DNA of 64,000 nucleotides from Rhodoferax fermentans (lineage in GTDB: Bacteria > Pseudomonadota > Gammaproteobacteria > Burkholderiales > Burkholderiaceae_C). A program made the translations under genes and the position numbers. The number at the start of each line of letters is the position of its first letter. The first letter of the stretch is position 1. The notes below the pieces were generated by a model. The model was not told where the DNA came from and made no database searches. It was given only the letters and a program-made list of their open reading frames with translations. Positions 1 to 64,000 of this stretch are shown here, in pieces. The DNA lies in NCBI RefSeq assembly GCF_002017865.1, contig NZ_MTJN01000002.1, forward strand, positions 1,860,001-1,924,000, in the 5' to 3' direction.

Positions 1-2547
1 GGCAAATTGCACATGGGCCATGTGCGCAACTACACCATCAACGACATGCTCACGCGCCAGTTGCGCATGCAGGGCTATAACGTGCTGATGCCCATGGGCT
101 GGGACGCTTTTGGCTTGCCTGCTGAAAACGCGGCGCTCAAAAACGGCGTGCCACCAGCCAAGTGGACGTTTGAGAACATCGCCTACATGAAGCAGCAGAT
201 GCAGGCCATGGGCTTGGCCATCGACTGGAGCCGCGAGGTGGCCACCTGCACACCTGAGTACTACAAGTGGAACCAGTGGCTGTTTCTGAAGATGCTCGAA
301 AAAGGCATTGCCTACCGCAAGACCCAGATCGTTAACTGGGATCCGGTCGACATGACGGTGCTGGCCAACGAGCAGGTGATCGACGGCAAGGGCTGGCGCA
401 CCGGGGCTACTGTAGAGAAACGCGAGATTCCGGGGTATTACCTGGCGATCACCGACTACGCCGACGAGTTGCTGGCCAATGTCACCGGCGACAAGATGCC
501 GGGCTGGCCTGAGCGCGTCAAGCTGATGCAGGAGAACTGGATTGGCAAGAGCGAAGGTGTGCGTTTTGCCTTCCTACACGACATCCAGGGTGCCGACGGC
601 AAACTCATTGGTGGCGGGCGCATGTATGTGTTCACCACCCGCGCCGACACCATCATGGGCGTGACCTTTTGCGCGGTGGCCGCTGAACACCCGCTGGCTG
701 TGCACGCCGCCGCCAGCAATCCAGCGCTGGCGGCCTTCATCGAAGAATGCAAAAAGGGTGGCACGACCGAGGCTGAACTGGCTTTGAAAGAAAAGGTCGG
801 CATGCCCACCGGCTTGTTTGTCACCCACCCGCTGACCGGCAAGCAGGTCGAGGTGTGGGTTGGCAACTATGTGCTGATGAGTTATGGCGACGGCGCGGTG
901 ATGGGTGTGCCAGCGCATGACGAGCGCGATTTCGCGTTTGCACTGAAATACGCGTTGCCGATCCAGCAAGTGGTGAGCGTGGGGCAGCAGGTGTTCGACA
1001 ACCAGGTCTGGCACGACTGGTACGCCGACAAAGGCGCAGGCATTGCCATCCACTCGGGCAAGTACGACGGGCTGGCCTTCAAGGACTGCGTCGCAGCCGT
1101 CGCAGCCGATCTGGCCGCGTTGAGTCTGGGTGAGAAAAAAGTCACCTGGCGCCTGCGTGACTGGGGCGTGAGCCGCCAGCGTTATTGGGGCACACCGATC
1201 CCGATCATCCACTGCGAGGACCACGGTGCGGTGCCGGTGCCCGAAAAGGATTTGCCGGTGGTGCTGCCCGACGATCTGGTGCCCGACGGCTCGGGCAACC
1301 CACTCAACAAATGTGAAGCTTTCCACGCTGGTGTCACCTGCCCGATCTGCGGCAAAGCGGCGCGGCGCGAAACCGACACCATGGACACCTTTGTCGACAG
1401 CTCCTGGTACTTCATGCGCTACTGCGATCCAACCAATGCGGACAAGATGGTGGCCGACGGTGCGGACTACTGGATGCCGATGGACCAGTACATCGGTGGC
1501 ATCGAACACGCCATCCTGCATTTGCTGTACGCCCGCTTCTGGACCAAGGTGATGCGTGACCTGGGTCTGGTGAAAGTCGATGAGCCTTTCACCAAGCTGC
1601 TGACCCAAGGCATGGTGCTCAACCACATCTACAGCCGCCGCAACGACAAAGGTGGCAAAGATTACTTCTGGCCGAGCGACGTGGAGCATGTGTTTGACGA
1701 CGCAGGCAAGGTCATTGGTGCACGCCTGATCAACGTCGTCGACGATCTGCCAGTGGGCACACCCATCGACTACGAAGGTGTGGGCACCATGTCCAAGTCC
1801 AAGAACAACGGTGTCGACCCGCAGGACCTGATCGAAAAATACGGCGCCGATACCGCCCGCTTGTACACCATGTTCACCGCGCCGCCCGAGGCCACACTGG
1901 AGTGGAACGACGCCGCGGTGGAGGGCAGCTACCGCTTCCTGCGCCGCGTCTGGAACTTTGGCGTCAAGTTGACCACTATGGATTTGGAAGCTGCTCGCTC
2001 AATATCCACAAGGGCTACAGGCCTGAATGATGTGGAATTCGGGAAAGAGGCCAAGGCTCTGCGGCTGGAGATCCACACCGTGCTCAAACAGGTGGACTAC
2101 GACTACCAGCGCATGCAGTACAACACCGTGGTGTCGGGCGCCATGAAGATGATCAACGCGCTGGAAGACTTCAGGGCGGTGGAAACCGCGGGTGCCCAGG
2201 TGGCGCTGATCGAAGGTTTTGGCATCCTGCTACGCTGCCTGTACCCGGCCACGCCCCACATCACCCACGCCTTGTGGTCACAGCTGGGTTATGCCGGTGC
2301 CCTGGGTGATCTGCTCGATGCGCCCTGGCCGAAGGTCGATCCCAACGCCCTGACCAAGGACGAGATCGAACTGATGCTGCAGGTCAACGGCAAGCTGCGT
2401 GGCTCCTTGGTGGTCAGCAGCAGCGCCGACAAGGCGACGATTGAGCAAGCGGCCATCGCCCATGAGATGTTCCAAAAACTGGCCAATGGTGCGGCACCCA
2501 AAAAAGTGATTGTGGTGCCGGGCCGGCTGGTCAATCTGGTGGTGTAA
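1..2547 (+). CDS. leuS: Leucyl-tRNA synthetase, 5'-truncated by window edge
   Basis: Charges tRNA-Leu with leucine in the cytoplasm (class I aminoacyl-tRNA synthetase). The reading frame is open from base 1, so the true start lies upstream; about 20-40 N-terminal residues of the usual ~870 appear to be missing. The class I HIGH signature is present as HMGH at residues 4-7 of the visible part, and the KMSKS loop appears as MSKSK near residue 597. The editing (CP1) domain lies between them, with a TTRADTIMG motif near residue 213. The anticodon-binding domain follows from about residue 640. An extra loop at about residues 663-676 ([14 protein letters not shown]) coincides with a copy of the dispersed repeat found elsewhere in the window. 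lptE follows 9 bp downstream, as is usual for this operon. Identity is certain. Confidence 0.98.
1989..2027 (+). repeat. Dispersed AGCT/AAGGGC element, in-frame copy in leuS
   Basis: The stretch runs AGCTGCTCGC, then an AT-richer centre, then AAGGGCTACAGGCC. It matches the layout of the intergenic elements at 18084 and 40736 (AGCT near one end, AAGGGCYAGAGGC at the other). Here it is translated as part of the linker before the anticodon-binding domain. Assignment rests on visual alignment only and the copy is diverged. Confidence 0.55.
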
Positions 2548-2556
2548 GGAGTTCCC

Positions 2557-3108
2557 ATGAAACCTGCTGAGTTCACATCAACACCTTCCTCTCCAACACA
2601 GGCTGCAGGCCTGTCGCGACGCAGTGTGGGCGCAGCCTTGCTGGCAGCCGGTCTGCTGGCCGGTTGTGGCTTCAGCCTGCGTGGTCAGCAGAACTTTGTC
2701 TTCACCAGCATCGCCATCCAGCCCAACCCGGGCAGCGCGCTGGTGCAGGAGCTGCGCCGCTCTTTCAAGAATGCGGTGCGGGTGCTGGAGGCAGATGCGC
2801 CGCTGACACAGGCCCAGGTGGTGCTCAAGGTGCTGGGTGAACAGCGCGAAAAAGTGGTGGTGGGTCTGAGCTCATCCGGCCAGGTGCGGGAGTTGCAACT
2901 GCGGCTGGTTGTGAAGTTCAGGCTGGACACCCCACAAGGTGACGAGCTGATCACCGACACAGAGATTTCGCAGCAGCGTGACGTCAGTTACAACGAGTCC
3001 GCCGCGCTGGCCAAGGAAACCGAAATCGCCTTGTTGTACCGCGACATGCAAAGTGACGTCGCGCAGCAAATCCAGCGCCGGCTGGCGGCCATCAAAAAGC
3101 TTCCGTAA
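2557..3108 (+). CDS. lptE: LPS-assembly lipoprotein LptE
   Basis: LptE is the outer-membrane lipoprotein that plugs the LptD barrel and helps insert lipopolysaccharide into the outer leaflet. The 183-residue product has a signal peptide ending in a lipobox LLAGC (lipidated Cys about residue 37), followed by GFSLRG, which is typical of the family. An RR pair lies before the hydrophobic stretch. It begins 9 bp after leuS, consistent with the conserved leuS-lptE-holA operon. In this genome holA is not next but 3.4 kb away (6530). The last 17 bp overlap the 3' end of the convergent ornithine cyclodeaminase gene. Length and context fit well. Confidence 0.9.
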   Translation: MKPAEFTSTPSSPTQAAGLSRRSVGAALLAAGLLAGCGFSLRGQQNFVFTSIAIQPNPGSALVQELRRSFKNAVRVLEADAPLTQAQVVLKVLGEQREKVVVGLSSSGQVRELQLRLVVKFRLDTPQGDELITDTEISQQRDVSYNESAALAKETEIALLYRDMQSDVAQQIQRRLAAIKKLP

Positions 3109-4207
3109 CGGCGGCGGCATCCACGCTGCGCCCGGGCACAGCGGCGGTCGGCCGGATCAGCTGGTACAGGTCCTTGGGGTCGCTCAACTGCGCCATCAGG
3201 GCAATGGGGGCACCCAGTTGCAGCGCCTGTGCCTGGGTATACAGGTAACGCAGCGCAGAAAAGTCTTCCATCGCAAAACCGACCGAGTCAAACAGGGTGA
3301 TTTGGGTGGTGTTGTCACGCCCCACGGTCTGTCCAGACAACACGCGCCACAGCTCGATCACAGCAAAGTCAGAAGGCAGGTGCTGCAGGTCACCCTCGAT
3401 GCGGGTTTGCGGCTCAAATTCCACAAACACCTTGGCTGCCCGCAACACATCGGCGTGGATTTCGGTCTTGCCCGGGCAATCGCCACCGACGCCGTTGATG
3501 TGCATACCGGCTTCCAGCATGTCGGTCGTGATGATGGCCGCGTTGGTTTTGTCGGCGGTGATGGTGGTCACGATGTCCGCACCGCGCACCGCTTCCCTGA
3601 CACTCGCGCAGCGCGTCAGGCGCAGACCAGCAGCATCCGGGTTGGCCCGCAGGTTGGCCATCAGCTTGGCCGTGGCCTGGGGGTCAATGTCGTACAGGCG
3701 GATGTCGGTGATGTCGAGCAGGTGGTGGAAGGCCAGTGCCTGGAACTCACTTTGGGCGCCGTTGCCAATCAGCGCCATCACCCGGCTATCGGGGCGGGCC
3801 AGCGCACGGGCCGCCACCACCGAGGTGGCGGCGGTGCGTAGCGCGGTGGTCAAGGTCATCTCGCTGAGCAGCAACGGCTCGCCCGTGGCCACATCGGCCA
3901 ACACACCAAACGCCATCACCGTGGGCAGGCCTTTGGCCGTGTTCTTGGGGTGGCCGTTGACGTACTTGAACGCGTAGCGGCTGGCATCGGCAATCGGCAT
4001 CAGTTCGATCACACCATCAAGTGAGTGGCTCGCCACACGCGGCGCCTTGTCAAAACTGTTCCAGCGCAAAAAATCCTGGTGGATACACGCAGCCAAACCT
4101 TGCAGCGTGGTGGCAAAACCTTGGCGGCTGATGAGTGCGGCCACGTCCTGCGGGCTGAGGAACAGCGGGTTGCTGTGGTGGTTCAAGGGGGTGATGGGGC
4201 TGGTCAT
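3092..4207 (-). CDS. Ornithine cyclodeaminase family protein
   Basis: Family members convert L-ornithine to L-proline plus ammonia with tightly bound NAD, or act as related NAD(P)-dependent imine/keto-amine reductases (mu-crystallin fold). The 371-residue protein has the Rossmann motif IGNGAQS at about residue 150, a conserved KYVNGHP segment near 80, and VGGDCPGKTE near 240, where the catalytic Asp of the family lies. The start was taken at the ATG at 4207 (MTSPITPL); the frame stays open upstream but has no better signal. It is divergent from an Lrp/AsnC regulator and probably controlled by it, suggesting ornithine/arginine catabolism. The 3' end overlaps lptE by 17 bp. Ornithine specificity is likely but not proven. 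Confidence 0.88.
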   Translation of the reverse strand: MTSPITPLNHHSNPLFLSPQDVAALISRQGFATTLQGLAACIHQDFLRWNSFDKAPRVASHSLDGVIELMPIADASRYAFKYVNGHPKNTAKGLPTVMAFGVLADVATGEPLLLSEMTLTTALRTAATSVVAARALARPDSRVMALIGNGAQSEFQALAFHHLLDITDIRLYDIDPQATAKLMANLRANPDAAGLRLTRCASVREAVRGADIVTTITADKTNAAIITTDMLEAGMHINGVGGDCPGKTEIHADVLRAAKVFVEFEPQTRIEGDLQHLPSDFAVIELWRVLSGQTVGRDNTTQITLFDSVGFAMEDFSALRYLYTQAQALQLGAPIALMAQLSDPKDLYQLIRPTAAVPGRSVDAAAVTEAF

Positions 4208-4280
4208 GACGGGTCTCTTGGGATGGGCCAAATTCTGGAAACAGATAAGAACGAGTTTGCCCGTGCATGCAAACAATAAC

Positions 4281-4308
4281 AATCGTCAACTTTGTATAGA
4301 AATCGTCA
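4281..4308. promoter_or_regulatory. Direct repeat, candidate Lrp-type operator
   Basis: The octamer AATCGTCA occurs at 4281-4288 and again at 4301-4308, exactly 20 bp apart, in the 135-bp gap between the divergent cyclodeaminase and Lrp-type genes. Two helical turns of spacing on one face of the DNA suits a multimeric Lrp/AsnC regulator. Function is inferred from position only. Confidence 0.35.
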
Positions 4309-4342
4309 CATAATTGCCGTTTTGACAGACTTTGTTGCCACT

Positions 4343-4768
4343 ATGGATGAAATTGACCAACAACTGCTGTCGCTGCTGCGACAGGACGCACGGCTCTCTG
4401 TGGCGGCGCTGGCGCTCAAGTTGAAGGTGTCGCGCGGCACCGTGACCAACCGCATCCGCAAGCTCGAAGACGACGGTGTGATCGTGGGTTACACCGTGCG
4501 GTTGCGCCCGGACGTGCAACACGACCAGATCACGGCCTGGATGAGCATCGCCGTGGATGGCAACCAGACCCGTGCGGTGATTGCCGCCTTGCTGGGTGAG
4601 CCCGGTGTGGCCACCTTGCATGACACCAATGGCCGCTGGGATTTGCTGGCCGAGTTGCGTGCCGAGAGTCTGCAGGAATTGGCCAAGGTGCTGGAACGCA
4701 TCCGCCTGCTCAAAGGCATCAGCAACACCGAAACCAGCATCCATCTGGAAACCTACCGCCTGTCTTGA
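4343..4768 (+). CDS. Lrp/AsnC family transcriptional regulator
   Basis: The 141-residue protein has an N-terminal winged helix (MDEIDQQLLSLLRQDARLS, then the recognition segment VSRGTVTNRIRKLE at about residues 31-44) and a C-terminal RAM ligand-binding/oligomerisation domain. This is the standard size for the family. The start at ATG 4343 gives the canonical MDEIDQQ beginning; an upstream in-frame extension has no family resemblance. It is divergent from the ornithine cyclodeaminase gene with a 135-bp shared regulatory region, so it most likely regulates that gene in response to an amino acid such as ornithine, arginine or proline. A chemoreceptor gene lies 156 bp downstream on the same strand. 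Confidence 0.9.
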   Translation: MDEIDQQLLSLLRQDARLSVAALALKLKVSRGTVTNRIRKLEDDGVIVGYTVRLRPDVQHDQITAWMSIAVDGNQTRAVIAALLGEPGVATLHDTNGRWDLLAELRAESLQELAKVLERIRLLKGISNTETSIHLETYRLS

Positions 4769-4924
4769 TCCAGATTCGGCAGTTGCGCGCTTCTTTGACG
4801 CAGGTGGGTCGATGGCAAAGGCAATGTCACTATGATGGATGGGCGAAGTCAGCCGCTCAAGTGCTGCGTTGTGACCCAGAGTGGATGACCCCTTTGATTG
4901 GCATCGACAACAGGAATAAGAGAC

Positions 4925-6520
4925 ATGGTAAATCTGCACAACTTGAAAATTTCGACGCGTCTGTCCGTGGCCTTTGGGCTGCTGATTGCCCTTTTGGTGG
5001 TCATTGTCAGCATCGCGTTGTTGCAGATGAAGACCATGCACGCGGTGACGCTGGACATTGCCGAGCAGCAATTGCCGGATGTGGAACTGGTCAATCGCAT
5101 CAAGATCAACTTCTCCAACCTGCGCATTGACGAGACCCAGCACGTCATGAACCAGGAGGAAAACGGCATGGCCAAGACCGAGCAGGCCATGAAGGAGCGC
5201 ATGGGCGCCATCAAAACCGACATAGCGTCCTACAAACAACGCCTGACAGGGGCCGAGCAACAGCAGCAGATCCAGGCGCTGGAGGCGGAGTGGCAGAACT
5301 ACACCACCATCCATCTGCAGATTGTGGACCTGTCCACCAAGCGCGAAAAGTTCACCGCCAGAAGGCTGCTGGAGGGTGACTCCAACGCCTCTTTTGCACG
5401 CCTCAACACCTCTTTGAACCAGCTGGGCAGCCTGACACATGACGCAGCCACCGCTGCCACGCAGGCCAGTGGCGCGACCTACGCCAACGCCCGCTACGCC
5501 ATGCTGGGTGCGCTGCTGGTCTGTGTGTTGCTGGCCGTGGGCGCGGCGGTCTGGCTGATTCGCTCAGTCACTCTGCCGCTGCATGACGCCATTGAGGTCG
5601 CCAGCAGGATTGCCGCCGGTGATTTGTCACACGACATTGCGATTGACTCCAGCAACGAAACCGGGCGCCTGCTGCAAGCCTTGCAACGCATGCAAACCAG
5701 CTTGCTGGCCATTGTGGAGCAGGTCCGGGAAGGCTCTGGCAACGTGGCCAACGCCAGTGCAGAAATCGCCCAAGGCAACCAGGACTTGAGCGACCGGACC
5801 GAGCACCAGGCCAACGCCTTGCAGGTCACCGCATCGTCCATGCACACCTTGGAGTCCACCGTGCGCCAAAACGCCGACAACGCCAGGCAGGCCAATGAAC
5901 TGGCCCTGACGGCATCGTCTGTCGCCATCAAAGGGGGGGGCGTTGTTGGTGAGGTGGTTGAAACCATGAAAGGCATCAACCAGTCCTCGCGCCAGATCGC
6001 CGACATCATCCAGGTGATTGACGGCATTGCGTTTCAAACCAATATTCTGGCGCTCAACGCGGCGGTCGAGGCAGCACGTGCCGGGGAACAAGGCCGTGGT
6101 TTTGCGGTGGTGGCGTCCGAGGTGCGCTCCCTGGCGGGCCGCTCCGCCGAGGCCGCCAAGGAGATCAAACAGCTGATTGGTGCCAGTGTGCAGCGGGTCG
6201 AGCAGGGCACCGAGCTGGTGGACCGCGCCGGTGCCACCATGTCAGAAATTGTGGCGGCGATTCAGCATGTGTCCGACATTGTGCGCGACATCAGCGCGGC
6301 CAGCTCAGCACAAAGCCAAGGGGTGTCACAGGTGGGTGAAGCGATTGGCCAGATGGACCAGACCACCCATCAAAATGCCGCCCTGGTTGAACAAATGGCC
6401 GCATCGGCCAACAGCTTGAGAAGCCAGGCCAATGCCCTGGTGGAGGTGGTGGCCGTGTTCAAGCTCGATACCACCACGCGCCAGCCGCGCGCTGGGCAAC
6501 TGGCGCTGCTGGAAGGCTAA
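4925..6520 (+). CDS. Methyl-accepting chemotaxis protein
   Basis: Membrane chemoreceptor of 531 residues. Transmembrane segment 1 spans about residues 11-31 and segment 2 about 190-211, enclosing a ~155-residue periplasmic four-helix-bundle sensor. A HAMP domain (about 212-265) and the cytoplasmic signalling hairpin follow; its tip carries the conserved [19 protein letters not shown] segment. No C-terminal NWETF-type CheR tether is seen. The ATG at 4925 is preceded by AGGAATAAGAG; a TTG 27 nt upstream is less likely. Inside the gene, 5933-5940 is a run of eight G residues (encoding KGGGV), which could slip during replication. The gene sits between lptE and holA, an unusual place. The ligand is unknown. 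Confidence 0.95.
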
Positions 6521-6529
6521 ACTGCTTGC

Positions 6530-7612
6530 ATGCAACTCAGCCCGCCCCAGTTATCTGCCCACCTGAACAAGGGGCTAAAAAGCCTCTACACCCTGCATGG
6601 TGACGAGCCGCTGCTGATCACCGAGGCGCTGGACGCGATCCGCGCAGCTGCCCGCACCCAGGGTTTTACCGAGCGCACGTCTCACACCGTCAGCGGCGCC
6701 AACTTTGACTGGAGTGAGGTGCTGGCCGCCTGCGGGTCGCTGAGCCTGTTTGCTGACAAACAGATCATCGAAATTCGTATACCCAGCGGTAAACCCGGCA
6801 AAGACGGCAGTGTGGCGCTGCAGCAACTGGTGGAGCAATCACGTGGCAATGACAGCACCCTGACCCTGGTGGTTCTGCCCCGGCTCGACAAGCTGACCAA
6901 AAGCAGCGCCTGGTTTGTGGCGCTGGAGAGTGGCATCACGCTCGAAGTTAACCCGGTCGAGCGTGCTGCCTTGCCGCAGTGGATCGCCCAGCGTCTGGCC
7001 GCTCAGGGTCAACGTGTGGTCGCGGGTGAAGAAGGCCAACGCACGCTGCAGTTTTTTGCGGACCGGGTCGAAGGCAACCTGCTGGCCGCGCACCAGGAGA
7101 TCCAGAAGCTGGCGCTGCTGCACCCGGCGGGCGAGCTGCGTTTTGAACAGATCGAGTCGGCGGTGCTCAATGTCGCACGTTATGACGTGTTCAAGCTGTC
7201 CGAGGCGGTGTTGGCCGGTCAGGCAGCGCGGGTGCAACGGATGCTGGATGGTCTTCAGGCCGAGGGTGAGGCCGAGGTGCTGGTGCACTACACCCTGGGC
7301 GAGGACATCCGCGCGCTCAAGCGGGTCAAGGATGCCATCAACCGGGGCAGCCCGCTGCCGATGGCGCTGCGTGAACAACGGGTCTGGGGCAACAAGGAGC
7401 GTTTGTTCGAGCGCGTGTTGCCACGCCTGAGTGATGCCGATCTGGCGCAGCTGCTGCACAGCGCACACCTGGTGGATGGCATTGTCAAGGGTTTGAAACA
7501 AGCCGACTGGCCCAGCGCGCCCTGGCAGGCGTTGGCGCGGCTGGCCATGATGCTGTGTGGGCTGTGCGCCGTGGTACCCGGCAAAGCCGCTGCCGGGCAG
7601 CGGAGAATCTAA
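6530..7612 (+). CDS. holA: DNA polymerase III subunit delta
   Basis: HolA (delta) opens the beta sliding clamp as part of the clamp-loader complex. The 360-residue length and the beginning MQLSPPQLSAHL followed by LYTLHGDEPLLITEALD match the family, as do the C-terminal segments VFKLSEAVLAGQ and LWGNKERLFE-like VWGNKERLF. The start follows the chemoreceptor stop by 9 bp. In related bacteria holA directly follows lptE; here the cyclodeaminase, regulator and chemoreceptor genes intervene. The gene is followed by a dispersed repeat copy and then the convergent cheV gene. Confidence 0.93.
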   Translation: MQLSPPQLSAHLNKGLKSLYTLHGDEPLLITEALDAIRAAARTQGFTERTSHTVSGANFDWSEVLAACGSLSLFADKQIIEIRIPSGKPGKDGSVALQQLVEQSRGNDSTLTLVVLPRLDKLTKSSAWFVALESGITLEVNPVERAALPQWIAQRLAAQGQRVVAGEEGQRTLQFFADRVEGNLLAAHQEIQKLALLHPAGELRFEQIESAVLNVARYDVFKLSEAVLAGQAARVQRMLDGLQAEGEAEVLVHYTLGEDIRALKRVKDAINRGSPLPMALREQRVWGNKERLFERVLPRLSDADLAQLLHSAHLVDGIVKGLKQADWPSAPWQALARLAMMLCGLCAVVPGKAAAGQRRI

Positions 7613-7615
7613 GGA

Positions 7616-7670
7616 CAAATTGCCTTCAAGCCCTTACCCCGATTGGGGAAGAAGCTATGAATATAAAAGC
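7616..7670 (-). repeat. Dispersed AGCT/AAGGGC element between holA and cheV
   Basis: Read on the minus strand this shows ATTCATAGCTTCTT, then a CCCC-AATC-GGGG hairpin, then TAAGGGCTTGAAGGC. It starts 4 bp after the holA stop, with the GGC end facing that stop codon, as seen for other copies (18084, 62456, 63502). It may serve as a bidirectional transcript end between convergent genes; this is inferred. Confidence 0.6.
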
Positions 7671-7687
7671 AGTTGGCAAACGCGATG

Positions 7688-8638
7688 TCAGCGCTGCAAC
7701 ACCTTGCGGATGGCCTGCGCCAGCTCTTCAGCAACAAATTTGGCCACATACCCGTCGGCACCGACTTTGCGCACATGGTCTTCGTTGGTGGCGCCCGTGA
7801 GTGAGGAGTGGATCACCACCGGGAGTTTGCTGAAGCGCGGGTCCTGCTTGATGTTGCGGGTTAGGGTAAAACCATCCATCTCGGGCATTTCCAGGTCGGT
7901 CAGCACCATCGCCACCTTGTCACGGATGGTTTGACCCTGCGCCTCGGCCTCTGAGGCCATGGCCTTGAGCCGGTCCCAGGCTTCCTGACCGGACTTGGTC
8001 ATGATGTAGGACACATCCATGGCCTTCAAACCCTGCTCGATCATCATGCGAGCCACCGCCGAGTCGTCGGCGGCCAGCACCACGGTACCAGGGGGCAAAT
8101 GCAACTTGCCGGTGATTTCGACATCTTCGGAATGTTGTTCAGGGAACACATCGCGCAAAATCTGCTCCACGTCCAGCACCTGGGCCAGCCGGGTGTTCTC
8201 GGCGGCGCCATCCAGACGCGCAATGCTGGTCACCAGACCACCACCACGGCCTTCCGCCGACAGCACCTGCTTCCACTCCAGGCGCACAATTTCGTTGACC
8301 TCTTCCACCGCAAACGCTTGCGTGGTGCGGGCAAACTCGGTCACCAGCAGGATGCCAAGGCCCTTGGTCGGGTTGGTGCCCACGAGGTAAGGGAGGTTGA
8401 TCACAGTGATCATCTGCCCACGGATGTTGGCCACCCCCATCACCGACGGTGGCGAGTTCACCATGGCGGTGATCTCGGGCATCACCAGAATCTCGCGCAC
8501 CTTGAACACGTTGATGCCAAACAGTTCACGCCGGTCCGTGCCGGGTGCCTCCCCCAAACGAAACAGCAGCAGCTCAAACATGCTGTTGCTCGCCAGATTG
8601 GTGCGTTCGTCAATGTCTCGCATGGTTGATTTGTTCAT
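7688..8638 (-). CDS. cheV: Chemotaxis protein CheV (CheW-REC fusion)
   Basis: CheV couples receptors to CheA through its CheW-like domain and is tuned by phosphorylation of a C-terminal receiver domain. The 316-residue product has the CheW-like domain at about residues 20-165 (for example GVANIRGQMITVINLPY) and a receiver domain at about 180-312 with the phosphoacceptor Asp in VLTDLEMPEMDGF (near 239). The start is the ATG at 8638 with a weak upstream AGAAG; a second ATG 15 nt inside is possible. It lies 57 bp downstream of mltA on the same strand. With the chemoreceptor at 4925 it gives the neighbourhood a chemotaxis component. Confidence 0.92.
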   Translation of the reverse strand: MNKSTMRDIDERTNLASNSMFELLLFRLGEAPGTDRRELFGINVFKVREILVMPEITAMVNSPPSVMGVANIRGQMITVINLPYLVGTNPTKGLGILLVTEFARTTQAFAVEEVNEIVRLEWKQVLSAEGRGGGLVTSIARLDGAAENTRLAQVLDVEQILRDVFPEQHSEDVEITGKLHLPPGTVVLAADDSAVARMMIEQGLKAMDVSYIMTKSGQEAWDRLKAMASEAEAQGQTIRDKVAMVLTDLEMPEMDGFTLTRNIKQDPRFSKLPVVIHSSLTGATNEDHVRKVGADGYVAKFVAEELAQAIRKVLQR

Positions 8639-8695
8639 GGTGTGTCTTCTGTGAAGTGGATCCGGCACTGAGCGTGGATGTTAACGTCATTGACA

Positions 8696-9874
8696 CTATT
8701 TTGGCCAGAGCACCCAAAGTCGCACAGGTTGCTTGAGTCGCCCCGCCAACTCACCCGCTTCCTCACCCCAGCCCGCAAAATAGTCTGCACGCGTTGGACC
8801 CACAATGGCACCACCAGTATCTTGCGCCAGCACCAGCCGCTGCAAGGACAGATTCGGCCCCTCAGAGGCCAGCCAGACCGGGGTGCCATAGGGAATGCTG
8901 AGCGGGTCCACCGCGATCGAGCGCCCTGGGGTCAGGGGAACACCCTGCGCACCACGTGGGCCAAAAGCCGCATCAAAGTCATTCAAAGTCTCTTCCTTGA
9001 AAAACACCAGACGCGGGTTTTGCCACAACAACTCGGCCTGGCGTTGCGGGTTCTGGGTCAGCCAAGCGCGAATGCCTGGCCAGGAGGCATCGCGCACCTC
9101 GCCCTGGTCCAGCAGCCAGCGGCCGATGCTCTGATACGGCTGCCCGTTGTGCGCCGCAAAAGCCAGACGCACCAGGCGCTGACGGCCATCGGGCTCGGTC
9201 ACACGCAGGCGCCCCGAGCCCTGGATCTGCAACAACATCGCCTCAACCGGATCAGCCAAGTACAACAACTCGCGCCCGCGCAAAGCCGCCTGTGGCTGCG
9301 CCAAGGTGTCGGCGTCCTTGCGGCTGAACCAGGGTTTGCCCGGAACCAAGCCGACCGGGGGCTGGTACAGCGGGGTGGTGAAACCCTCACCTGGCAAGCG
9401 ACGTGCGGCAAACTCGGGCTCGAAATAGGCTGTCAGCAAACCCGGTGTTGCGCCCCCCTGCAGCGGCTCCACCCGGTAGGGCTGCAAACGCGACAGCAAC
9501 CAGCTGCGCTGGGCCTCAGCGTCGCCAATGCTCAAACGCCGCACCTCGGGGCACAACGGCGCAAACACCGGCCCCGGACGCTCACAACTTTTGAGCCAGG
9601 CGTTCCAGGCTTCATGCAGCGCGTCTTGTTCCAAACCAGGCAGCTCAGACCAGGCCACAGGCACCCAGCGGCTGTTGCGCTGCATCAACACGGGGCCGGA
9701 CGGCGCTGCTTCCGGCGCTGCGCTGCGGGCGGCGGGCGCGACGGATGGACTGGTCGGCGACACGCCGTCGGTGCGGTAGCCGGGGCTGGACAGGGGCACG
9801 CCGCCGCAGGCCACCAACAAAGCCAGCACGCCAACACTTGTGACGGCCCGCAAGAGAGACGAGGCAGTCGTCAT
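8696..9874 (-). CDS. mltA: Membrane-bound lytic murein transglycosylase A
   Basis: MltA cleaves peptidoglycan glycan strands to 1,6-anhydromuropeptides at the inner face of the outer membrane. The 392-residue protein has a lipoprotein signal ending LLVACGG, a Ser/Pro/Ala-rich linker, the MltA domain, and a C-terminal 3D domain containing the conserved Asp triad (QDTGGAIVG, TRADYFAGWG). The chosen ATG at 9874 overlaps the stop of the upstream nitrilase-family gene in an ATGA arrangement, indicating translational coupling. It is the third gene of yhdP-nit-mltA, an envelope-maintenance operon. Confidence 0.94.
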   Translation of the reverse strand: MTTASSLLRAVTSVGVLALLVACGGVPLSSPGYRTDGVSPTSPSVAPAARSAAPEAAPSGPVLMQRNSRWVPVAWSELPGLEQDALHEAWNAWLKSCERPGPVFAPLCPEVRRLSIGDAEAQRSWLLSRLQPYRVEPLQGGATPGLLTAYFEPEFAARRLPGEGFTTPLYQPPVGLVPGKPWFSRKDADTLAQPQAALRGRELLYLADPVEAMLLQIQGSGRLRVTEPDGRQRLVRLAFAAHNGQPYQSIGRWLLDQGEVRDASWPGIRAWLTQNPQRQAELLWQNPRLVFFKEETLNDFDAAFGPRGAQGVPLTPGRSIAVDPLSIPYGTPVWLASEGPNLSLQRLVLAQDTGGAIVGPTRADYFAGWGEEAGELAGRLKQPVRLWVLWPK

Positions 9875-10704
9875 AAAACGCGATGCGCCAGGGCGGGCAA
9901 ACGGCTGCGGCATGCGGTCAAAAGTTCAAAGTCGAGCTCCGTCAGCACCACCCCAGCTTGCTGCGCGCGTTGCGCCAGCACCTGGCCCCACGGATCGATC
10001 AGCATCGCCTGGCCCCAGGTCTGGCGCCCGTTGTGATGCTGGCCACCTTGCGCGGCAGCCGCCACAAATGCCAGGTTTTCGATGGCACGGGCGCGCAGCA
10101 GCACCTCCCAATGCGCCTGACCGGTGGTGTAGGTGAAGGCGCTGGGCGCCAGCAGCAGGTGCACCCCGGCGTCGGCATAGGCCCGGTACAGCTCCGGGAA
10201 CCGCATGTCGTAACACACACTCATCCCAATGCGCCAGACATGCCCATCGCGCGAATCCAGATCAAACGTCACCGGCTCGCTGCCAGCCTCCAGCACCGCC
10301 GACTCGTCATACCGTTCGGTGCCATTGTCAAAACGGAAAAGATGGATTTTGTGATAGCGCGCCATGCAGGCACCATCAGGGGAAAAGGCCAAACTGGCGT
10401 TAAAAACCCGCTCAGGGGCGGTGGCAACATCAGCACCATCGGCTCGCAGCGGGATCGTCCCGCCCACCAGCCACAAACCTTCGGCCCGGGCGGTTTCTGC
10501 CAGAAACTGCTGCAGCGGCCCCTGGCCAAAAGGCTCGGCGATGCCCAGCTTGTCGGCGTCATGTTGGCCCATCAGGCAAAAGTACTCCGGCAACACCGCC
10601 AGTTCGGCGCCACCCAGGGCAGCCTGGTGCAGCAAGTCCGCGGCTTGCGCCAGATTGCTTGAGAGACTGGTGGACGACACCATCTGGATCACGGCAACTT
10701 TCAT
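9871..10704 (-). CDS. Carbon-nitrogen hydrolase (Nit family amidase)
   Basis: Nitrilase-superfamily amidase of 277 residues. The catalytic triad is visible: Glu in LPEYF (about residue 41), Lys in YHKIHLF (about 118), and Cys in VCYDMRFPE (about 154). The Nit1/Nit2-type subgroup acts on deaminated glutathione or omega-amides such as alpha-ketoglutaramate, a metabolite-repair role. The start ATG at 10704 overlaps the stop of yhdP (ATGA) and the stop overlaps the mltA start, so the three genes form a tightly coupled operon. The exact substrate cannot be read from sequence. Confidence 0.9.
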   Translation of the reverse strand: MKVAVIQMVSSTSLSSNLAQAADLLHQAALGGAELAVLPEYFCLMGQHDADKLGIAEPFGQGPLQQFLAETARAEGLWLVGGTIPLRADGADVATAPERVFNASLAFSPDGACMARYHKIHLFRFDNGTERYDESAVLEAGSEPVTFDLDSRDGHVWRIGMSVCYDMRFPELYRAYADAGVHLLLAPSAFTYTTGQAHWEVLLRARAIENLAFVAAAAQGGQHHNGRQTWGQAMLIDPWGQVLAQRAQQAGVVLTELDFELLTACRSRLPALAHRVL

Positions 10705-13700
10705 GGGGTTTTCTCCTTGGGCAGCGCGCTGGCGCTGCTGATTTTGGTGACTCTGGGGTCGGCCCAGGAGCCGTCGATGCGAAATTGCTGGGTATTGGAC
10801 TCGATCAGTGGGCGCCTCAACACCATCTGTGCCAGAAAGGTGCCCAGGCCAACGGCAGGGTTGATCACCGTGGCAATCAAGGAGGCGGTGCCGGCGTTGA
10901 TCTCGGGCACCACCACCACCCGCAGGTCCTGGGTCTCCAGATCGATGTTGGCCGAACCCTCCATCAACACCGCCGCATTCACACCTTTCATCTGCAGGTT
11001 GTTGGTGCGGGCAATGCCTTGGTCCACCGTGACATCACCGCGCAAAAAGTCAAAGGCAAAACCTTCGCTGAACACATCCCGGAAATCCAGCGTCAGGCGC
11101 CGGGGCAGGGCCTGCAAGCTCAACACGCCCAGCAACTTGGCCAGGCCGGGGTCGGCTTTGAGAAACTGTCCGGAGGCCACATTCACCGTGAACGCCCCGC
11201 CCAGGCTCGGGTAATCCGGCTTGAGTGGTGAGCCCATCCAGGACACCTGTCCCTCCATCTTGCCGCTGGCCTGGCGCACCACGTCCTTCATGCCAAAGCG
11301 GCTGAGCAGCTTGCCACCGTCGTTCATGTCGAGTTTGAAACTCAGCACGGTTCGACTGCGCTGCGCGCTGCTGGCCGAACCACCTCGCCCGGGCGCCGGG
11401 GCCAGAGCATTGATGCGCGCCCAGTTCCCCGAGGTGGTCAAGGTCGCCTCCGGGGTGATCAGGTTGAGCTTGTTGAGCCGCCACTCGGTCGTGGCGCCGG
11501 CGGCGCGATTGACAGCGTCGACCTCCAGACGCCCGAGGCGCTTGCCACGCAACTCAAACTCATCCACCACCACGTCCAGTGCGGGCATGCTGGCGGGCTG
11601 GGCATCCATCAAAGCCTCCAGCTCGGTAGCGGCACCTGGCGCGATGGTCAGGCGCGACAGCCGGGCATACACCCGCCCGCCGCTGCTGGCCACCGTGGCC
11701 GCGCTGGCCTGGCGGTATTCGAGGTAACCCGCCAACTCGGTCGCCTCGACATTACCGCGCCAGACCTGGTCTTCCCGACGGGCATCCAGCGTCACCCGGT
11801 TGAAGCTGCGCCCACCGGCGGTCAGGACACCGGTGCGTACCGCCAGCACTGTGGGCACATAGGCCATGTCCACGGCAGCACTGCCCCCTGTGGCCGCAGG
11901 CGATTTGCCAAGGAGCGGTTGCAACACATCCCCCCAAGTATCAGCATTGAGCTGCGTGAGGTTGACGTTGGCGCTGACGCCCTGTGAGGGCAGCGCGGGT
12001 GAGGTCGCTGCATCGGGCCCCACCAACACCAGCCCCCGCAGCACCCGTGGTTCGGCGCGGCTCACATCACGCTCGTAGGTCAAGCGGCCAAGCCCTTCCA
12101 GGCTCAGGCTCAGGCGGTCGCGCGCGGCGGCAGCACCGGACTCACCGCTGAACATGCCAGACTGGTAGCGCAGCGGCAGGCGGGTCTGCGCCTCTTTGGC
12201 CAGCGGGGCTGGCAGGGTCGAGGCCAGACCCTGCAAACTGCTGGTCACCAGCACATCCGGGGCGCCAGCACGCCAGCCCACGGAGGCGTTGTAGGCGGCA
12301 CTGCCAGTGACGTTTTGCGCCAGGCGCGAGACAAAACCCAGTTCACTGGCCTGGCGCATTCCTTCGGCGCTGGCCACCCCGGTGATGCGCAAGCTGGTGG
12401 GTACACCACGTGCAGTGGCCTCGGCCACTGCCCCGGGCAACAACACCAGGCCACCGTCCAGCCGCGCGTCACCGCCCAACAAACGCGCCTGAACCCCCGA
12501 AAGGCTGAGCCCGCTTTGGGTGTAATTCACCACACCGCGAGCACGTGTGAGTTTGGGCGTGTCGGGTGAGATCTGCACATCATTGCCCGGCAGTGACACA
12601 CTGCCCGCCACTTGCGACTTGTTGATGTCGGCAATGGGCAAATCCAGCTTGAGTTTGAAGTCTGCATTGCCAGAGGCCACCGCACCCGCCAACGCATGGC
12701 CCGTCAAATCCGCCAGCGCCGAGCTGTTCACCACCCGCAAAGCGTCTTTGAGCGGACCTTTCATCTCGGCATGGACCTCCACGCGGGTCTTTTGCAGATC
12801 GTTGATGCTCACCTCGGCTTGCGAAATGTGTAGCGCGCTGCCCTCACCCAGCTTGGCCTGTGCGCCTTTGACATGCAATTGCATGCCATTGAAAAGCAAT
12901 TGCCCGCTGAGTTCGGTCAAGATCGGCCAGGGCAGCTCTTTGGGGCCTTGCAGGCTTCTGGGCAGATAGGCCAGCCGAGCTTGGCTGACATCGGCACTGA
13001 TCCTGAACTCGCCCTGGGCAGGCCGTGTGGCGGGTATGTCATTGATGTCGCCTTTGATGGCAAACTGCACATTTCGGGCATGGCCAGCCAGTACCGCATC
13101 ACGCACATAGTTACGCGCCTGGGCATCAATCACCAGGGGCAGATAGCGGTACACGCGATGCCCCTCGGCACGGCTCAAGCTGGCCTGCAGATCAAGCACA
13201 CCGGGAAAGCGGCTGCGCCCCACCGAGCTAGCAGGGTCACTGGTGTGCCATTTGATGCGCGCCTGGCCTTCTGCATCTGCGTTGCTGAACTTGGCATTGG
13301 CCACATCCACAGATATCTGCTCGCCCGCCAGCTGCCACGACACATCCGCACTCAACTGGTCAATCGGTATCACCCCGTCCTGGAAATACGCAGGCACAGC
13401 CACACTGCCGTGCACCACCGAAACCTTGGCACGCCCAGTATCCTGGTCAAAGTCCAGATCGGCATCGAGCCCCTGAACACCCGGCGCATCATCAACAGCG
13501 GCCAACGCCAGTTGCCGCAAGCGGCCCTTGGCCCGGTAGGACACGGGTGCAGTCACCGGCCCCTGCCAGCTGGCCGTGAGTGATTCAACCCGGCCCTGCG
13601 GTGCATAACGCACCAAGCCTTCGCGCAACTTGGCGTCCAGCGGCAGCCGGTCCGCAATCTGCGCCAACGCGGCCAGATCCAGCTGGTCAGCTTGCAACTC

Positions 13701-14768
13701 GCCATGTGCCGCGATGTTGTCCAGGGCACCCTGGGACAGCAAGCGGACATTGCCGCCCGGCCAATGCATCCCCTCTGAAGTGTCAAACACCAGCGACTCG
13801 GTCGCCACCTCAAAACCATCCGCCCACACCCGCCCGGTCAAGCGGCCCCGCACCTGCCGCAGCGACAACAGCTGCAATTCAGCCCCGAGCTTGACCGACA
13901 CCTGCGCCAAAGCCAGGTCAGTCGTGACCCGGGTCACCTGGCCCTGTTTGACCTCGCCCCAGGCACGTATCGCCCCCCGGCCTTGCTGCAAATCAAAACC
14001 GAGGTCCGCAAAACGGCGCAGTTCGGACAGGTCAACCCGCCCAGAAGACGCAAACAGCTGGCCATCCCAGTCCTGCCAGCGCCCGTTGTCACGCGCCAGC
14101 AAAGGCTGCACAAACTGGCCCTGTACCGTGAATCGCTCACCCCAGGCCAGCGGCGGCGTCATGTCGATGCGCAGGTCATGGTGTCGCCCGCTGTTGCGGG
14201 CAACAAAACTCACCTGTTGCAAGGCTACCGGCTCGGTGTGCCGCATCTCGTCGGTCCAGCGCACCGTGCCACCTTGAATCGCCAGTTCCCGTTGGGAGAA
14301 GAGCCAGTTCAAGCTGTCCTGGTTGGCGCCGCCTGCGCCAGACACATCGAGCCCCGCCACCGTGAGACGACCACTGGTATCACGTCGGATGTCAAGCTGG
14401 GGCTGGTCGATGTAGAGCTGCTCAAACCCCAGATGCCAGACCGAGCGCGGCGACAGGCTCACCAGCACACGCGGCAGACGCAGGGCCACCCGGCCGGCAG
14501 CATCAAGCATCTCCACGTCGCGCAGTTCCAGCGAAGGCATCAAACCGCTGGAGTGGGCCGAGACCGCACCCACGCGCACCGGAACCCCCAGCGCCTTGCT
14601 GGCCTGGGCCTGCAGCTGCGGGCGGAAATCGCCGATTCGCGGCACAATCCACCAATGAAGCGTGGCCCAGGTCGCGCCAAACAACAGCCAGACCAGCACC
14701 GCGACGATCAACAGGCCACGCGTCAGGGCGGACCAGGTTCTCAGCAAAGTGAAAGTCGGGGGAGACAA
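10701..14768 (-). CDS. yhdP: YhdP family AsmA-like envelope protein
   Basis: A very large (1355-residue) protein with one N-terminal transmembrane helix (about residues 16-38, LLIVAVLVWLLFGATW) followed by a long periplasmic beta-rich body, as in YhdP/TamB/AsmA bridge proteins that move phospholipid between inner and outer membranes. The C-terminal block (for example GLGTFLAQMVLRRPLIESNTQ) is typical of the family. The start is uncertain: the longest frame begins with TTG at 14768 and another TTG lies at 14747; no ATG or clear ribosome site is present before the membrane helix. Only 32 bp separate it from the glnE start, so the two divergent genes share a very compact promoter region. Confidence 0.88.
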   Translation of the reverse strand: MSPPTFTLLRTWSALTRGLLIVAVLVWLLFGATWATLHWWIVPRIGDFRPQLQAQASKALGVPVRVGAVSAHSSGLMPSLELRDVEMLDAAGRVALRLPRVLVSLSPRSVWHLGFEQLYIDQPQLDIRRDTSGRLTVAGLDVSGAGGANQDSLNWLFSQRELAIQGGTVRWTDEMRHTEPVALQQVSFVARNSGRHHDLRIDMTPPLAWGERFTVQGQFVQPLLARDNGRWQDWDGQLFASSGRVDLSELRRFADLGFDLQQGRGAIRAWGEVKQGQVTRVTTDLALAQVSVKLGAELQLLSLRQVRGRLTGRVWADGFEVATESLVFDTSEGMHWPGGNVRLLSQGALDNIAAHGELQADQLDLAALAQIADRLPLDAKLREGLVRYAPQGRVESLTASWQGPVTAPVSYRAKGRLRQLALAAVDDAPGVQGLDADLDFDQDTGRAKVSVVHGSVAVPAYFQDGVIPIDQLSADVSWQLAGEQISVDVANAKFSNADAEGQARIKWHTSDPASSVGRSRFPGVLDLQASLSRAEGHRVYRYLPLVIDAQARNYVRDAVLAGHARNVQFAIKGDINDIPATRPAQGEFRISADVSQARLAYLPRSLQGPKELPWPILTELSGQLLFNGMQLHVKGAQAKLGEGSALHISQAEVSINDLQKTRVEVHAEMKGPLKDALRVVNSSALADLTGHALAGAVASGNADFKLKLDLPIADINKSQVAGSVSLPGNDVQISPDTPKLTRARGVVNYTQSGLSLSGVQARLLGGDARLDGGLVLLPGAVAEATARGVPTSLRITGVASAEGMRQASELGFVSRLAQNVTGSAAYNASVGWRAGAPDVLVTSSLQGLASTLPAPLAKEAQTRLPLRYQSGMFSGESGAAAARDRLSLSLEGLGRLTYERDVSRAEPRVLRGLVLVGPDAATSPALPSQGVSANVNLTQLNADTWGDVLQPLLGKSPAATGGSAAVDMAYVPTVLAVRTGVLTAGGRSFNRVTLDARREDQVWRGNVEATELAGYLEYRQASAATVASSGGRVYARLSRLTIAPGAATELEALMDAQPASMPALDVVVDEFELRGKRLGRLEVDAVNRAAGATTEWRLNKLNLITPEATLTTSGNWARINALAPAPGRGGSASSAQRSRTVLSFKLDMNDGGKLLSRFGMKDVVRQASGKMEGQVSWMGSPLKPDYPSLGGAFTVNVASGQFLKADPGLAKLLGVLSLQALPRRLTLDFRDVFSEGFAFDFLRGDVTVDQGIARTNNLQMKGVNAAVLMEGSANIDLETQDLRVVVVPEINAGTASLIATVINPAVGLGTFLAQMVLRRPLIESNTQQFRIDGSWADPRVTKISSASALPKEKTP

Positions 14769-14800
14769 ATTTTTTGGATAAGAAGTTGCACAGCAGAATT

Positions 14801-17500
14801 ATGACCCGCGCCTCCCTGGCTCTGCATTCCCGCTTTGCGCAGCGTGTACATCGCCGGTTTGAACAGCAACTGCCCCTGCTGGCGCCGGGCCTGCCCACAC
14901 CGGAACACCTCCAGGCCACCTTTGATGCCTTGAAAAGCGCGGGACAGGACACCGGCAGTGCCTTGCGCATCACTCGGGCGCTGGTGCTCGAGCGCCTGCT
15001 GTGCCTGGACTGCGACGCCCAGGCCAGCCTGCCCAAGGTCACCCAGGCCATGACCGACCTGGCGGAATTTGCCCTGAACCAGGCGCTGACCGAGGTCTTG
15101 GCCACCCTGGACCAGACCTATGGCGCACCGATGGCGGCCAGCGGCCAGCGGGCCGAAGTGTGGATTGTGGGCATGGGCAAGCTGGGGGCGCGCGAGCTCA
15201 ACGTCTCCAGCGACATCGACCTGATCTACATCTACGACGAAGACGGAGACACCGCTGGCGACGCGCTGGGACGCAACCGCATCACCAACCACGAGTATTT
15301 CGGCAAGGTGGTGCGTGCCGTCTACGGGCTGGTGGGGGATGTCACCGAATACGGCTTTGTGTTCCGGGTCGATCTGGCGCTGCGCCCCAACGGCAACTCG
15401 GGCCCGGCCGCAGTCTCGCTCGACGCTCTGGAGCAGTACCTGCATGTCCAGGGGCGCGAGTGGGAGCGTTTTGCCTGGCTCAAGAGCCGGGTGGTAGCGC
15501 CCCGGGCCAGCGTCGAGCGCGGTGCCATCCAGCCGCTGCGCCAGGTGGTGATGCCTTTTGTGTTCCGCCGGTATCTCGATTACAGCGTGTTTGACGCGCT
15601 GCGCCTGTTGCACCACCAGATTCGCAACCACGCCAGCAAACGCAGCGCGGGCCGCCCCGAACGGGCCAACGACGTGAAGCTCTCGCGCGGCGGCATCCGC
15701 GAGATCGAGTTCATCGTGCAGCTGCTGCAGGTGGTGCGTGGTGGCCAGTTTCCCGAGCTGCGCACCCGGCCGACCTTGAGCGCCTTGTCGCGCCTGGTCA
15801 AGGCCCAGCTGATGCAAAGCGACACCGCCCAGGCACTGGCGCAGGCCTATGTGTTCCTGCGCCAGGTGGAACACCGCATCCAGTACCTGGACGACCAGCA
15901 AACCCACATCCTGCCCACACAGGATGCCGATCTGGCCTGGATTGCCAGCACCATGGGCCTGGACTCGGCCCAGACCCTGCTCACACAGCTCGACAGCCAC
16001 CGGGAGCTGGTGGCACAAGAATTTGACAAGTTACTCGGTGGCGGCGCGCCCGAATGCAAAGGTTGCCACGCTGGCAAAACACCCGAGGTAACAGCCAGCA
16101 TGACCGAGCTGCTGCCCCAGCTCGGCGAGGACTTTCGCCAGCGCCTGACGGCCTGGGTCGAGCACCCGCGGGTGCTGGCCCTGCGCGAGGAAGCCCGCAC
16201 CCGGCTGATGCGCCTGCTGTCGCGTACCGCGCAATGGGTGCGCGAAGGACGGGTGACCGAGGCCGCCGCCGTGGGACTGGTGGACTGGATGGAGCCCTTG
16301 CTGCGTCGCGAAAGTTACCTGGCCTTGCTGCTGGAGCGGCCCAATGTGCACAAACGCCTGCTGCGTCTGCTGGGCGCCGCGCGCTGGCCGGCGCGTTATC
16401 TGCTCTTGCACCCCGGTGTGATCGATGAGCTGGCGGTCTCGACCATGCTCGAAGCGCGTTTTGACGCCGCGGTGTTTGAGGCCGAGCTCGACCACCGCCG
16501 CTTGACGCTGCAGACCGCTGGTGAAGACGACGAGGAAGCCCTGCTCAACCTGCTGCGCCGGGCGCACCATGCCGAAACATTTCGCACCCTGGCGCGTGAC
16601 ATAGAGGGCAAGCTCAGCGTCGAACAGGTCGCCGATGACCTCAGTGCGCTGGCCGATGCGGTGTTGCGCACCACCACCCGCTGGTGCTGGAGCCGACTCA
16701 AGAAGACCCACCGCGAACAGCCCCAGTTCGGCATCATTGCTTACGGCAAACTGGGTGGCAAGGAGCTGGGCTACGGCAGTGACCTGGACTTGGTGTTTGT
16801 GTTTGACGATGACGATGAGCGCGCGTCCGAGGTCTACGCCAACCTGGTGCGCAAGCTGATCAACTGGCTGACGGTGAAAACCGGCGAAGGTGACCTGTAC
16901 GAGATTGACACCGCGCTGCGCCCCAATGGCAATGCCGGCCTGCTGATCACCTCTTTCTCCTCCTACGCCAACTACCAGCAGCAGCGTGGCTCCAACACCG
17001 CCTGGACCTGGGAGCACCAGGCCATCACCCGCGCCCGCTGTGTGCTCGGTGACGCCGCCTTGCACAGCCGCTTTGAGGCCGTTCGCGCGGCCGTCATCAG
17101 CGCCGAGCGTGATGTCGAGGCCTTGCGCACCGAGATCAGCGCCATGCGCGCCCGGGTGGCCAGCGCCCACCCGATCCGCCCGGGTAAATTTGATGTCAAG
17201 TTCAGCCCTGGCGGCATGATGGACGCCGAGTTTGTGATGCAGTTCCTGGTGTTGTCGCAGTCCGGTACTCATCCGGAGCTGATGGTCAATGCGGGCAACA
17301 TTGCCTTGCTGGAACGCGCCGAGGTGCTGGGCCTGTTACCCGCTGGCATCGGCCACGCGGCGGCCAGCGCCTACCGCACCCTGCGCGTGCTGCAACACCG
17401 GGCACGGCTCAACGAAGAGTCACCCCAAGTCGGCCCCGACGAATTACAGACGGAACGCCAAGCGATCCTGGCCTTGTGGCAGGCCGTCTTCGACCACTGA
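14801..17500 (+). CDS. glnE: Glutamine synthetase adenylyltransferase/deadenylyltransferase
   Basis: GlnE adds and removes AMP on glutamine synthetase in response to PII (GlnB) and glutamine. The 899-residue protein has the two nucleotidyltransferase domains expected: an N-terminal deadenylylase with SSDIDLIYIYDEDG (near residue 138) and a C-terminal adenylylase with GSDLDLVFVFDDDD (near 660), joined by the helical regulatory linker. Family length is about 900-950. ATG 14801 (MTRASLAL) was chosen; a TTG 27 nt upstream would add nine residues. It is divergent from yhdP and followed by a strong hairpin at 17511-17547. Confidence 0.96.
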   Translation: MTRASLALHSRFAQRVHRRFEQQLPLLAPGLPTPEHLQATFDALKSAGQDTGSALRITRALVLERLLCLDCDAQASLPKVTQAMTDLAEFALNQALTEVLATLDQTYGAPMAASGQRAEVWIVGMGKLGARELNVSSDIDLIYIYDEDGDTAGDALGRNRITNHEYFGKVVRAVYGLVGDVTEYGFVFRVDLALRPNGNSGPAAVSLDALEQYLHVQGREWERFAWLKSRVVAPRASVERGAIQPLRQVVMPFVFRRYLDYSVFDALRLLHHQIRNHASKRSAGRPERANDVKLSRGGIREIEFIVQLLQVVRGGQFPELRTRPTLSALSRLVKAQLMQSDTAQALAQAYVFLRQVEHRIQYLDDQQTHILPTQDADLAWIASTMGLDSAQTLLTQLDSHRELVAQEFDKLLGGGAPECKGCHAGKTPEVTASMTELLPQLGEDFRQRLTAWVEHPRVLALREEARTRLMRLLSRTAQWVREGRVTEAAAVGLVDWMEPLLRRESYLALLLERPNVHKRLLRLLGAARWPARYLLLHPGVIDELAVSTMLEARFDAAVFEAELDHRRLTLQTAGEDDEEALLNLLRRAHHAETFRTLARDIEGKLSVEQVADDLSALADAVLRTTTRWCWSRLKKTHREQPQFGIIAYGKLGGKELGYGSDLDLVFVFDDDDERASEVYANLVRKLINWLTVKTGEGDLYEIDTALRPNGNAGLLITSFSSYANYQQQRGSNTAWTWEHQAITRARCVLGDAALHSRFEAVRAAVISAERDVEALRTEISAMRARVASAHPIRPGKFDVKFSPGGMMDAEFVMQFLVLSQSGTHPELMVNAGNIALLERAEVLGLLPAGIGHAAASAYRTLRVLQHRARLNEESPQVGPDELQTERQAILALWQAVFDH

Positions 17501-17510
17501 ACCCTTTTGC

Positions 17511-17547
17511 GAGCGGGCCAGCGGCCTTGAACGGCTGGCGCCCGCTC
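17511..17547 (+). terminator. GC-rich hairpin after glnE
   Basis: The arms GAGCGGGCCAGC (17511-17522) and GCTGGCGCCCGCTC (17534-17547) pair with a two-base bulge, forming a long GC stem 10 bp after the glnE stop. No U-run follows, so it may be a processing or rho-linked element rather than a classic intrinsic terminator. Confidence 0.45.
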
Positions 17548-17550
17548 TGC

Positions 17551-17571
17551 CCTCCAACCTCCAACCTCCAA
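17551..17571. repeat. Three tandem copies of CCTCCAA
   Basis: A perfect 7-bp unit CCTCCAA is repeated three times in the leader of the cytochrome c'-like gene, 12 bp before its ATG. Copy number could vary between strains by slippage. Confidence 0.8.
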
Positions 17572-17583
17572 CGGCACACGCCC

Positions 17584-18048
17584 ATGTCCAAACACTTCCC
17601 TATCACGCTGTCGCTGCTGGCTTGCACCTTGTTGCTGGGCGCCTGCAGCGACGCGGCCAAAGACACCCATCCGCAGCAACTTGTCAGCCAACGTGTTGCC
17701 ATTTTCAAAAAGATGACCCAGACGCTGGAGCCTTTGGGCCTGGTCGCGCGTGGCCACAAGGACTACGTCAAACCGGTCTTTGTCGAGGGTGCCCAGGCGC
17801 TCAAAGACCTGTCCGGCCAACCCTGGGCCTTTTTCACGGCCGATGGCAACTACCCGCCCACGCGTGCCAAGCCTGAGGCCTGGAGCCAAGCAGCCGAATT
17901 CAAACAAGCACAGGACAGCTACCTGGCCAACGTCGACAAGCTGGTGGCCGTGGCTGGCAGCGCGGACCTGCCAAGCATCAGCGCCGCCGTGAATGACGTG
18001 GAAAAAAGCTGCAAAAGCTGCCACCAGCAGTTTCGCAACGAACGCTGA
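17584..18048 (+). CDS. Cytochrome c' (class II c-type cytochrome) family protein
   Basis: The 154-residue protein has an N-terminal signal with a lipobox-like LLLGAC (about residues 15-20), then a four-helix-bundle-sized domain ending in a single haem attachment motif CKSCH near the C-terminus, the hallmark of cytochrome c' and the CytC_2 family. Such proteins bind NO or shuttle electrons in the periplasm. The ATG at 17584 is supported by the signal peptide that follows; the frame upstream has no coding character. It stands alone between glnE and rfaE2. Confidence 0.8.
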   Translation: MSKHFPITLSLLACTLLLGACSDAAKDTHPQQLVSQRVAIFKKMTQTLEPLGLVARGHKDYVKPVFVEGAQALKDLSGQPWAFFTADGNYPPTRAKPEAWSQAAEFKQAQDSYLANVDKLVAVAGSADLPSISAAVNDVEKSCKSCHQQFRNER

Positions 18049-18083
18049 GCACACCCTGCAGACCGAGCCAGGGCACGAGCCAC

Positions 18084-18141
18084 AATAGCTATCTAATAAG
18101 TAGCTATCAGCCCTTTATGAATAAGGGCCAGAGGCATATTA
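18084..18141 (+). repeat. Dispersed AGCT/AAGGGC element abutting the rfaE2 stop
   Basis: This is one of the clearest copies. ATAGCTA (18086-18092) pairs with TAGCTAT (18102-18108) and GCCCTT (18110-18115) pairs with AAGGGC (18123-18128), giving two adjacent perfect small hairpins, followed by CAGAGGCATATTA. The final TTA is the complement of the rfaE2 stop codon, so the element reaches into the gene end. It lies between convergent genes and could end transcription in both directions (inferred). Confidence 0.8.
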
Positions 18142-18663
18142 GGATGTGCTTCTGATTTTCTTCACGAGCGCGGTGGTGGAGTAGCCGTGCACAAAGGGCA
18201 GCGCCAGCGCCCGCCCGCCGTAAGCTTTCACCACCTGGGTCTCGGCCAGGGTCTCCATGTCGTAGTCGCCGCCCTTGACCAGGATGTCCGGGCGCACCAG
18301 CCGGATCAGTTCCAGCGGGGTGTCTTCGTCAAACCAGGTCACCAGTGAGCTGCTGGCCAGCGCCGCGATCACACAGGCGCGATCGACCTCGTTGTTGAGC
18401 GGGCGGTCCGGCCCTTTGCCGAGCCGTTTGGCCGAGGCATCGGTATTGAGCGCCACCACCAGGCTGCCACCCAGCGCACGCGCCTGCTCCAGGTACATCA
18501 CATGGCCGCGGTGCAACACGTCGAACACCCCGTTGGTGAACACCAGCGGGCGTGGCAATCGCGCCAGACACGGCAACAGCTGGTCGGGCCGGCACAGTTT
18601 GTGGGTCAGTGCCCCGGGCGTCAGGGCATCGTCAAAAGCAGGAACAGAATGGGTTTGTGGCAT
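18139..18663 (-). CDS. rfaE2: D-glycero-beta-D-manno-heptose 1-phosphate adenylyltransferase
   Basis: Activates heptose-1-phosphate with ATP to ADP-heptose for the LPS inner core. The 174-residue protein corresponds to the C-terminal nucleotidyltransferase half of HldE; a separate RfaE1 kinase would be encoded elsewhere. The cytidylyltransferase-like fold is shown by FTNGVFDVLHRGHVMYL (HxGH motif at about residues 52-55), VVALNTD, and the KGGDYD segment. ATG 18663 was chosen (MPQTHSV) since the upstream frame overlaps the divergent gene. Its stop codon is supplied at the edge of the dispersed repeat. Confidence 0.93.
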   Translation of the reverse strand: MPQTHSVPAFDDALTPGALTHKLCRPDQLLPCLARLPRPLVFTNGVFDVLHRGHVMYLEQARALGGSLVVALNTDASAKRLGKGPDRPLNNEVDRACVIAALASSSLVTWFDEDTPLELIRLVRPDILVKGGDYDMETLAETQVVKAYGGRALALPFVHGYSTTALVKKIRSTS

Positions 18664-18748
18664 GTATTGGATGCTATCAGGCACTGACTCTGGTTTATCC
18701 TCCCGGCACCTGCGCCACTGTGGCCTGCTGGGCATAATCAAAGCCGCT

Positions 18749-19984
18749 ATGAACCTGGTCCCTGTCACCACCGATTCGATCCTTGTCGGGCAACCCTTGC
18801 CATGTGCCTTACTTGACCAGAATGGGGTGCTGCTGGCCAGCCCGGGCTTCATGGTGGGCAGCCGCCAGGAGCTGGAGGTCATGGTTGGCCAACGCAGCCA
18901 GATCTACATCGATGCAGACCAGGCTGAGAACCTGCGCCGCAGCTACGTCAGCCGGCTCAACAACCTGGTGCTGGAGGACCGCTCGCTGGGGCAAATTGCC
19001 GAGGTTCAGGTCTCCCCCTACGACGCCAGGCCAAGCAAGAGTGTTGATCTCGACAACGACGAGGCCGACTGGCTGTACCTGCAGCACCAGGCCCATGCCC
19101 TGCTGCGCGACCAACAGGGCGACACTTTTCTGCCACGGCTGGAGCGCCTGCAAAACGATCTGGAGCGCGAAACCCTGCGCAACCCTGATGCGGCCCTGTT
19201 TGCGCTGATCCACCTCTCGGGCAGCGAAATCCGGCACTACAGCGCCACCCACGCGATGCTGGTCTGCGTGATGTGTTGCCTGGCCGCACGTGATGTGCTG
19301 CGCTGGCCAGCAGCCCACGTGCGAGCGCTGAGCAGTGCGGCCCTGACCATGAACATCAGCATGACCGAGCTGCAGGACCGCTTGGCTGCGCAAAAAGAAC
19401 CCCCCAATCCGGCCCAGTTGAAACTCATCCACAGCCATGCGCCGCGTTCGGTGGACCTGTTGCAGCAGATGGGCATCTCAGATGCACTGTGGCTGGAGGC
19501 GGTGCTCAACCACGGCACCAAATCCCCCGGACCGCTGGCACCACGCAGCGACGGCCAGCGCCTGGCGCGCCTGATCCAGCGTGCCGACATGTTTGCCGCC
19601 CGCATGTCGCCGCGTGTCACCCGTGCACCGGAAGCTCCCGGCGTGGCCATGCAATCCTGTTATTTTGATGAAAACAAACAAATCGACGAGGCCGGTGCGG
19701 CGCTGATCAAGGCGGTCGGCATTTATTCCCCCGGCACCTACGTCAAACTGAGCTCGCAGGAGGTGGCGCTGGTCATCAAGCGTGGCCTCAACACCACCAT
19801 GCCCAAGGTGGCGGTGCTGATCAACCGCCACGGTATGCCCACAGGTGAACCGATTGTGCGCGACACCAGCCAGGCCGAGTACCGCATCACCAGCAGTGTG
19901 CCTTTTCGCGAGGTCAAGGTGACCCACACCCTGGAGCGGCTGATGTCCCTGACACGCCAGGTGATGGCAGAACGCCCCTGGTAA
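18749..19984 (+). CDS. Degenerate HD-GYP-like protein with N-terminal DUF3391-like region
   Basis: The 411-residue soluble protein resembles c-di-GMP phosphodiesterases of the HD-GYP class in layout: an N-terminal ~120-residue region similar to DUF3391, a helical HD-like core, and a C-terminal tail. The core begins HYSATHAMLVC (about residue 162), but where HD-GYP enzymes have LLHDIGK it reads ALTMNIS (about 200), and the HHE motif reads LNHGT. IHSHAPRSVDLL still matches the intermediate helix. The main metal ligands are therefore lost, so it probably is not an active phosphodiesterase and may be a binding or scaffold protein. The start ATG 18749 is 85 bp from the divergent rfaE2. Confidence 0.7.
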   Translation: MNLVPVTTDSILVGQPLPCALLDQNGVLLASPGFMVGSRQELEVMVGQRSQIYIDADQAENLRRSYVSRLNNLVLEDRSLGQIAEVQVSPYDARPSKSVDLDNDEADWLYLQHQAHALLRDQQGDTFLPRLERLQNDLERETLRNPDAALFALIHLSGSEIRHYSATHAMLVCVMCCLAARDVLRWPAAHVRALSSAALTMNISMTELQDRLAAQKEPPNPAQLKLIHSHAPRSVDLLQQMGISDALWLEAVLNHGTKSPGPLAPRSDGQRLARLIQRADMFAARMSPRVTRAPEAPGVAMQSCYFDENKQIDEAGAALIKAVGIYSPGTYVKLSSQEVALVIKRGLNTTMPKVAVLINRHGMPTGEPIVRDTSQAEYRITSSVPFREVKVTHTLERLMSLTRQVMAERPW

Positions 19985-20026
19985 ATGCCTTGGGGCTTGC
20001 AGCGCCGCAGGCCAAATACTCCTGAA

Positions 20027-20075
20027 AACATAGCTATTGCCGCCTGACCAACAAGGGCCAAGGCCTCAAAAGGCT
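20027..20075 (+). repeat. Dispersed element, diverged copy upstream of mnmE
   Basis: Contains CATAGCTATTGCC, then ACAAGGGCCAAGGCC, matching the AGCT...AAGGGCYAGAGGCC order, in the 154-bp gap before mnmE. The hairpin arms are eroded. Confidence 0.5.
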
Positions 20076-20138
20076 TGTAAAGACCGTACACTTCAGGCCC
20101 CTTGGCCCAGCGGCCATCCACCACAGAAAGAACACACC

Positions 20139-21545
20139 GTGACCCTGCCACGCCACCAGGACCCGATTGCCGCCATTGCCACCGCCCCGGGCCGGGGTGC
20201 GGTCGGCATCGTGCGAGTCAGCGGGCGCGGTCTTCAGCCGCTGGTGTTGGCCCTGTGTGGCAAAGCCTTGCGCCCGCGCGAAGCCAGTTACACCGGGTTT
20301 CTGGACGGCCAGGGTGTGGCGATTGACCATGGGCTGGCGCTGTACTTTCCGGCGCCGCACTCTTTCACCGGCGAGGACGTGCTGGAGTTGCAGGCGCATG
20401 GCGGCCCGGTGGTGTTGCAGCTGCTGCTGGCGCGCTGCCTGGAGGCCGCCGCACAGCCGCAGCCCGACGGCCAACCGACACTGGCGCATCTGCGCCTGGC
20501 GCTGCCGGGTGAATTCTCGGAGCGCGCCTTCCTCAACGACAAGATCGACCTGGCCCAGGCCGAGGCGATTGCCGACCTGATCGACGCCAGCACCGAAGCC
20601 GCCGCGCGCAGCGCCAGCCGATCCCTGGCCGGCGCCTTCTCGCACGAGATCCACCAACTGCGTGACGCGCTGATCCACCTGCGCATGCTGGTGGAGGCGA
20701 CGCTGGATTTCCCGGAAGAAGAAATTGACTTCCTGCGCCAATCGGACGCGCAGGGTCAGCTCACACAACTGCAACAGCGTTTGGCTCAGGTGTTGGCCAA
20801 AACACGCCAGGGCGCCCTGTTGCGCGAAGGCATCAAGGTGGTGATCGCCGGGCAGCCCAACGCTGGCAAGTCCTCCCTGCTCAATGCCTTGGCTGGTGCC
20901 GAGCTGGCCATCGTCACTGCGGTGGCGGGCACCACACGCGACAAGGTGCAGCAAACCATCCAGATCGATGGGGTGCCCTTGCATGTGATCGACACCGCCG
21001 GCTTGCGCGAGAGTGACGACGAGGTCGAAAAAATCGGGATTGAGCGCGCTTGGCACGCCATTGGCGAGGCCGATGCGGTTTTGTTCCTGCACGACTTGAC
21101 CCGGCTGGATACTACAGAATACAGAGCTGCTGACGCAGACATCACCAGGGCCATGGCCGAAAAACTGCCACACACTGTGACGGTGATTGATGTCTGGAAC
21201 AAGCTCGACAGCGCACCCGACAAGGCGCCCGCGCACGGCATCGCGCTGTCGGCCAAAACCGGTGCCGGGCTCGATGCGCTGCGCCAGCAGTTGCTGGCAT
21301 TGGCCGGTTGGCAACCCGGCGCCGAGGGCTTGTTCACCGCCCGCGCACGCCATGTTCAGGCCTTGCAGCAAGTGCAAGGCCATCTGGAACTGTGCGACCA
21401 ACACCTGGCCCAGCAGGCCCAGGCGCTGGATGTGCTGGCCGAAGAGCTGCGGCTGGCACAAAATGCCCTCAACAGCATCACCGGAGAATTCAGTGCCGAT
21501 GATTTGCTGGGTGTCATATTTTCGAGTTTTTGCATTGGAAAATAA
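20139..21545 (+). CDS. mnmE: tRNA modification GTPase MnmE
   Basis: With MnmG it installs the cmnm5 group on the wobble uridine of certain tRNAs. The 468-residue protein has the N-terminal tetrahydrofolate-binding domain ([22 protein letters not shown]), a helical domain and an inserted G domain with GQPNAGKSS (G1), GTTRD, DTAGLR and NKLD, and ends in the diagnostic CIGK. GTG at 20139 is the likely start, giving [18 protein letters not shown]. Residues about 327-341 ([16 protein letters not shown]), between the G3 and G4 motifs, coincide with a diverged copy of the dispersed repeat. Confidence 0.96.
21117..21161 (+). repeat. Dispersed element, in-frame copy in mnmE
   Basis: Reads ATACAGAGCTGCTGACGC, then CACCAGGGCCATGGCC, in the same order and spacing as the intergenic copies but diverged. 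It is translated in frame in a surface loop region of the G domain. Assigned by eye. Confidence 0.45.
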
Positions 21546-21622
21546 CCGGGCGTCAGGCCGCCAAACAGCGGACTGACCGAGAATGCCAGCTCCTATCGGC
21601 TCGACTGCTCAAGAGGTTCACC

Positions 21623-22327
21623 ATGTCCGTATTCAGTTGGTTGTTTGGCAAGTCCGCGCCAGAGCCCACCGCAGATGCGCCCGCTGCGACCAAGAGCACA
21701 GCACCCAGGTCTGTGCCCGGACCGAACTCGGTGGACCCGCTGGCCGACCTCAAACACCAGCGCCACGAACGGCGTGAGAACCTGTACGACGTGGTGCGCA
21801 ATGTCATGTTGCGCAGCGAGGTGCTGGCCTCGCACTACAAGTTCAAGGTGCTGTCACTCGACGCACGCGGCCGCCAGTTTTTGGTGATGATTGACTTGCT
21901 GGGTGACCAGGTGCTGGCCCCAGGCCGCTGGAATGCGGTGGAGCAGCTGATGGCCATGACGGCAGCGCAGCGTTACGACCTGCAGGTCAAGGCGGTGTAC
22001 TGGCGGCTGGTGCCGCACACGGCGGCAGAGGCGGCTCAACTCAGAGAGGCGCCGATGCGGGAGCCCGCGCGACCCACGGCAGCCGCTGCCACGGCTACAC
22101 CAGCGCGTCCAGGTTTTGATCCGATCGACAACGACGAGGTGCTGGCCTTCAAAAAAGCCATCTCCGAGGCCTCACCTGGCACACCCGCAGACGTCAAACC
22201 CGGTCAGGTGCTGACCTCAGGGCCGCGCAAACCGGCGCCACCCCCCGGTTATGAAGACACCCAGCTGCTGGAGCCGGACGATGTGGCCTCACCGCTGAGC
22301 CGCACCCAATTCGGCGGGCTGGACTGA
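21623..22327 (+). CDS. Conserved hypothetical protein
   Basis: A 234-residue protein I do not recognise by function. It begins MSVFSWLFGK, has a Pro/Ala/Thr-rich linker (about 12-45), a compact alpha/beta segment at about 50-130 (DVVRNVMLRSEVLASHY, FLVMIDLLGDQ) and a long low-complexity Pro/Ala/Thr tail. There is no signal peptide or membrane helix. The start ATG is preceded by AAGAGG at a proper distance. It lies 77 bp after mnmE on the same strand and may be cotranscribed. The high GC and codon use match its neighbours, so it looks like a resident gene. Confidence 0.7.
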   Translation: MSVFSWLFGKSAPEPTADAPAATKSTAPRSVPGPNSVDPLADLKHQRHERRENLYDVVRNVMLRSEVLASHYKFKVLSLDARGRQFLVMIDLLGDQVLAPGRWNAVEQLMAMTAAQRYDLQVKAVYWRLVPHTAAEAAQLREAPMREPARPTAAAATATPARPGFDPIDNDEVLAFKKAISEASPGTPADVKPGQVLTSGPRKPAPPPGYEDTQLLEPDDVASPLSRTQFGGLD

Positions 22328-22341
22328 CCGCGAGCCCGGCC

Positions 22342-22896
22342 TCAAACCCCTTCGAAATTCACCAGCGTGAACAGTGGCAAGCCGCTGGCACGCAGCTTGG
22401 CTGAACCGCCCAGTTCAGGCAGGTCCACAATGGCGGCGCCTTCCATGACCTCGGCGCCAAGTTTTTCCAGCAGTTTTTTGCCCGCCATCATGGTGCCGCC
22501 GGTGGCGATCAGGTCGTCGATCAGCAACACGCGGTGGCCAACCTTGACCGCATCCACATGCAACTCCACGGTGGCGCTGCCGTATTCCAGTTCGTAGGTT
22601 TCTTCCACCGTGGTGAAGGGCAGTTTGCCTTTTTTGCGGATCGGCACAAACCCCACACCCAGCTCGTAGGCAATCACCGAGCCGATGATGAACCCACGCG
22701 CGTCCAGCCCGGCCACCACGTCGGGGCGCAAAGCGGGGTCCATGTAGCGGTGCACAAAGGCGTCGATCAGTACCCGAAACACCTTGGCATCCTGCAGCAG
22801 CGGCGTGATGTCGCGAAACTGCACGCCGGGTGCTGGCCAGTCCATCACGGTACGGATGTGCTCACGAAGGTATTGGTTGACGCTGGTGTTGTACAT
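22342..22896 (-). CDS. apt: Adenine phosphoribosyltransferase
   Basis: Salvages adenine to AMP using PRPP. The 184-residue product has the PRPP-binding loop [13 protein letters not shown] (about residues 125-137), the N-terminal [12 protein letters not shown] segment and the GLDARGF loop, all diagnostic of Apt. It is convergent with the hypothetical gene at 21623 and lies 69 bp downstream of the Kef-type antiporter gene start side. No unusual features. Confidence 0.96.
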
Positions 22897-22965
22897 AAAA
22901 ACGACAGAGTTGGAAGATCAACCTCTATTGTGCATGGCGCTGTGGCCATGCCAGTTTGGGCAACA

Positions 22966-24951
22966 TCAACCTTTGAGCAGTTTGAGCTCGGTCTGGCTGA
23001 TGGCATCGGCCTTGCCGGAAATCACCAGGGTGTCACCCGCCACCAACACCAGTTCATCGGTAAGGGGCATGATCTGACCGGACTGGCGGCGCAGGCTCAC
23101 CAGCCGGGTGTCGAGCACATCCAACGACAAGTCACCGACGGTCTGGCCGATGGATTTGGCATGGGCAGGCAATTGCAGGGTGCTCAGGCGCTCCAGCTGC
23201 GCCTCGTCGGCGTCCCCATCGTCGGCACCGCGGAAAAAACCGCGCAGCAGGCTGTAGCGGGCATCACGCTGCTCGCGCACGATGCGGATCACGCGGCGCA
23301 TCGGGACACCCACCAACGCCAGCGCGTGGCTGGCCAGCATCAAGGAGCCTTCAATGGTTTCGGGCACCACCTCGGTGGCACCGGCTTTTTGCAACAGCTC
23401 CAGGTCGTGGTCGTCCTGGGTACGGATCACCACCGGCACCTGCGGTGCATGCTCCTGAATGTGTGACAGCACCTTCAGGGCGCTGGCAGTTTCCAGATAG
23501 GTCACCACCACCGCGCTGGCACGCGCCAGGCCCGCAGCCATCAAGGCTTGCAATCGCCCGGCGTCCCCAAACACCACCGAATCCCCCGCCGCTGCGGCTT
23601 GACGCACCCGGTCCGGGTCCAGGTCAAGCGCCATGTAGGCGATGTGCTCCTTGTCGAGCATACGCGCCAGATTCTGGCCACAGCGGCCGTAGCCGCAGAT
23701 GATGACGTGTTTGTTGGCCTTGATGGCTTTGCGGGCGATGGTGGTCATCTGCACCGACTCCATCAACCATTCGTTGCTGACCAGGCGCATCACGATGGCG
23801 CCGCTGCGCATGATGATGAAGGGTGTGGCCAGCATCGATAACACCATGGCGGCCAGAATCGGGTTGAGCAGCTCCGGCGGCACCAGGTTGTTGTTTTGCG
23901 CCAGTGTCAGCAGCACAAAACCGAACTCACCGGCTTGCGCCAGATACAGGCCGGTGCGCAAGGACACCCCGGCACTGGCACCAAAACCTTTGGTGATCAG
24001 GGTGATCATCGCGGCCTTGAATAACACCGGCAGCGTCACCAGAATCAGCACCAGTGGCCAGCGCTCCAGCACCAGGCGCCAATCCAGCATCATGCCGATG
24101 CTGATGAAAAACAGACCCAGCAACACATCGTGGAAAGGGCGGATGTCGGTCTCCACCTGGTGCTTGTACTGCGTCTCCGAGATCAGCATGCCCGCAATGA
24201 ACGCCCCCAGAGCCAGGCTCAGACCCGCCAGCTCGGTCAACCAGGCCAGGCCCAGCGTCACCAGCAGCAGATTCAGCACAAATAACTCTTCACTCTTGCG
24301 CCGTGCCACCTGGGTCAACCACCAGCGCATCACACGCGGCCCGCCCACCAGCAGCAGGGTGATCAGAACCCCAGCCTTGAACAGCGCCCAGGTCAGGGTC
24401 TCCGCCATCTGTTCGGGTGAGGCACTGAGCGCCGGAATCAGCACCAACAGGGGCACCACCGCCAAATCCTGGAACAGCAGCACACCCATGATCCGCTTGC
24501 CATGTTCGCTCTCCATTTCGATGCGTTCGGACATCAGCTTCACCACAATCGCGGTGCTGCTCATGGCCATCGCACTCGACAGGGCCAGGGCTGTTTTCCA
24601 GTCCATGCCCCACTGGCTGGGCGCCAGCTTCGCCAACACCATGCTCGCGGCGGTGGTGACCAGCATGGTCAGTGTCACCTGGAACATCCCCAGGCCAAAC
24701 ACATGCTGGCGCATGGTGCGCAGCTTGGGCAGGTTGAACTCCAGACCAATCACAAACATCAGGAACACCACACCAAACTCGCCCAGGTGGCGCACACCAT
24801 CGGCATTTTTGGCCAGCGCCAGCGCGTTCGGGCCAATCACCACACCCACGGCCAGGTAGCCCAGCATCGGTGGCAGTTTCAGCGAACGGCACACCACCAC
24901 ACCGAGTACGGCGGCCAGCAGGTAAAGAAGGGTTAGATCAAGCGGATTCAC
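22966..24951 (-). CDS. Kef-type K+/H+ antiporter (CPA2) with TrkA domains
   Basis: Membrane antiporter of 661 residues that exchanges K+ (or Na+) for H+. The N-terminal ~385 residues form about 12 transmembrane helices (for example VVFLMFVIGLEFNLP, FLMFVIGLEF and LALGAFIAGMLISET). A RCK/TrkA-N Rossmann domain starts at about 405 with VIICGYGRCGQN, and a TrkA-C domain occupies about 565-660. The start is a GTG at 24951, giving MNPLDLTLLYLLAAVLG. It is divergent from kdsD with a 58-bp gap. It may be a KefB/KefC-like system gated by electrophiles, but no ancillary KefF/KefG gene is adjacent. Confidence 0.93.
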   Translation of the reverse strand: MNPLDLTLLYLLAAVLGVVVCRSLKLPPMLGYLAVGVVIGPNALALAKNADGVRHLGEFGVVFLMFVIGLEFNLPKLRTMRQHVFGLGMFQVTLTMLVTTAASMVLAKLAPSQWGMDWKTALALSSAMAMSSTAIVVKLMSERIEMESEHGKRIMGVLLFQDLAVVPLLVLIPALSASPEQMAETLTWALFKAGVLITLLLVGGPRVMRWWLTQVARRKSEELFVLNLLLVTLGLAWLTELAGLSLALGAFIAGMLISETQYKHQVETDIRPFHDVLLGLFFISIGMMLDWRLVLERWPLVLILVTLPVLFKAAMITLITKGFGASAGVSLRTGLYLAQAGEFGFVLLTLAQNNNLVPPELLNPILAAMVLSMLATPFIIMRSGAIVMRLVSNEWLMESVQMTTIARKAIKANKHVIICGYGRCGQNLARMLDKEHIAYMALDLDPDRVRQAAAAGDSVVFGDAGRLQALMAAGLARASAVVVTYLETASALKVLSHIQEHAPQVPVVIRTQDDHDLELLQKAGATEVVPETIEGSLMLASHALALVGVPMRRVIRIVREQRDARYSLLRGFFRGADDGDADEAQLERLSTLQLPAHAKSIGQTVGDLSLDVLDTRLVSLRRQSGQIMPLTDELVLVAGDTLVISGKADAISQTELKLLKG

Positions 24952-25009
24952 CCCTGGATACTAACAAGCGATTTTGGGATGAACCCCGGCTGGCCGATAA
25001 AATGCGAGC

Positions 25010-26011
25010 ATGAACAACCTGCCCACCTCTGCGCCATCTTTTGACGCTGACCGCGTCCTGATGCTGGCCCGAGACACCCTGGATGTGGAAGCCGCCGCAG
25101 TGCTGCGCCTCAAGCAACATCTGGGTGACAACTTTGTCAAAGCGGTCCAGCTGGTGCTGGCCAGCCCCGGACGCGTGGTGGTCATGGGCATGGGTAAAAG
25201 TGGTCACATTGGGCGCAAGATTGTGGCCACACTCGCCTCCACCGGCACACCGGCCATGTTTGTGCACCCGGCCGAGGCCAGCCATGGTGACCTGGGCATG
25301 ATCCAGCCGCTGGATGTGGTGCTGGCGATTTCCAACAGTGGCGAGTCCGACGAGCTCAACGTGATCCTGCCGATGATCAAGCGCCTGGGCATCCCATTGC
25401 TGGCCATGGCGGGCAGCGCCACATCGACCCTGGCACGCCATGCCACCGTCTTCTTGAACAGCAGCGTTGAAAAGGAAGCCTGCCCGCTGAACCTGGCCCC
25501 CACTGCCAGCACCACCGCCCAGCTCGCGCTGGGTGATGCGCTGGCCGTCGCCCTGCTGGACGCTCGCGGTTTTAAGGCAGAGGACTTTGCCCGCTCCCAC
25601 CCCGGCGGCGCTCTGGGGCGCAAGCTACTGACCCATGTGCGGGATGTGATGCGCACGGGTGACCAGATCCCCAAGGTCGGCCTGACGGCCAGTTTCAGCG
25701 AACTGATGCGCGAGATGAGCGCCAAGGGCCTGGGTGCCGCCGCCGTGATGGACGAGACCAGCCAAGTGCGCGGCATCTTCACCGACGGCGACCTGCGCCG
25801 ACTGGTGGAAAAAGGCATCGATTTGCGCCAGACCACTGCGGGGCAGGTGATGCACCTGAACCCGCAGACGGTCAGTGTGGATGCACTGGCGGTGGAGGCC
25901 GCCGAGCTGATGGAGTTGCGCCGTATCACCAGCGTGCTGGTGCTCGATCACAACGGCCAGCTGTGTGGTGTGCTCAACAGCAACGACCTGATGCGAGCCA
26001 AGGTGATCTGA
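25010..26011 (+). CDS. kdsD: D-arabinose 5-phosphate isomerase (KpsF/GutQ family)
   Basis: Converts ribulose 5-phosphate to arabinose 5-phosphate, the first step of Kdo synthesis for LPS. The 333-residue protein has an N-terminal SIS sugar isomerase domain (about 40-180, with VVMGMGKSGHIG and ISNSGESDEL) and two CBS domains (about 208-330, MRTGDQIPKV and RRITSVLVLDHNGQLCGVL). Its stop overlaps the kdsC start by one base (TGATG). Genes kdsD-kdsC-lptC form a coupled LPS operon. Confidence 0.96.
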   Translation: MNNLPTSAPSFDADRVLMLARDTLDVEAAAVLRLKQHLGDNFVKAVQLVLASPGRVVVMGMGKSGHIGRKIVATLASTGTPAMFVHPAEASHGDLGMIQPLDVVLAISNSGESDELNVILPMIKRLGIPLLAMAGSATSTLARHATVFLNSSVEKEACPLNLAPTASTTAQLALGDALAVALLDARGFKAEDFARSHPGGALGRKLLTHVRDVMRTGDQIPKVGLTASFSELMREMSAKGLGAAAVMDETSQVRGIFTDGDLRRLVEKGIDLRQTTAGQVMHLNPQTVSVDALAVEAAELMELRRITSVLVLDHNGQLCGVLNSNDLMRAKVI

Positions 26012-26556
26012 TGGCACCGGCCCTGAACTTCCCCCCCGAACTGCTGCTCCAGGCACAAGGCATCCGCGTGGTCTTTCTGGACGTGGATGGTGTGTTGACC
26101 GACGGTGGCCTGTATTTTTCGGAAGGCGGCGAAACCCTCAAACGCTTCAACACGCTCGATGGCCATGGCCTGAAACTGCTGCAGCGCGCAGGCATCACCC
26201 CGGCGGTGATCACCGGCCGCGACTCCAAACCCTTGCGCCTGCGGCTGGCCGCACTGGGCATCGAACACGCGGTGTTCGGCACCGAGGACAAACGCCCTGC
26301 TGCCGAGGCCATCCTGCAGACCCTGGGACTGGACTGGACACAAGCGGCCGCCATGGGTGACGACTGGCCAGACCTGCCGGTGATGACGCGCTGCGCCTTC
26401 GCCTGTGCGCCCGCCAATGCCCAGGCCGAAGTGCTCGCGCGGGCCCACCATGTCACACAGCGGTGTGGGGGCGAGGGCGCGGTGCGCGAGCTGTGTGACC
26501 TGTTGCTGGTGGCCAGTGGGCGGTATGCCCAGCTGTTGCAAGCCTATTTGCCATGA
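26011..26556 (+). CDS. kdsC: 3-deoxy-D-manno-octulosonate 8-phosphate phosphatase
   Basis: HAD-superfamily phosphatase that removes phosphate from Kdo-8-phosphate. The 181-residue protein has the HAD motif I FLDVDGVLTDGG (nucleophile Asp at about 23), ITGRDS (motif II), and GDDWPDLPVM (motif IV), with the short cap-less tetrameric form typical of KdsC. The ATG at 26011 overlaps the kdsD stop and the gene end overlaps lptC by four bases, indicating translational coupling. Confidence 0.95.
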   Translation: MAPALNFPPELLLQAQGIRVVFLDVDGVLTDGGLYFSEGGETLKRFNTLDGHGLKLLQRAGITPAVITGRDSKPLRLRLAALGIEHAVFGTEDKRPAAEAILQTLGLDWTQAAAMGDDWPDLPVMTRCAFACAPANAQAEVLARAHHVTQRCGGEGAVRELCDLLLVASGRYAQLLQAYLP

Positions 26557-27167
26557 ACAGGCTGCGCTGGGCCTGGGACCGTTTGGCCTTGTACCTGCCG
26601 GTGCTGCTGATGGGGCTGCTGGCGGGCGCCACCTACTGGCTGGTGCGCAGCACCCCCAGCCCTGGCGCCGTGGCAGCGGCCACAGCGCCTCAGCATGAGC
26701 CCGACTACTTCATGCGCAAGTTTTCTGTCAAAACCTTTGATGCCACGGGACAGCTCAAGAGCGAGGTCAAAGGGACCGAGGCGCGGCACTACCCCGATAC
26801 CGACACCCTGGAGATCGACCAGGTGATCATCCGTTCTTTTGATCAGGAGGGGCGTTTGACCACGGCCACCGCCCGCAGCGCGCTGAGCAATGGGGATGGC
26901 TCCGAAGTCACCCTGATCGGCAACGCCAAGGTACTACGGGCAGCCACCGTCAGCGCCACCGGCAAGGAACAACCCACACTGACCTTCAGTGGCGAGCATT
27001 TGCACGCGTTCATCAACACCGAGCAGGTCAGCTCGAACCAGCCGGTTGTCCTGACACGCGGCCAGGACACCTTCACCGCCGACAACATGGCCTACGACAA
27101 CCAAACGCGTGTGATTCAACTCGACGGGCGAGTCAAAGGTGTGCTGATTCCCAGCCCCAAACGCTGA
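26553..27167 (+). CDS. lptC: LPS export protein LptC
   Basis: Bitopic inner-membrane component of the Lpt bridge that takes LPS from LptB2FG to LptA. The 204-residue protein has a single N-terminal membrane helix (about 12-31, LYLPVLLMGLLAGATYWLV) and a periplasmic beta-jellyroll (for example YFMRKFSVKTFDATGQL and HYPDTDTLEIDQ). The start overlaps the kdsC stop (ATGA). In many relatives lptA and lptB follow; here a short-chain dehydrogenase follows, so lptA/lptB lie outside this window or elsewhere. Confidence 0.92.
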   Translation: MNRLRWAWDRLALYLPVLLMGLLAGATYWLVRSTPSPGAVAAATAPQHEPDYFMRKFSVKTFDATGQLKSEVKGTEARHYPDTDTLEIDQVIIRSFDQEGRLTTATARSALSNGDGSEVTLIGNAKVLRAATVSATGKEQPTLTFSGEHLHAFINTEQVSSNQPVVLTRGQDTFTADNMAYDNQTRVIQLDGRVKGVLIPSPKR

Positions 27168-27179
27168 TTGAATACCCAC

Positions 27180-27956
27180 ATGGCACCTCTCGTCCTGATC
27201 ACCGGCGCCTCCAGCGGTTTGGGCCAGGCCTTGGCCCTGCACTACGCACGAGCGGGCTGGCGACTGGCCCTGGTTGCACGCCGGGGAGACAGCATCAAAT
27301 CATGGCTTACCCCTGATGTAATAAGCGCAGATAGATATCAAATATATAGCACCGATGTAACAGATACCCAGGCGATGCAACGCATGGTACACGACTGCCT
27401 GGCACGCCAGGGTGTGCCCGATGTGGTGATAGCCAACGCAGGCATCAGCATCGGTGTGGATTCGTCACGCCCCGAAGACCTGGATGTCATAGCGCGCATT
27501 CTGGCCACCAACGTGATGGGCACAGCGGCCACCCTCGGGCCGTTCATTCCCGCCATGGTGGCACGCGGCTCCGGCACACTGGTGGGCATCGGCAGTGTGG
27601 CTGGCATCCGGGGTCTGCCCGGCCACGGGGGTTACTGCGCCAGCAAAGCTGCGGTCATCAGTTATTGCGAAAGCCTGCGCGGTGAGTTGCGCAACACAGG
27701 CGTCAAGGTCGTGACCCTGTGCCCGGGCTATGTCGCCACACCACTGACACAGAACAATGGCTACACCATGCCCTTTTTGATGCAACCTGAGGTTTTTGCA
27801 GACAAAGCGTTCAAAGCCATTCAGGCGGGCTGCAGCTACCAGGTGATCCCGTGGCAAATGGGTGTGGTGGCCAAGCTGCTGCGCCTGCTGCCCAACGCCC
27901 TGTTTGACAAGGCTTTCGCCGGACGCCCGCGCAAACCGCGCAGCAACAGCGTCTGA
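27180..27956 (+). CDS. Short-chain dehydrogenase/reductase
   Basis: Classical SDR of 258 residues: NAD(P)-binding TGASSGLGQ at about residues 9-17, NAG motif (IANAGIS), catalytic Ser in GSVAGIRG and YxxxK as YCASKAAV (about 157-164). The C-terminal region (FADKAFKAIQAGC and LPNALFDKAFA) resembles DltE/YqjQ-type lipid-linked SDRs of LPS neighbourhoods, but the substrate is unknown. Residues about 40-58 (KSWLTPDVISADRYQIYS) are encoded by an AT-rich stretch that matches the dispersed repeat on the opposite strand. The ATG 27180 was preferred to a TTG 12 nt upstream. Confidence 0.88.
   Translation: MAPLVLITGASSGLGQALALHYARAGWRLALVARRGDSIKSWLTPDVISADRYQIYSTDVTDTQAMQRMVHDCLARQGVPDVVIANAGISIGVDSSRPEDLDVIARILATNVMGTAATLGPFIPAMVARGSGTLVGIGSVAGIRGLPGHGGYCASKAAVISYCESLRGELRNTGVKVVTLCPGYVATPLTQNNGYTMPFLMQPEVFADKAFKAIQAGCSYQVIPWQMGVVAKLLRLLPNALFDKAFAGRPRKPRSNSV
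27298..27352 (-). repeat. Dispersed element, in-frame copy in the SDR gene
   Basis: On the minus strand it reads GCTATATATTTGATATC, TGCGCTTATTACATCAGGGG, TAAGCC, an AT-rich insert against strongly GC-rich flanks. It falls between beta-strand 2 and 3 of the Rossmann fold, where length varies among SDRs, and keeps the frame open. Confidence 0.55.
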
Positions 27957-27973
27957 ACCGCGCAGCAAAAACA

Positions 27974-27995
27974 AAAGGGTCCCGAGGGACCCTTT
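27974..27995. terminator. Perfect bidirectional hairpin terminator
   Basis: AAAGGGTCCC (27974-27983) pairs perfectly with GGGACCCTTT (27986-27995). The rightward transcript continues into TTTGTTGT and the leftward transcript into TTTTGTTTTTG. It lies between the convergent SDR and RRM genes and is a convincing intrinsic terminator, stronger for the RRM gene. Confidence 0.88.
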
Positions 27996-28031
27996 GTTGT
28001 CAGACCGAAGCCTGAACCAAGCAGCAAGTGC

Positions 28032-28424
28032 TTAGTAGCTGCTACGGCCACCGCCGTAACCACCACCACCACCACCGCCGTAACCACCACCACCGCCGCC
28101 GCCAGAGCGACCGCCACCACCGTAGCCGCCACCGCCGCCGCCGAAGCCGCCGCCACCAGAGCGAGGAGCACGGGGTTCCATCGGACGGGCTTCGTTGACC
28201 ACCAGGCCACGACCACCGAATTGTTGGCCGTTCATGGCGTTGATGGCTGTTTGTGCTTCAGCATCGCTACCCATTTCGACGAAACCGAAACCTTTGGAGC
28301 GGCCGGTGTCACGTTCCATCATGACTTTGGCGCTGGTAACGGTACCGTGTTGGGAGAATGCCTGTTGCAGGTCATCGTCACGGAAGGAATAAGGCAGATT
28401 GCCTACGTAAAGTTTGTTGCCCAT
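28032..28424 (-). CDS. Glycine-rich RRM RNA-binding protein
   Basis: A 130-residue protein with one RNA recognition motif (residues 1-80) followed by a Gly/Tyr/Arg-rich tail of about 45 residues. RNP2 is LYVGNL (about 5-10) and RNP1 is KGFGFVEM (about 42-49), with the aromatic RNA-stacking residues kept. Such proteins in betaproteobacteria and cyanobacteria are often cold-induced RNA chaperones. The ATG at 28424 has a strong ribosome site, GGAG, a few bases upstream. The leader is long (about 130 nt from the candidate promoter). The tail DNA is low complexity because of repeated GGN codons. Confidence 0.93.
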   Translation of the reverse strand: MGNKLYVGNLPYSFRDDDLQQAFSQHGTVTSAKVMMERDTGRSKGFGFVEMGSDAEAQTAINAMNGQQFGGRGLVVNEARPMEPRAPRSGGGGFGGGGGGYGGGGRSGGGGGGGYGGGGGGGYGGGRSSY

Positions 28425-28562
28425 GAAAGGACTCCTCAAAATAACTCAAAACGCGATGGAGTCCATGACCGCTGCAACCAAACCCCTGGAGACTTAGAGA
28501 AGACGCGTAACTGGCATTCACCGCAAACCCATACCACTCCATGAAGAAGCAATATGGCGAGG

Positions 28563-28589
28563 ATCATACGTCAAGTTACCGTTTTTCAA
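28563..28589 (-). promoter_or_regulatory. Candidate promoter of the RRM gene
   Basis: On the minus strand TTGAAA (28589-28584) and TATGAT (28568-28563) are separated by 15 bp, a slightly short spacer. It would give a 5' leader of roughly 130 nt, a length seen for cold-regulated RNA-binding protein genes. The 233-bp gap 28425-28657 otherwise holds nothing recognisable. Confidence 0.4.
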
Positions 28590-28657
28590 ACTATTTTTTC
28601 ATCAGTGCTTGAAATGGCCTCAATCTGTCGCCCCGATACCACTTTGTAAGTTACCCA

Positions 28658-29788
28658 TCAGTTGTTTTGAGTGCGACGCTCACGCACAACTGGCACACGC
28701 AAATCATCGAGGTAGTCCTGCGCAATATTGACACCCGAACGCACGCCCAGGTCACCCGCATGCTGGGCCAGCCAATGGTGGGCGTGGCTTTGCCCGAGAT
28801 CGTGCAAGGCATTGATCAGTGGCGCATCGGTCGCCAATTTGGTGGCCGCGCCAAGCTGCTCCAGCACCTCACCACCGTCAATGCGGTGCAGCAAAACGTC
28901 CTTGTAGTGCTCAGGGTTGAGTTTGCCCTCCTTGAGCAGGCGTTTGACAAAATCGATGGCGCGCATTTCGGCCATCAGCGCGGCATTGAAGGTGATTTCG
29001 TTGAGGCGATCCATGATGTCCACCGCGCTGGTGGGCAATTTGTCGCGCCGGATCGGGTTGATCTGCACCAGCAGAATGTCACGGCTGCTGCATTGGTAGA
29101 TCAGGGGGTGAATCGCCGGGTTGCCGACGTAGCCACCGTCCCAGTAGAACTCACCGTCAATCTCCACCGCCTGGAACATCATGGGCAGGCAGGCCGAGGC
29201 CATCACCGCGCTGGCGGTGAGGCGCTCACCAGAAAACACTTCAGCCTTGCCAGTGCTCACCTTGGTGGCCACCACAAAGACTTTGAGATCCTGAAAAGCA
29301 GCCAGTCGCTCAAAGTCAATCTGGCGTTCGACAAAATCCTTCAGCGGATTGATGTCCAGCGGGTTGCTTTGGTAGGGTGACATCGAGCCTGACCAGGCAC
29401 GTGCCATCGCATCCGCCCATTGCCCGGTGGGTGAGCTGTCCAGGCCGGTCAAACCGAACATCAGGTCAAACGGCGCGCGCTGCGCCTGGCTGAGAGCCCC
29501 CATGGCCACAATGCCGCTCCAGAAATTGGCCAGTGACTCGCGCGCGGCTTCACGCGCGGTGACGCTGGAGCGCCCCTGGGCCTGCGCCAGACCGTGCGCC
29601 AAGGCCACCGCGTTCATGGCCCCTGCACTGGTGCCGCTGATGCCTTCGATGTCGATGCGCGGGTCTTGCAACAGCACATCCAGCACGCCCCAGGTGAAGG
29701 CGCCGTGCGAGCCGCCGCCTTGCAGACCCAGGTTGATGCGGTGGGTGTGTGCCCCAACCGCGGGCTGGTGATCAGGATGTTTGTACAT
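28658..29788 (-). CDS. Patatin-like phospholipase
   Basis: Patatin-family serine acyl hydrolase of 376 residues. It has the oxyanion-hole motif GLQGGGSHGAF (about 21-31), the nucleophile elbow GTSAG (Ser about 55), and the catalytic Asp in DGG (about 217). No signal peptide or beta-barrel domain is present, so it is probably cytoplasmic, unlike two-domain PlpD-type secreted enzymes. It stands alone; a 213-bp gap separates it from the divergent binding-protein gene at 30002 and holds no gene that I can see. Confidence 0.92.
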   Translation of the reverse strand: MYKHPDHQPAVGAHTHRINLGLQGGGSHGAFTWGVLDVLLQDPRIDIEGISGTSAGAMNAVALAHGLAQAQGRSSVTAREAARESLANFWSGIVAMGALSQAQRAPFDLMFGLTGLDSSPTGQWADAMARAWSGSMSPYQSNPLDINPLKDFVERQIDFERLAAFQDLKVFVVATKVSTGKAEVFSGERLTASAVMASACLPMMFQAVEIDGEFYWDGGYVGNPAIHPLIYQCSSRDILLVQINPIRRDKLPTSAVDIMDRLNEITFNAALMAEMRAIDFVKRLLKEGKLNPEHYKDVLLHRIDGGEVLEQLGAATKLATDAPLINALHDLGQSHAHHWLAQHAGDLGVRSGVNIAQDYLDDLRVPVVRERRTQNN

Positions 29789-30001
29789 GGCTTGAGCTTA
29801 GCAGACCCTCTGTCAGACACGTCGCACAGACCATCAAAGGCACGTCAAGACGCTATTGAATACAAAGCATCACATCCTTTATTTACATGGACTTCAAGGG
29901 CATTGACCACATAACCACGCGCCAGCGCTTTCGCATTCCGGGTGGCGGTGCTAAAGTTGTAACAAACAGACGAGATTGACAAAACCGGCAGGTGGGGACA
30001 C

Positions 30002-30919
30002 ATGAAGTACTTGCAGCAACTGGTCAAAGGGGGCGCAGCACTGGTGGCAGTTTTGCTGAGTGCCTGCCAGCCTGCCTCAGGAGATCTGCCCCTGCGCTAC
30101 AGCCAATCGTTGTCCCCGTCGGAGCTGCCCGTCTATCGGCTGGCGGTGTATCCGCTCTACAACCCCCGCTTGCTGGCTGCTGCCTACCAGCCACTGGTGG
30201 ATCACCTCAACACCCAGTTGCCCGCAGCCCGGTTGGAGCTGGAGGCGTCACGCGACTACCCCAGCTTCGAAAACAAGTACACCCTGCGTGAACCGGCCTT
30301 TCTGCTGCCCAATCCCTGGCAGACCTTGCAGGCCATGGCACACGGTTACCGGGTGATTGCCATGGCAGGTGATCCCAAAGACTTCCGGGGTCTGGTGGTG
30401 GTGCGCCGCGACAGCGGCATCAAGGTGCCGAGCGACCTGAAGGGCAAGGCCGTGAGTTACCCCGCACCCACGGCGCTGGCGGCATGTGTCATGCCGCAGT
30501 ACTTCCTGCACACCCAAGGCATTGACGTCCAGCATGACCTGCAGAACCTGTTTGTTGGCTCACAAGAGTCCGCCATCATGAACGTTTACCTCGGTCAGAC
30601 AGCGGCGGGTGCCACCTCGCCACCGCCTTGGCGACTGTTCCAGCGCGACCATCCCCAAGAGGCAGGCCAGCTTCAGGTGATGTGGGAAACCGAGCCGCTG
30701 GCCAACAACTCGGTGATGGTGCGAGACGACGTGCCCGAGCAGGTCTGGCAGCCTGTGCTGGCAAACCTGCTGGCACTGTCGCACACCACGGCAGGGCAAG
30801 CCGTGTTGGCCGGTATGTCTATTGACCGCTTCCGCACAGCGGACCAGCACAGTTATGAGGTGGTGGCCCGTTATGTCAGAGACTTCGAACTGGCCGTGCG
30901 GCCCATAGAGAGCCGCTGA
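30002..30919 (+). CDS. PhnD-like periplasmic substrate-binding lipoprotein
   Basis: The 305-residue protein carries a lipoprotein signal (VLLSACQP, Cys about 21) and a PhnD/phosphonate-binding-like fold: LAVYPLYNP near 45, a central ALAACVMPQYFL region and a Ser-Ala-Ile segment (SQESAIMNVYLGQTAAG) in the usual ligand-binding position. No ABC permease or ATPase gene is nearby. Its TGA overlaps the ATG of the following diguanylate cyclase by one base (TGATG), which implies that it works as the ligand sensor for that enzyme rather than as a transporter part. The ligand is unknown (phosphate/phosphonate-type oxyanion is the family default). Confidence 0.85.
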   Translation: MKYLQQLVKGGAALVAVLLSACQPASGDLPLRYSQSLSPSELPVYRLAVYPLYNPRLLAAAYQPLVDHLNTQLPAARLELEASRDYPSFENKYTLREPAFLLPNPWQTLQAMAHGYRVIAMAGDPKDFRGLVVVRRDSGIKVPSDLKGKAVSYPAPTALAACVMPQYFLHTQGIDVQHDLQNLFVGSQESAIMNVYLGQTAAGATSPPPWRLFQRDHPQEAGQLQVMWETEPLANNSVMVRDDVPEQVWQPVLANLLALSHTTAGQAVLAGMSIDRFRTADQHSYEVVARYVRDFELAVRPIESR

Positions 30920-33453
30920 TGCAAGACCCCCTGCACCGCCTGCTGCTGGGCAGTCTGCGCCGCCAACTGGTGACGGGCACGGTGCTCAGTGTTGCCCTGA
31001 TGCTGTCTGCCTTGGTCTGGGATCTGACACGCCGCCAGCAAGAAACGCTGCTTGCCGAACAGGCTAACCAGGCCATGGGCATGGCCAATAGCACAGCCAT
31101 GGCGGGAAAGCTCTGGCTGGCGTCCCGCGATGTCGGCGGGCTACAGGACCTGGTGCAGAGCTTGTCCAACGCCCCGGAGCTGCGTTACGCCATGGTGCTT
31201 GACCGCCGTGGCCAGGTGCTGGCCCACACCGAACCAGGGCGACGCGGCCACTACCTGACAGACCTGCCATCCAGCCCTCAGCTCCAGGTGCAACGTTTTG
31301 AAAACCATCTGGTGGATGTGTTCAGCCCGGTGATGCTCAACAACCGCCCCATCGGCTGGGTGCGGGTGGGTCTAGCGGGCGAGGCCTTGCAAGAGCGCCT
31401 GTCACAACTCACACGGACGGGGGTGTTCCATGTGCTGCTGGGTACCCTGATGGCTGCGGTGTTTTCAGTGTTGGCCAGCGCACTGCTCATGCGTCGCGGG
31501 GCGCCCGCCAGCGGACTTGCCCATGGGGCACAGCCGGGCCACACCGCGCAGCACGACCAGGACAACAGCGGGGCGTTTGAACGCGTGATGCTGGACTCGG
31601 TGGCGGCCGGGGTGGCGGTGATTGATCACCAAGGCACCATCCTGTCAGTGAACGAACAATGGCGGCGTTTTGCCCTGGGCAACAGCCCTCAGCCCGGCCA
31701 AGCGGCGCCACACACCGACGTCGGCACCAACTACCTGCAAGCCCGTGGCATCGCACAGACCAGTGCCAATCCGTCTTTGGCACTGGTACGCGAGGGTGTT
31801 GAGTCGGTACTGGCAGGTCGATCAACCCAGTTCTGTCTGGACTACCCCGCCGCGTCACCCGACCAGCAGCGCTGGTTCAGCATGGTCGTGCGGCCGGTGC
31901 ACTTGCCCACCCACAGCGGCGCGGTGATCACCTATACCGACATCAGCACCATCAAGCTGACCGAACGCCTGGAGCAGTTTCGCGGCCATATCCTGGAGCT
32001 GATGACGGGGGATGCCAGCCTGGCAGATCTGTTGCACGCGATGGTGCTAGGGGTGGAGCAGCTGCACCCGGCCATGCTGTGCAGCATTGTTCTGCTCGAT
32101 GACCAGGGGGTGCATCTGGCGCGCTCCATCGCACCGAGCCTGCCTGATTTTTACAACCAGGCGCTGGTTGGCCTGGCCATTGGTGTTGGCCAGGGCTCGT
32201 GTGGCACCGCCGCCGCCACCGCTGAACGTGTCATCGTGGAAGACATCGCCACCCATCCCTACTGGGCCAACTACAAGGCACTGGCTTTGCAAGCGGGGCT
32301 GCGCGCCTGCTGGTCGCAGCCAGTGCTGTCCTCCAGCGGGCGGGTGCTGGGGACTTTCGCCATCTACCACCGCCAGGTCCATTCACCCGCGCCCCATGAC
32401 ATTGCCCTGATCGAGCAGTCTGCCCGCTTGGTCAGTATCGCCCTGGACCAAAAAGCCACCCAGGACGCTTTGCGGGCCAGCGAAGACATGTTCCGCACCT
32501 TGTTCGAGACCTTGCCCACCGGCGTCCTCTATGAGAATCTCGACGGTGTCATCACCTCGGCCAACCCGGCGGCGCAGCGCCTGCTGGGCCTGACCTTGGA
32601 CCAGCTGCAAGGCACCGCCTCCACCGACCCACGCTGGCATGCCATCCACGAAGACGGCAGTGATTTCCCCGGTGATCAGCACCCCATTTCGAGGGCGCTC
32701 AGGACCGGCCAACCGGTGCGCAACGTGATCATGGGCATTGCCGTGCCTGAACGCGATTACGTCTGGCTGCTGGTCAGTGCCATGCCCTTGTTCAAAGACG
32801 GCAAGCTGGCGCAGGCCTATGTGGTGTTTGAGGACGTGACCGACCGCCATGAGATGGAGCAGCATGTCAGACACATGGCGTTTTATGACGCACTGACACA
32901 GCTGCCCAATCGGCGACTGCTCACCGACCGGCTCACCCAGGCCATCACCGCCAGCCGGCGCAGCGGTTGTTATGGCGCCATGATGTACATCGACCTGGAC
33001 AACTTCAAACCGCTCAATGACCGGCATGGCCACGAGTTGGGTGACCTGTTGTTGAACGAGCTGGCTCGCCGCCTCAAAGCCTGCGTGCGTGAGGTCGACA
33101 CGGTGGCGCGTATCGGTGGTGATGAATTTGTGGTCATGCTGACGGATTTGGCGCCTGATCCCGCCGCATCCTGCGCACAGGCCCAGCTTGTTGCGGCCAA
33201 GATACTGGCGAGCCTGTCCGAGCCCTATGTGCTGACCTTCTGCGACACCGGCGACCAGACCCGCGATGTGGGACACCGCTGCACCGCCAGCATTGGCGTG
33301 ACCCTGTTCTCGCACCGCGACACCAGCCAGGAGCAGATCTTGCAACGGGCAGATACCGCGATGTACCAGGCCAAGGGCGAAGGTCGCAATCGGGTGCGTT
33401 TCTTTGAAGGGGTTGGAGGTCTGCCGCTGGGTGATGCGACTAAGCCAGCCTGA
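30919..33453 (+). CDS. Membrane diguanylate cyclase with PAS and GAF domains
   Basis: An 844-residue signalling protein predicted to make c-di-GMP. Two membrane helices (about 13-31 and 171-192) bracket a ~140-residue periplasmic region, then come PAS (about 215-340), GAF (about 365-515), PAS (about 520-650) and GGDEF (about 655-835). The active site is intact as GGDEF (about 733) and an RxxD inhibitory site (REVD) sits five residues upstream, so product feedback is likely. It is translationally coupled to the PhnD-like lipoprotein, which probably contacts the periplasmic region. The 3' end overlaps the convergent degP-like gene by 14 bp. Confidence 0.9.
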   Translation: MQDPLHRLLLGSLRRQLVTGTVLSVALMLSALVWDLTRRQQETLLAEQANQAMGMANSTAMAGKLWLASRDVGGLQDLVQSLSNAPELRYAMVLDRRGQVLAHTEPGRRGHYLTDLPSSPQLQVQRFENHLVDVFSPVMLNNRPIGWVRVGLAGEALQERLSQLTRTGVFHVLLGTLMAAVFSVLASALLMRRGAPASGLAHGAQPGHTAQHDQDNSGAFERVMLDSVAAGVAVIDHQGTILSVNEQWRRFALGNSPQPGQAAPHTDVGTNYLQARGIAQTSANPSLALVREGVESVLAGRSTQFCLDYPAASPDQQRWFSMVVRPVHLPTHSGAVITYTDISTIKLTERLEQFRGHILELMTGDASLADLLHAMVLGVEQLHPAMLCSIVLLDDQGVHLARSIAPSLPDFYNQALVGLAIGVGQGSCGTAAATAERVIVEDIATHPYWANYKALALQAGLRACWSQPVLSSSGRVLGTFAIYHRQVHSPAPHDIALIEQSARLVSIALDQKATQDALRASEDMFRTLFETLPTGVLYENLDGVITSANPAAQRLLGLTLDQLQGTASTDPRWHAIHEDGSDFPGDQHPISRALRTGQPVRNVIMGIAVPERDYVWLLVSAMPLFKDGKLAQAYVVFEDVTDRHEMEQHVRHMAFYDALTQLPNRRLLTDRLTQAITASRRSGCYGAMMYIDLDNFKPLNDRHGHELGDLLLNELARRLKACVREVDTVARIGGDEFVVMLTDLAPDPAASCAQAQLVAAKILASLSEPYVLTFCDTGDQTRDVGHRCTASIGVTLFSHRDTSQEQILQRADTAMYQAKGEGRNRVRFFEGVGGLPLGDATKPA

Positions 33454-34885
33454 GTGCCAGGTAGATCTTGACACCATCGCGCAGCACCAGCAGGGCCACC
33501 GACTTGCCAGCCTGTTGTGTCGCCGCGTCGACCTGGGCCAAGGTGCTCACGGTCTGGCCGTTGATCGCCAGCAGCAGATCACCGGGTTGAACACCTGCCC
33601 GGTCGGCCGCAGCAGCCACCCCCTCAATCAACAAACCCGTGTCGCTGCTGGGTCCGGGTTTGTCAGCCACTTTCGGCTGACGCAACAGCAGACCGAGCCG
33701 GTCCACCGGTCTCGGTGCGACGGTGGCGCTGGCTACCGACTGGGTCACCGGCACGGTCGCATCACCCAGCTGGACCTGCACCGTGCGCGTGGCGCCCTTG
33801 CGCCACACATCCAGTTCCATGCGTTCCCCGGGCTGCGCCAAACTCACGCTGGCAGAAAGGTCGCCTGAAAACTCGATCACTTTGCCGTTGACCGCCAGCA
33901 CCACATCGCTGTCCTGCAGACCCGCCCGTTCAGCCGCGCTGCCTTTTTCCACATTGAGCACCAGCGCCCCGGCCGGTTTGCCCAGTTTGAAAGCTTCCGC
34001 CAGTGTTTGGTTGACATCCTGCACCTCCACCCCCAGCTTGGCGTGACGTACCTTGCCGGTGCTCAGGATCTGCTGTTGGATACGCTGCGCCACCGCCATC
34101 GGAATGGCAAAGGACAAGCCCTGATACCCCCCGGTTTTGGTAAAGATCTGCGAGTTGATGCCAATGACTTCGCCCCGCATATTGATCAGCGGCCCACCCG
34201 AATTGCCCGGGTTGACGGCCGCATCGGTTTGGATGAACGAGACCGAACCGTCCCCCGGCAAGGAGCGCCGGGTGGCGCTGATGACCCCCGCCGTGACCGT
34301 GCTCTCAAAACCGAAGGGGGAGCCGATGGCCAGCACCCATTCACCGACCTGCGGCGGGGTCGACGAGGTGGTGGGGGCAACCTTCAAATCACGGGCTTCG
34401 ATTTTCAGCACCGCGATGTCGGTGCGCTTGTCCGTGCCCAGAACCTTGGCCATGAACTCTCTGCGGTCCGTCAGTTTGACCACCACCTCTTCCGCATCAC
34501 TCACCACATGGGCGTTGGTCAGGATCACACCATCCGCGCTGACGATGAAACCGGAACCCTCTCCACGCACAGGAATGTTCAACTGCGACGGCAAACCACC
34601 AAAACGTTTCTGAAACCCGCGCAGGAAGTCACTCACCGCGTCATCCTCCTGGGTACTTTCCGCCTCATTGCCTGGGTCCTTTGCGGCGGCGCCCGCTGTC
34701 GACACCTTGCGGGTTCCGCGCACACTGATGTTCACCACGGTCGGCGAAAACTGCGCCACGATGCTGGTCATGTCGGGCAGCGCCGTGGTCCGTGGCCCAG
34801 CCTGGGCAGCGGCGGGCAGGCTCTGGGCGTAGCTGGCCTGGATGGCCCCCAAACCAGTCAAACACGCCAACATGAGGCGCAGCAT
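33440..34885 (-). CDS. degP: DegP/HtrA-family periplasmic serine protease
   Basis: The 481-residue protein has a signal peptide (LACLTGLGAIQASYAQ), a trypsin-like protease domain with the complete triad (His in TNAHVV, Asp in KRTDIAVLKI, Ser in GNSGGPL) and two PDZ domains (about 275-365 and 385-480), as in DegP/DegQ/MucD. It degrades or refolds damaged envelope proteins. Between signal and protease domain is an acidic stretch (about 75-90). The ATG at 34885, preceded by GAGGG, was chosen since it gives a clean signal peptide; longer frames upstream are possible. It converges with the diguanylate cyclase gene. Confidence 0.9.
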   Translation of the reverse strand: MLRLMLACLTGLGAIQASYAQSLPAAAQAGPRTTALPDMTSIVAQFSPTVVNISVRGTRKVSTAGAAAKDPGNEAESTQEDDAVSDFLRGFQKRFGGLPSQLNIPVRGEGSGFIVSADGVILTNAHVVSDAEEVVVKLTDRREFMAKVLGTDKRTDIAVLKIEARDLKVAPTTSSTPPQVGEWVLAIGSPFGFESTVTAGVISATRRSLPGDGSVSFIQTDAAVNPGNSGGPLINMRGEVIGINSQIFTKTGGYQGLSFAIPMAVAQRIQQQILSTGKVRHAKLGVEVQDVNQTLAEAFKLGKPAGALVLNVEKGSAAERAGLQDSDVVLAVNGKVIEFSGDLSASVSLAQPGERMELDVWRKGATRTVQVQLGDATVPVTQSVASATVAPRPVDRLGLLLRQPKVADKPGPSSDTGLLIEGVAAAADRAGVQPGDLLLAINGQTVSTLAQVDAATQQAGKSVALLVLRDGVKIYLALRLA

Positions 34886-35139
34886 CACCCTCGATGGGTG
34901 CAGTGGGAAACAACGCAAGACATTCAAAATAGATCCATTCACAGTGAAGGAGAGACAGGACGGGGCACCGAGACACGCCGCATCCAAAGTCCGCGATGAT
35001 CGCCCATGCCCCACCCTGTGTCATGTCGCGGTGGTGAAGTCAACGTAAAGTTGGCACGTGTTGACAGGGCCATCCCTGCGCAACAGCCACCTGCAACAGG
35101 TCCAAAGGATACCCAGGATGGGTGCCAGCACGATACCCC

Positions 35140-35145
35140 TACAAT
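35140..35145 (+). promoter_or_regulatory. Candidate -10 box for the riboswitch transcript
   Basis: TACAAT at 35140-35145 sits about 8 bp before the first conserved bases of the yybP-ykoY aptamer. No convincing -35 hexamer is seen 16-18 bp upstream, so only the -10 is proposed. Confidence 0.35.
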
Positions 35146-35151
35146 GCGCGC

Positions 35152-35276
35152 TGTCATTGGGGAGTAGCCGCCCTTCTTCACTGAGAGGGGCTTGCGTCAA
35201 CAGACTTGTCTGGCCAGCAACGGCCAACATGGCGCAAGCAGAGTCCTGCAACAGGATTTTGGCGAGACCTTTGGCT
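35152..35276 (+). promoter_or_regulatory. yybP-ykoY manganese riboswitch
   Basis: The leader of the GDT1-family gene carries the conserved core blocks of the yybP-ykoY family in the right order: GGGGAGTAGC (35159-35168), CGTCAACA (35195-35202) and GGCGAGACCTTT (35261-35272), with the GCTTGCG/CGCAAGC helix between them. The family senses Mn2+ and turns on manganese exporters. A downstream hairpin (CTGCGCG 35275-35281 with CGCGCAG 35305-35311) followed by a U-rich stretch and a GGCCGG/CCGGCC pairing next to the GGAGA ribosome site are candidate expression-platform elements. Confidence 0.9.
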
Positions 35277-35344
35277 GCGCGCCTCCGTTTTTGGCCGGGG
35301 ATGCCGCGCAGTCATTGGTTTTGTTTGTCCGGCCGGAGACCCTC

Positions 35345-35902
35345 ATGGAAGCTTTTCTTGTATCCACCGGCATCGTCGCCCTTGCCGAGATGGGTGACAA
35401 AACCCAACTGTTGGCCCTCATTCTGGCGGCGCGTTTTCGCCAGCCCTGGCCGATTGTTCTGGGCATTTTTGTCGCTACCCTGTTCAACCACGCCCTGGCC
35501 GGAGCTGCCGGAGCCTGGGTGACCACCGTGCTCGGGCCGGACATGCTGCGCTGGGTGCTGGGTGGCTCGTTCATCGCGATGGCCGTCTGGATGCTGATCC
35601 CCGACAAGATCGATGACAGTGACACCCCCGCCAAACCACGTTTTGGGGTGTTTGGCACCACGGTGGTGGCGTTTTTTCTGGCCGAGATGGGTGACAAGAC
35701 CCAGATCGCCACGGTGATGCTGGCCGCGCAATACCAGGCCTACTACTGGGTGATTGCTGGCACCACGGTGGGCATGATGCTGGCCAATGCGCCGGTGGTC
35801 TGGCTCGGTGAACGCATGACACGCCTGGTGCCATTACGTGTGGTGCATGTGGTCTCAGCGCTGATTTTTGCGGGCTTGGGCCTGTGGGCGCTGCTGGGGT
35901 GA
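35345..35902 (+). CDS. GDT1/TMEM165 family (UPF0016) manganese exporter
   Basis: A 185-residue, about six-helix membrane protein with the duplicated family signature EMGDKTQ, once at about residues 15-21 and again at about 113-119. Members transport Mn2+ or Ca2+ out of the cytoplasm (MneA in Vibrio). The ATG at 35345 is preceded by GGAGA. The manganese riboswitch in its leader supports a role in Mn2+ export. A dispersed repeat copy lies 31 bp after its stop and separates it from the convergent hyi gene. Confidence 0.93.
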   Translation: MEAFLVSTGIVALAEMGDKTQLLALILAARFRQPWPIVLGIFVATLFNHALAGAAGAWVTTVLGPDMLRWVLGGSFIAMAVWMLIPDKIDDSDTPAKPRFGVFGTTVVAFFLAEMGDKTQIATVMLAAQYQAYYWVIAGTTVGMMLANAPVVWLGERMTRLVPLRVVHVVSALIFAGLGLWALLG

Positions 35903-35933
35903 TGTTGGTGCGCTGAAACGTCACTTATACGTC

Positions 35934-35988
35934 AAAAGTGCCTCTAGCCCTTATGAAACAAGGGCAAACAGCTATCAAATCAGAATCA
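35934..35988 (-). repeat. Dispersed AGCT/AAGGGC element at the hyi stop
   Basis: On the minus strand: ATTTGATAGCTGTTTGCCCTT, then AAGGGCTAGAGGCAC. GCCCTT (35947-35952) pairs with AAGGGC (35960-35965) around a 7-base loop. The AGCT end overlaps the hyi stop codon (35986-35988), and the AGAGGC end faces the GDT1 gene. A clear copy. Confidence 0.78.
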
Positions 35989-36762
35989 CCTGGGGTTTTG
36001 CAACCAGCCCAGTCCGGCTTCGGTCTGGGCCAGCGGGTGGTACTCACAGCCGATCCAGCCGCTGTAGCCAATGTGGTCAAGGTGCTTGAACAGGTAGGCG
36101 AAATTGATCTCGCCGGTGCCGGGTTCGTGGCGGCCCGGGTTGTCGGCCAGTTGCATGTGGCCAATACGCGCCAGGTGCCGTTGTAGTGTGGCCGCCAGCT
36201 CACCTTCCATGCGTTGGGCATGGTAGATGTCGTACTGGACAAAGGCATTGTCAGCGCCCAGCTCATCCAGAATCGCCACGGCTTGGGCCGTGTGGTTCAC
36301 CACAAAGCCCGGCATGTCAAAGTGATTGATCGGCTCCAGCAGCATCTTGAGCCCAGCCGCTTTGAACTCGCCCGCGCAGTAACGCAGGTTCTCCACCAGG
36401 GTCTGATGGACCAGCGCTTCATTCACACCTGCGGGCGCTTTGCCAGCCAGGCAGTTGAGTTGTGACACACCCAGGACCTGGGCGTAACAGATGCCGGTGG
36501 CCACACTGGCGCGAAACGCCTCATGGCGGCCCGGGTGGCAGGCCAGGCCCCGGTCACCCGCGTCCCAGTCACCCGCAGGCAGGTTGTGCAACACCAGCTG
36601 CAGGCCACACGCGTCGAGTCGCGCCTTGATCTCGGCGGCAGGCCAGGCATAGGGAAACAAAAACTCCACCGCGGTGAACCCGGCACGCGCCGCCCGCTCG
36701 AAGCGATCCAGAAACGGCACCTCGGTGAACAGGAACGTCAGGTTGGCAGCAAATCGGGGCAT
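35986..36762 (-). CDS. hyi: Hydroxypyruvate isomerase family protein
   Basis: AP-endonuclease-2-like TIM barrel of 258 residues, in the Hyi/OtnI family that interconverts hydroxypyruvate and tartronate semialdehyde (or 2-oxo-tetronate isomers). Family features seen: FLFTEVPFLDRF, YAWPAAEI, metal ligands in LLEPINHFDMPGF (Glu about 141), QYDIYHAQ, HMQLAD and GCEYHPL near the end. It lies just upstream of the GGDEF-EAL gene's 3' end (18 bp). No glyoxylate-pathway partner genes are adjacent. Confidence 0.9.
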   Translation of the reverse strand: MPRFAANLTFLFTEVPFLDRFERAARAGFTAVEFLFPYAWPAAEIKARLDACGLQLVLHNLPAGDWDAGDRGLACHPGRHEAFRASVATGICYAQVLGVSQLNCLAGKAPAGVNEALVHQTLVENLRYCAGEFKAAGLKMLLEPINHFDMPGFVVNHTAQAVAILDELGADNAFVQYDIYHAQRMEGELAATLQRHLARIGHMQLADNPGRHEPGTGEINFAYLFKHLDHIGYSGWIGCEYHPLAQTEAGLGWLQNPR

Positions 36763-36779
36763 GGTGCGTCTGAAGGTGG

Positions 36780-39635
36780 CTACTGGGGCGCCAGCTGCGA
36801 CGGTTTGGCAAAGGCCTCAAACCACTCGTGGTGCTCTTGCGGCCGGTGAAAGTGGTAGCCCTGAAACCGGTTGCAGCCGCGACTTTTCAAGAACTCAAAC
36901 TGCGCTGCGGTCTCCACACCCTCGGCCACCACACTCAGATGCAGGTGTTGTGCCATGGCCAGCATGGTCTCGACCAGCGCCACATCGTTGGGGTCTTCTG
37001 GCAGGTCCTGGACAAAACTCTTGTCGATCTTGAGCTCGTACAGCGGCAGGCGCTTGAGGTAGGACAACGACGAATACCCGGTGCCAAAGTCGTCGATCGA
37101 AAAACGGATGCCCAGCGCCGCCAGTTCGGCCATACGGCCCATGGTCTCGGTCATGTGCTCCACCAGCAGACCTTCGGTGATTTCCAGCGTCAGGTGGGTC
37201 GGGTCGGCCCCGGTTTGTTTGAGAATGTCGCGAATGCGGGCCACAAAGTTCGGCTGGGCAAACTGCAAGGGGCTGACGTTGACGGCGATGTGCAGGCTGT
37301 GCCCGGCTGCCTCCAACCGCGCCAATACCTGGCAGCTCTGCTGCAGCACCCAATCGCCCAGCGGCAGGATCAGACGCGACTCTTCGGCCAGCGGGATGAA
37401 GGTGGCCGGTGCCACCAGGCCACGCGTCGGGTGGCGCCAGCGCACCAGCGCCTCGGCACCAATGACCACACCGTCGGCATTCACCTGCGACTGCAGAAAC
37501 AGCTCAAAAGCCTGCTGCGCCACCGCCTCACGCAGTTCCTGCTCCAAGGCGTAACGCTGGGTCACGGTTTGCTGCATGTCGACCTGGAAGAAGGAGATCT
37601 GATTGCGACCACGTTCCTTGGCGCGGTACATGGCGATGTCGGCCTCGCGCATCAGGTCGTCCACCGACTCGTTGTGTTTGGGAAACAGCGTGACCCCCAT
37701 GCTGGCGGCGGTGTGGTAGCTGGTGCCGTCGATCAGGATCGGCCCCTCCAGCGCCAGCCGGATCTTGTCAGCCACCGCACGCGCCAATGTGGCAGCACCG
37801 TCGGACTCGGCCGCCAGCGCGGGCAGCAGCACCACAAACTCGTCACCGCCCAGACGCGCCACCGTGTCCTCCTGGCGCAAGTAGAACTGCAAGCGGCCTG
37901 CCACTTCCTGCAGCACCGCATCCCCCAGCGCATGGCCATACACATCGTTGAGGCGCTTGAAATGGTCCAGATCGACAAACATCAGCGCACCCACACGCTG
38001 GTTGCGCCGCGCCGCCGCCGCCGCCTGGGTCAGCCGGTCCTGAAACAGCGCGCGGTTGGGCAGACCGGTGAGGGCATCGTGGTAGGCCAGATGCGCTACC
38101 TGGGCCTCGGCCTGCTTGACCTGGCTGATGTCCAGGCAATGTCCGATGTAGCCCAGAAACCGGCCCTGGCTGTCATAACGCGGGCTGCCCTGGTCCAGAA
38201 TCCAGCGGTACTCGCCGCTGGCATGGCGCAGGCGGTACTCCATGGCAAAGGCCTCACGCGCCTCAAAAGCCGCCACATAGGTGGTGAAGCAGTGTTCCAA
38301 ATCGTCCGGGTGCACGCCCTCGGCCCAGCCGTCACCCAGCTCCTGGGCCAGCGTGCGGCCGGTAAAGGCCAGCCAGACGCTGTTGAAATAATTGCATTTT
38401 TTGTCCAGCCCTGCGGTCCAGACCAACGCCTGTCCGGTGTTGGCCAGGGTGCGGTAATGCTGCTCGCTGTCGGCCAGCGCGCGGCGCATGCGGTACTGCT
38501 CGGTCACGTCCTGAAACACCAACACCACCCCCTCGATCACGCCCCGGGCGTTGCGGATTGGCGCGGCCGAGTCGGCCACATCGCGCCGGGTGCCATCTCG
38601 CGCAATCAGCACCGTGTGGTTGGCCAGCCCCAGCACCGTACCCTCGGTTAACACCCGTTTCACCGGGATCTCGGCGGGCTGGCCGGTGATCTCGCTCTCG
38701 ATCACAAACACATCCGAGATCGGCAGCCCGCGCGCCTCTGCCAGCGCCCAGCCGGTGAAACGTTCTGCGGCCGGGTTCATCAGGGTGATGCGAGCGCGGG
38801 CGTCGGTAGCGATCAGGCCATCACCAATCGAGTGCAGGGTGATGCTCATGCGCTCCTCGCTGGTGATCAGTGCTTTCTGGGCGTCTTCGATGGCTTGCGC
38901 CATGTCGTTGAAGTCACGCGCCAAGGCGGCAATTTCGAGCGGCCCCTGCACCACAGCGCGGCTGCTCAGCTGCCCCTGTTTGAGGCAACCTGCCGCGTCT
39001 GCCAGTGCTTGCAAAGGCTGGGCGACAAACCGGCGCAGCAACAGGCCCACGGCCAGCAGCACCAGCAGGGCCAGCACCAGCCAGGGCAGACGCGACAACA
39101 AGGTCTCGTAGCGGGCCTGCTGCCAGGCCAGGTCCAGGTCCATCTCCAAAAACACCGAACCCCAGCGCGAACTGCGCACCTCGTTGCTGGCGGCAGGCAA
39201 CTCAAACGGCTGCAGCACAGCCAGACGCAGCCCTTCCTCCTCGGTGCGAACCTGGGGCAGCCGCCCGGCAATCACCTGCAGGCGCCAGCCATCGTCAAAG
39301 TCGGGCAGCAGGCTTTTGGCGACACTGCCGACCCAGGCCTTGCGGTGGGCCATGAGCACCCGGCCCTGCTCGTCGAGGATCAGCACCGCCAGCACCCGCG
39401 GGTCGGTGCTGGTCTGCGCCAGATCGGAGGCCACCATCGCGGTGCTGTTTTGCAAGCCTTGTTCTGCCATACGGGCCAGATGGGAGACATGGTCCAGCGC
39501 ATCCTGGCGTGCCGTCTGGGTCAGGTTGGTTTGACGTGTGCTCAGGCTGTGCCAAGTGGCAAAGCTGCTGAAAATCAACAACAGGCTGGCCAGCGCCAGT
39601 GGCAAGGCCCATTTCAGACTCCAGGGAAAACGCAT
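36780..39635 (-). CDS. Membrane GGDEF-EAL protein with HAMP and PAS domains
   Basis: A 951-residue c-di-GMP turnover protein. Two membrane helices (about 10-30 and 170-190) flank a periplasmic sensor, followed by HAMP (about 190-245), two PAS domains (about 260-375 and 385-505), GGDEF (about 515-675) and EAL (about 690-940). The cyclase site GGDEF and an RxxD I-site (RQED) are intact, and the EAL domain keeps EAL (GAEALVRW), DDFGTGYSS and KIDKSFV, so both activities are possible. The ATG 39635 has GGAGAG upstream and begins one base after the stop of the SBP gene, forming a two-gene operon that parallels 30002-33453. Confidence 0.92.
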   Translation of the reverse strand: MRFPWSLKWALPLALASLLLIFSSFATWHSLSTRQTNLTQTARQDALDHVSHLARMAEQGLQNSTAMVASDLAQTSTDPRVLAVLILDEQGRVLMAHRKAWVGSVAKSLLPDFDDGWRLQVIAGRLPQVRTEEEGLRLAVLQPFELPAASNEVRSSRWGSVFLEMDLDLAWQQARYETLLSRLPWLVLALLVLLAVGLLLRRFVAQPLQALADAAGCLKQGQLSSRAVVQGPLEIAALARDFNDMAQAIEDAQKALITSEERMSITLHSIGDGLIATDARARITLMNPAAERFTGWALAEARGLPISDVFVIESEITGQPAEIPVKRVLTEGTVLGLANHTVLIARDGTRRDVADSAAPIRNARGVIEGVVLVFQDVTEQYRMRRALADSEQHYRTLANTGQALVWTAGLDKKCNYFNSVWLAFTGRTLAQELGDGWAEGVHPDDLEHCFTTYVAAFEAREAFAMEYRLRHASGEYRWILDQGSPRYDSQGRFLGYIGHCLDISQVKQAEAQVAHLAYHDALTGLPNRALFQDRLTQAAAAARRNQRVGALMFVDLDHFKRLNDVYGHALGDAVLQEVAGRLQFYLRQEDTVARLGGDEFVVLLPALAAESDGAATLARAVADKIRLALEGPILIDGTSYHTAASMGVTLFPKHNESVDDLMREADIAMYRAKERGRNQISFFQVDMQQTVTQRYALEQELREAVAQQAFELFLQSQVNADGVVIGAEALVRWRHPTRGLVAPATFIPLAEESRLILPLGDWVLQQSCQVLARLEAAGHSLHIAVNVSPLQFAQPNFVARIRDILKQTGADPTHLTLEITEGLLVEHMTETMGRMAELAALGIRFSIDDFGTGYSSLSYLKRLPLYELKIDKSFVQDLPEDPNDVALVETMLAMAQHLHLSVVAEGVETAAQFEFLKSRGCNRFQGYHFHRPQEHHEWFEAFAKPSQLAPQ

Positions 39636-39636
39636 C

Positions 39637-40620
39637 TCAAGCTCTCCAATCAGTCGCAGGCAAAAACCGTCCATCCATCACACCGTCGAGCACGGGCACC
39701 TGTTTGAGCAGCCCGGAGCGCTGCATCAGGGTCGCCACCGACTGCGCCATCGGTCGCAGTCCCGGTGCCGCCGCATCGAGCAACCGGCGGTTGTCGTCCA
39801 GGTTCATCAGGTGCACCCCCTTGAGCGCCGCCGTGAACTCCAACGCGCTGATGCCCTGCGCAGGGGCCATCAAGGCGGCAGACTGTGCGGCCGAGTTTTG
39901 CAACACCCCAAGCGCCTGAAAATAACCGACCAGCAGCTGTTTGAACACCTCGGGCGAGGCGGCCAGCGCACTGGCTCGCACCGCCAACACATCCATGATC
40001 ACACCCGGAAAACGCCGGCTGTCGATCAAGCGGTGGGCCCCCTGGCGGGCCAGCTGGCTGGCATAAGGCTCAAAACACACCACCGCGTCCACCGCACCGC
40101 TGGCATAGGCAGCCAGTTGCGCGGCGCCAGCCAGCGGCAGCTTGATGACATCGTCAGGGCGCAGGCCGGCCGCATCCAGCGTGCGCGACAACAGCAGCGC
40201 ACCGGTGGCGGTTTCTTCCACCGCCACACGCTGCCCGCGCAGTTGCTCCACGCGGGTGATGCCCGGGCGCGCCATCACCACATCGGCTCCGGCCGACTCG
40301 TCAAACACCATGATCACCCGCAGGTCGAGCTGACCCTCGCGCGCCACCAGCCATTCGTCAAGCGTGAGGGTGGCCGCCTCGACCTGGTCAGAGGCCAGCG
40401 CCAGCAGGCTGTCGGAGGCGGTGGTCAGCTCCAGCAAACGCAGGCTGGGGTTGTTGAAATGCCCCAGCTCGCGCGCCAGCAACAAGCCGGTGTAACCCAC
40501 CCAAGGGTTGGTCGCCACCCGCACCAGCGGCTCAGCGCGCTCACAGGCACCCAAACCCACCAGCGACAGCCCGAGCGCACTGGCCAAAAGCTGGCGGCGG
40601 TCCGGGTGCAAAACAGGCAT
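39637..40620 (-). CDS. SsuA/TauA-like periplasmic substrate-binding lipoprotein
   Basis: A 327-residue ABC-type binding protein of the NMT1/SsuA-like group. The N-terminus has an RR pair before a hydrophobic stretch (PDRRQLLASALGL, possibly Tat-directed) and a lipobox LVGLGAC (about 24). VRVATNPWVGYTGLLLARE and the AAYASGAVDAVVCFEPYA segment are typical of the family. No permease or ATPase follows; instead the next gene is the GGDEF-EAL protein, so this probably senses its ligand for c-di-GMP signalling. The ATG at 40620 has a strong GAGGAG site. Confidence 0.86.
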   Translation of the reverse strand: MPVLHPDRRQLLASALGLSLVGLGACERAEPLVRVATNPWVGYTGLLLARELGHFNNPSLRLLELTTASDSLLALASDQVEAATLTLDEWLVAREGQLDLRVIMVFDESAGADVVMARPGITRVEQLRGQRVAVEETATGALLLSRTLDAAGLRPDDVIKLPLAGAAQLAAYASGAVDAVVCFEPYASQLARQGAHRLIDSRRFPGVIMDVLAVRASALAASPEVFKQLLVGYFQALGVLQNSAAQSAALMAPAQGISALEFTAALKGVHLMNLDDNRRLLDAAAPGLRPMAQSVATLMQRSGLLKQVPVLDGVMDGRFLPATDWRA

Positions 40621-40735
40621 GGCGCTCCTCTCTATGGGCTGCTGGGTGGGTGAAGCGTGTGGGCTGAGAACCATGCTACCTCAGGCGCTTGGACGTTCTG
40701 GGTAAACACAGAGGCAAAGTACGAGAAAAAACTAC

Positions 40736-40786
40736 AAAGACAGGAGCTGTCAGCCCTTTTATCAAAAGGGCGAGAGGCCTATTTGG
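40736..40786 (+). repeat. Dispersed AGCT/AAGGGC element upstream of metX
   Basis: Shows CAGGAGCTGTCAGCCC and AAAAGGGCGAGAGGCC. The central hairpin is the longest of all copies: GCCCTTTT (40753-40760) and AAAAGGGC (40764-40771) with a 3-base loop. It lies between the divergent SBP gene and the metX promoter and may insulate the two. Confidence 0.75.
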
Positions 40787-40853
40787 CATCCAACATCACA
40801 AAGACTGGCCTGGCACGGCACACGACCAAGCCGGGCTGACCGGACGGTCTGGT

Positions 40854-40859
40854 TATACT
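40854..40859 (+). promoter_or_regulatory. Candidate -10 box of metX-metW
   Basis: TATACT at 40854-40859 ends five bases before the conserved SAM-II aptamer, so transcription would start right at the aptamer. No strong -35 is seen at normal spacing. Confidence 0.45.
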
Positions 40860-40861
40860 GT

Positions 40862-40916
40862 TGTTGCGCCGATTTGCCAGAATTGCGGGCGCTTAACAAA
40901 TACCGCTAAAGATGTC
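40862..40916 (+). promoter_or_regulatory. SAM-II riboswitch upstream of metX
   Basis: The leader matches the SAM-II pattern: P1 arms GCGCC (40866-40870) and GGGCGC (40887-40892), the loop GATTT that pairs in the pseudoknot, and the conserved downstream GCTAAA (40905-40910) within CCGCTAAAG. It precedes homoserine acyltransferase, the usual SAM-II target. CGCTAAAG (40904-40911) is also exactly complementary to CTTTAGCG (40934-40941) in the terminator loop, which suggests that the same bases form the SAM pocket or an antiterminator. SAM-II is best known in alphaproteobacteria. Confidence 0.85.
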
Positions 40917-40920
40917 AGCC

Positions 40921-40955
40921 AACCCGGTTTTGCCTTTAGCGATACCGGGTTTTTT
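40921..40955 (+). terminator. Attenuator terminator of the metX leader
   Basis: AACCCGG (40921-40927) pairs with CCGGGTT (40945-40951) and is followed by TTTTTT (40950-40955), a standard intrinsic terminator ending only five bases before the metX ATG. Pairing of its loop with the aptamer (40904-40911) would block the stem, giving a simple SAM-controlled on/off switch. No Shine-Dalgarno is visible, since the terminator occupies that position. Confidence 0.85.
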
Positions 40956-40960
40956 CATTC

Positions 40961-42127
40961 ATGCAACTGATCGCTACCCCCCAGTCGATGTCATTTGCGG
41001 CCGCCTTGCCCCTGCAAAGCGGCGCCAGTCTGCGCAACTACGCGCTCAGCTTTGAGACCTACGGCACACTCAACGCGGACAAGTCCAACGCGGTGCTGGT
41101 CTGCCACGCGCTCAACGCATCACACCATGTGGCCGGGGTTTACGCAGGCCAGGCCAAGTCCGAGGGCTGGTGGGACAACATGATTGGCCCAGGCAAGCCG
41201 CTGGATACCAACAAGTTTTTTGTCATCGGGGTCAACAACCTGGGCTCCTGTTTTGGCTCGACCGGGCCGATGCACATCAACCCCGACACCGGCCAGGTCT
41301 ATGGCGCAGACTTCCCGGTGGTCACCGTCGAGGACTGGGTCAACGCCCAGGCCCGGCTGCTCGACGCCTTGGGCATTGAGACCCTGGCCGCGGTGATGGG
41401 TGGCAGCCTGGGCGGCATGCAGACGCTGAGCTGGACACTGCAGTACCCCGACCGGGTGCGCCACGCGCTGGTGATTGCCAGCGCGCCCAACCTGACGGCT
41501 GAGAACATCGCCTTCAACGAGGTGGCGCGGCGCGCCATCGTGACCGACCCCGACTTCCACGGCGGGCACTTTTACCAGCACGGCACGGTGCCCAAACGCG
41601 GCCTGCGTATTGCCCGCATGATCGGCCACATCACCTACCTCAGTGACGATGTGATGAACGAGAAGTTTGGCCGCCAGTTGCGCGACGCGGTGCTGGCGCA
41701 GGCCAACAACACCGCTGGCGACCTGGATGCCGGTGCCTACAAATACAGCACGCAAGACGTCGAGTTCCAGATCGAGAGTTACCTGCGTTACCAGGGTGAC
41801 AAGTTTGCCGAGTACTTTGACGCCAACACCTACCTGCTGATCACCCGGGCGCTGGACTACTTTGACCCGGCACGTGCCTACGGTGGCAACCTGAGCCTGG
41901 CGCTGGGGCGTGCCAAAGCCAAGTTCCTGCTCGTGAGTTTCACCACCGACTGGCGCTTTTCACCCAAACGCAGCCGCGAGATCGTCAAGGCCTTGCTCGA
42001 CAACCAGCGCGACGTGACTTACGCCGAGATCAGCGCACGCCATGGCCACGATGCCTTTTTGCTCGATGACCCTCGCTACATGGACGTTGTTCGCTCTTAT
42101 TTTGAAAGCATGGAGGTGTCAGCATGA
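40961..42127 (+). CDS. metX: Homoserine O-acyltransferase MetX
   Basis: Acylates homoserine (acetyl- or succinyl-CoA) in methionine synthesis. The 388-residue alpha/beta hydrolase-fold protein has the nucleophile elbow GGSLGGMQ (Ser about 149) and the C-terminal catalytic His in HGHDAFLLD (about 366). The ATG 40961 gives [12 protein letters not shown]; there is no visible ribosome site because the attenuator hairpin ends there. Its stop overlaps metW (ATGA). Synthesis is very likely shut off by SAM through the upstream riboswitch. Acetyl versus succinyl specificity is not readable from motifs alone. Confidence 0.95.
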
Positions 42128-42705
42128 GTGTCAGTGTGGTTGGCCAGGCCTTGGCCGAACTGGTGCCTGCGGGCTCGCGCGTGCTCGACTTGGGCTGTGG
42201 TGACGGCGCCCTGCTGGCGCATTTACAAGCCACCCGTGGCTGCACCGGCTACGGTATCGAGATTGACGACGCCAATGTGCTGGCCTGCGTGCAGCGCGGT
42301 GTCAACGTCATCCAGCTCAACCTGGACGAAGGTCTGTCGATGTTTGAGGACGCCTCGTTTGACGTGGTGTTACAGATCGACACCCTGCAGAACCTGCGCA
42401 ACGCCGAGGTGATGCTGCGCGAGACAGTGCGTGTTGGCCAGCTCGGCATCGTCGCCTTCCCCAACTTTGCCCATTGGCCCAACCGCCTGAGTGTGCTGCG
42501 CGGGCGCATGCCGGTGACCCGGCGCCTGCCCTACCAGTGGTACAACACGCCCAACATCCGCGTTGGCACCCATGCTGATCTGGGCTTGCTGGCACGCGCC
42601 TGTGGCCTGAAGGTGGTCGACAGCTTTGGCATCCAGGACGGTGAGGTGTTACGTTTTGCACCCAACTTGCTGGCGGGCACCTCGGTCTACAAACTCACGC
42701 GATAA
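42124..42705 (+). CDS. metW: Methionine biosynthesis protein MetW
   Basis: SAM-dependent methyltransferase-fold protein of 193 residues that activates MetX in proteobacteria. The SAM-binding motif [12 protein letters not shown] is at about residues 21-32. [11 protein letters not shown] and [12 protein letters not shown] are diagnostic of MetW. It overlaps metX by four bases (ATGA), so it is translated in a fixed ratio with its partner and shares the SAM-II control. Confidence 0.95.
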
Positions 42706-42835
42706 CCCTCTGTGCCAGTTGGTGGCCTGGCGCACTGGCGCAAGCGACCATCTTGGCTCAAAATGGCTTGACCAAGGCAACCCGGTCTATTGTTTGGCGG
42801 GTTGTTCCAACTTTTATCTTGCTGGACCATTTGCC

Positions 42836-43957
42836 ATGCCACACACCCACGCCACCTTGTTCAATCCCGTGCACGCCGGTGACCTGCACCTGGCCAACCG
42901 CATCGTCATGGCGCCGCTCACCCGCAACCGCGCACCGGACGCCATCCCGACCCCGCTGATGGCCGAGTACTACGCCCAGCGCGCCAGCGCCGGGCTGATC
43001 ATCACCGAGGCCACCGCGATCAGCCACCAAGGCCAGGGTTATGCCGACGTGCCCGGCCTGTACGGCAGCGAGCAGATCGACGGCTGGAAGCAGGTCACCA
43101 AACGTGTCCACGCCGCCGGCGGCAAGATCGTGGTGCAGCTCTGGCATGTCGGGCGCATCTCCCACACCCGCCTGCAACCCAACAGCGGTGCACCGGTAGC
43201 CCCGTCAGCGATCCGCGCCAATGCCAAGACGGTCTTGATCCAGGACGGTGTGCCGACCTTTGTCGACACCTCAGAGCCGCGTGCCTTACAAGCCTATGAG
43301 TTGCCAGACATCGTGCACACCTACGCCGCCGCCGCCCGCAACGCGGTGGAAACCGCTGGTTTTGACGGGGTGGAGATCCACGCCGCCAACGGCTACCTGC
43401 TCGACCAATTCCTGAAGAGCGGCTCCAACATCCGCCGCGATGACTTTGGCGGCAGCATCGAGAACCGCGCCCGGTTATTGCTCGAAGTGGTGCGCGCCGT
43501 CACCGGGGCCATTGGCGCCGGGCGCGTGGGCATCCGCCTGTCGCCGGTGACACCGGCCAACGACGCGTTTGACCCTGACCCGCAGCCGCTGTTTGACTAC
43601 CTGGTGCGCGAACTGGCGGGCTTCGGGCTGGCCTATGTGCACATCATCGAAGGCGCCACCGGTGGCCCGCGCGAGCTCTCAGACCGCCCGTTTGACTACA
43701 CCGGCCTGCGCCGTGCCTACCGTGCGGCCGGTGGCAAAGGTGCCTGGATGGTCAACAACGGCCTGGACAAGGCTCTGGCCGAACAAGCGGTGCGTGAGGG
43801 CGCCGATCTGGTCGCTTTTGGCCGCGCCTACATTGCCAACCCCGACCTGGTGGAGCGCCTGCGCCACGGTAGCTCGCTCAATGAAGGTGACCGCAACACC
43901 TATTACGGTGGTGGTGCCAAGGGTTACACCGACTACCCCACACTCGAACAAAGCTGA
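42836..43957 (+). CDS. NADH:flavin oxidoreductase, old yellow enzyme family
   Basis: FMN-dependent ene-reductase of 373 residues (NemA/OYE class). It has LFNPVHAGDLHLANRIVMAP-like start, QLWHVGRISH (about 104-113), HAANGYLLDQFL, RRDDFGGSIENRAR and the C-terminal GADLVAFGRAYIANPD with the FMN phosphate site. These enzymes reduce activated C=C bonds and nitro compounds with NAD(P)H. The ATG 42836 is the first that gives the family N-terminus. It follows metW by 130 bp; a small inverted repeat AACCCG/CGGGTT (42779-42803) lies in that gap and might end the met transcript. Confidence 0.94.
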   Translation: MPHTHATLFNPVHAGDLHLANRIVMAPLTRNRAPDAIPTPLMAEYYAQRASAGLIITEATAISHQGQGYADVPGLYGSEQIDGWKQVTKRVHAAGGKIVVQLWHVGRISHTRLQPNSGAPVAPSAIRANAKTVLIQDGVPTFVDTSEPRALQAYELPDIVHTYAAAARNAVETAGFDGVEIHAANGYLLDQFLKSGSNIRRDDFGGSIENRARLLLEVVRAVTGAIGAGRVGIRLSPVTPANDAFDPDPQPLFDYLVRELAGFGLAYVHIIEGATGGPRELSDRPFDYTGLRRAYRAAGGKGAWMVNNGLDKALAEQAVREGADLVAFGRAYIANPDLVERLRHGSSLNEGDRNTYYGGGAKGYTDYPTLEQS

Positions 43958-43990
43958 GCGCAACGGCGACCTCGCCCGCCAACAACGTCC

Positions 43991-45388
43991 ATGGGGCAGC
44001 ATGATCACCAAGCCACACCCGTTGGCCAGGTGCCGTTTGGCGAGGCCTGGCGCTTCTGGCTCAAACTCGGCTTCATCAGTTTTGGAGGACCGGCCGGGCA
44101 GATTGCGCTGATGCACCGCACGCTGGTCGAGGACAAACGTTGGATCTCCGAGGCGCGTTTTCTGCACGCGCTGAACTACTGCATGCTTTTACCCGGCCCC
44201 GAGGCGCAACAACTGGCCACCTACCTCGGCTGGCTGATGCATCGCACTTGGGGTGGTGTGCTGGCGGGGCTGCTGTTTGTGCTGCCCTCGCTGGCCATCC
44301 TGATGGGGCTGAGCTGGGTCTATGTGGCTTTTGGCACCTTGCCTTGGGTGGCGGGCCTGCTGTATGGCATCAAACCCGCCGTGGCGGCGATTGTGCTGCA
44401 GGCGGTGCACCGCATGGGCAGCCGCACATTAAATAACCCGGCGCAAGCACCCGTGTTGTGGGCGGTAGCTGCTATGAGTTTTGTTGCTGTGGCGTGGCTC
44501 AACATCCCCTTCCCGTGGGTGGTGCTGGTGGCGGCCCTGACCGGCTGGCTGGGCCAGCGCTGGGGACTTGCCGAGTTTGCCAAAACGCCAAGCCACGGCG
44601 GCACGGCGCAGGCCAAGGTCGCACCAGCGCAAGTCGACACCGCTTATCTGATCAATGACCACACACCCACACCCGAACACGCCCGTTTCAGGCCCTGGCG
44701 ACTGGCCCGGGTGCTGCTGACAGGTGGAGCGTTGTGGCTGCTACCGATGGCGCTGCTGCTGGCCTGGCAGGGCTGGGGCGGCACGCTGGCGCAGATGGGC
44801 TGGTTTTTCAGCAAAGCCGCGCTGCTGACCTTTGGTGGCGCCTACGCGGTGTTGCCCTATGTGTACCAGGGCGCCGTGAGTCACTTTGGCTGGCTCAGCG
44901 GCCCGCAGATGATGGACGGCCTGGCCCTGGGTGAGACCACGCCCGGCCCGCTGATCATGGTGGTGGCTTTTGTGGGTTTTCTGGGTGGTTGGAGCCAACA
45001 GGTGCTGGGTCCGCAGGCGCTGCTGCTGGGCGCCGTGTTGGCAGCCACGGTGGTGACCTGGTTCACTTTTTTGCCGTCTTTTATCTTCATCCTGGCCGGT
45101 GGCCCGCTGGTGGAATCGACCCACGGCAAGCAACACTTCACCGCGCCCTTGACCGCCATCACTGCCGCCGTGGTGGGGGTGATGGCCAGCCTGGCCCTGC
45201 TTTTTATTCTGCATGTGGCCCAGGGCAGCGGAACCACGGACCTGTTTGGCTTGGGCATCGACCTACCCGCCTTGGCCCTGGCGGGTGTGGCCGCGCTGGC
45301 CCTGTTGCGCTACAAGCAAGGAATGCTCAAGGTGATGGCCGTTTGCGCATTGGCCGGGCTGGCTTGGAAGTTGGCAGGCTGCTGCTGA
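43991..45388 (+). CDS. chrA: Chromate transporter ChrA
   Basis: Inner-membrane CHR-family exporter of 465 residues with two homologous halves (about 12 helices in all). The family signature FISFGGPAGQIALMH appears at about residues 28-42, and its counterpart LLTFGGAYAVLPY at about 278-290. It confers chromate resistance by efflux in many proteobacteria. A low-complexity hydrophilic loop (about 195-225) connects the halves. A weak match to the dispersed repeat (44435-44485) lies in the first half. It is convergent with the TerC-family gene, 25 bp apart. Confidence 0.92.
   Translation: MGQHDHQATPVGQVPFGEAWRFWLKLGFISFGGPAGQIALMHRTLVEDKRWISEARFLHALNYCMLLPGPEAQQLATYLGWLMHRTWGGVLAGLLFVLPSLAILMGLSWVYVAFGTLPWVAGLLYGIKPAVAAIVLQAVHRMGSRTLNNPAQAPVLWAVAAMSFVAVAWLNIPFPWVVLVAALTGWLGQRWGLAEFAKTPSHGGTAQAKVAPAQVDTAYLINDHTPTPEHARFRPWRLARVLLTGGALWLLPMALLLAWQGWGGTLAQMGWFFSKAALLTFGGAYAVLPYVYQGAVSHFGWLSGPQMMDGLALGETTPGPLIMVVAFVGFLGGWSQQVLGPQALLLGAVLAATVVTWFTFLPSFIFILAGGPLVESTHGKQHFTAPLTAITAAVVGVMASLALLFILHVAQGSGTTDLFGLGIDLPALALAGVAALALLRYKQGMLKVMAVCALAGLAWKLAGCC
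44435..44485 (-). repeat. Possible relic of the dispersed element inside chrA
   Basis: The plus strand shows CGGTAGCTGCTATGAGTTTT at the right end, which resembles the reverse complement of the element's AGCT arm; the AAGGGC end is not clear. Reported as a weak match. Confidence 0.25.
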
Positions 45389-45413
45389 CCAACCGCCGAG
45401 CCAGCCGGTTAGC

Positions 45414-46151
45414 TTAACCGCGTGCCTGGCGCTTGGTGCGCGCGCGGATGTTGAGCGCCTCCACCGCCAACGAGAACAACATGGCCACGTAGACATAGGC
45501 TTTGGGCACATGCACGTCAAAGGCTTCGGCCACCAAGAGCGTGCCCACCATGGTCAGGAAGGCCAGTGCCAGCACCTTGATCGACGGGTGCCGGTCAACA
45601 AACTCGCCAATCGGCTTGGCGGCAAACATCATCACCGCCACTGAGGCGATCACCGCCGCCACCATCACGCCGATGTTGTCGACCATGCCCACGGCCGTGA
45701 TCACAGAGTCCAGCGAAAACACGATGTCGACCACACCAATTTGCACAATCGTGCCCCAGAAAATCCCGCTACCGGCTTTGACAGTGTCGACACCGGACTG
45801 GGCCTCATCACTCTCGTGGGCTTCCACTTCCATGTAAATCTCGTGCGAGGCCTTGTAAAGCAGGAACAGGCCACCTCCCAGCAAAATCAGGTCACGGCCG
45901 CTGATCTCCTGCCCCAGCACGGTCAGCAGTGGCTCGGTCAGTGTCATCACCCAGGCCAGGCTGAACAGCAGCGCAATCCGCGACACCATGGCAAAAGCCA
46001 GACCCAGACGACGCGCCAGGTCACGCTTCTCGGGCGGCAGGCGCCCGACCAGGATGCTGATGAAAATGATGTTGTCGATGCCCAGCACAATCTCCAGTGC
46101 GGCAAGCATGAAGAAGGCAATCCAGGTGTTCGGGTCGGTGAGTAATTCCAT
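45414..46151 (-). CDS. TerC family integral membrane protein
   Basis: A 245-residue, seven-helix membrane protein of the TerC family. The signature ALEIVLGIDNIIFISIL (about 18-34) and the second Asp-containing segment GVVDIVFSLDSVITAV (about 139-154) are present. Members export Mn2+ or assist tellurite resistance. It has no riboswitch-like leader, unlike the GDT1 gene at 35345. The following 268-bp gap (46152-46419) holds an inverted repeat that may serve the divergent aminotransferase operon. Confidence 0.93.
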   Translation of the reverse strand: MELLTDPNTWIAFFMLAALEIVLGIDNIIFISILVGRLPPEKRDLARRLGLAFAMVSRIALLFSLAWVMTLTEPLLTVLGQEISGRDLILLGGGLFLLYKASHEIYMEVEAHESDEAQSGVDTVKAGSGIFWGTIVQIGVVDIVFSLDSVITAVGMVDNIGVMVAAVIASVAVMMFAAKPIGEFVDRHPSIKVLALAFLTMVGTLLVAEAFDVHVPKAYVYVAMLFSLAVEALNIRARTKRQARG

Positions 46152-46358
46152 GGGGGTGGGTCGCAGAGGCTAAAACTGGTGGAGTCTAGCGATGCGTTCA
46201 AAAGCCCCATGAGCTATGTGTTTTGTGGTCGCAGCTCCGCTGGCCCATCTGGTCATCGCGACAAGTTACAGAATTTGTCAAGCATATTCAGTGGGCTCCA
46301 CGATTTACACACAAATACTCAATGCTAAGTCAAGGTTTGGGTTGCAAACTGGCATGTG

Positions 46359-46387
46359 CTAGCGTGTTCTGGATCGTCAGACGCTAG
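46359..46387. promoter_or_regulatory. Inverted repeat upstream of the aminotransferase operon
   Basis: CTAGCGT (46359-46365) and ACGCTAG (46381-46387) form a 7-bp inverted repeat with a 15-bp spacer, ending 32 bp before the ATG of the class III aminotransferase. It could be an operator for a dimeric regulator, or form an RNA hairpin. A TTGCAA 16 bp upstream hints that it may overlap a promoter. Confidence 0.4.
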
Positions 46388-46419
46388 GTATGTGTGTAAC
46401 CCCCTGGAGTCCTTCTGAC

Positions 46420-47796
46420 ATGAGTAACGACAACGCTCAGCTGCTGGCTGATGAAGCGAAATACTGTTCTTTCGGTGATACCGTGCATTACGTCAATCCA
46501 CCCAAGATTTTTGATGGCTGCGAAGGCAGCTACATGTTTGATGCCGAGGGAACGCCATATCTCGACTTGCAGATGTGGTATTCGGCCGTCAACTTTGGCT
46601 ACAAAAACAAACGCCTGGAAGAGGTCATGATCCGCCAGCTGCAGACCTTGCCGCAGGTGGCCAGCCAATACCTTCACCCCACCAAGATTGAGTTGGCCAA
46701 GTTCATTGCACAAGATGCCCAGGCCAAGTGGGGCAGTGCAGGCCGCGTGCATTTCAATGTGGGCGGCGCGCAGGCTATTGAGGATTCACTCAAGGTGGTG
46801 CGCAACGCCTCCAACGGCAAAAGCCTGATGTTCGCTTTTGAAGGGGGTTACCATGGCCGCACGCTGGGAGCCTCCAGCATCACCTCAAGCTACCGTTACC
46901 GCCGTCGTTTTGGTCATTTTGGTGACCGCGCACAGTTCCTTCCCTTCCCCTACCCGTTCCGCCGTCCCAAGGGCATGACCTCAGAGGAGTACTCAGAGTC
47001 GCTGGTTAAGGAGTTCGCTCGTAAGTTCGAGAATGAGTACCACGCCATCTGGGACCCCAAGACCAACCAGTGCGAGTACGCCGCCTTTTACGTGGAGCCG
47101 ATCCAGGGCACAGGCGGCTACGTGGTGCCACCAGCCAACTTCTTCAAGGGGCTGAAAAAAGTGCTCGATGAGCACGGCGTGTTGCTGGTGGTTGATGAAA
47201 TCCAAATGGGTTTCTGGCGCACTGGCAAGCTGTGGTCGATTGAGAATTTTGGCGTCAAGCCTGATGTGCTGGTGTTTGCCAAGGCGCTGACCAATGGGCT
47301 CAATGCTCTATCGGGTCTTTGGGCGCGTGAAGAGCTGATCAACCCTGCGATTTTCCCACCAGGCTCGACACATTCCACATTTGCAGCCAACCCCTTGGGC
47401 ACGGCACTGGGTTTGGAGGTGATGAAGATGACGCACGAAGTTGACTTTGGTGCCCAGGTGTGCGACAGCGGCGCGTACTTCCTCGATGGCCTCAAGCAGC
47501 TGCAAAAACGCCACAAGGAAATTGGCGACGTGGACGGCATGGGGCTGGCGCTGCGCGCCGAGATTTGTACCGAGGACGGTTTCACGCCGAACCGCGCCTT
47601 GCTCGACAAGATGGTGGACATCGGGCTGGAGGGCAAGCTGGAGTACCAGGGCCAAAAGCGGGGTCTGGTGCTTGACGTCGGTGGTTACTACAAGAACGTC
47701 ATCACCTTGGCGCCGTCTTTGATGATCACGCGCCCCGAGATCGATGAGGCGCTGGTGCTGCTGGACCAGCTCATCACGCGCGCCAAGCGCAGCTGA
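46420..47796 (+). CDS. Class III PLP-dependent aminotransferase
   Basis: Fold-type I aminotransferase of 458 residues (the ornithine/diaminobutyrate/acetylornithine group). It shows VHFNVGGAQAIEDSLKVVR (phosphate binding), EGGYHGRTLGAS, VVDEIQMGFWRTGK with the pyridine-N Asp, and the PLP Lys in FAKALTNGLN (about 285). The donor or acceptor is likely an omega-amino acid or amine. Its stop overlaps the next gene by one base (TGATG). The GC content looks lower at the 5' end than in surrounding housekeeping genes (judged by eye). It opens the plus-strand half of the 46.4-59.8 kb cluster. Confidence 0.9.
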   Translation: MSNDNAQLLADEAKYCSFGDTVHYVNPPKIFDGCEGSYMFDAEGTPYLDLQMWYSAVNFGYKNKRLEEVMIRQLQTLPQVASQYLHPTKIELAKFIAQDAQAKWGSAGRVHFNVGGAQAIEDSLKVVRNASNGKSLMFAFEGGYHGRTLGASSITSSYRYRRRFGHFGDRAQFLPFPYPFRRPKGMTSEEYSESLVKEFARKFENEYHAIWDPKTNQCEYAAFYVEPIQGTGGYVVPPANFFKGLKKVLDEHGVLLVVDEIQMGFWRTGKLWSIENFGVKPDVLVFAKALTNGLNALSGLWAREELINPAIFPPGSTHSTFAANPLGTALGLEVMKMTHEVDFGAQVCDSGAYFLDGLKQLQKRHKEIGDVDGMGLALRAEICTEDGFTPNRALLDKMVDIGLEGKLEYQGQKRGLVLDVGGYYKNVITLAPSLMITRPEIDEALVLLDQLITRAKRS

Positions 47797-48863
47797 TGCT
47801 CTGGCGCAATCAGTTAGAACCGGACGCGCTGGTCAGGCACTTTGGCGCACACCCGCCGCAAGGGTTTTCTTTGCTGCAGGGTTTGCCGGTGCCAGCCTTC
47901 ATAGCCCCGTTCGATTTGCTCACCACCGCCGATGAGGCACTCAAAACCAAGGTGTCAGGGCTGCCACTTTATGAACGGTGGTCGCGCTGGCTGAGTGTGA
48001 AAACAGGCTTTGTCGGCAGCACGGTGACGGAGTACAGCCCTTTGCCGCTGGCCGGGCCCTCACCGCAGGCTCTGGCTGAGGCGGTCCGCCAAGGCTTGGG
48101 GCAACGTTTTGCATTGGCTATTGTCAAAGACATCCCCCACCAGTCGCCACTGTTGAGTGATGCCGACAACCACTACGCCCAAGCGCTGGTGGAGGCTGGC
48201 GAAGCACAGGGTTTTGTGACGGTAGAAGGCCAAGCACTGGCCTTTGTGCGTATTGACTTTGACCACCTGGACGTGTACCTGTCGCGCTTGTCCGCCAGCC
48301 GACGCCAGAACCTGCGACGCAAGCTGCGCAGCCGTTCCAGCATGCAGGTGCGGCACTTGCCGACGGGCCCGGCCTTTGCAGACGAGGCCTTGGTCGATAC
48401 GTATTACGCGCTGTACGAGTCTGTATACGCACAAAGTGAGGTCCATTTTGATCGACTCACACGCAGTTTTTTGGCGGCCTTGCTGCGCGACGAGACCAGC
48501 CGGGGAATGGTCTTTGAGTACCGGCGGCAAGATACACAGGCACTGCTGGGCTGGAACCTGTGTTACATACATGACGGACGTCTGGTGGACAAGTACATCG
48601 GTCTGGCTTACCCGGCCGCTCGTGAGACCAATCTTTATTTTGTGAGCTGGATGGAAAACCTGCAGTACGCCATCCAGAACGGGCTGACACATTACGTGGC
48701 GGGTTGGACGGACCCCGAGGTCAAACGCAGTCTGGGGGCTCAGTTCACCTTCACCCGCCACCTGGTGTATGTGCGCCAGCCTGTGCTCAGGGCGCTGGCG
48801 AGGCGTTTTGTGGGTCGGTTTGAGAGTGACCGCCAATGGCGCGGTGGCGCGGGAGTGCCATGA
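47796..48863 (+). CDS. FemAB/GNAT-like N-acyltransferase
   Basis: A 355-residue protein of the FemAB-like GNAT group (peptidoglycan-type aminoacyl or N-acyl transfer). The mark is LSASRRQNLRRKLR (about 166-179), followed by an acetyltransferase-like sheet (LLGWNLCYIHDGRLVDKYIG) and a C-terminal YVAGWTDPEVKRSLG segment. There is no signal peptide, so it acts in the cytoplasm. Partner proteins use aminoacyl-tRNA or acyl-CoA as donors. It is coupled to the aminotransferase before it and overlaps the arginase-family gene after it (ATGA), so the three act together. Product unknown. Confidence 0.8.
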   Translation: MLWRNQLEPDALVRHFGAHPPQGFSLLQGLPVPAFIAPFDLLTTADEALKTKVSGLPLYERWSRWLSVKTGFVGSTVTEYSPLPLAGPSPQALAEAVRQGLGQRFALAIVKDIPHQSPLLSDADNHYAQALVEAGEAQGFVTVEGQALAFVRIDFDHLDVYLSRLSASRRQNLRRKLRSRSSMQVRHLPTGPAFADEALVDTYYALYESVYAQSEVHFDRLTRSFLAALLRDETSRGMVFEYRRQDTQALLGWNLCYIHDGRLVDKYIGLAYPAARETNLYFVSWMENLQYAIQNGLTHYVAGWTDPEVKRSLGAQFTFTRHLVYVRQPVLRALARRFVGRFESDRQWRGGAGVP

Positions 48864-49768
48864 ACACGCCGGTGCTTGCGCCTGTGGTGCTGGATCTGGA
48901 CGGCTCGGTCGGGCCGCTGCCTGGCGAGTTGCGTCTGGCGCTGGCCTCCGATTGGCAGGAGGCCGTACGCTTTGGCTGCAGTTTGGCGCGCCTGCGACAG
49001 TTTTCCGCTGAGCTGCAGTCCCGACTGCCCGCGTTCACCGAGCACGGCACGGTTTTCACAGGCAGCGGAGACTTTCACCATCTCAGCTGGCCGCTGATCG
49101 AGCGCTGTATTACGGCACGCAGGTGCACGTCACAACACCCATTGCGCGTGCTGGTCTTGGACAACCACCCGGACAACATGCGGTTTCCGCTGGGTGTGCA
49201 CTGCGGCTCCTGGGTGCGTCGGGTAGCGATGTTGCCTCAGGTCTCACATGTCCATGTGGTTGGTATCACCTCGCGCGATATCGGCTTTGGCCATGCCTGG
49301 GAGAACTACTTGGCACCACTGCGGGCTGGGCGGCTGACTTACTGGAGTGTCGGGGTGGAAACGGGCTGGGCACGCTGGCTGGGACTGCAGCAGCAGTTCC
49401 GCTGCTTCCCCGATGCAGAAGCGCTCACCAGCGCCGTGTCTCACATGCTGTCGACCAACTTGCAAGCCACCTATCTCAGTATCGACAAGGACGTTTTCGA
49501 CCCGTCCGTGGTGCGCACCAACTGGGACCAGGGTGTGTTGCAAGCGCCTCATGTCTTTGCCATGATGTCTGCCCTGCGTGGCCAGTTGGCAGGCAGTGAC
49601 GTGACCGGCGACGTGTCTGCTTATCGCTATCGCACGGTGTGGAAGCGCTGCTTGAGCGCGGGTGATGGCCAGCAGACCGCAGAGATGGATGCCGCCTTGC
49701 CTGAATGGCAGGTGAAGCAAGGCGCGTTCAATCGGGAGCTGTTAAGGCAGTTGGAAAGGGCCGTCTGA
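48860..49768 (+). CDS. Arginase-family (ureohydrolase) enzyme
   Basis: A 302-residue member of the arginase/agmatinase/deacetylase superfamily. All binuclear-metal ligand motifs are recognisable but with uncommon surroundings: SGDFHHLS (usual GGDHS), LDNHPDNM (usual DAHxD) and SIDKDVFDP (usual SxDxDxxDP). The conserved Asp and His residues remain, so it is probably an active hydrolase of a guanidino, amidine or acetamido C-N bond. The divergent motifs argue against a plain arginase. It overlaps the acyltransferase gene (ATGA) and ends 49 bp from the convergent DegT-type gene. Confidence 0.75.
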   Translation: MNTPVLAPVVLDLDGSVGPLPGELRLALASDWQEAVRFGCSLARLRQFSAELQSRLPAFTEHGTVFTGSGDFHHLSWPLIERCITARRCTSQHPLRVLVLDNHPDNMRFPLGVHCGSWVRRVAMLPQVSHVHVVGITSRDIGFGHAWENYLAPLRAGRLTYWSVGVETGWARWLGLQQQFRCFPDAEALTSAVSHMLSTNLQATYLSIDKDVFDPSVVRTNWDQGVLQAPHVFAMMSALRGQLAGSDVTGDVSAYRYRTVWKRCLSAGDGQQTAEMDAALPEWQVKQGAFNRELLRQLERAV

Positions 49769-49817
49769 ACTTGGCGCGCCCAGTGGGGTGGTACGCCAAC
49801 GGACTTGACCGATGGGT

Positions 49818-51047
49818 TTACCTGACATCAAGCACCTGCTCCAGCGCTGTGCACAGCCGCTCGAAACTCTCAGCATCCAACCAAGGACTGTTGCTGATGG
49901 ACAGCACCCGTGCTGCAAAGCTGCGCGCATGGGGCAGGTCAGCAGGGGCTGTGGCGGGCACTACAGCGGCATAACGCGCGTAGTCTGCAAGCACATGCGC
50001 AAATGGCACAGACACACCGAGACCTGCGCCCCATAAACGCGCCAACGCAGCATCTCTTCGCGCCGCATCAGGCAGCAGAACCAAGATGGACGGCCAGGTT
50101 CCTTGGGCTGCGGGAACGCCTGCGCTGTCGTCTAGCACAGTAAGCGAGGAGATGCCGCGCAGCCTCGGCACGCGCTGCTGTGCTCTTGACTCGCTGTCCT
50201 CCAGCCAGGCTGGCAAGCGTGCCAGCGCCCGAACGCCCACAGCCTGGCGCCAGCGACCAACACGGTGCAAAGGAATGTTTTGCGAAAAATCGTCGCCCGC
50301 TGCGGCAATGCGGTCATTGTGTGCCAATGCACGGCGCAAAGGCCAACCATAGGCCCAGCGCAGCCCTCTCGGGTGGTACAGCGCGGTGTAGGCGAGCAGT
50401 TCGATAGAACGGCGAAGCTCCCAAACAAAGCTGGGCCGCACGATGGCACGCGCGGTGCGCTCGCAAGCAGCTCGCAAATCGGCGTCTGCCACAACCAAAG
50501 CGCCGCCTTCAAAAATGCTCAACCCCTTGCCAACGGCAAGGCTGAAAAAGACGATGTCACTGCCTGTGCCGACGCTGGCGCCCCCCACACGCGCACCCAA
50601 GGCCTGGGCGGCATCTTCGATCACCCACGCACCCTCCGCATGGGCCAGCGCACGTGCGGGTGCGGCATCAACCACACGCCCTGCAAGGTGTGTCGGCAAC
50701 ACGGCCAGTGTGCGCGGCCCACAGAGCGTTGCAAGAATCACTGGGTCCATGTCCAGGGCGTTGGGCATGAGCTCGCACATACGCAGCCTCAGGCCACAGT
50801 GCGCCACCGCCATGGCCACCAAAGGGCAGGTGTAGGCAGGCACAATCACTTCGGTGCGCTCGGGCGCCAGTGTGTGCAGTGTCGTGAGCGCCACGACGAG
50901 AGCGGCAGTGCCAGAGCACTCCACTTGCACCGACGAGACGCCAAGAAAACGCCCCAACATACCGGCCAAGTCCGAAGATCCACTAGCCCAAAGGTCGGTG
51001 AAAAACACGGGTAGACCAGCAGTAGGTGGCGCCTCAAGTGCCATCAT
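49818..51047 (-). CDS. DegT/DnrJ/EryC1-type aminotransferase
   Basis: Fold-type I PLP enzyme of 409 residues. It has ECSGTAALVVAL (PLP phosphate), VIVPAYTCPLVAMAV, VIEDAAQALGA with the Asp, and a probable PLP Lys in FFSLAVGKGLSIFEGG. Typical members aminate keto sugars; some act on other ketones. It is the last gene of the minus-strand operon and starts inside the DMT gene (ATG 51047 or 51044; a GTG at 51086 is also possible). No sugar nucleotide enzyme is nearby, so the substrate could be a non-sugar ketone made by the cluster. Confidence 0.82.
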   Translation of the reverse strand: MMALEAPPTAGLPVFFTDLWASGSSDLAGMLGRFLGVSSVQVECSGTAALVVALTTLHTLAPERTEVIVPAYTCPLVAMAVAHCGLRLRMCELMPNALDMDPVILATLCGPRTLAVLPTHLAGRVVDAAPARALAHAEGAWVIEDAAQALGARVGGASVGTGSDIVFFSLAVGKGLSIFEGGALVVADADLRAACERTARAIVRPSFVWELRRSIELLAYTALYHPRGLRWAYGWPLRRALAHNDRIAAAGDDFSQNIPLHRVGRWRQAVGVRALARLPAWLEDSESRAQQRVPRLRGISSLTVLDDSAGVPAAQGTWPSILVLLPDAARRDAALARLWGAGLGVSVPFAHVLADYARYAAVVPATAPADLPHARSFAARVLSISNSPWLDAESFERLCTALEQVLDVR

Positions 51048-51441
51048 GCAAGTGTGCGTTTGGTTCGGGCGCTGCGTCTGCTTCACTGCGTGCCAGGCAG
51101 GCGATACCCGCCAAGATCAGTGTTGCACCCGTCACCTGTGGCCAACCAATGTGCTCGCCAAATAACCAGGCTGACAGGATGAGCACCGTCACGACTTCCA
51201 GGTGAGATGCCGCAAATGCCGGACCAATCGGGGCATGCTCCAGCAAGGTCATCCAGGTAAAGAAGGCCCCCACGTAGCCCGCGAAGGCCCCATAGATCCA
51301 CGGCTGCCCAAAAACACGCCACAACCAGGCCGAGGAAAACTCCAAAGGCAGGGCAGAATCACCTGCCAACTTGAAGCTCAGCTGTGCCAGCGTGTCGAAG
51401 GCCACAAGCGCCAGAAAACCCACAGCGTAAAAGCGTTTCAT
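51034..51441 (-). CDS. Half-size DMT (EamA/SMR-like) membrane protein, second of a pair
   Basis: A 135-residue protein of four predicted helices (starting RFYAVGFLALVAFDTLAQLSF, with AAFASHLEVVTVLILSAWLFGEHIG as the typical DMT repeat end). It resembles ArnE/ArnF and paired SMR proteins, which work as heterodimers. It overlaps its partner at 51438-51441 (ATGA) and its 3' end overlaps the DegT-type gene. It probably moves a lipid-linked or amphipathic small substrate across the inner membrane. Confidence 0.78.
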   Translation of the reverse strand: MKRFYAVGFLALVAFDTLAQLSFKLAGDSALPLEFSSAWLWRVFGQPWIYGAFAGYVGAFFTWMTLLEHAPIGPAFAASHLEVVTVLILSAWLFGEHIGWPQVTGATLILAGIACLARSEADAAPEPNAHLHDGT

Positions 51442-51827
51442 GCGCGCACCCCCACGATGGCCACCCCTGCGGAGACAAGCAAAATGCCAATCACGCGCAA
51501 ACGCGATAACTTTTCCCGAAACAGGAAGCGCCCCGCGACCATCACCACCACGATGTTGATGGAGCCCAGAAGCACACCGTCGGACAGTGGCACCAGCGAC
51601 AAGAAGGCCAGCCACACCAGGAACTCGGCGACATAACAGCTCACGCCAATCCACAGCCAGGGGCGCCGCATCATCCACACCCAACGTGCCAAGCCCGTCC
51701 CCGCACGGGAATCGACGGAGGCTGCTGCCTTGAAGGCCAACTGCCCAGCCGTGTCTACGAGCATGTTCAATGCCCACAACACAGCGACCAGGGGGGGCAT
51801 GCTACTTTCTGTGCCGCCGAGGTTCAT
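51438..51827 (-). CDS. Half-size DMT (EamA/SMR-like) membrane protein, first of a pair
   Basis: A 129-residue, four-helix protein (ALNMLVDTAGQLAFKAA and LSDGVLLGSINIVVVMVAG, then the GILLVSAGVAIVGV end helix). The shared pattern TAGQLAFK/TLAQLSFK with its partner shows that both derive from one DMT half and likely form a heterodimer. Start ATG at 51827 overlaps the hydrolase stop (ATGA). A later in-frame ATG (51800) is possible but the overlap favours the first. Confidence 0.78.
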   Translation of the reverse strand: MNLGGTESSMPPLVAVLWALNMLVDTAGQLAFKAAASVDSRAGTGLARWVWMMRRPWLWIGVSCYVAEFLVWLAFLSLVPLSDGVLLGSINIVVVMVAGRFLFREKLSRLRVIGILLVSAGVAIVGVRA

Positions 51828-52729
51828 GCCAAACCTTGATTGGACAGTTTCTCGGCAAACGCCACGACATGTGCCAGCACTGTGCGGCGTTCACGATCAA
51901 TCGTGATCATGTGGTAGCTGTCCTCCAGAAGCACAAGCTCCACAGGCGCGTGGCGCACACCCCGAACTATGGTGTGTGCATTCTCGGTCGAGGCAATATC
52001 GTCACGGCGTGCATGGATCACGAGACAAGGCGAACGCACGCGGCCCAGGTGTTTGCGCACATGTGCAGCCAGAGACCTCATCTCGATCACCGACCACCAA
52101 GGATTGCCTGGCAAGCCTGCGGCAGCACTGTCGACTGAGTACATCTGCGCAACGACACGTTCGCGCAGAGCGACATCCTTGATGCCATAGGGTGGCTGCT
52201 CCATGAACACGCTGTGGCGCCCTATGCCCAAGGCTTTGAAAAGGGGTAAAAGGAACGACAGCCGCGTGTAAAACGGGATGCTCCAACCGTCGTAGTGAAA
52301 GGTGGTGGAGAGGGCGATCACGCCAGCCACCTGCTGGGGACAGTCTTCGGCCAGCGCGAGCGCCAGCACAGCCCCCATGGACAGGCCGCAGACCAGCACC
52401 GGTCGACCCGTGACTTGCTCCAACTGGTTGGCGCCGCGCCTGACACTGGCCAGCCAGTCTTGCCAGCGGGTGGCCACGAGATCGTCTTGGGAGCCGCAGT
52501 GACCCGCCAGTTGCACGGCCAGAACGGTGAAGCCCACACGGTGCAATCCTTTGGCCAGCAAGCGCATTTCGTTGGGGGTCCCTGTCAGACCATGGACCAA
52601 CAACACGCCTGTGGTGGCGTTGGGCCCATGGCCATGCAACAGGTACTCATGAGCGATGTCTGCGCTGGGCACCTGGGCAGGTTCACACGTATTTCGGCTG
52701 GCTTCAAAGGCCATGACTGCGGTGTTCAT
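51824..52729 (-). CDS. Alpha/beta hydrolase (carboxylesterase/lipase-like)
   Basis: A 301-residue serine hydrolase of the monoacylglycerol lipase/carboxylesterase group: LLVHGLTGTPNEM oxyanion segment (about 43-55), nucleophile elbow GLSMG (Ser about 117), VIHARRDDI with the acid, and DSYHMI with the catalytic His near the end. No signal peptide is present. It is joined to the HAD phosphatase gene upstream and the DMT gene downstream by ATGA overlaps. In the cluster it may release a thioester/ester-bound product or hydrolyse an acyl group added by the FemAB-like enzyme; this is inference. Confidence 0.85.
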   Translation of the reverse strand: MNTAVMAFEASRNTCEPAQVPSADIAHEYLLHGHGPNATTGVLLVHGLTGTPNEMRLLAKGLHRVGFTVLAVQLAGHCGSQDDLVATRWQDWLASVRRGANQLEQVTGRPVLVCGLSMGAVLALALAEDCPQQVAGVIALSTTFHYDGWSIPFYTRLSFLLPLFKALGIGRHSVFMEQPPYGIKDVALRERVVAQMYSVDSAAAGLPGNPWWSVIEMRSLAAHVRKHLGRVRSPCLVIHARRDDIASTENAHTIVRGVRHAPVELVLLEDSYHMITIDRERRTVLAHVVAFAEKLSNQGLA

Positions 52730-53466
52730 ACAGCGACCTCCATGGGCTGCGGGAGCAGCGCCAGAGCTTCAGAAAAATCGGAGAAAGCGGCGTGAGGAAT
52801 ATGCTTGGCCACGCAGTGGTCGATCAGCTTGTATTTAGCCAACACAAAATCGGCTTTACCAGAAACACAGAAATCTGAACTGCCATCGCCCACAAAAAGC
52901 ACACGCACATGGTGCGCCTGCTGCTGCTCAGCCAGGCGTTCACATTTGCAGTTGCCGCTGGCGCGCAAACAATGTGCACTGGCCCAGGGCGACTGCAGCT
53001 GCCAACTGCGCGGGCCGGTTTGAAGCAACCGGTTGGCAATCACAGGCAGGTCTGCCAGGCCATGTCTCTGAAGCACAGAATGGATGGCGTAGTCGATGCC
53101 ATCACTCACCACCTGCACCAGCATGCCACGTTCACGCGCAGCCTGTACAAAGTCACCAAAGTAGGGGTCAACAACAATGGTTGAGAGATGGGCGTCGAGC
53201 TCTTCACGGTCCATGTCAAGCAGGGCCACCTGGCCTTTCATACACTCGCGCGAGCCAATTTCACCGCGCTCCCAGGCGTCCTCCAGGGCTTGCCAACCAG
53301 GTCGACCAAAGCGTTGCAACAACGAGTCCGTGACGTCGATCGTGCTGATGGTGCCGTCAAAGTCACACTGCACGATCCAAGCCGAGTCCCCAGAGGGCTG
53401 CCGGTTTGGCTGCTGGGCACGGTGACAGACATCGACCACAGACCAGGATGTGTTGCTTCTACTCAT
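52726..53466 (-). CDS. HAD-IB phosphatase (MtnX/SerB-like)
   Basis: A 246-residue HAD phosphatase of the phosphoserine phosphatase/MtnX type. Motif I is QCDFDGTISTID (nucleophile Asp about 35), motif II VVSDG, and motif IV VGDGSSDFCVS. A Cys-containing stretch, NCKCERL (about 172-178), in the middle is unusual. It removes phosphate from a small metabolite; the substrate is unknown. It overlaps the adaptor gene by 8 bp and the hydrolase by 4 bp, putting it in a single operon with the efflux genes, which is unusual for such an enzyme. Confidence 0.82.
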   Translation of the reverse strand: MSRSNTSWSVVDVCHRAQQPNRQPSGDSAWIVQCDFDGTISTIDVTDSLLQRFGRPGWQALEDAWERGEIGSRECMKGQVALLDMDREELDAHLSTIVVDPYFGDFVQAARERGMLVQVVSDGIDYAIHSVLQRHGLADLPVIANRLLQTGPRSWQLQSPWASAHCLRASGNCKCERLAEQQQAHHVRVLFVGDGSSDFCVSGKADFVLAKYKLIDHCVAKHIPHAAFSDFSEALALLPQPMEVAV

Positions 53467-54370
53467 GAAAACTGACCCTCACATTTTGTCCAATACGTGC
53501 AGTGGGCGCCTGGTCAAAGTCCAAGACACACTCGATCACGCGCACCGGTCCCCGCTGGGTGTCATCTTGCAGGCGCCCATTGCCCAACACAGGGCTCATA
53601 CGCACCACCCTTGCTGGCGGTAACGCTTCAGATAGGCTGTCGCCATCGGTGGTGACATGAGCTCGCAAACCCACATGCACCTGCGTGGCGTAGCTCTCGT
53701 TGAGTTCGGCGCGCACGATGAGGGGGCGACGGGGCAACAGTGTGATGACGGGCTGTGCCACAACGCGCTGGCCTGCTTGTGTGTTGACACGCACGACCGT
53801 GCCACTTTCGGGTGCGCGCAACTCCAGTCTGGCGTTTTGAGCGCGCAATAACATCAGTCGGCTTTGCGTGACATTGGCCTCGGCCTGAGATACGGTGAAC
53901 TCTGCCTCCGCGTCGTGCAACAACTGTTGGGCGTCTTCGGCGCGCTGGGGCTCGGCAGCCCCTGCTGCTGCTGCCTCGGACAGTCGAGCCGCGGAACGTC
54001 GCAGTGCAGGAAGGCGCTGCGAGCGCGCTTGGAGTTTGGCACGGGCCAGTTTCAGTTCAGACTCGGCCACGGCCAACTCGGCTGCTGCGGCATTGCCCAC
54101 CAGACGCAGCAGCAACTGTCCGGGTTGCACCTCCTGCCCTTCCTGCACGGCCAGAGTCTGCACCACGCCATCTTGCGCAGGTGATAGCTCCAACAACCCA
54201 CCTTGCACGTCAATCTTGCCTCGGGCCATGGCAACCTCGCGCGGGCTGGATGCTGTTGCAGCGGTCGCTGTAGACGGAGCCGGTTTGGCGTTACACCCCA
54301 AGAGCAGCAGCATGGCGGCTAGCGAGGGCAGACACCTGCGGGTCAGCTGGGTCGTCAAGAGGTATTTCAT
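53459..54370 (-). CDS. HlyD/MFP-type efflux adaptor lipoprotein
   Basis: Periplasmic adaptor of 303 residues linking the inner-membrane ABC transporter to the outer-membrane factor. It has a lipobox (LLLLGCNAK, Cys about 26), half-lipoyl motifs around residues 52-85 (ARGKIDVQGGLLEL, VQEGQEVQPGQLLLRL), a helical hairpin of about 90-165, and a beta-barrel region to the end. It resembles MacA/DevB-type adaptors. It overlaps the ATPase gene (ATGA) upstream and the HAD gene by 8 bp downstream. Confidence 0.9.
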   Translation of the reverse strand: MKYLLTTQLTRRCLPSLAAMLLLLGCNAKPAPSTATAATASSPREVAMARGKIDVQGGLLELSPAQDGVVQTLAVQEGQEVQPGQLLLRLVGNAAAAELAVAESELKLARAKLQARSQRLPALRRSAARLSEAAAAGAAEPQRAEDAQQLLHDAEAEFTVSQAEANVTQSRLMLLRAQNARLELRAPESGTVVRVNTQAGQRVVAQPVITLLPRRPLIVRAELNESYATQVHVGLRAHVTTDGDSLSEALPPARVVRMSPVLGNGRLQDDTQRGPVRVIECVLDFDQAPTARIGQNVRVSFHE

Positions 54371-55119
54371 GGGGCATTCATCTCAGGGGAGGAGTTTGGT
54401 TGGCGCCAGTCCTTGCGGATGACACCGTCTTCCATGCTCAGTACGCGGTCGGCATGCCGCACCAATCGAGGGTCATGGCTGACACACAGCACCGTGGTGC
54501 CGTGCACTCGAGCAATGCGGTGCAAAATATTGATGACGCGCTGGCCACTTTCGGCATCTAAAGCGCTCGTCGGTTCATCGGCAAACAACAGTTGAGGCTG
54601 TTTGGCAATGGCCCGAGCAATGGCCACTCGCTGTTTTTCGCCACCAGACAACTCTGCCGGACGCATGTGAGCCCGGTGCGACATATCCACCTCGTCGAGT
54701 GCGCGCTGAGCCCGTCTTTCACTCTCTTTGTCACCCAAGCCAAGGTAACCCAGTGGCAGCTGCACCTGCTCCAGCGCTGTGAGTGCCGGAAACAGGTTGA
54801 AACCCTGAAAGACGAAGCCAGTGTGGTGCAGCCGAAAACGCTCCAGCGCACGGGTACTGAACTGTCCGAGGTCTTCGCCGAGCGCCATCGCTTGACCTGC
54901 GTCGGGGCTTTGTAGCCCCGACAACAAAGACAGCAGCGTGCTCTTGCCACAGCCCGACGGGCCTGAAATAAGCGTCAGTTCCGCAGGATAGATGGCGACC
55001 GAGAGACCATGCAGCACGGGGACGGTCATCAGTCCTGAAACGAACGATTTGTACAACCGGGTTGCCTGCAGGCTGGGGGCCATCGCAATAGGAGGGTCGG
55101 AGGACAAGGTGTTTTTCAT
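54367..55119 (-). CDS. ABC transporter ATP-binding protein (MacB/LolD-like)
   Basis: A 250-residue ATPase with GPSGCGKST (Walker A, about 55-63), LSGGEKQRVAIARA (signature), LLFADEPTSALD (Walker B) and VSHDPRLV (H-loop), the features of the LolD/MacB/DevA group. The N-terminal ~16 residues look like an extension; an inner ATG exists but the ATGA overlap with the permease supports the long form. It powers the FtsX-type permease encoded just upstream. Confidence 0.93.
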   Translation of the reverse strand: MKNTLSSDPPIAMAPSLQATRLYKSFVSGLMTVPVLHGLSVAIYPAELTLISGPSGCGKSTLLSLLSGLQSPDAGQAMALGEDLGQFSTRALERFRLHHTGFVFQGFNLFPALTALEQVQLPLGYLGLGDKESERRAQRALDEVDMSHRAHMRPAELSGGEKQRVAIARAIAKQPQLLFADEPTSALDAESGQRVINILHRIARVHGTTVLCVSHDPRLVRHADRVLSMEDGVIRKDWRQPNSSPEMNAP

Positions 55120-56249
55120 CGCAAAAGCAAAGCAGGTTCAGCGCGCAGCAAACCCCGAACAGCGAAGATGCCGGAGAACAAGGCCACAAGACCGATCAGC
55201 AAGGCGCATGCCACAGCCACAGCGGGGGTCATGGCCACAGGTACACCATAGACAGAGGCCAGACCAAGCAGAGCGGCGCTGGCAACTCCTGCGAGCACCA
55301 AGCCCAGGCCACCAATCCAGCACGCCTGCTCGATTACCAGCCGCGCCAAGGCAGCACGGCTGGCCCCCAGTGCGTTCAGCACAGCGTACTCACGTGCGGT
55401 GCCTGCAACGACAGCCATCAGCGATTGGCTGGTGACGACCGTGCCCACCAGACAGACAACAATGGCCATGAAGAGCACAGCCACCCCAGCGCCGGTATCA
55501 AACATCCAATAGTGCTGTGAGCGCAGAGCGAACTGCTCTGCCGTCCAGACTTCAAACGGCCCAAATCCTGCGCTGCCCTCTTGGGCCAAGTGGGCTTGCG
55601 TGGCTTGTGCAGGGCCGAGTGTTCGCGCAACCAGGTAAGTGGTGCCAGACGCAGCGTCGACTCCGCCAATCTTGCGGGCGGTGTCCAGTGAGGCCAGCAC
55701 GTTGATGCCACCCAAGCCGCGTAGCCCATCGACGGCGGCCACAACACGTACGCGGTGGCCGTTGATCCAGGCGGTCTGGTCAACCTGGACCCCAAGGGCA
55801 TCCAGATCTGCCCAATCCACAAGGACGGCGCCTGGTTCACGCAACGCCTCGCGCTGCCAGCGGGTGATGAGGCGCGCAAACAGCATGCCGTCAGGTGCCG
55901 TACGGATACCAGAGAGATAGACGGAAATGCCCCCCTCTCCAGCCCGCGCACTGTGCCAGTCGCCATCCACCCATTGATAGGGTTCCACCGCAGCGATAGA
56001 GGGATCCATGCGCAGACGCACTTCGACATCGGGACTAATGGTGCGCCCAAAGTTCACGCTTTGAGTACCTGGGTAGCCAGTCCAGAGGTCTGCGGTGGAG
56101 GCCTTCACATAGATCGCCGCACTGTCAAAGATGCCAAGTACCAGCGCCGCTTGCACCACCAACAGCAGGCCCGAGAAGCCCACAGCAAATACAGCGGGTA
56201 CAAAACGACGCCATTCATAAACCAGTGTTTTGCGTGCGAGTGGAATCAT
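55116..56249 (-). CDS. FtsX-like ABC permease (DevC/MacB class)
   Basis: A 377-residue permease with the MacB topology: one N-terminal helix (about 17-38), a large periplasmic domain (about 40-255), then three C-terminal helices (about 258-285, 312-335, 343-370), including VVTSQSLMAVVAGTAREYAVLNALGA, the typical FtsX cytoplasmic turn. The ATPase is a separate protein, as in DevBCA. It is joined by ATGA overlaps to the outer-membrane factor gene and the ATPase gene. MacB-type pumps extrude peptides, siderophores or amphiphiles from the periplasm. Confidence 0.9.
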   Translation of the reverse strand: MIPLARKTLVYEWRRFVPAVFAVGFSGLLLVVQAALVLGIFDSAAIYVKASTADLWTGYPGTQSVNFGRTISPDVEVRLRMDPSIAAVEPYQWVDGDWHSARAGEGGISVYLSGIRTAPDGMLFARLITRWQREALREPGAVLVDWADLDALGVQVDQTAWINGHRVRVVAAVDGLRGLGGINVLASLDTARKIGGVDAASGTTYLVARTLGPAQATQAHLAQEGSAGFGPFEVWTAEQFALRSQHYWMFDTGAGVAVLFMAIVVCLVGTVVTSQSLMAVVAGTAREYAVLNALGASRAALARLVIEQACWIGGLGLVLAGVASAALLGLASVYGVPVAMTPAVAVACALLIGLVALFSGIFAVRGLLRAEPALLLR

Positions 56250-57697
56250 GGCAATGTCGCGGCGTGGGCTGGGTCTTCTGACTCAGACTTTGGTAGCGGA
56301 GCTCCACCCAAGGCCTTGTAAAGCGCAACGAAGGCCAGCGCACGTGCGCTCAGGGCCATATCCAGCTCTGCCAGTGATTGCTGTTGGGCGCGCTGACGTG
56401 CCAGTGTGTCGTACTCGCTGGTCAAGCCCAGCCGGGCCTGTGTTTGCGCAGCTGTTGTGCGCTCACCCAACAAAGTGGCAGCTTGGGTCAGAGCATCAAC
56501 ACGAACTTGTTGGGCCGACAGTGCAGCAAGCGCTCCTTCAGTTTCTGCAATGCCATGGTGGACAGCACGACGGTAGTTGATCAGCGCTGCGTTCAGGTTT
56601 TCTTGCCGGATATCCACCTGAGTGCGGCGACGCCCCCAGTCAAAAAGCGGGATGTCGATGATCGGGCCGATCGCGGGTGCGTTGTCACTCCTGGTGCGAA
56701 AGTTGCGCGTGATGTTGTAGGCGTAGAGAAAAGACCCCCCAAGTGTGATGCGAGGGTAAAGCTCAGAGCGCGCCAACCCCAGTGCAGCAGCAGCCCTGTG
56801 CACCTCCGCCTCAGCAGCATGAACATCTGGCCGGGTACGCAACAAGTCAGCGGGCACCTGCGCCAGCGCGAACGGCGCCAGTGCGGGGAGAATGTGGTTG
56901 ACGGGGGTTTGGTGCCAGACTGGGTCGAGGGAGGTGCGACCCAACAGCACAGCCAGCGCCTGGGCTGCGTTGGCACTCGCCAGTTGCAGCAAGGCCTGTG
57001 TTGCACGCACCTGCTCGATCCGCAACCGCGCTTGGGTGACCTCATCTGCACTGCCCTGATGTGTGCGAACACGCACCTCGGCCAGCGATAACGCACGCTC
57101 ATCCAGAGCGGCCATCCGCTGCAGGTGAACGAGCTGCTGCTGGGCGGCACGCAAGTCCAGGTAGTTGCGTACAACGTCTGCGACAACCGACACACGCACA
57201 CCTTGCGTGTCGGCACCCGCAGCCGCAGCGACGGCCTGGGCTGCTTGCCGCGCACTTTGGGCTGCCCCAAAGAGGCCCAACTCCCAGACCATGTCGATGC
57301 TGGCGTGAAAGTAGGTGTCGGTGGCTGATATGTCTTGAAGGGTTTGTATATTGGCGCTCAGCGAGGGCAAATACTGTGCAGCAGTGCGGCCGGACGCCAG
57401 CCGGGCTTCACGCAATCGGCTCTGACTCAGCGCCAGATCCAGGTTGCTGGTATTGGCCTCTTGCACCAGGGCGTCCAGCACGGGATCGTTGAAGGCTTTC
57501 CACCAATTGCGCAGATCAACCACCGGCGCATCCGTGGGGGCGGGTTGCGTCCAGGCAGAAGGGACGGACGCAGTAGCCGTCGGAGTCGATACATCCGCGC
57601 TAGGCAATGCACAGCCCGTCAAAAGAGTGGACAACGTGGCATAGGCCACAAATAAGGGGTTGCGGTTCACGCGCAGACAAGTTGGATATAACGCCAT
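56246..57697 (-). CDS. TolC/NodT-family outer-membrane efflux lipoprotein
   Basis: A 483-residue outer-membrane factor with a lipobox LLTGCALP (Cys about 29), then two repeats of the OEP domain (coiled-coil helices and beta hairpins), with FGAAQSARQA in the first and LGLARSELYPRITLGGSF/FDWGRRRTQV in the second. It would form the trimeric exit channel of the pump encoded by the following three genes. It is the first gene of the nine-gene minus-strand operon, and its 189-bp upstream gap is shared with the response-regulator gene. Confidence 0.92.
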   Translation of the reverse strand: MALYPTCLRVNRNPLFVAYATLSTLLTGCALPSADVSTPTATASVPSAWTQPAPTDAPVVDLRNWWKAFNDPVLDALVQEANTSNLDLALSQSRLREARLASGRTAAQYLPSLSANIQTLQDISATDTYFHASIDMVWELGLFGAAQSARQAAQAVAAAAGADTQGVRVSVVADVVRNYLDLRAAQQQLVHLQRMAALDERALSLAEVRVRTHQGSADEVTQARLRIEQVRATQALLQLASANAAQALAVLLGRTSLDPVWHQTPVNHILPALAPFALAQVPADLLRTRPDVHAAEAEVHRAAAALGLARSELYPRITLGGSFLYAYNITRNFRTRSDNAPAIGPIIDIPLFDWGRRRTQVDIRQENLNAALINYRRAVHHGIAETEGALAALSAQQVRVDALTQAATLLGERTTAAQTQARLGLTSEYDTLARQRAQQQSLAELDMALSARALAFVALYKALGGAPLPKSESEDPAHAATLP

Positions 57698-57762
57698 ACC
57701 TTGCTAAGGAGATGCCGTCGTGTGGATAAGCTTGTATTTAAGCCGATGAAATTTGCGCAGTG

Positions 57763-57775
57763 ATGAACGCTTCAT
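57763..57775. promoter_or_regulatory. Small palindrome between the pump operon and the two-component system
   Basis: ATGAACGCTTCAT is a perfect 5-bp inverted repeat with a 3-bp centre; GATGAA occurs again at 57745-57750. It lies in the 189-bp divergent gap and could be a binding site for the adjacent OmpR-type regulator. Position is the only support. Confidence 0.3.
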
Positions 57776-57886
57776 GGAGATCGTGTGGAGGAGCTGGGGA
57801 TCGTGGGTCCTCATAGATAATTGACCGCGCCAGTGCCGTTTTGGGAATCACGCGCCGTGGTTTTGGCGATTTGTCTTTGGACTCTC

Positions 57887-58612
57887 ATGAACAGTTCCTC
57901 CTCTTTGCCTAGTCCGTTGGTTCTCGTTGTTGAGGATGAACCAGGCATATCCAGCATCTTGATGGCATACCTTGAACGTGATGGCCTGCGTGCCCAGCAT
58001 TCCGGCAACGGGTTGGAGGCTTTGCGGATGTTCCGGCAGCTGCGGCCCGACATGGTGCTGCTGGACATTCATATCCCCGGCATGGACGGTTTGGATGTTT
58101 TGCGAGCGATCCGCGAAGAGGGGCAAACACCGGTCATCATGGTGACTGCACTGGCCGACGATATCGACAAGCTGCTGGGCTTGCGTTTGGGGGCAGACGA
58201 TTACGTGGTCAAGCCCTTCAGTCCGCCCGAGGTGGTAGCGCGAGTGCGAGCCGTGCTACGACGCGCTCAGCCCCCGTCGGATGCCAAAGCTGCACAGCCA
58301 ATCCGCGCGGGGCGCATCGAAATCAATCAGGAAGCCCACGAGGCGCTGGCCTATACGGAGGATGGCCGGGCTGTGCCACTGCCCCTCACGCTGACAGAAT
58401 TCCGTTTGCTGGCTTGTCTGGCTGCACAACCCAGGCGCTGTTTCTCAAGATCTCATTTGATTGAAAACTGCCTGCCCGAAAGCGACGCGCTGGATCGCGT
58501 GATCGACTCACATTTGTCCAAACTGCGCCGCAAGCTGCAGCAGGCCGGACAGGGTGATTTGATTGAGACGGTGCGGGGTGTGGGGTATCGGCTGTGGCCT
58601 GGTGAACACTGA
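57887..58612 (+). CDS. OmpR-family response regulator
   Basis: A 241-residue regulator. The receiver domain has LVVEDEPG (acidic pair), the phosphoacceptor Asp in MVLLDIHIPGMDG (about 62) and the Lys in VVKPFSPPE (about 112). The winged-helix domain begins at about 140 and ends with the family signature VIDSHLSKLRRKLQ and VRGVGYRLW. ATG 57887 gives the clean receiver start; the gap upstream is shared with the pump operon. Its kinase follows 15 bp downstream. It likely controls the efflux/biosynthesis operon; AdeR/BaeR-type regulators do this for RND pumps. Confidence 0.92.
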   Translation: MNSSSSLPSPLVLVVEDEPGISSILMAYLERDGLRAQHSGNGLEALRMFRQLRPDMVLLDIHIPGMDGLDVLRAIREEGQTPVIMVTALADDIDKLLGLRLGADDYVVKPFSPPEVVARVRAVLRRAQPPSDAKAAQPIRAGRIEINQEAHEALAYTEDGRAVPLPLTLTEFRLLACLAAQPRRCFSRSHLIENCLPESDALDRVIDSHLSKLRRKLQQAGQGDLIETVRGVGYRLWPGEH

Positions 58613-58627
58613 GCGAGTTGGGTCGCC

Positions 58628-59800
58628 ATGAAATCACTGAAAGATTCTTTTTTTGGCCGCATCTGGGTTCGGCTCGGCTTGTACATTGCCGGGACCTTGC
58701 TGGCGACGATGGCCCTCTTGGCTGCAAGCCTGATGGTGTTCGAAGAGATTCAGTATCGCGATTTCTACCGGAGCCTGCCAAGTGCCGTGCGTGCAGAGAT
58801 AGATGAGTTGAACGAAAAAGGTCAGGAAGAAAGCCCTGAGGCCATGGTTATCTACGGCCAATACTGGCGAGGTGACATCTGGTTCAGTGAAAAATGGTCG
58901 CTCGCCCTCGGTCTGTTGATCTGCCTGCCTTTTGGCTTGGGGGTTGGTTTTTTTGTCTCGCGCCTGTTTTCGTACCCTTTGGCCTCCATGGCCGAGGTTG
59001 CCACCCGCGTTGCCGCCGGCGACTTCACCATGCGTGCTCAGCCTGGCCGCTACAGAGGCGAAATGGCGGACATGCTGACCCATTTCAACCAGATGATCGA
59101 CTCCTTGGAAAACATGGCGCGTGAGCGCAGAGCGACCACAGCATCGATCTCGCACGAGTTGCGCACGCCGCTGGCCGTGTTGCGTGCCCGCCTGTATGCC
59201 ATTTGTGACGGCGTCATCGAGGTCGACGCCAAGGAATCCAGCTTGCTGCTTGACCAAGTCGAGTATCTGGGGCGCTTGGTGGGAGACTTGCAGACCTTGT
59301 CGATGGCAGAGGCGGGCCGCCTGTCACTCAAGATGGCGCCTCTGGACTTGATCGCGCTGACACGTGGCGCATTGGCCAGTTATGCGGATCGCATTGCGCA
59401 ATATCACATGAGCTTGCAACTGCATCTGCCAGATGACTCTACCAAGGCCATCGTGAACGTAGATCCTGATCGCATGCGGCAGATTCTTTTCAACCTGCTG
59501 GAAAACGCGCTGCGACACGCCAAACAAGGCGGCTGGCTTGGTGTGGAAGTGACCGTCGATGATGCAGCTGATGAGGTGGTTATGCGTGTGAGTGACGCTG
59601 GCCCCGGCATGTCTGAAGACATGCTGGCGCGGCCCTTTCAGCGGTTTCCGCATGCACCAGGTCATGCCGGTGAGGGTCTGGGGTTGGGGTTGTCCATCGT
59701 TCAGGCATTGGTGGGGCGCCAGCATGGCACGGTCCAGGTCCACAATCGACCGGAAGGTGGAACGTGTTTTACAGTGCGCTTTCCTTCTGCTTTGGCGTAG
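58628..59800 (+). CDS. Sensor histidine kinase
   Basis: A 390-residue membrane histidine kinase with two helices (about 14-36 and 92-114) and a short periplasmic loop of about 55 residues, then HAMP (about 114-168), the dimerisation domain with the phosphoacceptor His in ASISHELRTPLAV (about 176) and the ATPase domain with NLLENALRHA (N box), DAGPGMSED (G1) and GEGLGLGLSIVQ (G2). It pairs with the regulator 15 bp upstream. The small sensor loop suggests that it detects a membrane or small-molecule cue, such as the exported product. Confidence 0.93.
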   Translation: MKSLKDSFFGRIWVRLGLYIAGTLLATMALLAASLMVFEEIQYRDFYRSLPSAVRAEIDELNEKGQEESPEAMVIYGQYWRGDIWFSEKWSLALGLLICLPFGLGVGFFVSRLFSYPLASMAEVATRVAAGDFTMRAQPGRYRGEMADMLTHFNQMIDSLENMARERRATTASISHELRTPLAVLRARLYAICDGVIEVDAKESSLLLDQVEYLGRLVGDLQTLSMAEAGRLSLKMAPLDLIALTRGALASYADRIAQYHMSLQLHLPDDSTKAIVNVDPDRMRQILFNLLENALRHAKQGGWLGVEVTVDDAADEVVMRVSDAGPGMSEDMLARPFQRFPHAPGHAGEGLGLGLSIVQALVGRQHGTVQVHNRPEGGTCFTVRFPSALA

Positions 59801-59870
59801 CGGCGCAGTGGTTACCCAGTGTCCGCACCCTCAAACGAGGTTCTGGTCGCACCTCGACACGTCGCGCCGA

Positions 59871-60374
59871 TCAGTCGGGTAGCCAGGCCCGCAAATCCAG
59901 CTCCAGAAACAGGGTGCCTTCAATCGGGTTGAACACATACCCGGGCACCGGCACAAAACCCATGGAGGCGTAGAGGGCCCGCGCGGCGCTCATGCTCGGC
60001 AGCGTGTCCAGGCGGATGGCGCGGTAACCGGCCTCTTTCGCCACCGTGCAGATCACCTGCGCCAGCCGCCGCCCCAGCTGCTGGCCACGTGCCACCGGGC
60101 GCAGGTACAGGCGCTTCATTTCACACAGACCATCTTCCAACGGGCGCAGACCCACACAACCCAGCGCCTGGCCATCGGCCCAAGCCAGCAGCAGACGACC
60201 CTGGGGTGCGGCGTAAGCGCCGGGCAAACCGGCCAGCTCCGCCTCAAAATTCTGGAAACACAGGCTGACACCCAGGCTGGCCTGGTACTCACGCAGCATC
60301 TCGCGCGCCAGACTCAGGTGTTCTGGGAAGCGGGCGTCGCAGATGTCGGCCACAGGCAGCAGCGTTGTGCTCAT
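59871..60374 (-). CDS. GNAT family N-acetyltransferase
   Basis: A 167-residue GNAT acetyltransferase with the acetyl-CoA loop VARGQQLGRRLAQ (motif A, about 96-108) preceded by MKRLYLRP. ATG 60374 overlaps the stop of the hemerythrin gene (ATGA), so the two are coupled and probably cotranscribed. Substrate unknown. It is separate from the cluster that ends at 59800, with a 70-bp gap in convergent orientation. Confidence 0.87.
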   Translation of the reverse strand: MSTTLLPVADICDARFPEHLSLAREMLREYQASLGVSLCFQNFEAELAGLPGAYAAPQGRLLLAWADGQALGCVGLRPLEDGLCEMKRLYLRPVARGQQLGRRLAQVICTVAKEAGYRAIRLDTLPSMSAARALYASMGFVPVPGYVFNPIEGTLFLELDLRAWLPD

Positions 60375-60856
60375 TTGTGTCCAAAAAAGCGTGCAAAAAA
60401 ACCGCCTGGTTTGGGTGCAGCTGCCTGATGCACCACCGGGCTGCTGTGCACCGGCTGGCTGGTGAGCCATTTACCAAAGCGCAGGTCATGCGTCATGATG
60501 TGGCCAATCAACCATTTGTTCAGAAACTTTCGCATCTCCTGCACCCGATCTTCGGACCAGGCCTGGTCACTGCCCAAAAACTCGGCCACTTGCGCGGCAA
60601 ACTCTTCGTGCAATTTCAGATGCTGCTCAAAGGCCGGGTAGCCGCTTTTTTCCATCAGCGCCTGCTCGTTGGAAAAATGGGTGACCACATAGTTCAGCAG
60701 TTCGTCCACCGTGTGGTCGACCGAAGCCAGGTTGAGCGCGCGCACCAGGGTGAACAGCTGTCGGTGCTCCTGATCGACTTGGTCGATGCCGATTTTGAAC
60801 CCGTCGCGCCATTCGATCACGAACGGCGCTCTCGTGGGAGTTGTCTCTGGTGCCAT
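60371..60856 (-). CDS. Bacteriohemerythrin
   Basis: A 161-residue O2-binding di-iron protein of the hemerythrin family. The ligands are seen as H in DQEHRQLF, H and E in HFSNEQALM, H in HLKLHEEF and HIMTHD. A Lys/Phe-rich tail follows (FFARFFGHK). Such proteins deliver or sense oxygen or NO. The ATG 60856 (MAPETTP) was chosen; a TTG further upstream is less likely. It overlaps the GNAT gene downstream by 4 bp. Confidence 0.92.
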   Translation of the reverse strand: MAPETTPTRAPFVIEWRDGFKIGIDQVDQEHRQLFTLVRALNLASVDHTVDELLNYVVTHFSNEQALMEKSGYPAFEQHLKLHEEFAAQVAEFLGSDQAWSEDRVQEMRKFLNKWLIGHIMTHDLRFGKWLTSQPVHSSPVVHQAAAPKPGGFFARFFGHK

Positions 60857-61088
60857 GCGGTATTGCCCCTTCCAACGAACACGTGTGATGGGCAAATCCT
60901 ACATCAGACACCAAGGGTTTCCCCAAACCATCGGGGTGAAACCGCTGGGCGCCTCAAACCAAGCGCCTGCAGAGGAGCAAAGATCTACATGGGGACTGTT
61001 CAAATCAAGCGGGCAGGGCCAGAATCTGTGGCCAAACGAGACCACTTATGGTTCTGGTGTCGTTGCCAACCTGATTCGCCTGATCTTT

Positions 61089-61451
61089 ATGTCACCACTT
61101 GAAGCCAGAAAAATCATTGGTGCGCTCGCCAATGGCATTGACCCCGAAACGGGAGAGATCCTCCCCGCTCAGAGTGCGATCAACAGTCCGCAGGTGGTTC
61201 GTGCACTCTTCGTCGCCGTTCAGGCCCTTGACAAGGCAGTCAAGCGCGCTGAACGCGATGAAGCACTTCCTGGCAACGCGGGACGCTCCTGGTCAGACAC
61301 TGAAGATAGCGAACTTCTCAAGGCCTTTGACGCAGGAGCACAAGTCAAAGCAATCGCGGCGAAGCATGGTCGCACTCTGGGCGCCATCACTTCTCGTCTT
61401 GTCCGGCTCGGAAGAATCACTGACCGTGCGGAAATAGCTTCCGGGTCTTAA
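61089..61451 (+). CDS. Small SANT/Myb-like hypothetical protein
   Basis: A 120-residue protein. The first half (MSPLEARKIIGALANGIDPETGE...) is a small acidic helical region, and the second half (GRSWSDTEDSELLKAFDAGA, then AAKHGRTLGAITSRLVRLG) reads as a SANT/Myb-like or wHTH DNA-binding motif. I do not know the function. It follows a 232-bp gap after the hemerythrin promoter side, within which I see no other gene. The high A/T share in its DNA suggests it may be less ancient in this genome than its neighbours (by eye). Confidence 0.65.
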   Translation: MSPLEARKIIGALANGIDPETGEILPAQSAINSPQVVRALFVAVQALDKAVKRAERDEALPGNAGRSWSDTEDSELLKAFDAGAQVKAIAAKHGRTLGAITSRLVRLGRITDRAEIASGS

Positions 61452-61486
61452 AAAACCGCGCAACCAGGACCCATTAGGTCTTCAAG

Positions 61487-61512
61487 GAGATGGCGCGATG
61501 AGCGCCAATCTC
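61487..61512. terminator. Hairpin between convergent genes
   Basis: GAGATGGCGC (61487-61496) and GCGCCAATCTC (61502-61512) form a 10-bp stem with one bulged base and a 5-base loop. It lies between the SANT-like gene and the mutarotase gene and can end transcription from both sides. Confidence 0.5.
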
Positions 61513-61525
61513 TCAGCCCCTTCCT

Positions 61526-62419
61526 TTATTCCACCGAAATCGTCGCTGCCAGTGTGTGCACGCCGCCAGCCGGGATGCTGATGGTGTCTGGGCCCGCGTT
61601 GCAGGTTTCCACACACAACATCTGGCGGTGTTCACCAGCAGCCATGTCGACGATGTTTTTTTCCTTTTCTGACCAGGGGTTCCAGACCACGGTGCTGGCG
61701 CTGCCCTGTTTGGTTATGCGGATGCGGCGGCCTGTCACGCCGTCCACAATCACGCTGTCGGCGGTGGTGTCGGTGTAGATGCGGTCGGTTTCGCCGGTGA
61801 ACACCACGTCGCCCTCTTGCTGGCAGACGGCAAAGTTCTGTACCTTGTTAATGTAGCTGCCACCGGCCAAGCCCTGCACCGTGGTCTGGTGGATGTCGCT
61901 GGTGGCAAAGTAGGTGTGCAAAGCCTGGTTGATGCTCAACGGTGTCGCGCCTGTGTTGCGGGTGGTCAGTGCGATGGTGAGCGTGCTGCCGACGGTGACG
62001 ACCAGCTCCAGGTCAAAAGCAAAATCCCACAGCGCGCGGGTGCTGGCGTCGTCGCTGATGCCCAGACGCAGCACCAGCTGGCCGCTAGCGTCCAACTCGG
62101 CACCACGCACTTGCCAGACCATGGTGCGCACAAAACCATGCATGGGCTTGTCGGCCAACGGGCCAAACCAGGGCCAGCACAGTGGCACACCGCCACGCAC
62201 GGGTTTGCCCAGTTCAAAAATCGCCGCTTTGGAGACCCAGATCACCGGCGCCTGCCCGGCGGGCTGCCAGCTCAGCACATGGGCGCCGTGCAACGCGACG
62301 CTGGCGGTGGCCAGCGAGGTGCTGATTTCGGCCACCGGCAGGCCGGGGATGGCTTCGGTGAAACGCAGGGCATTGGGCACAGCGAAGTTGGTGTTCAGGG
62401 TGTTGAGCGTTTGTGTCAT
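61526..62419 (-). CDS. D-hexose-6-phosphate mutarotase (YeaD-like)
   Basis: Aldose-1-epimerase-like protein of 297 residues, of the YeaD/YMR099c group that interconverts alpha and beta glucose-6-phosphate. It has LHGAHVLSWQPAG (about 43-55), GGVPLCWPWFGP (about 76-87), HGFVRTMVWQV, LHTYFATSD with the catalytic His and WNPWSEKEK near the end. It stands alone on the minus strand. Confidence 0.92.
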   Translation of the reverse strand: MTQTLNTLNTNFAVPNALRFTEAIPGLPVAEISTSLATASVALHGAHVLSWQPAGQAPVIWVSKAAIFELGKPVRGGVPLCWPWFGPLADKPMHGFVRTMVWQVRGAELDASGQLVLRLGISDDASTRALWDFAFDLELVVTVGSTLTIALTTRNTGATPLSINQALHTYFATSDIHQTTVQGLAGGSYINKVQNFAVCQQEGDVVFTGETDRIYTDTTADSVIVDGVTGRRIRITKQGSASTVVWNPWSEKEKNIVDMAAGEHRQMLCVETCNAGPDTISIPAGGVHTLAATISVE

Positions 62420-62455
62420 GGTAAAGACCTGGGTTGAGTAAATTTACAAAAAGAG

Positions 62456-62495
62456 AGCATCAAGCTCAATGGTTATAAGGGCCAGAGGCCGAAAT
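62456..62495 (+). repeat. Dispersed element forming the 3' end of a hydrolase gene
   Basis: AGCATCAAGCTCAATGG, then TTATAAGGGCCAGAGGCCG. The last nine codons and the stop of the alpha/beta hydrolase gene (62466-62495 on the minus strand) are inside this element, so the element supplies the C-terminus ISASGPYNH. The AAGGGCCAGAGGCC block is intact; the hairpin partner is eroded. Confidence 0.72.
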
Positions 62496-63434
62496 GCTTT
62501 GACAACGGGCCAGAATGGCCTGGGCCAACTGGGGCAGCAGCGCGGGCGAGAGGTCGTGCCCCATGCCCTCCACCACCAGCAATTTGGCACCGGGGATGTG
62601 GTCCGCCGTGTCCTGGCCGCCGGGCAGGGGCACCAGCGGGTCGTCGCGGCCATGGATGACCAGGGTGGGTGCGGTGATGCGGCGCAGCAAGGGGCGGCGG
62701 TCACCACTGGCGATGATGGCCATCACCTGGCGCGTCAGGCCAGCGGGTTCATAGGCGCGCCGGATGCCGCGACCAACCCGCTCGCGCAACGCTGCGTCAG
62801 ACTCACGGAACACCGGGCTGCCGATGGTGCGCACGATGCGCACCTGGTTGTCGATCACCGATTCGATGTCCTTGGGCCGCGCCGGGCGGCTCACCACCAC
62901 ACGGCGCACATGCAACGCGGGTTGTTGCAGGCGCGGGTGGCCACTGGTGGACATGATGGAGGTCAGGCTCAGCACCCGTTGCGGGTGCGCAGCGGCCAGC
63001 ACCTGGCCAATCATGCCGCCCATCGACACCCCAACGATGTGGGCCTGCTGGATCTGCAGCGCATCCATCACCCCCAATGTGTCCAACGCCATGTCGTGCA
63101 AGGTGTAGGGCGAAGGCACCGGCAGCTTGAGCACCGAGGCGGCAATGGTGCGCAGCAAGTCAAACCGCCCATGGGCCGGGGCACGGGCCGACAGGCCGCA
63201 GTCGCGGTTGTCAAAACGCACCACGCGGTAGCCGCCTGCCACCAGGGCCTGGCACAAGCTGTCGGGCCAGGCCACGAGCTGCAAGCCCAAACCCATGATC
63301 AGCACCATGGCCGGATGCGCCGGGTTGCCCAGCACCTCGTAATGGATGGGCCAGGCGCCGCTGGTGCGGCCTTCGACAGGCGCCAGCGGGGCCAAAGCGG
63401 CAGCACACGAGGGGTTGGGGTGGGGTGAGTTCAT
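62466..63434 (-). CDS. Alpha/beta hydrolase
   Basis: A 322-residue alpha/beta hydrolase of the aromatase/RsbQ/epoxide hydrolase-like type with MVLIMGLGLQLVAWP (oxyanion segment, about 42-56), FDNRDCGLS, the nucleophile elbow GVSMGG (Ser about 138) and a late GMGHDL (His about 290). No signal peptide. The last nine residues come from the dispersed element, which implies that the ancestral stop lay elsewhere. Substrate unknown. Confidence 0.86.
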   Translation of the reverse strand: MNSPHPNPSCAAALAPLAPVEGRTSGAWPIHYEVLGNPAHPAMVLIMGLGLQLVAWPDSLCQALVAGGYRVVRFDNRDCGLSARAPAHGRFDLLRTIAASVLKLPVPSPYTLHDMALDTLGVMDALQIQQAHIVGVSMGGMIGQVLAAAHPQRVLSLTSIMSTSGHPRLQQPALHVRRVVVSRPARPKDIESVIDNQVRIVRTIGSPVFRESDAALRERVGRGIRRAYEPAGLTRQVMAIIASGDRRPLLRRITAPTLVIHGRDDPLVPLPGGQDTADHIPGAKLLVVEGMGHDLSPALLPQLAQAILARCQSISASGPYNH

Positions 63435-63501
63435 TTTCGAAACGTCGTTCCGGATTTTACGGCGTCGCCGTGGGGGTCAACAGGTCGCGTGATGCTACCC
63501 A

Positions 63502-63549
63502 CTCTATAGCTATGGGTCCTTTGAATATAAGGGCTAACAGCCATTTTTA
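63502..63549 (+). repeat. Dispersed element at the LysR gene stop
   Basis: TCTATAGCTATGGGTCC, then ATATAAGGGCTAACAGCC, directly followed by the complement of the LysR TAA stop (63547-63549). CCTT/AAGG still pair. It fills most of the gap between the hydrolase and LysR genes. Confidence 0.65.
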
Positions 63550-64000
63550 CCCAAAATCTGCGGCGAGGCCAGCCACCACAAAGTCGATCCAGACACGCAA
63601 CTTGGGCGCCAGATAACGGTTAGGCGGGTACAGCAGCCAGGCCGTCCCGGCGTAGTCGGTGACATGGGTCCAGTCGTCCAGCACCGACACCAGTTGCCCA
63701 CTGGCCAGCGCCTGGCGTGTTGTGAAGTCGGGCAGGCTGGCCAGGCCCAGGTGCTGCAAGGCGCCGTCAAGCCGTACCTCGCTGTGGTTCGCGACATAAC
63801 GACCAGACACACGCACCGTCACCTCGTCGCCGCCCTGGCGAAAGCGCCAGTGGCGGTCGCGTTCGTCTTCGCCCAGGTACAGGCAGCTGTGCTGGGCCAG
63901 ATCACGCGGGTGCACCGGTGTGCCGTGGGTGCGCAGGTAGTTGGGGCTGGCGCACACCCGGTGATGCACCGGCATCAGCGGGCGCCCGGCCAGGCCGGGT
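63547..64000 (-). CDS. LysR-family transcriptional regulator, N-terminus beyond window
   Basis: The visible C-terminal ~150 residues are a LysR substrate-binding domain of the type found in many betaproteobacterial regulators (RVCASPNYLRTHGTP, then PDFTTRQALASGQLVSVLDDW and the ending LAPKLRVWIDFVVAGLA). The helix-turn-helix part lies beyond position 64000. The target genes cannot be seen. The stop codon touches the dispersed element at 63502. Confidence 0.88.
   Translation of the reverse strand, partial: PGLAGRPLMPVHHRVCASPNYLRTHGTPVHPRDLAQHSCLYLGEDERDRHWRFRQGGDEVTVRVSGRYVANHSEVRLDGALQHLGLASLPDFTTRQALASGQLVSVLDDWTHVTDYAGTAWLLYPPNRYLAPKLRVWIDFVVAGLAADFG

Follow-up and report, generated by a model that had tools for sequence, protein, structure and literature searches.

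A 14-gene island of Rhodoferax fermentans joins biosynthetic enzymes, a predicted exporter and a two-component system, and may make an amino-lipid-like compound

Introduction

Fourteen adjacent genes in the genome of Rhodoferax fermentans encode enzymes, transport proteins and a two-component system, and raise the question whether they form a single unit and, if so, what this unit makes and exports. They lie in a window of 64,000 nucleotides, which is the whole stretch of DNA that was analysed (assembly GCF_002017865.1, contig NZ_MTJN01000002.1, positions 1,860,001 to 1,924,000 of the forward strand). A first-pass annotation had described a block of twelve metabolic and transport genes with a response regulator/kinase pair and had recognized no known pathway in it. 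No description of the gene set was found in the open-access literature either; the sole match of one literature query (PMC3684757) concerns, in the available part of that source, a different, LuxR-type system. The unit would explain part of the envelope or exometabolome of its carriers. It brings together a FemAB-type transferase, a private exporter and a class III aminotransferase that lacks the usual switch residues, and a conserved promoter repeat makes the signal of its regulator approachable.

Gene content and borders of the island

All 14 open reading frames were found in place, and the gene overlaps of 1–14 nt reported for the block are borne out by the coordinates, ranging from 1 nt (at 47796) to 14 nt (51034–51047), with 4 nt in seven of the ten overlaps and 8 nt in one. 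The features, in window positions, are:

46228..59864, no strand: whole island, the segment missing in congener G004 (locus L147), which keeps both flanks
46299..46315, plus: CACAAA-N5-CACAAA direct repeat, a degenerate copy with 2 mismatches and an 11-bp period, some 120 bases upstream of the ATG that starts the aminotransferase gene
46420..47796, plus: class III (PF00202) aminotransferase, 458 aa, with Thr at the GabT Glu211 and Arg398 positions
47796..48863, plus: FemAB_like (PF04339) tandem-GNAT transferase, 355 aa
48860..49768, plus: arginase-fold metallohydrolase, metal-ligand motifs intact
49818..51047, minus: DegT/DnrJ/EryC1 PLP enzyme, catalytic Lys conserved (62 of 62 rows)
51034..51441, minus: half-DMT (EamA) 2, 135 aa
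51438..51827, minus: half-DMT (EamA) 1, 120–129 aa depending on the start
51824..52729, minus: alpha/beta hydrolase (Hydrolase_4), GLS nucleophile motif conserved (74 of 74 rows)
52726..53466, minus: HAD-IB phosphatase, MtnX/phosphoserine-phosphatase-like, DFD motif conserved (71 of 71 rows)
53459..54370, minus: HlyD-type periplasmic adaptor, N terminus lipoprotein-signal-like by eye
54367..55119, minus: ABC ATPase, top NCBIfam model DevA, under its cut-off
55116..56249, minus: FtsX-type permease, sole NCBIfam match DevC, under its cut-off
56246..57697, minus: outer-membrane factor, NodT family, over the cut-off
57774..57790, plus: RTGGAG-N5-RTGGAG direct repeat in the divergent pump/regulator promoter, a putative box for the response regulator
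57821..58612, plus: OmpR-family response regulator, TTG start (the ATG at 57887 may be the true start)
58628..59800, plus: HAMP/HisKA/HATPase_c sensor kinase

In the direction of transcription, the minus-strand genes encode the outer-membrane factor, FtsX permease, ATPase, HlyD adaptor, HAD phosphatase, alpha/beta hydrolase, the two half-DMTs and the DegT protein. The open reading frame of the arginase-like gene opens at 48836, and its relatives start near the internal ATG at 48860.

The borders could be placed by comparison with congener G004, in which window positions 38219–46227 correspond to positions 1–8018 of locus L147 (93% identity) and positions 59865–60908 to 8031–9069 (87% identity). 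This genome is without exactly 46228–59864, and thereby without all 14 genes, the kinase pair included. The FemAB-like gene occurred in 0 of 35 congeners, and judged by this gene the host's own genus is otherwise without the unit. Terminal repeats were not found, the longest word common to both 200-base ends having 8 bases, the same as in random stretches of the window. A viral origin was considered and rejected, as no close relative of the permease occurred among viral contigs, and a search for anti-phage defence systems (PADLOC, 10 of the 14 proteins scanned) gave one weak match, of the regulator receiver domain to SduA (24.8 bits). The gene set reflects more than chance, since its edges match the empty site of a congener and its gene order recurs in other genera; the 14 adjacent genes are a real block that acts as a single gained or lost unit.

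Distribution in other bacteria

Relatives of the locus were fetched by the arginase-like gene, and the best 80 of at least 533 were searched by tblastn with bit-score limits that we set; these are the nearer loci, which are mutually related and not independent. Among these best 80 of at least 533, the FemAB-like gene was present in all 80 and the class III aminotransferase in 72, the nine-gene export operon occurred in identical order in 29, and the three-gene set and a seven-gene ordered export set were found together, with flanks of at most 10 kb, in 49. The proposal that the two operons belong together, which would have fallen had related genomes never kept both, thus withstood the comparison, and the expected synteny across genera was recovered, with gene set and order recurring outside the host's genus. 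Acidovorax, Paracidovorax, Comamonas, Delftia, Variovorax, Rhodanobacter, Luteibacter and two Pseudomonas records hold the whole or part of the unit, and Brevundimonas records name an aminotransferase of 84% identity. Among the carriers of the set is Comamonas testosteroni ATCC 11996 (L041). A strong permease orthologue was missing in three (G073, G077, G082) of 23 genomes; these 23, chosen by us, represent L084 and 22 of the 27 loci in which no permease match was seen.

The distant variants show a core of HAD phosphatase, class III aminotransferase, alpha/beta hydrolase, FemAB-type transferase and half-DMTs. They often add a ketosynthase and a carrier protein, each present in 28 of the best 80 of at least 533 loci, and a cyclopropane synthase adjoins the cluster in other lineages. 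The neighbors of some distant loci were called by codon score, which missed genes. A family of 15 Xanthomonadales-type loci also exists, whose member L085 is MipA.

Regulation

The RTGGAG repeat was exact in 24 of 30 loci, had one mismatch in five and was absent from one (L054). In the host genome the pattern occurs once, which alone proves nothing because a reversed control pattern likewise occurs once. Its conservation in the divergent promoter supports a dedicated two-component system, and the OmpR-type regulator would bind this conserved site and set the expression of the pump. The earlier view that biosynthesis, export and a dedicated two-component system form one unit is supported; the kinase may sense the product, as that annotation suggested. 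With 2 mismatches allowed, the repeat upstream of the aminotransferase was found in 36 of 71 loci, which are related and not independent, versus 17 of 2000 random pieces; it bears no resemblance to the RTGGAG repeat.

Predicted enzymes and exporter

The class III aminotransferase matches PF00202 at 242 bits and has the PLP-binding Lys288 in 83 of 83 rows, that of the window included. Canonical glutamate-dependent GabT-type enzymes of this class use Glu211 and Arg398 as a switch pair. Their counterparts in the island enzyme are Thr231 and Thr429, and 83 of 83 rows have Thr at the two positions, so that on sequence the enzyme appears to lie outside the canonical GabT type. In the DegT protein the best Pfam stretch is the N-terminal half, and its sequence relatives are sugar aminotransferases and dehydratases, ArnB included.

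The FemAB-like protein is predicted to adopt the tandem GNAT fold of the aminoacyl-tRNA-dependent transferases FemAB and MprF; bCerS of the Caulobacter ceramide pathway is also FemAB-like (COG3146). The arginase-like protein scored 27.2 bits against the Pfam Arginase model (cut-off 22), and GSGDxHH, DNHxD and IDKD are invariant in 27 sequences of the family, corresponding to the binuclear metal-site motifs (His; DxHxD; DxD) of the ureohydrolase (arginase/agmatinase) family. Its predicted structure has the arginase fold. Its profile found no sequence relatives in the PDB. For both predicted structures the nearest solved folds include antibiotic-pathway enzymes.

The half-DMTs scored 35.2 and 27.4 bits against EamA, one over and one just under the cut-off of 28.2. 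Against DevA, DevC and DevB the ATPase, permease and adaptor reached 209.5 of 295.8, 46.1 of 290.35 and 56.3 of 129 bits, respectively, all under the cut-offs.

What the island may make

Given the core of the distant variants, to which a ketosynthase and a carrier protein are often added, an exported amino-lipid fits better than a guanidine-type small molecule, and we tentatively propose that the island may well make and export an amino-lipid-like compound. In this reading, an amino-bearing backbone or head group would be provided or completed by the class III aminotransferase and HAD phosphatase. On it the FemAB-like enzyme, to judge from its fold, could form an amide, with either acyl-ACP as donor of an acyl group or tRNA as donor of an aminoacyl group. 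The ketosynthase and carrier protein present in other lineages might shape the acyl donor, and the cyclopropane synthase or a fatty-acid hydroxylase found there may alter the chain. The alpha/beta hydrolase would trim or free an ester or thioester; where the arginase-fold enzyme occurs, it would cleave a C–N bond. From their families, the half-DMT pair would act like ArnE/ArnF and flip the product, or the carrier of the product, across the inner membrane, and the HlyD-ATPase-FtsX-outer-membrane factor pump would take the product out as DevBCA does.

Several observations count against an amino-lipid. The 14 proteins of the island include no ketosynthase or carrier protein. A search of the host genome for a ketosynthase gave a single FabF-like match at 42%, and the 45 loci closest to the window (L011–L055) yielded none. 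Neither a membrane-bound acyltransferase nor a CDP-alcohol enzyme is a fixed part of the cluster, and tblastn of the 80 loci gave no match for the MipA of L123 and one for the hydroxylase of L121, although L085 of the Xanthomonadales-type family is MipA. Lipid genes were absent among the neighbors examined in three (L126, L129, L130) of five permease carriers without FemAB. The scores under the DevA, DevC and DevB cut-offs and the antibiotic-pathway folds likewise speak against it.

The main alternative, rather unlikely, is a soluble metabolite of pseudo-peptide type, derived from an amine or a guanidine. Here the two PLP aminotransferases would form amines, the FemAB-like enzyme would add a tRNA-borne amino acid as in streptothricin-type pathways, the arginase-like enzyme would strip an amidino group and the pump would be a MacAB-type exporter. 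However, ketosynthase, carrier protein and cyclopropane synthase adjoin the cluster in other lineages, and no adenylation domain occurs among the 14 proteins. Of five distant loci with the aminotransferase and without a close FemAB orthologue, the arginase-like gene was seen in one (L136) and not in the other four (stretches fetched; codon-score calls). In arginase I, Glu277 binds the guanidinium group; in the arginase-like family the region that we take to correspond, G230 to D252, which is not residue-aligned to a solved ureohydrolase, holds no invariant residue. An amine- or guanidine-type small molecule, to which the first-pass annotation had pointed, is not supported as the leading product, in view of the arginase-like gene's distribution, this region and the 28 loci each for ketosynthase and carrier protein.

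That the island instead adds an amino group or an unusual amino sugar to the envelope, on LPS or some other glycolipid, appears distinctly improbable. In such an arn-like system the DegT protein would act as ArnB and the half-DMTs as ArnE/ArnF under an OmpR-type regulator, as the sugar-enzyme relatives of the DegT protein and the paired half-DMTs beside it might suggest; at the distant locus L123, the cluster's regulator genes also lie beside genes for Arnt_C, DMT, DegT and GT2 glycosyltransferase proteins. Yet DegT was not found in 21 of the best 80 of at least 533 loci, some of them incomplete, the 14 proteins include no glycosyltransferase or nucleotide-sugar enzyme, and LPS decoration should need no pump through the outer membrane. 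The separable parts (the pump sits elsewhere in some genomes, and outside the host's family five FemAB carriers lack the permease and five permease carriers lack FemAB) could point to a multidrug pump and unrelated catabolic enzymes that lie together by chance, but the empty site, the co-occurrence and the kept gene order reject this as highly improbable.

The amino-lipid proposal can be extended, speculatively and with low confidence, to a new bacterial family of amide lipids parallel to sphingolipids. Its nitrogen would enter via an atypical class III aminotransferase and HAD phosphatase rather than an alpha-oxoamine synthase, and a FemAB-type transferase, drawing on a dedicated ketosynthase/carrier pair or a housekeeping one, would form the amide bond. 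Its own tripartite pump would deliver the lipid to the cell surface under its own two-component system, and the gene set would spread as an island among Beta- and Gammaproteobacteria. We do not claim that serinol is formed from dihydroxyacetone phosphate, as an analogy to RtxA might suggest, that the arginase-like enzyme supplies ornithine, or that the island forms a beta-amino acid.

Comparison with known systems

Exosortase A-associated gene sets include a FemAB-related protein and alpha/beta hydrolases. The island hydrolase has a weak match to TIGR03101, far under the cut-off (44.4 against 202.75 bits), and, unlike these sets, no exosortase or ligase occurs among the 14 proteins. The predicted FemAB-like structure shares the tandem-GNAT fold with MprF and the streptothricin-type synthases Sba18 and Sbb17 across most of its length, whereas only 9–16% of the aligned residues are identical. 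With the arn genes, whose half-DMT pair ArnE/ArnF offers a comparison for its own, the island shares a DegT aminotransferase and two half-DMTs; unlike the arn system for lipid A aminoarabinose, the 14 proteins include no counterpart of ArnA, ArnC, ArnD or ArnT.

DevBCA-HgdD is described, in the part of the source available, as the exporter of heterocyst glycolipids in cyanobacteria (PMC8277102). The island likewise has a HlyD adaptor, a LolD/MacB-like ATPase, an FtsX permease and an outer-membrane factor, with ATPase and permease matching DevA and DevC best, but it differs in scores below the Dev cut-offs and in an operon that joins the outer-membrane factor and biosynthetic genes. In the Caulobacter ceramide pathway (Spt, bCerS, CerR) an acyltransferase forms the amide lipid and acyl carrier protein can donate the chain, according to the available part of PMC11087976 (parts of PMC11334938 and PMC10331486 were also drawn on). 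The route proposed for the island would likewise yield an acyltransferase-built amide lipid; unlike the ceramide pathway, its 14 proteins include no serine palmitoyltransferase or reductase, and a class III aminotransferase, HAD phosphatase, hydrolase and pump stand instead.

Gene content and conservation of the island

All genes listed by the first-pass annotation, twelve for enzymes and transport and a response regulator/sensor kinase pair, are present in the window, and the overlapping gene joints it had reported (1 to 14 nt) agree with the coordinates. The island is composed as follows:

46228-59864: island of 14 genes
Plus strand: operon for a class III aminotransferase, a FemAB_like transferase and an arginase-family protein
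Minus strand, in transcription order: operon for an outer-membrane factor, FtsX permease, ATPase, HlyD adaptor, HAD phosphatase, alpha/beta hydrolase, two half-DMTs and a DegT-type PLP enzyme
46299-46315: direct repeat CACAAA-N5-CACAAA (11-bp period) upstream of the aminotransferase gene

In the alignments of relatives, which hold the best match per fetched locus over a coverage limit and count the window's own copy, the HAD motif DFD (71/71 rows), the hydrolase motif GLS (74/74) and the catalytic lysines of the DegT protein (62/62) and the aminotransferase (83/83) were intact throughout.

An alignment of the arginase-like protein was scanned against species genomes and yielded at least 533 relatives, and the analysis continued with the best 80; these came from Acidovorax, Paracidovorax, Xylophilus, Delftia, Comamonas, Variovorax, Herminiimonas, Rhodanobacter, Luteibacter and other genera, and also from Pseudomonas luteola and Pseudomonas asuensis. 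At these 80 loci, many of which end at contig ends or at the 10 kb flank limit, the FemAB-like gene was found in all 80 and the aminotransferase in 72, followed by the half-DMTs (63 and 62), hydrolase (62), HAD (61), DegT (59), adaptor (57), ATPase (56), permease and outer-membrane factor (53 each), and matches to the response regulator (37) and kinase (19). All 14 genes were in view in 15 loci, and the synteny across genera that the first-pass annotation had suggested looking for is seen in the identical order of the nine-gene operon in 29. A strong permease orthologue was present in 20 of 23 genomes tested for a permease out of view at the locus, one of them (L084) being a genome whose permease was already in view. 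Across 399 genomes of the host's order, the host among them, FemAB occurred in 11, the permease in 11 and both in 6, and the aminotransferase in 16, including all FemAB carriers (Fisher p = 3.7e-8 for FemAB-permease and 4.9e-18 for FemAB-aminotransferase, related genomes not being independent). In the wider class FemAB was found in 3 of 370 genomes, again including the host.

Origin of the island

The congener G004 has an exact empty site (L147 8018-8031), in which 12 bases stand between the counterparts of window positions 46227 and 59865; its flanks are 93% and 87% identical to the window, and the missing 13.6 kb carry exactly the 14 genes. A second congener (L148) lacks the cluster and also most of the GNAT gene, and 89 bases separate its TerC-gene stretch from the counterpart of window 60381-60907. 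The FemAB-like gene was found in none of 35 congeners, some with incomplete genomes, and the host flanking genes TerC, ChrA and GNAT in none of the best 80 loci within the fetched stretches. We infer that the host gained the island horizontally. A family search found no integrase among the 14 proteins, and the longest word common to both island ends had 8 bases, no more than in random stretches.

Promoter repeats

The pump/regulator intergenic region holds a direct repeat of 11-bp period, RTGGAG-N5-RTGGAG, of the type bound by OmpR/PhoB-type regulators. Among 30 divergently arranged loci, window included, TGGAG-N6-TGGAG was exact in 24 and had at most one mismatch in 5 more, L054 alone lacking the repeat; of 33 exact matches in 1,554,054 bases (81 sequences), 25 fell inside the 4,231 divergent-promoter bases of the 30 loci. 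In the 4,467,741 bases of the host genome the 17-base form has a single match, at the pump/regulator promoter; a reversed control pattern likewise has a single match in the genome. One-mismatch copies showed no excess in the whole window (2 observed versus 4.4 expected), so that the evidence for the repeat is its position and its conservation. The CACAAA repeat is unlike the RTGGAG repeat; 36 of 71 loci have it with no more than two mismatches, compared with 17 of 2000 random pieces.

Distant versions and accessory genes

L133 carries HAD, aminotransferase, hydrolase, carrier protein, ketosynthase and FemAB_like genes consecutively on a single strand. In L134 the genes for HAD, aminotransferase, half-DMT, hydrolase, carrier protein (PP-binding) and ketosynthase are all present, and their retention in a genome of 1.3 Mb suggests a valued function. 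L120 to L123 have HAD-aminotransferase-hydrolase in one run and FemAB-arginase in another; two of them, L120 and L123, also have ketosynthase and carrier protein. Among the best 80 loci, ketosynthase and carrier protein were each found in 28. In 21 of the 80, which the locus listing gives as Rhodanobacter- and Luteibacter-type, the HAD gene precedes the aminotransferase gene by no more than 600 bases. Judged by these gene runs, HAD placement and counts, the set appears to have a core of HAD, aminotransferase, hydrolase, half-DMTs and FemAB-type transferase; ketosynthase and carrier protein look like its frequent partner, and the arginase-like, DegT, pump and regulator genes like variable parts.

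The accessory genes are related to lipids: 17 of the best 80 loci have a cyclopropane synthase (CMAS, 287.9 bits), L121 has FA_hydroxylase, and L120, L123 and L085 have MipA. As queries against the 80 loci, the hydroxylase of L121 matched one and the MipA of L123 none; the MipA of L085 belongs to a family of 15 loci.

Several neighbouring genes were also recorded. DUF2147 proteins adjoin two distant versions (L134 5106-5537, L136 6881-7189); in L127 (2-6550 and 9124-14029) and in L128, a relative of the island's pump has as its neighbours a polyketide synthase of another kind, apparently lipid-making, and a phosphopantetheinyl transferase; and an Arnt_C protein, a DMT, a DegT protein and a GT2 glycosyltransferase directly follow the regulator genes of the distant cluster in L123 (14717-18924).

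Possible product

As to chemistry, we infer only tentatively that the island product would be an exported amino-lipid, the reading favoured by the ketosynthase and carrier protein, the accessory genes for chain modification, the amide-forming transferase, the flippase-like half-DMTs and the DevBCA-like pump taken together. What the data establish is the unit itself, the conserved repeat in its promoter region and the lack of the unit in congeners. The conserved gene set upholds the biosynthesis-export unit proposed by the first-pass annotation, whereas the soluble amine it read as the product is kept as a rather unlikely alternative to the amino-lipid. An envelope-sugar modification would be more improbable still. 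A full-text search of mainly open-access literature found no description of the gene set.
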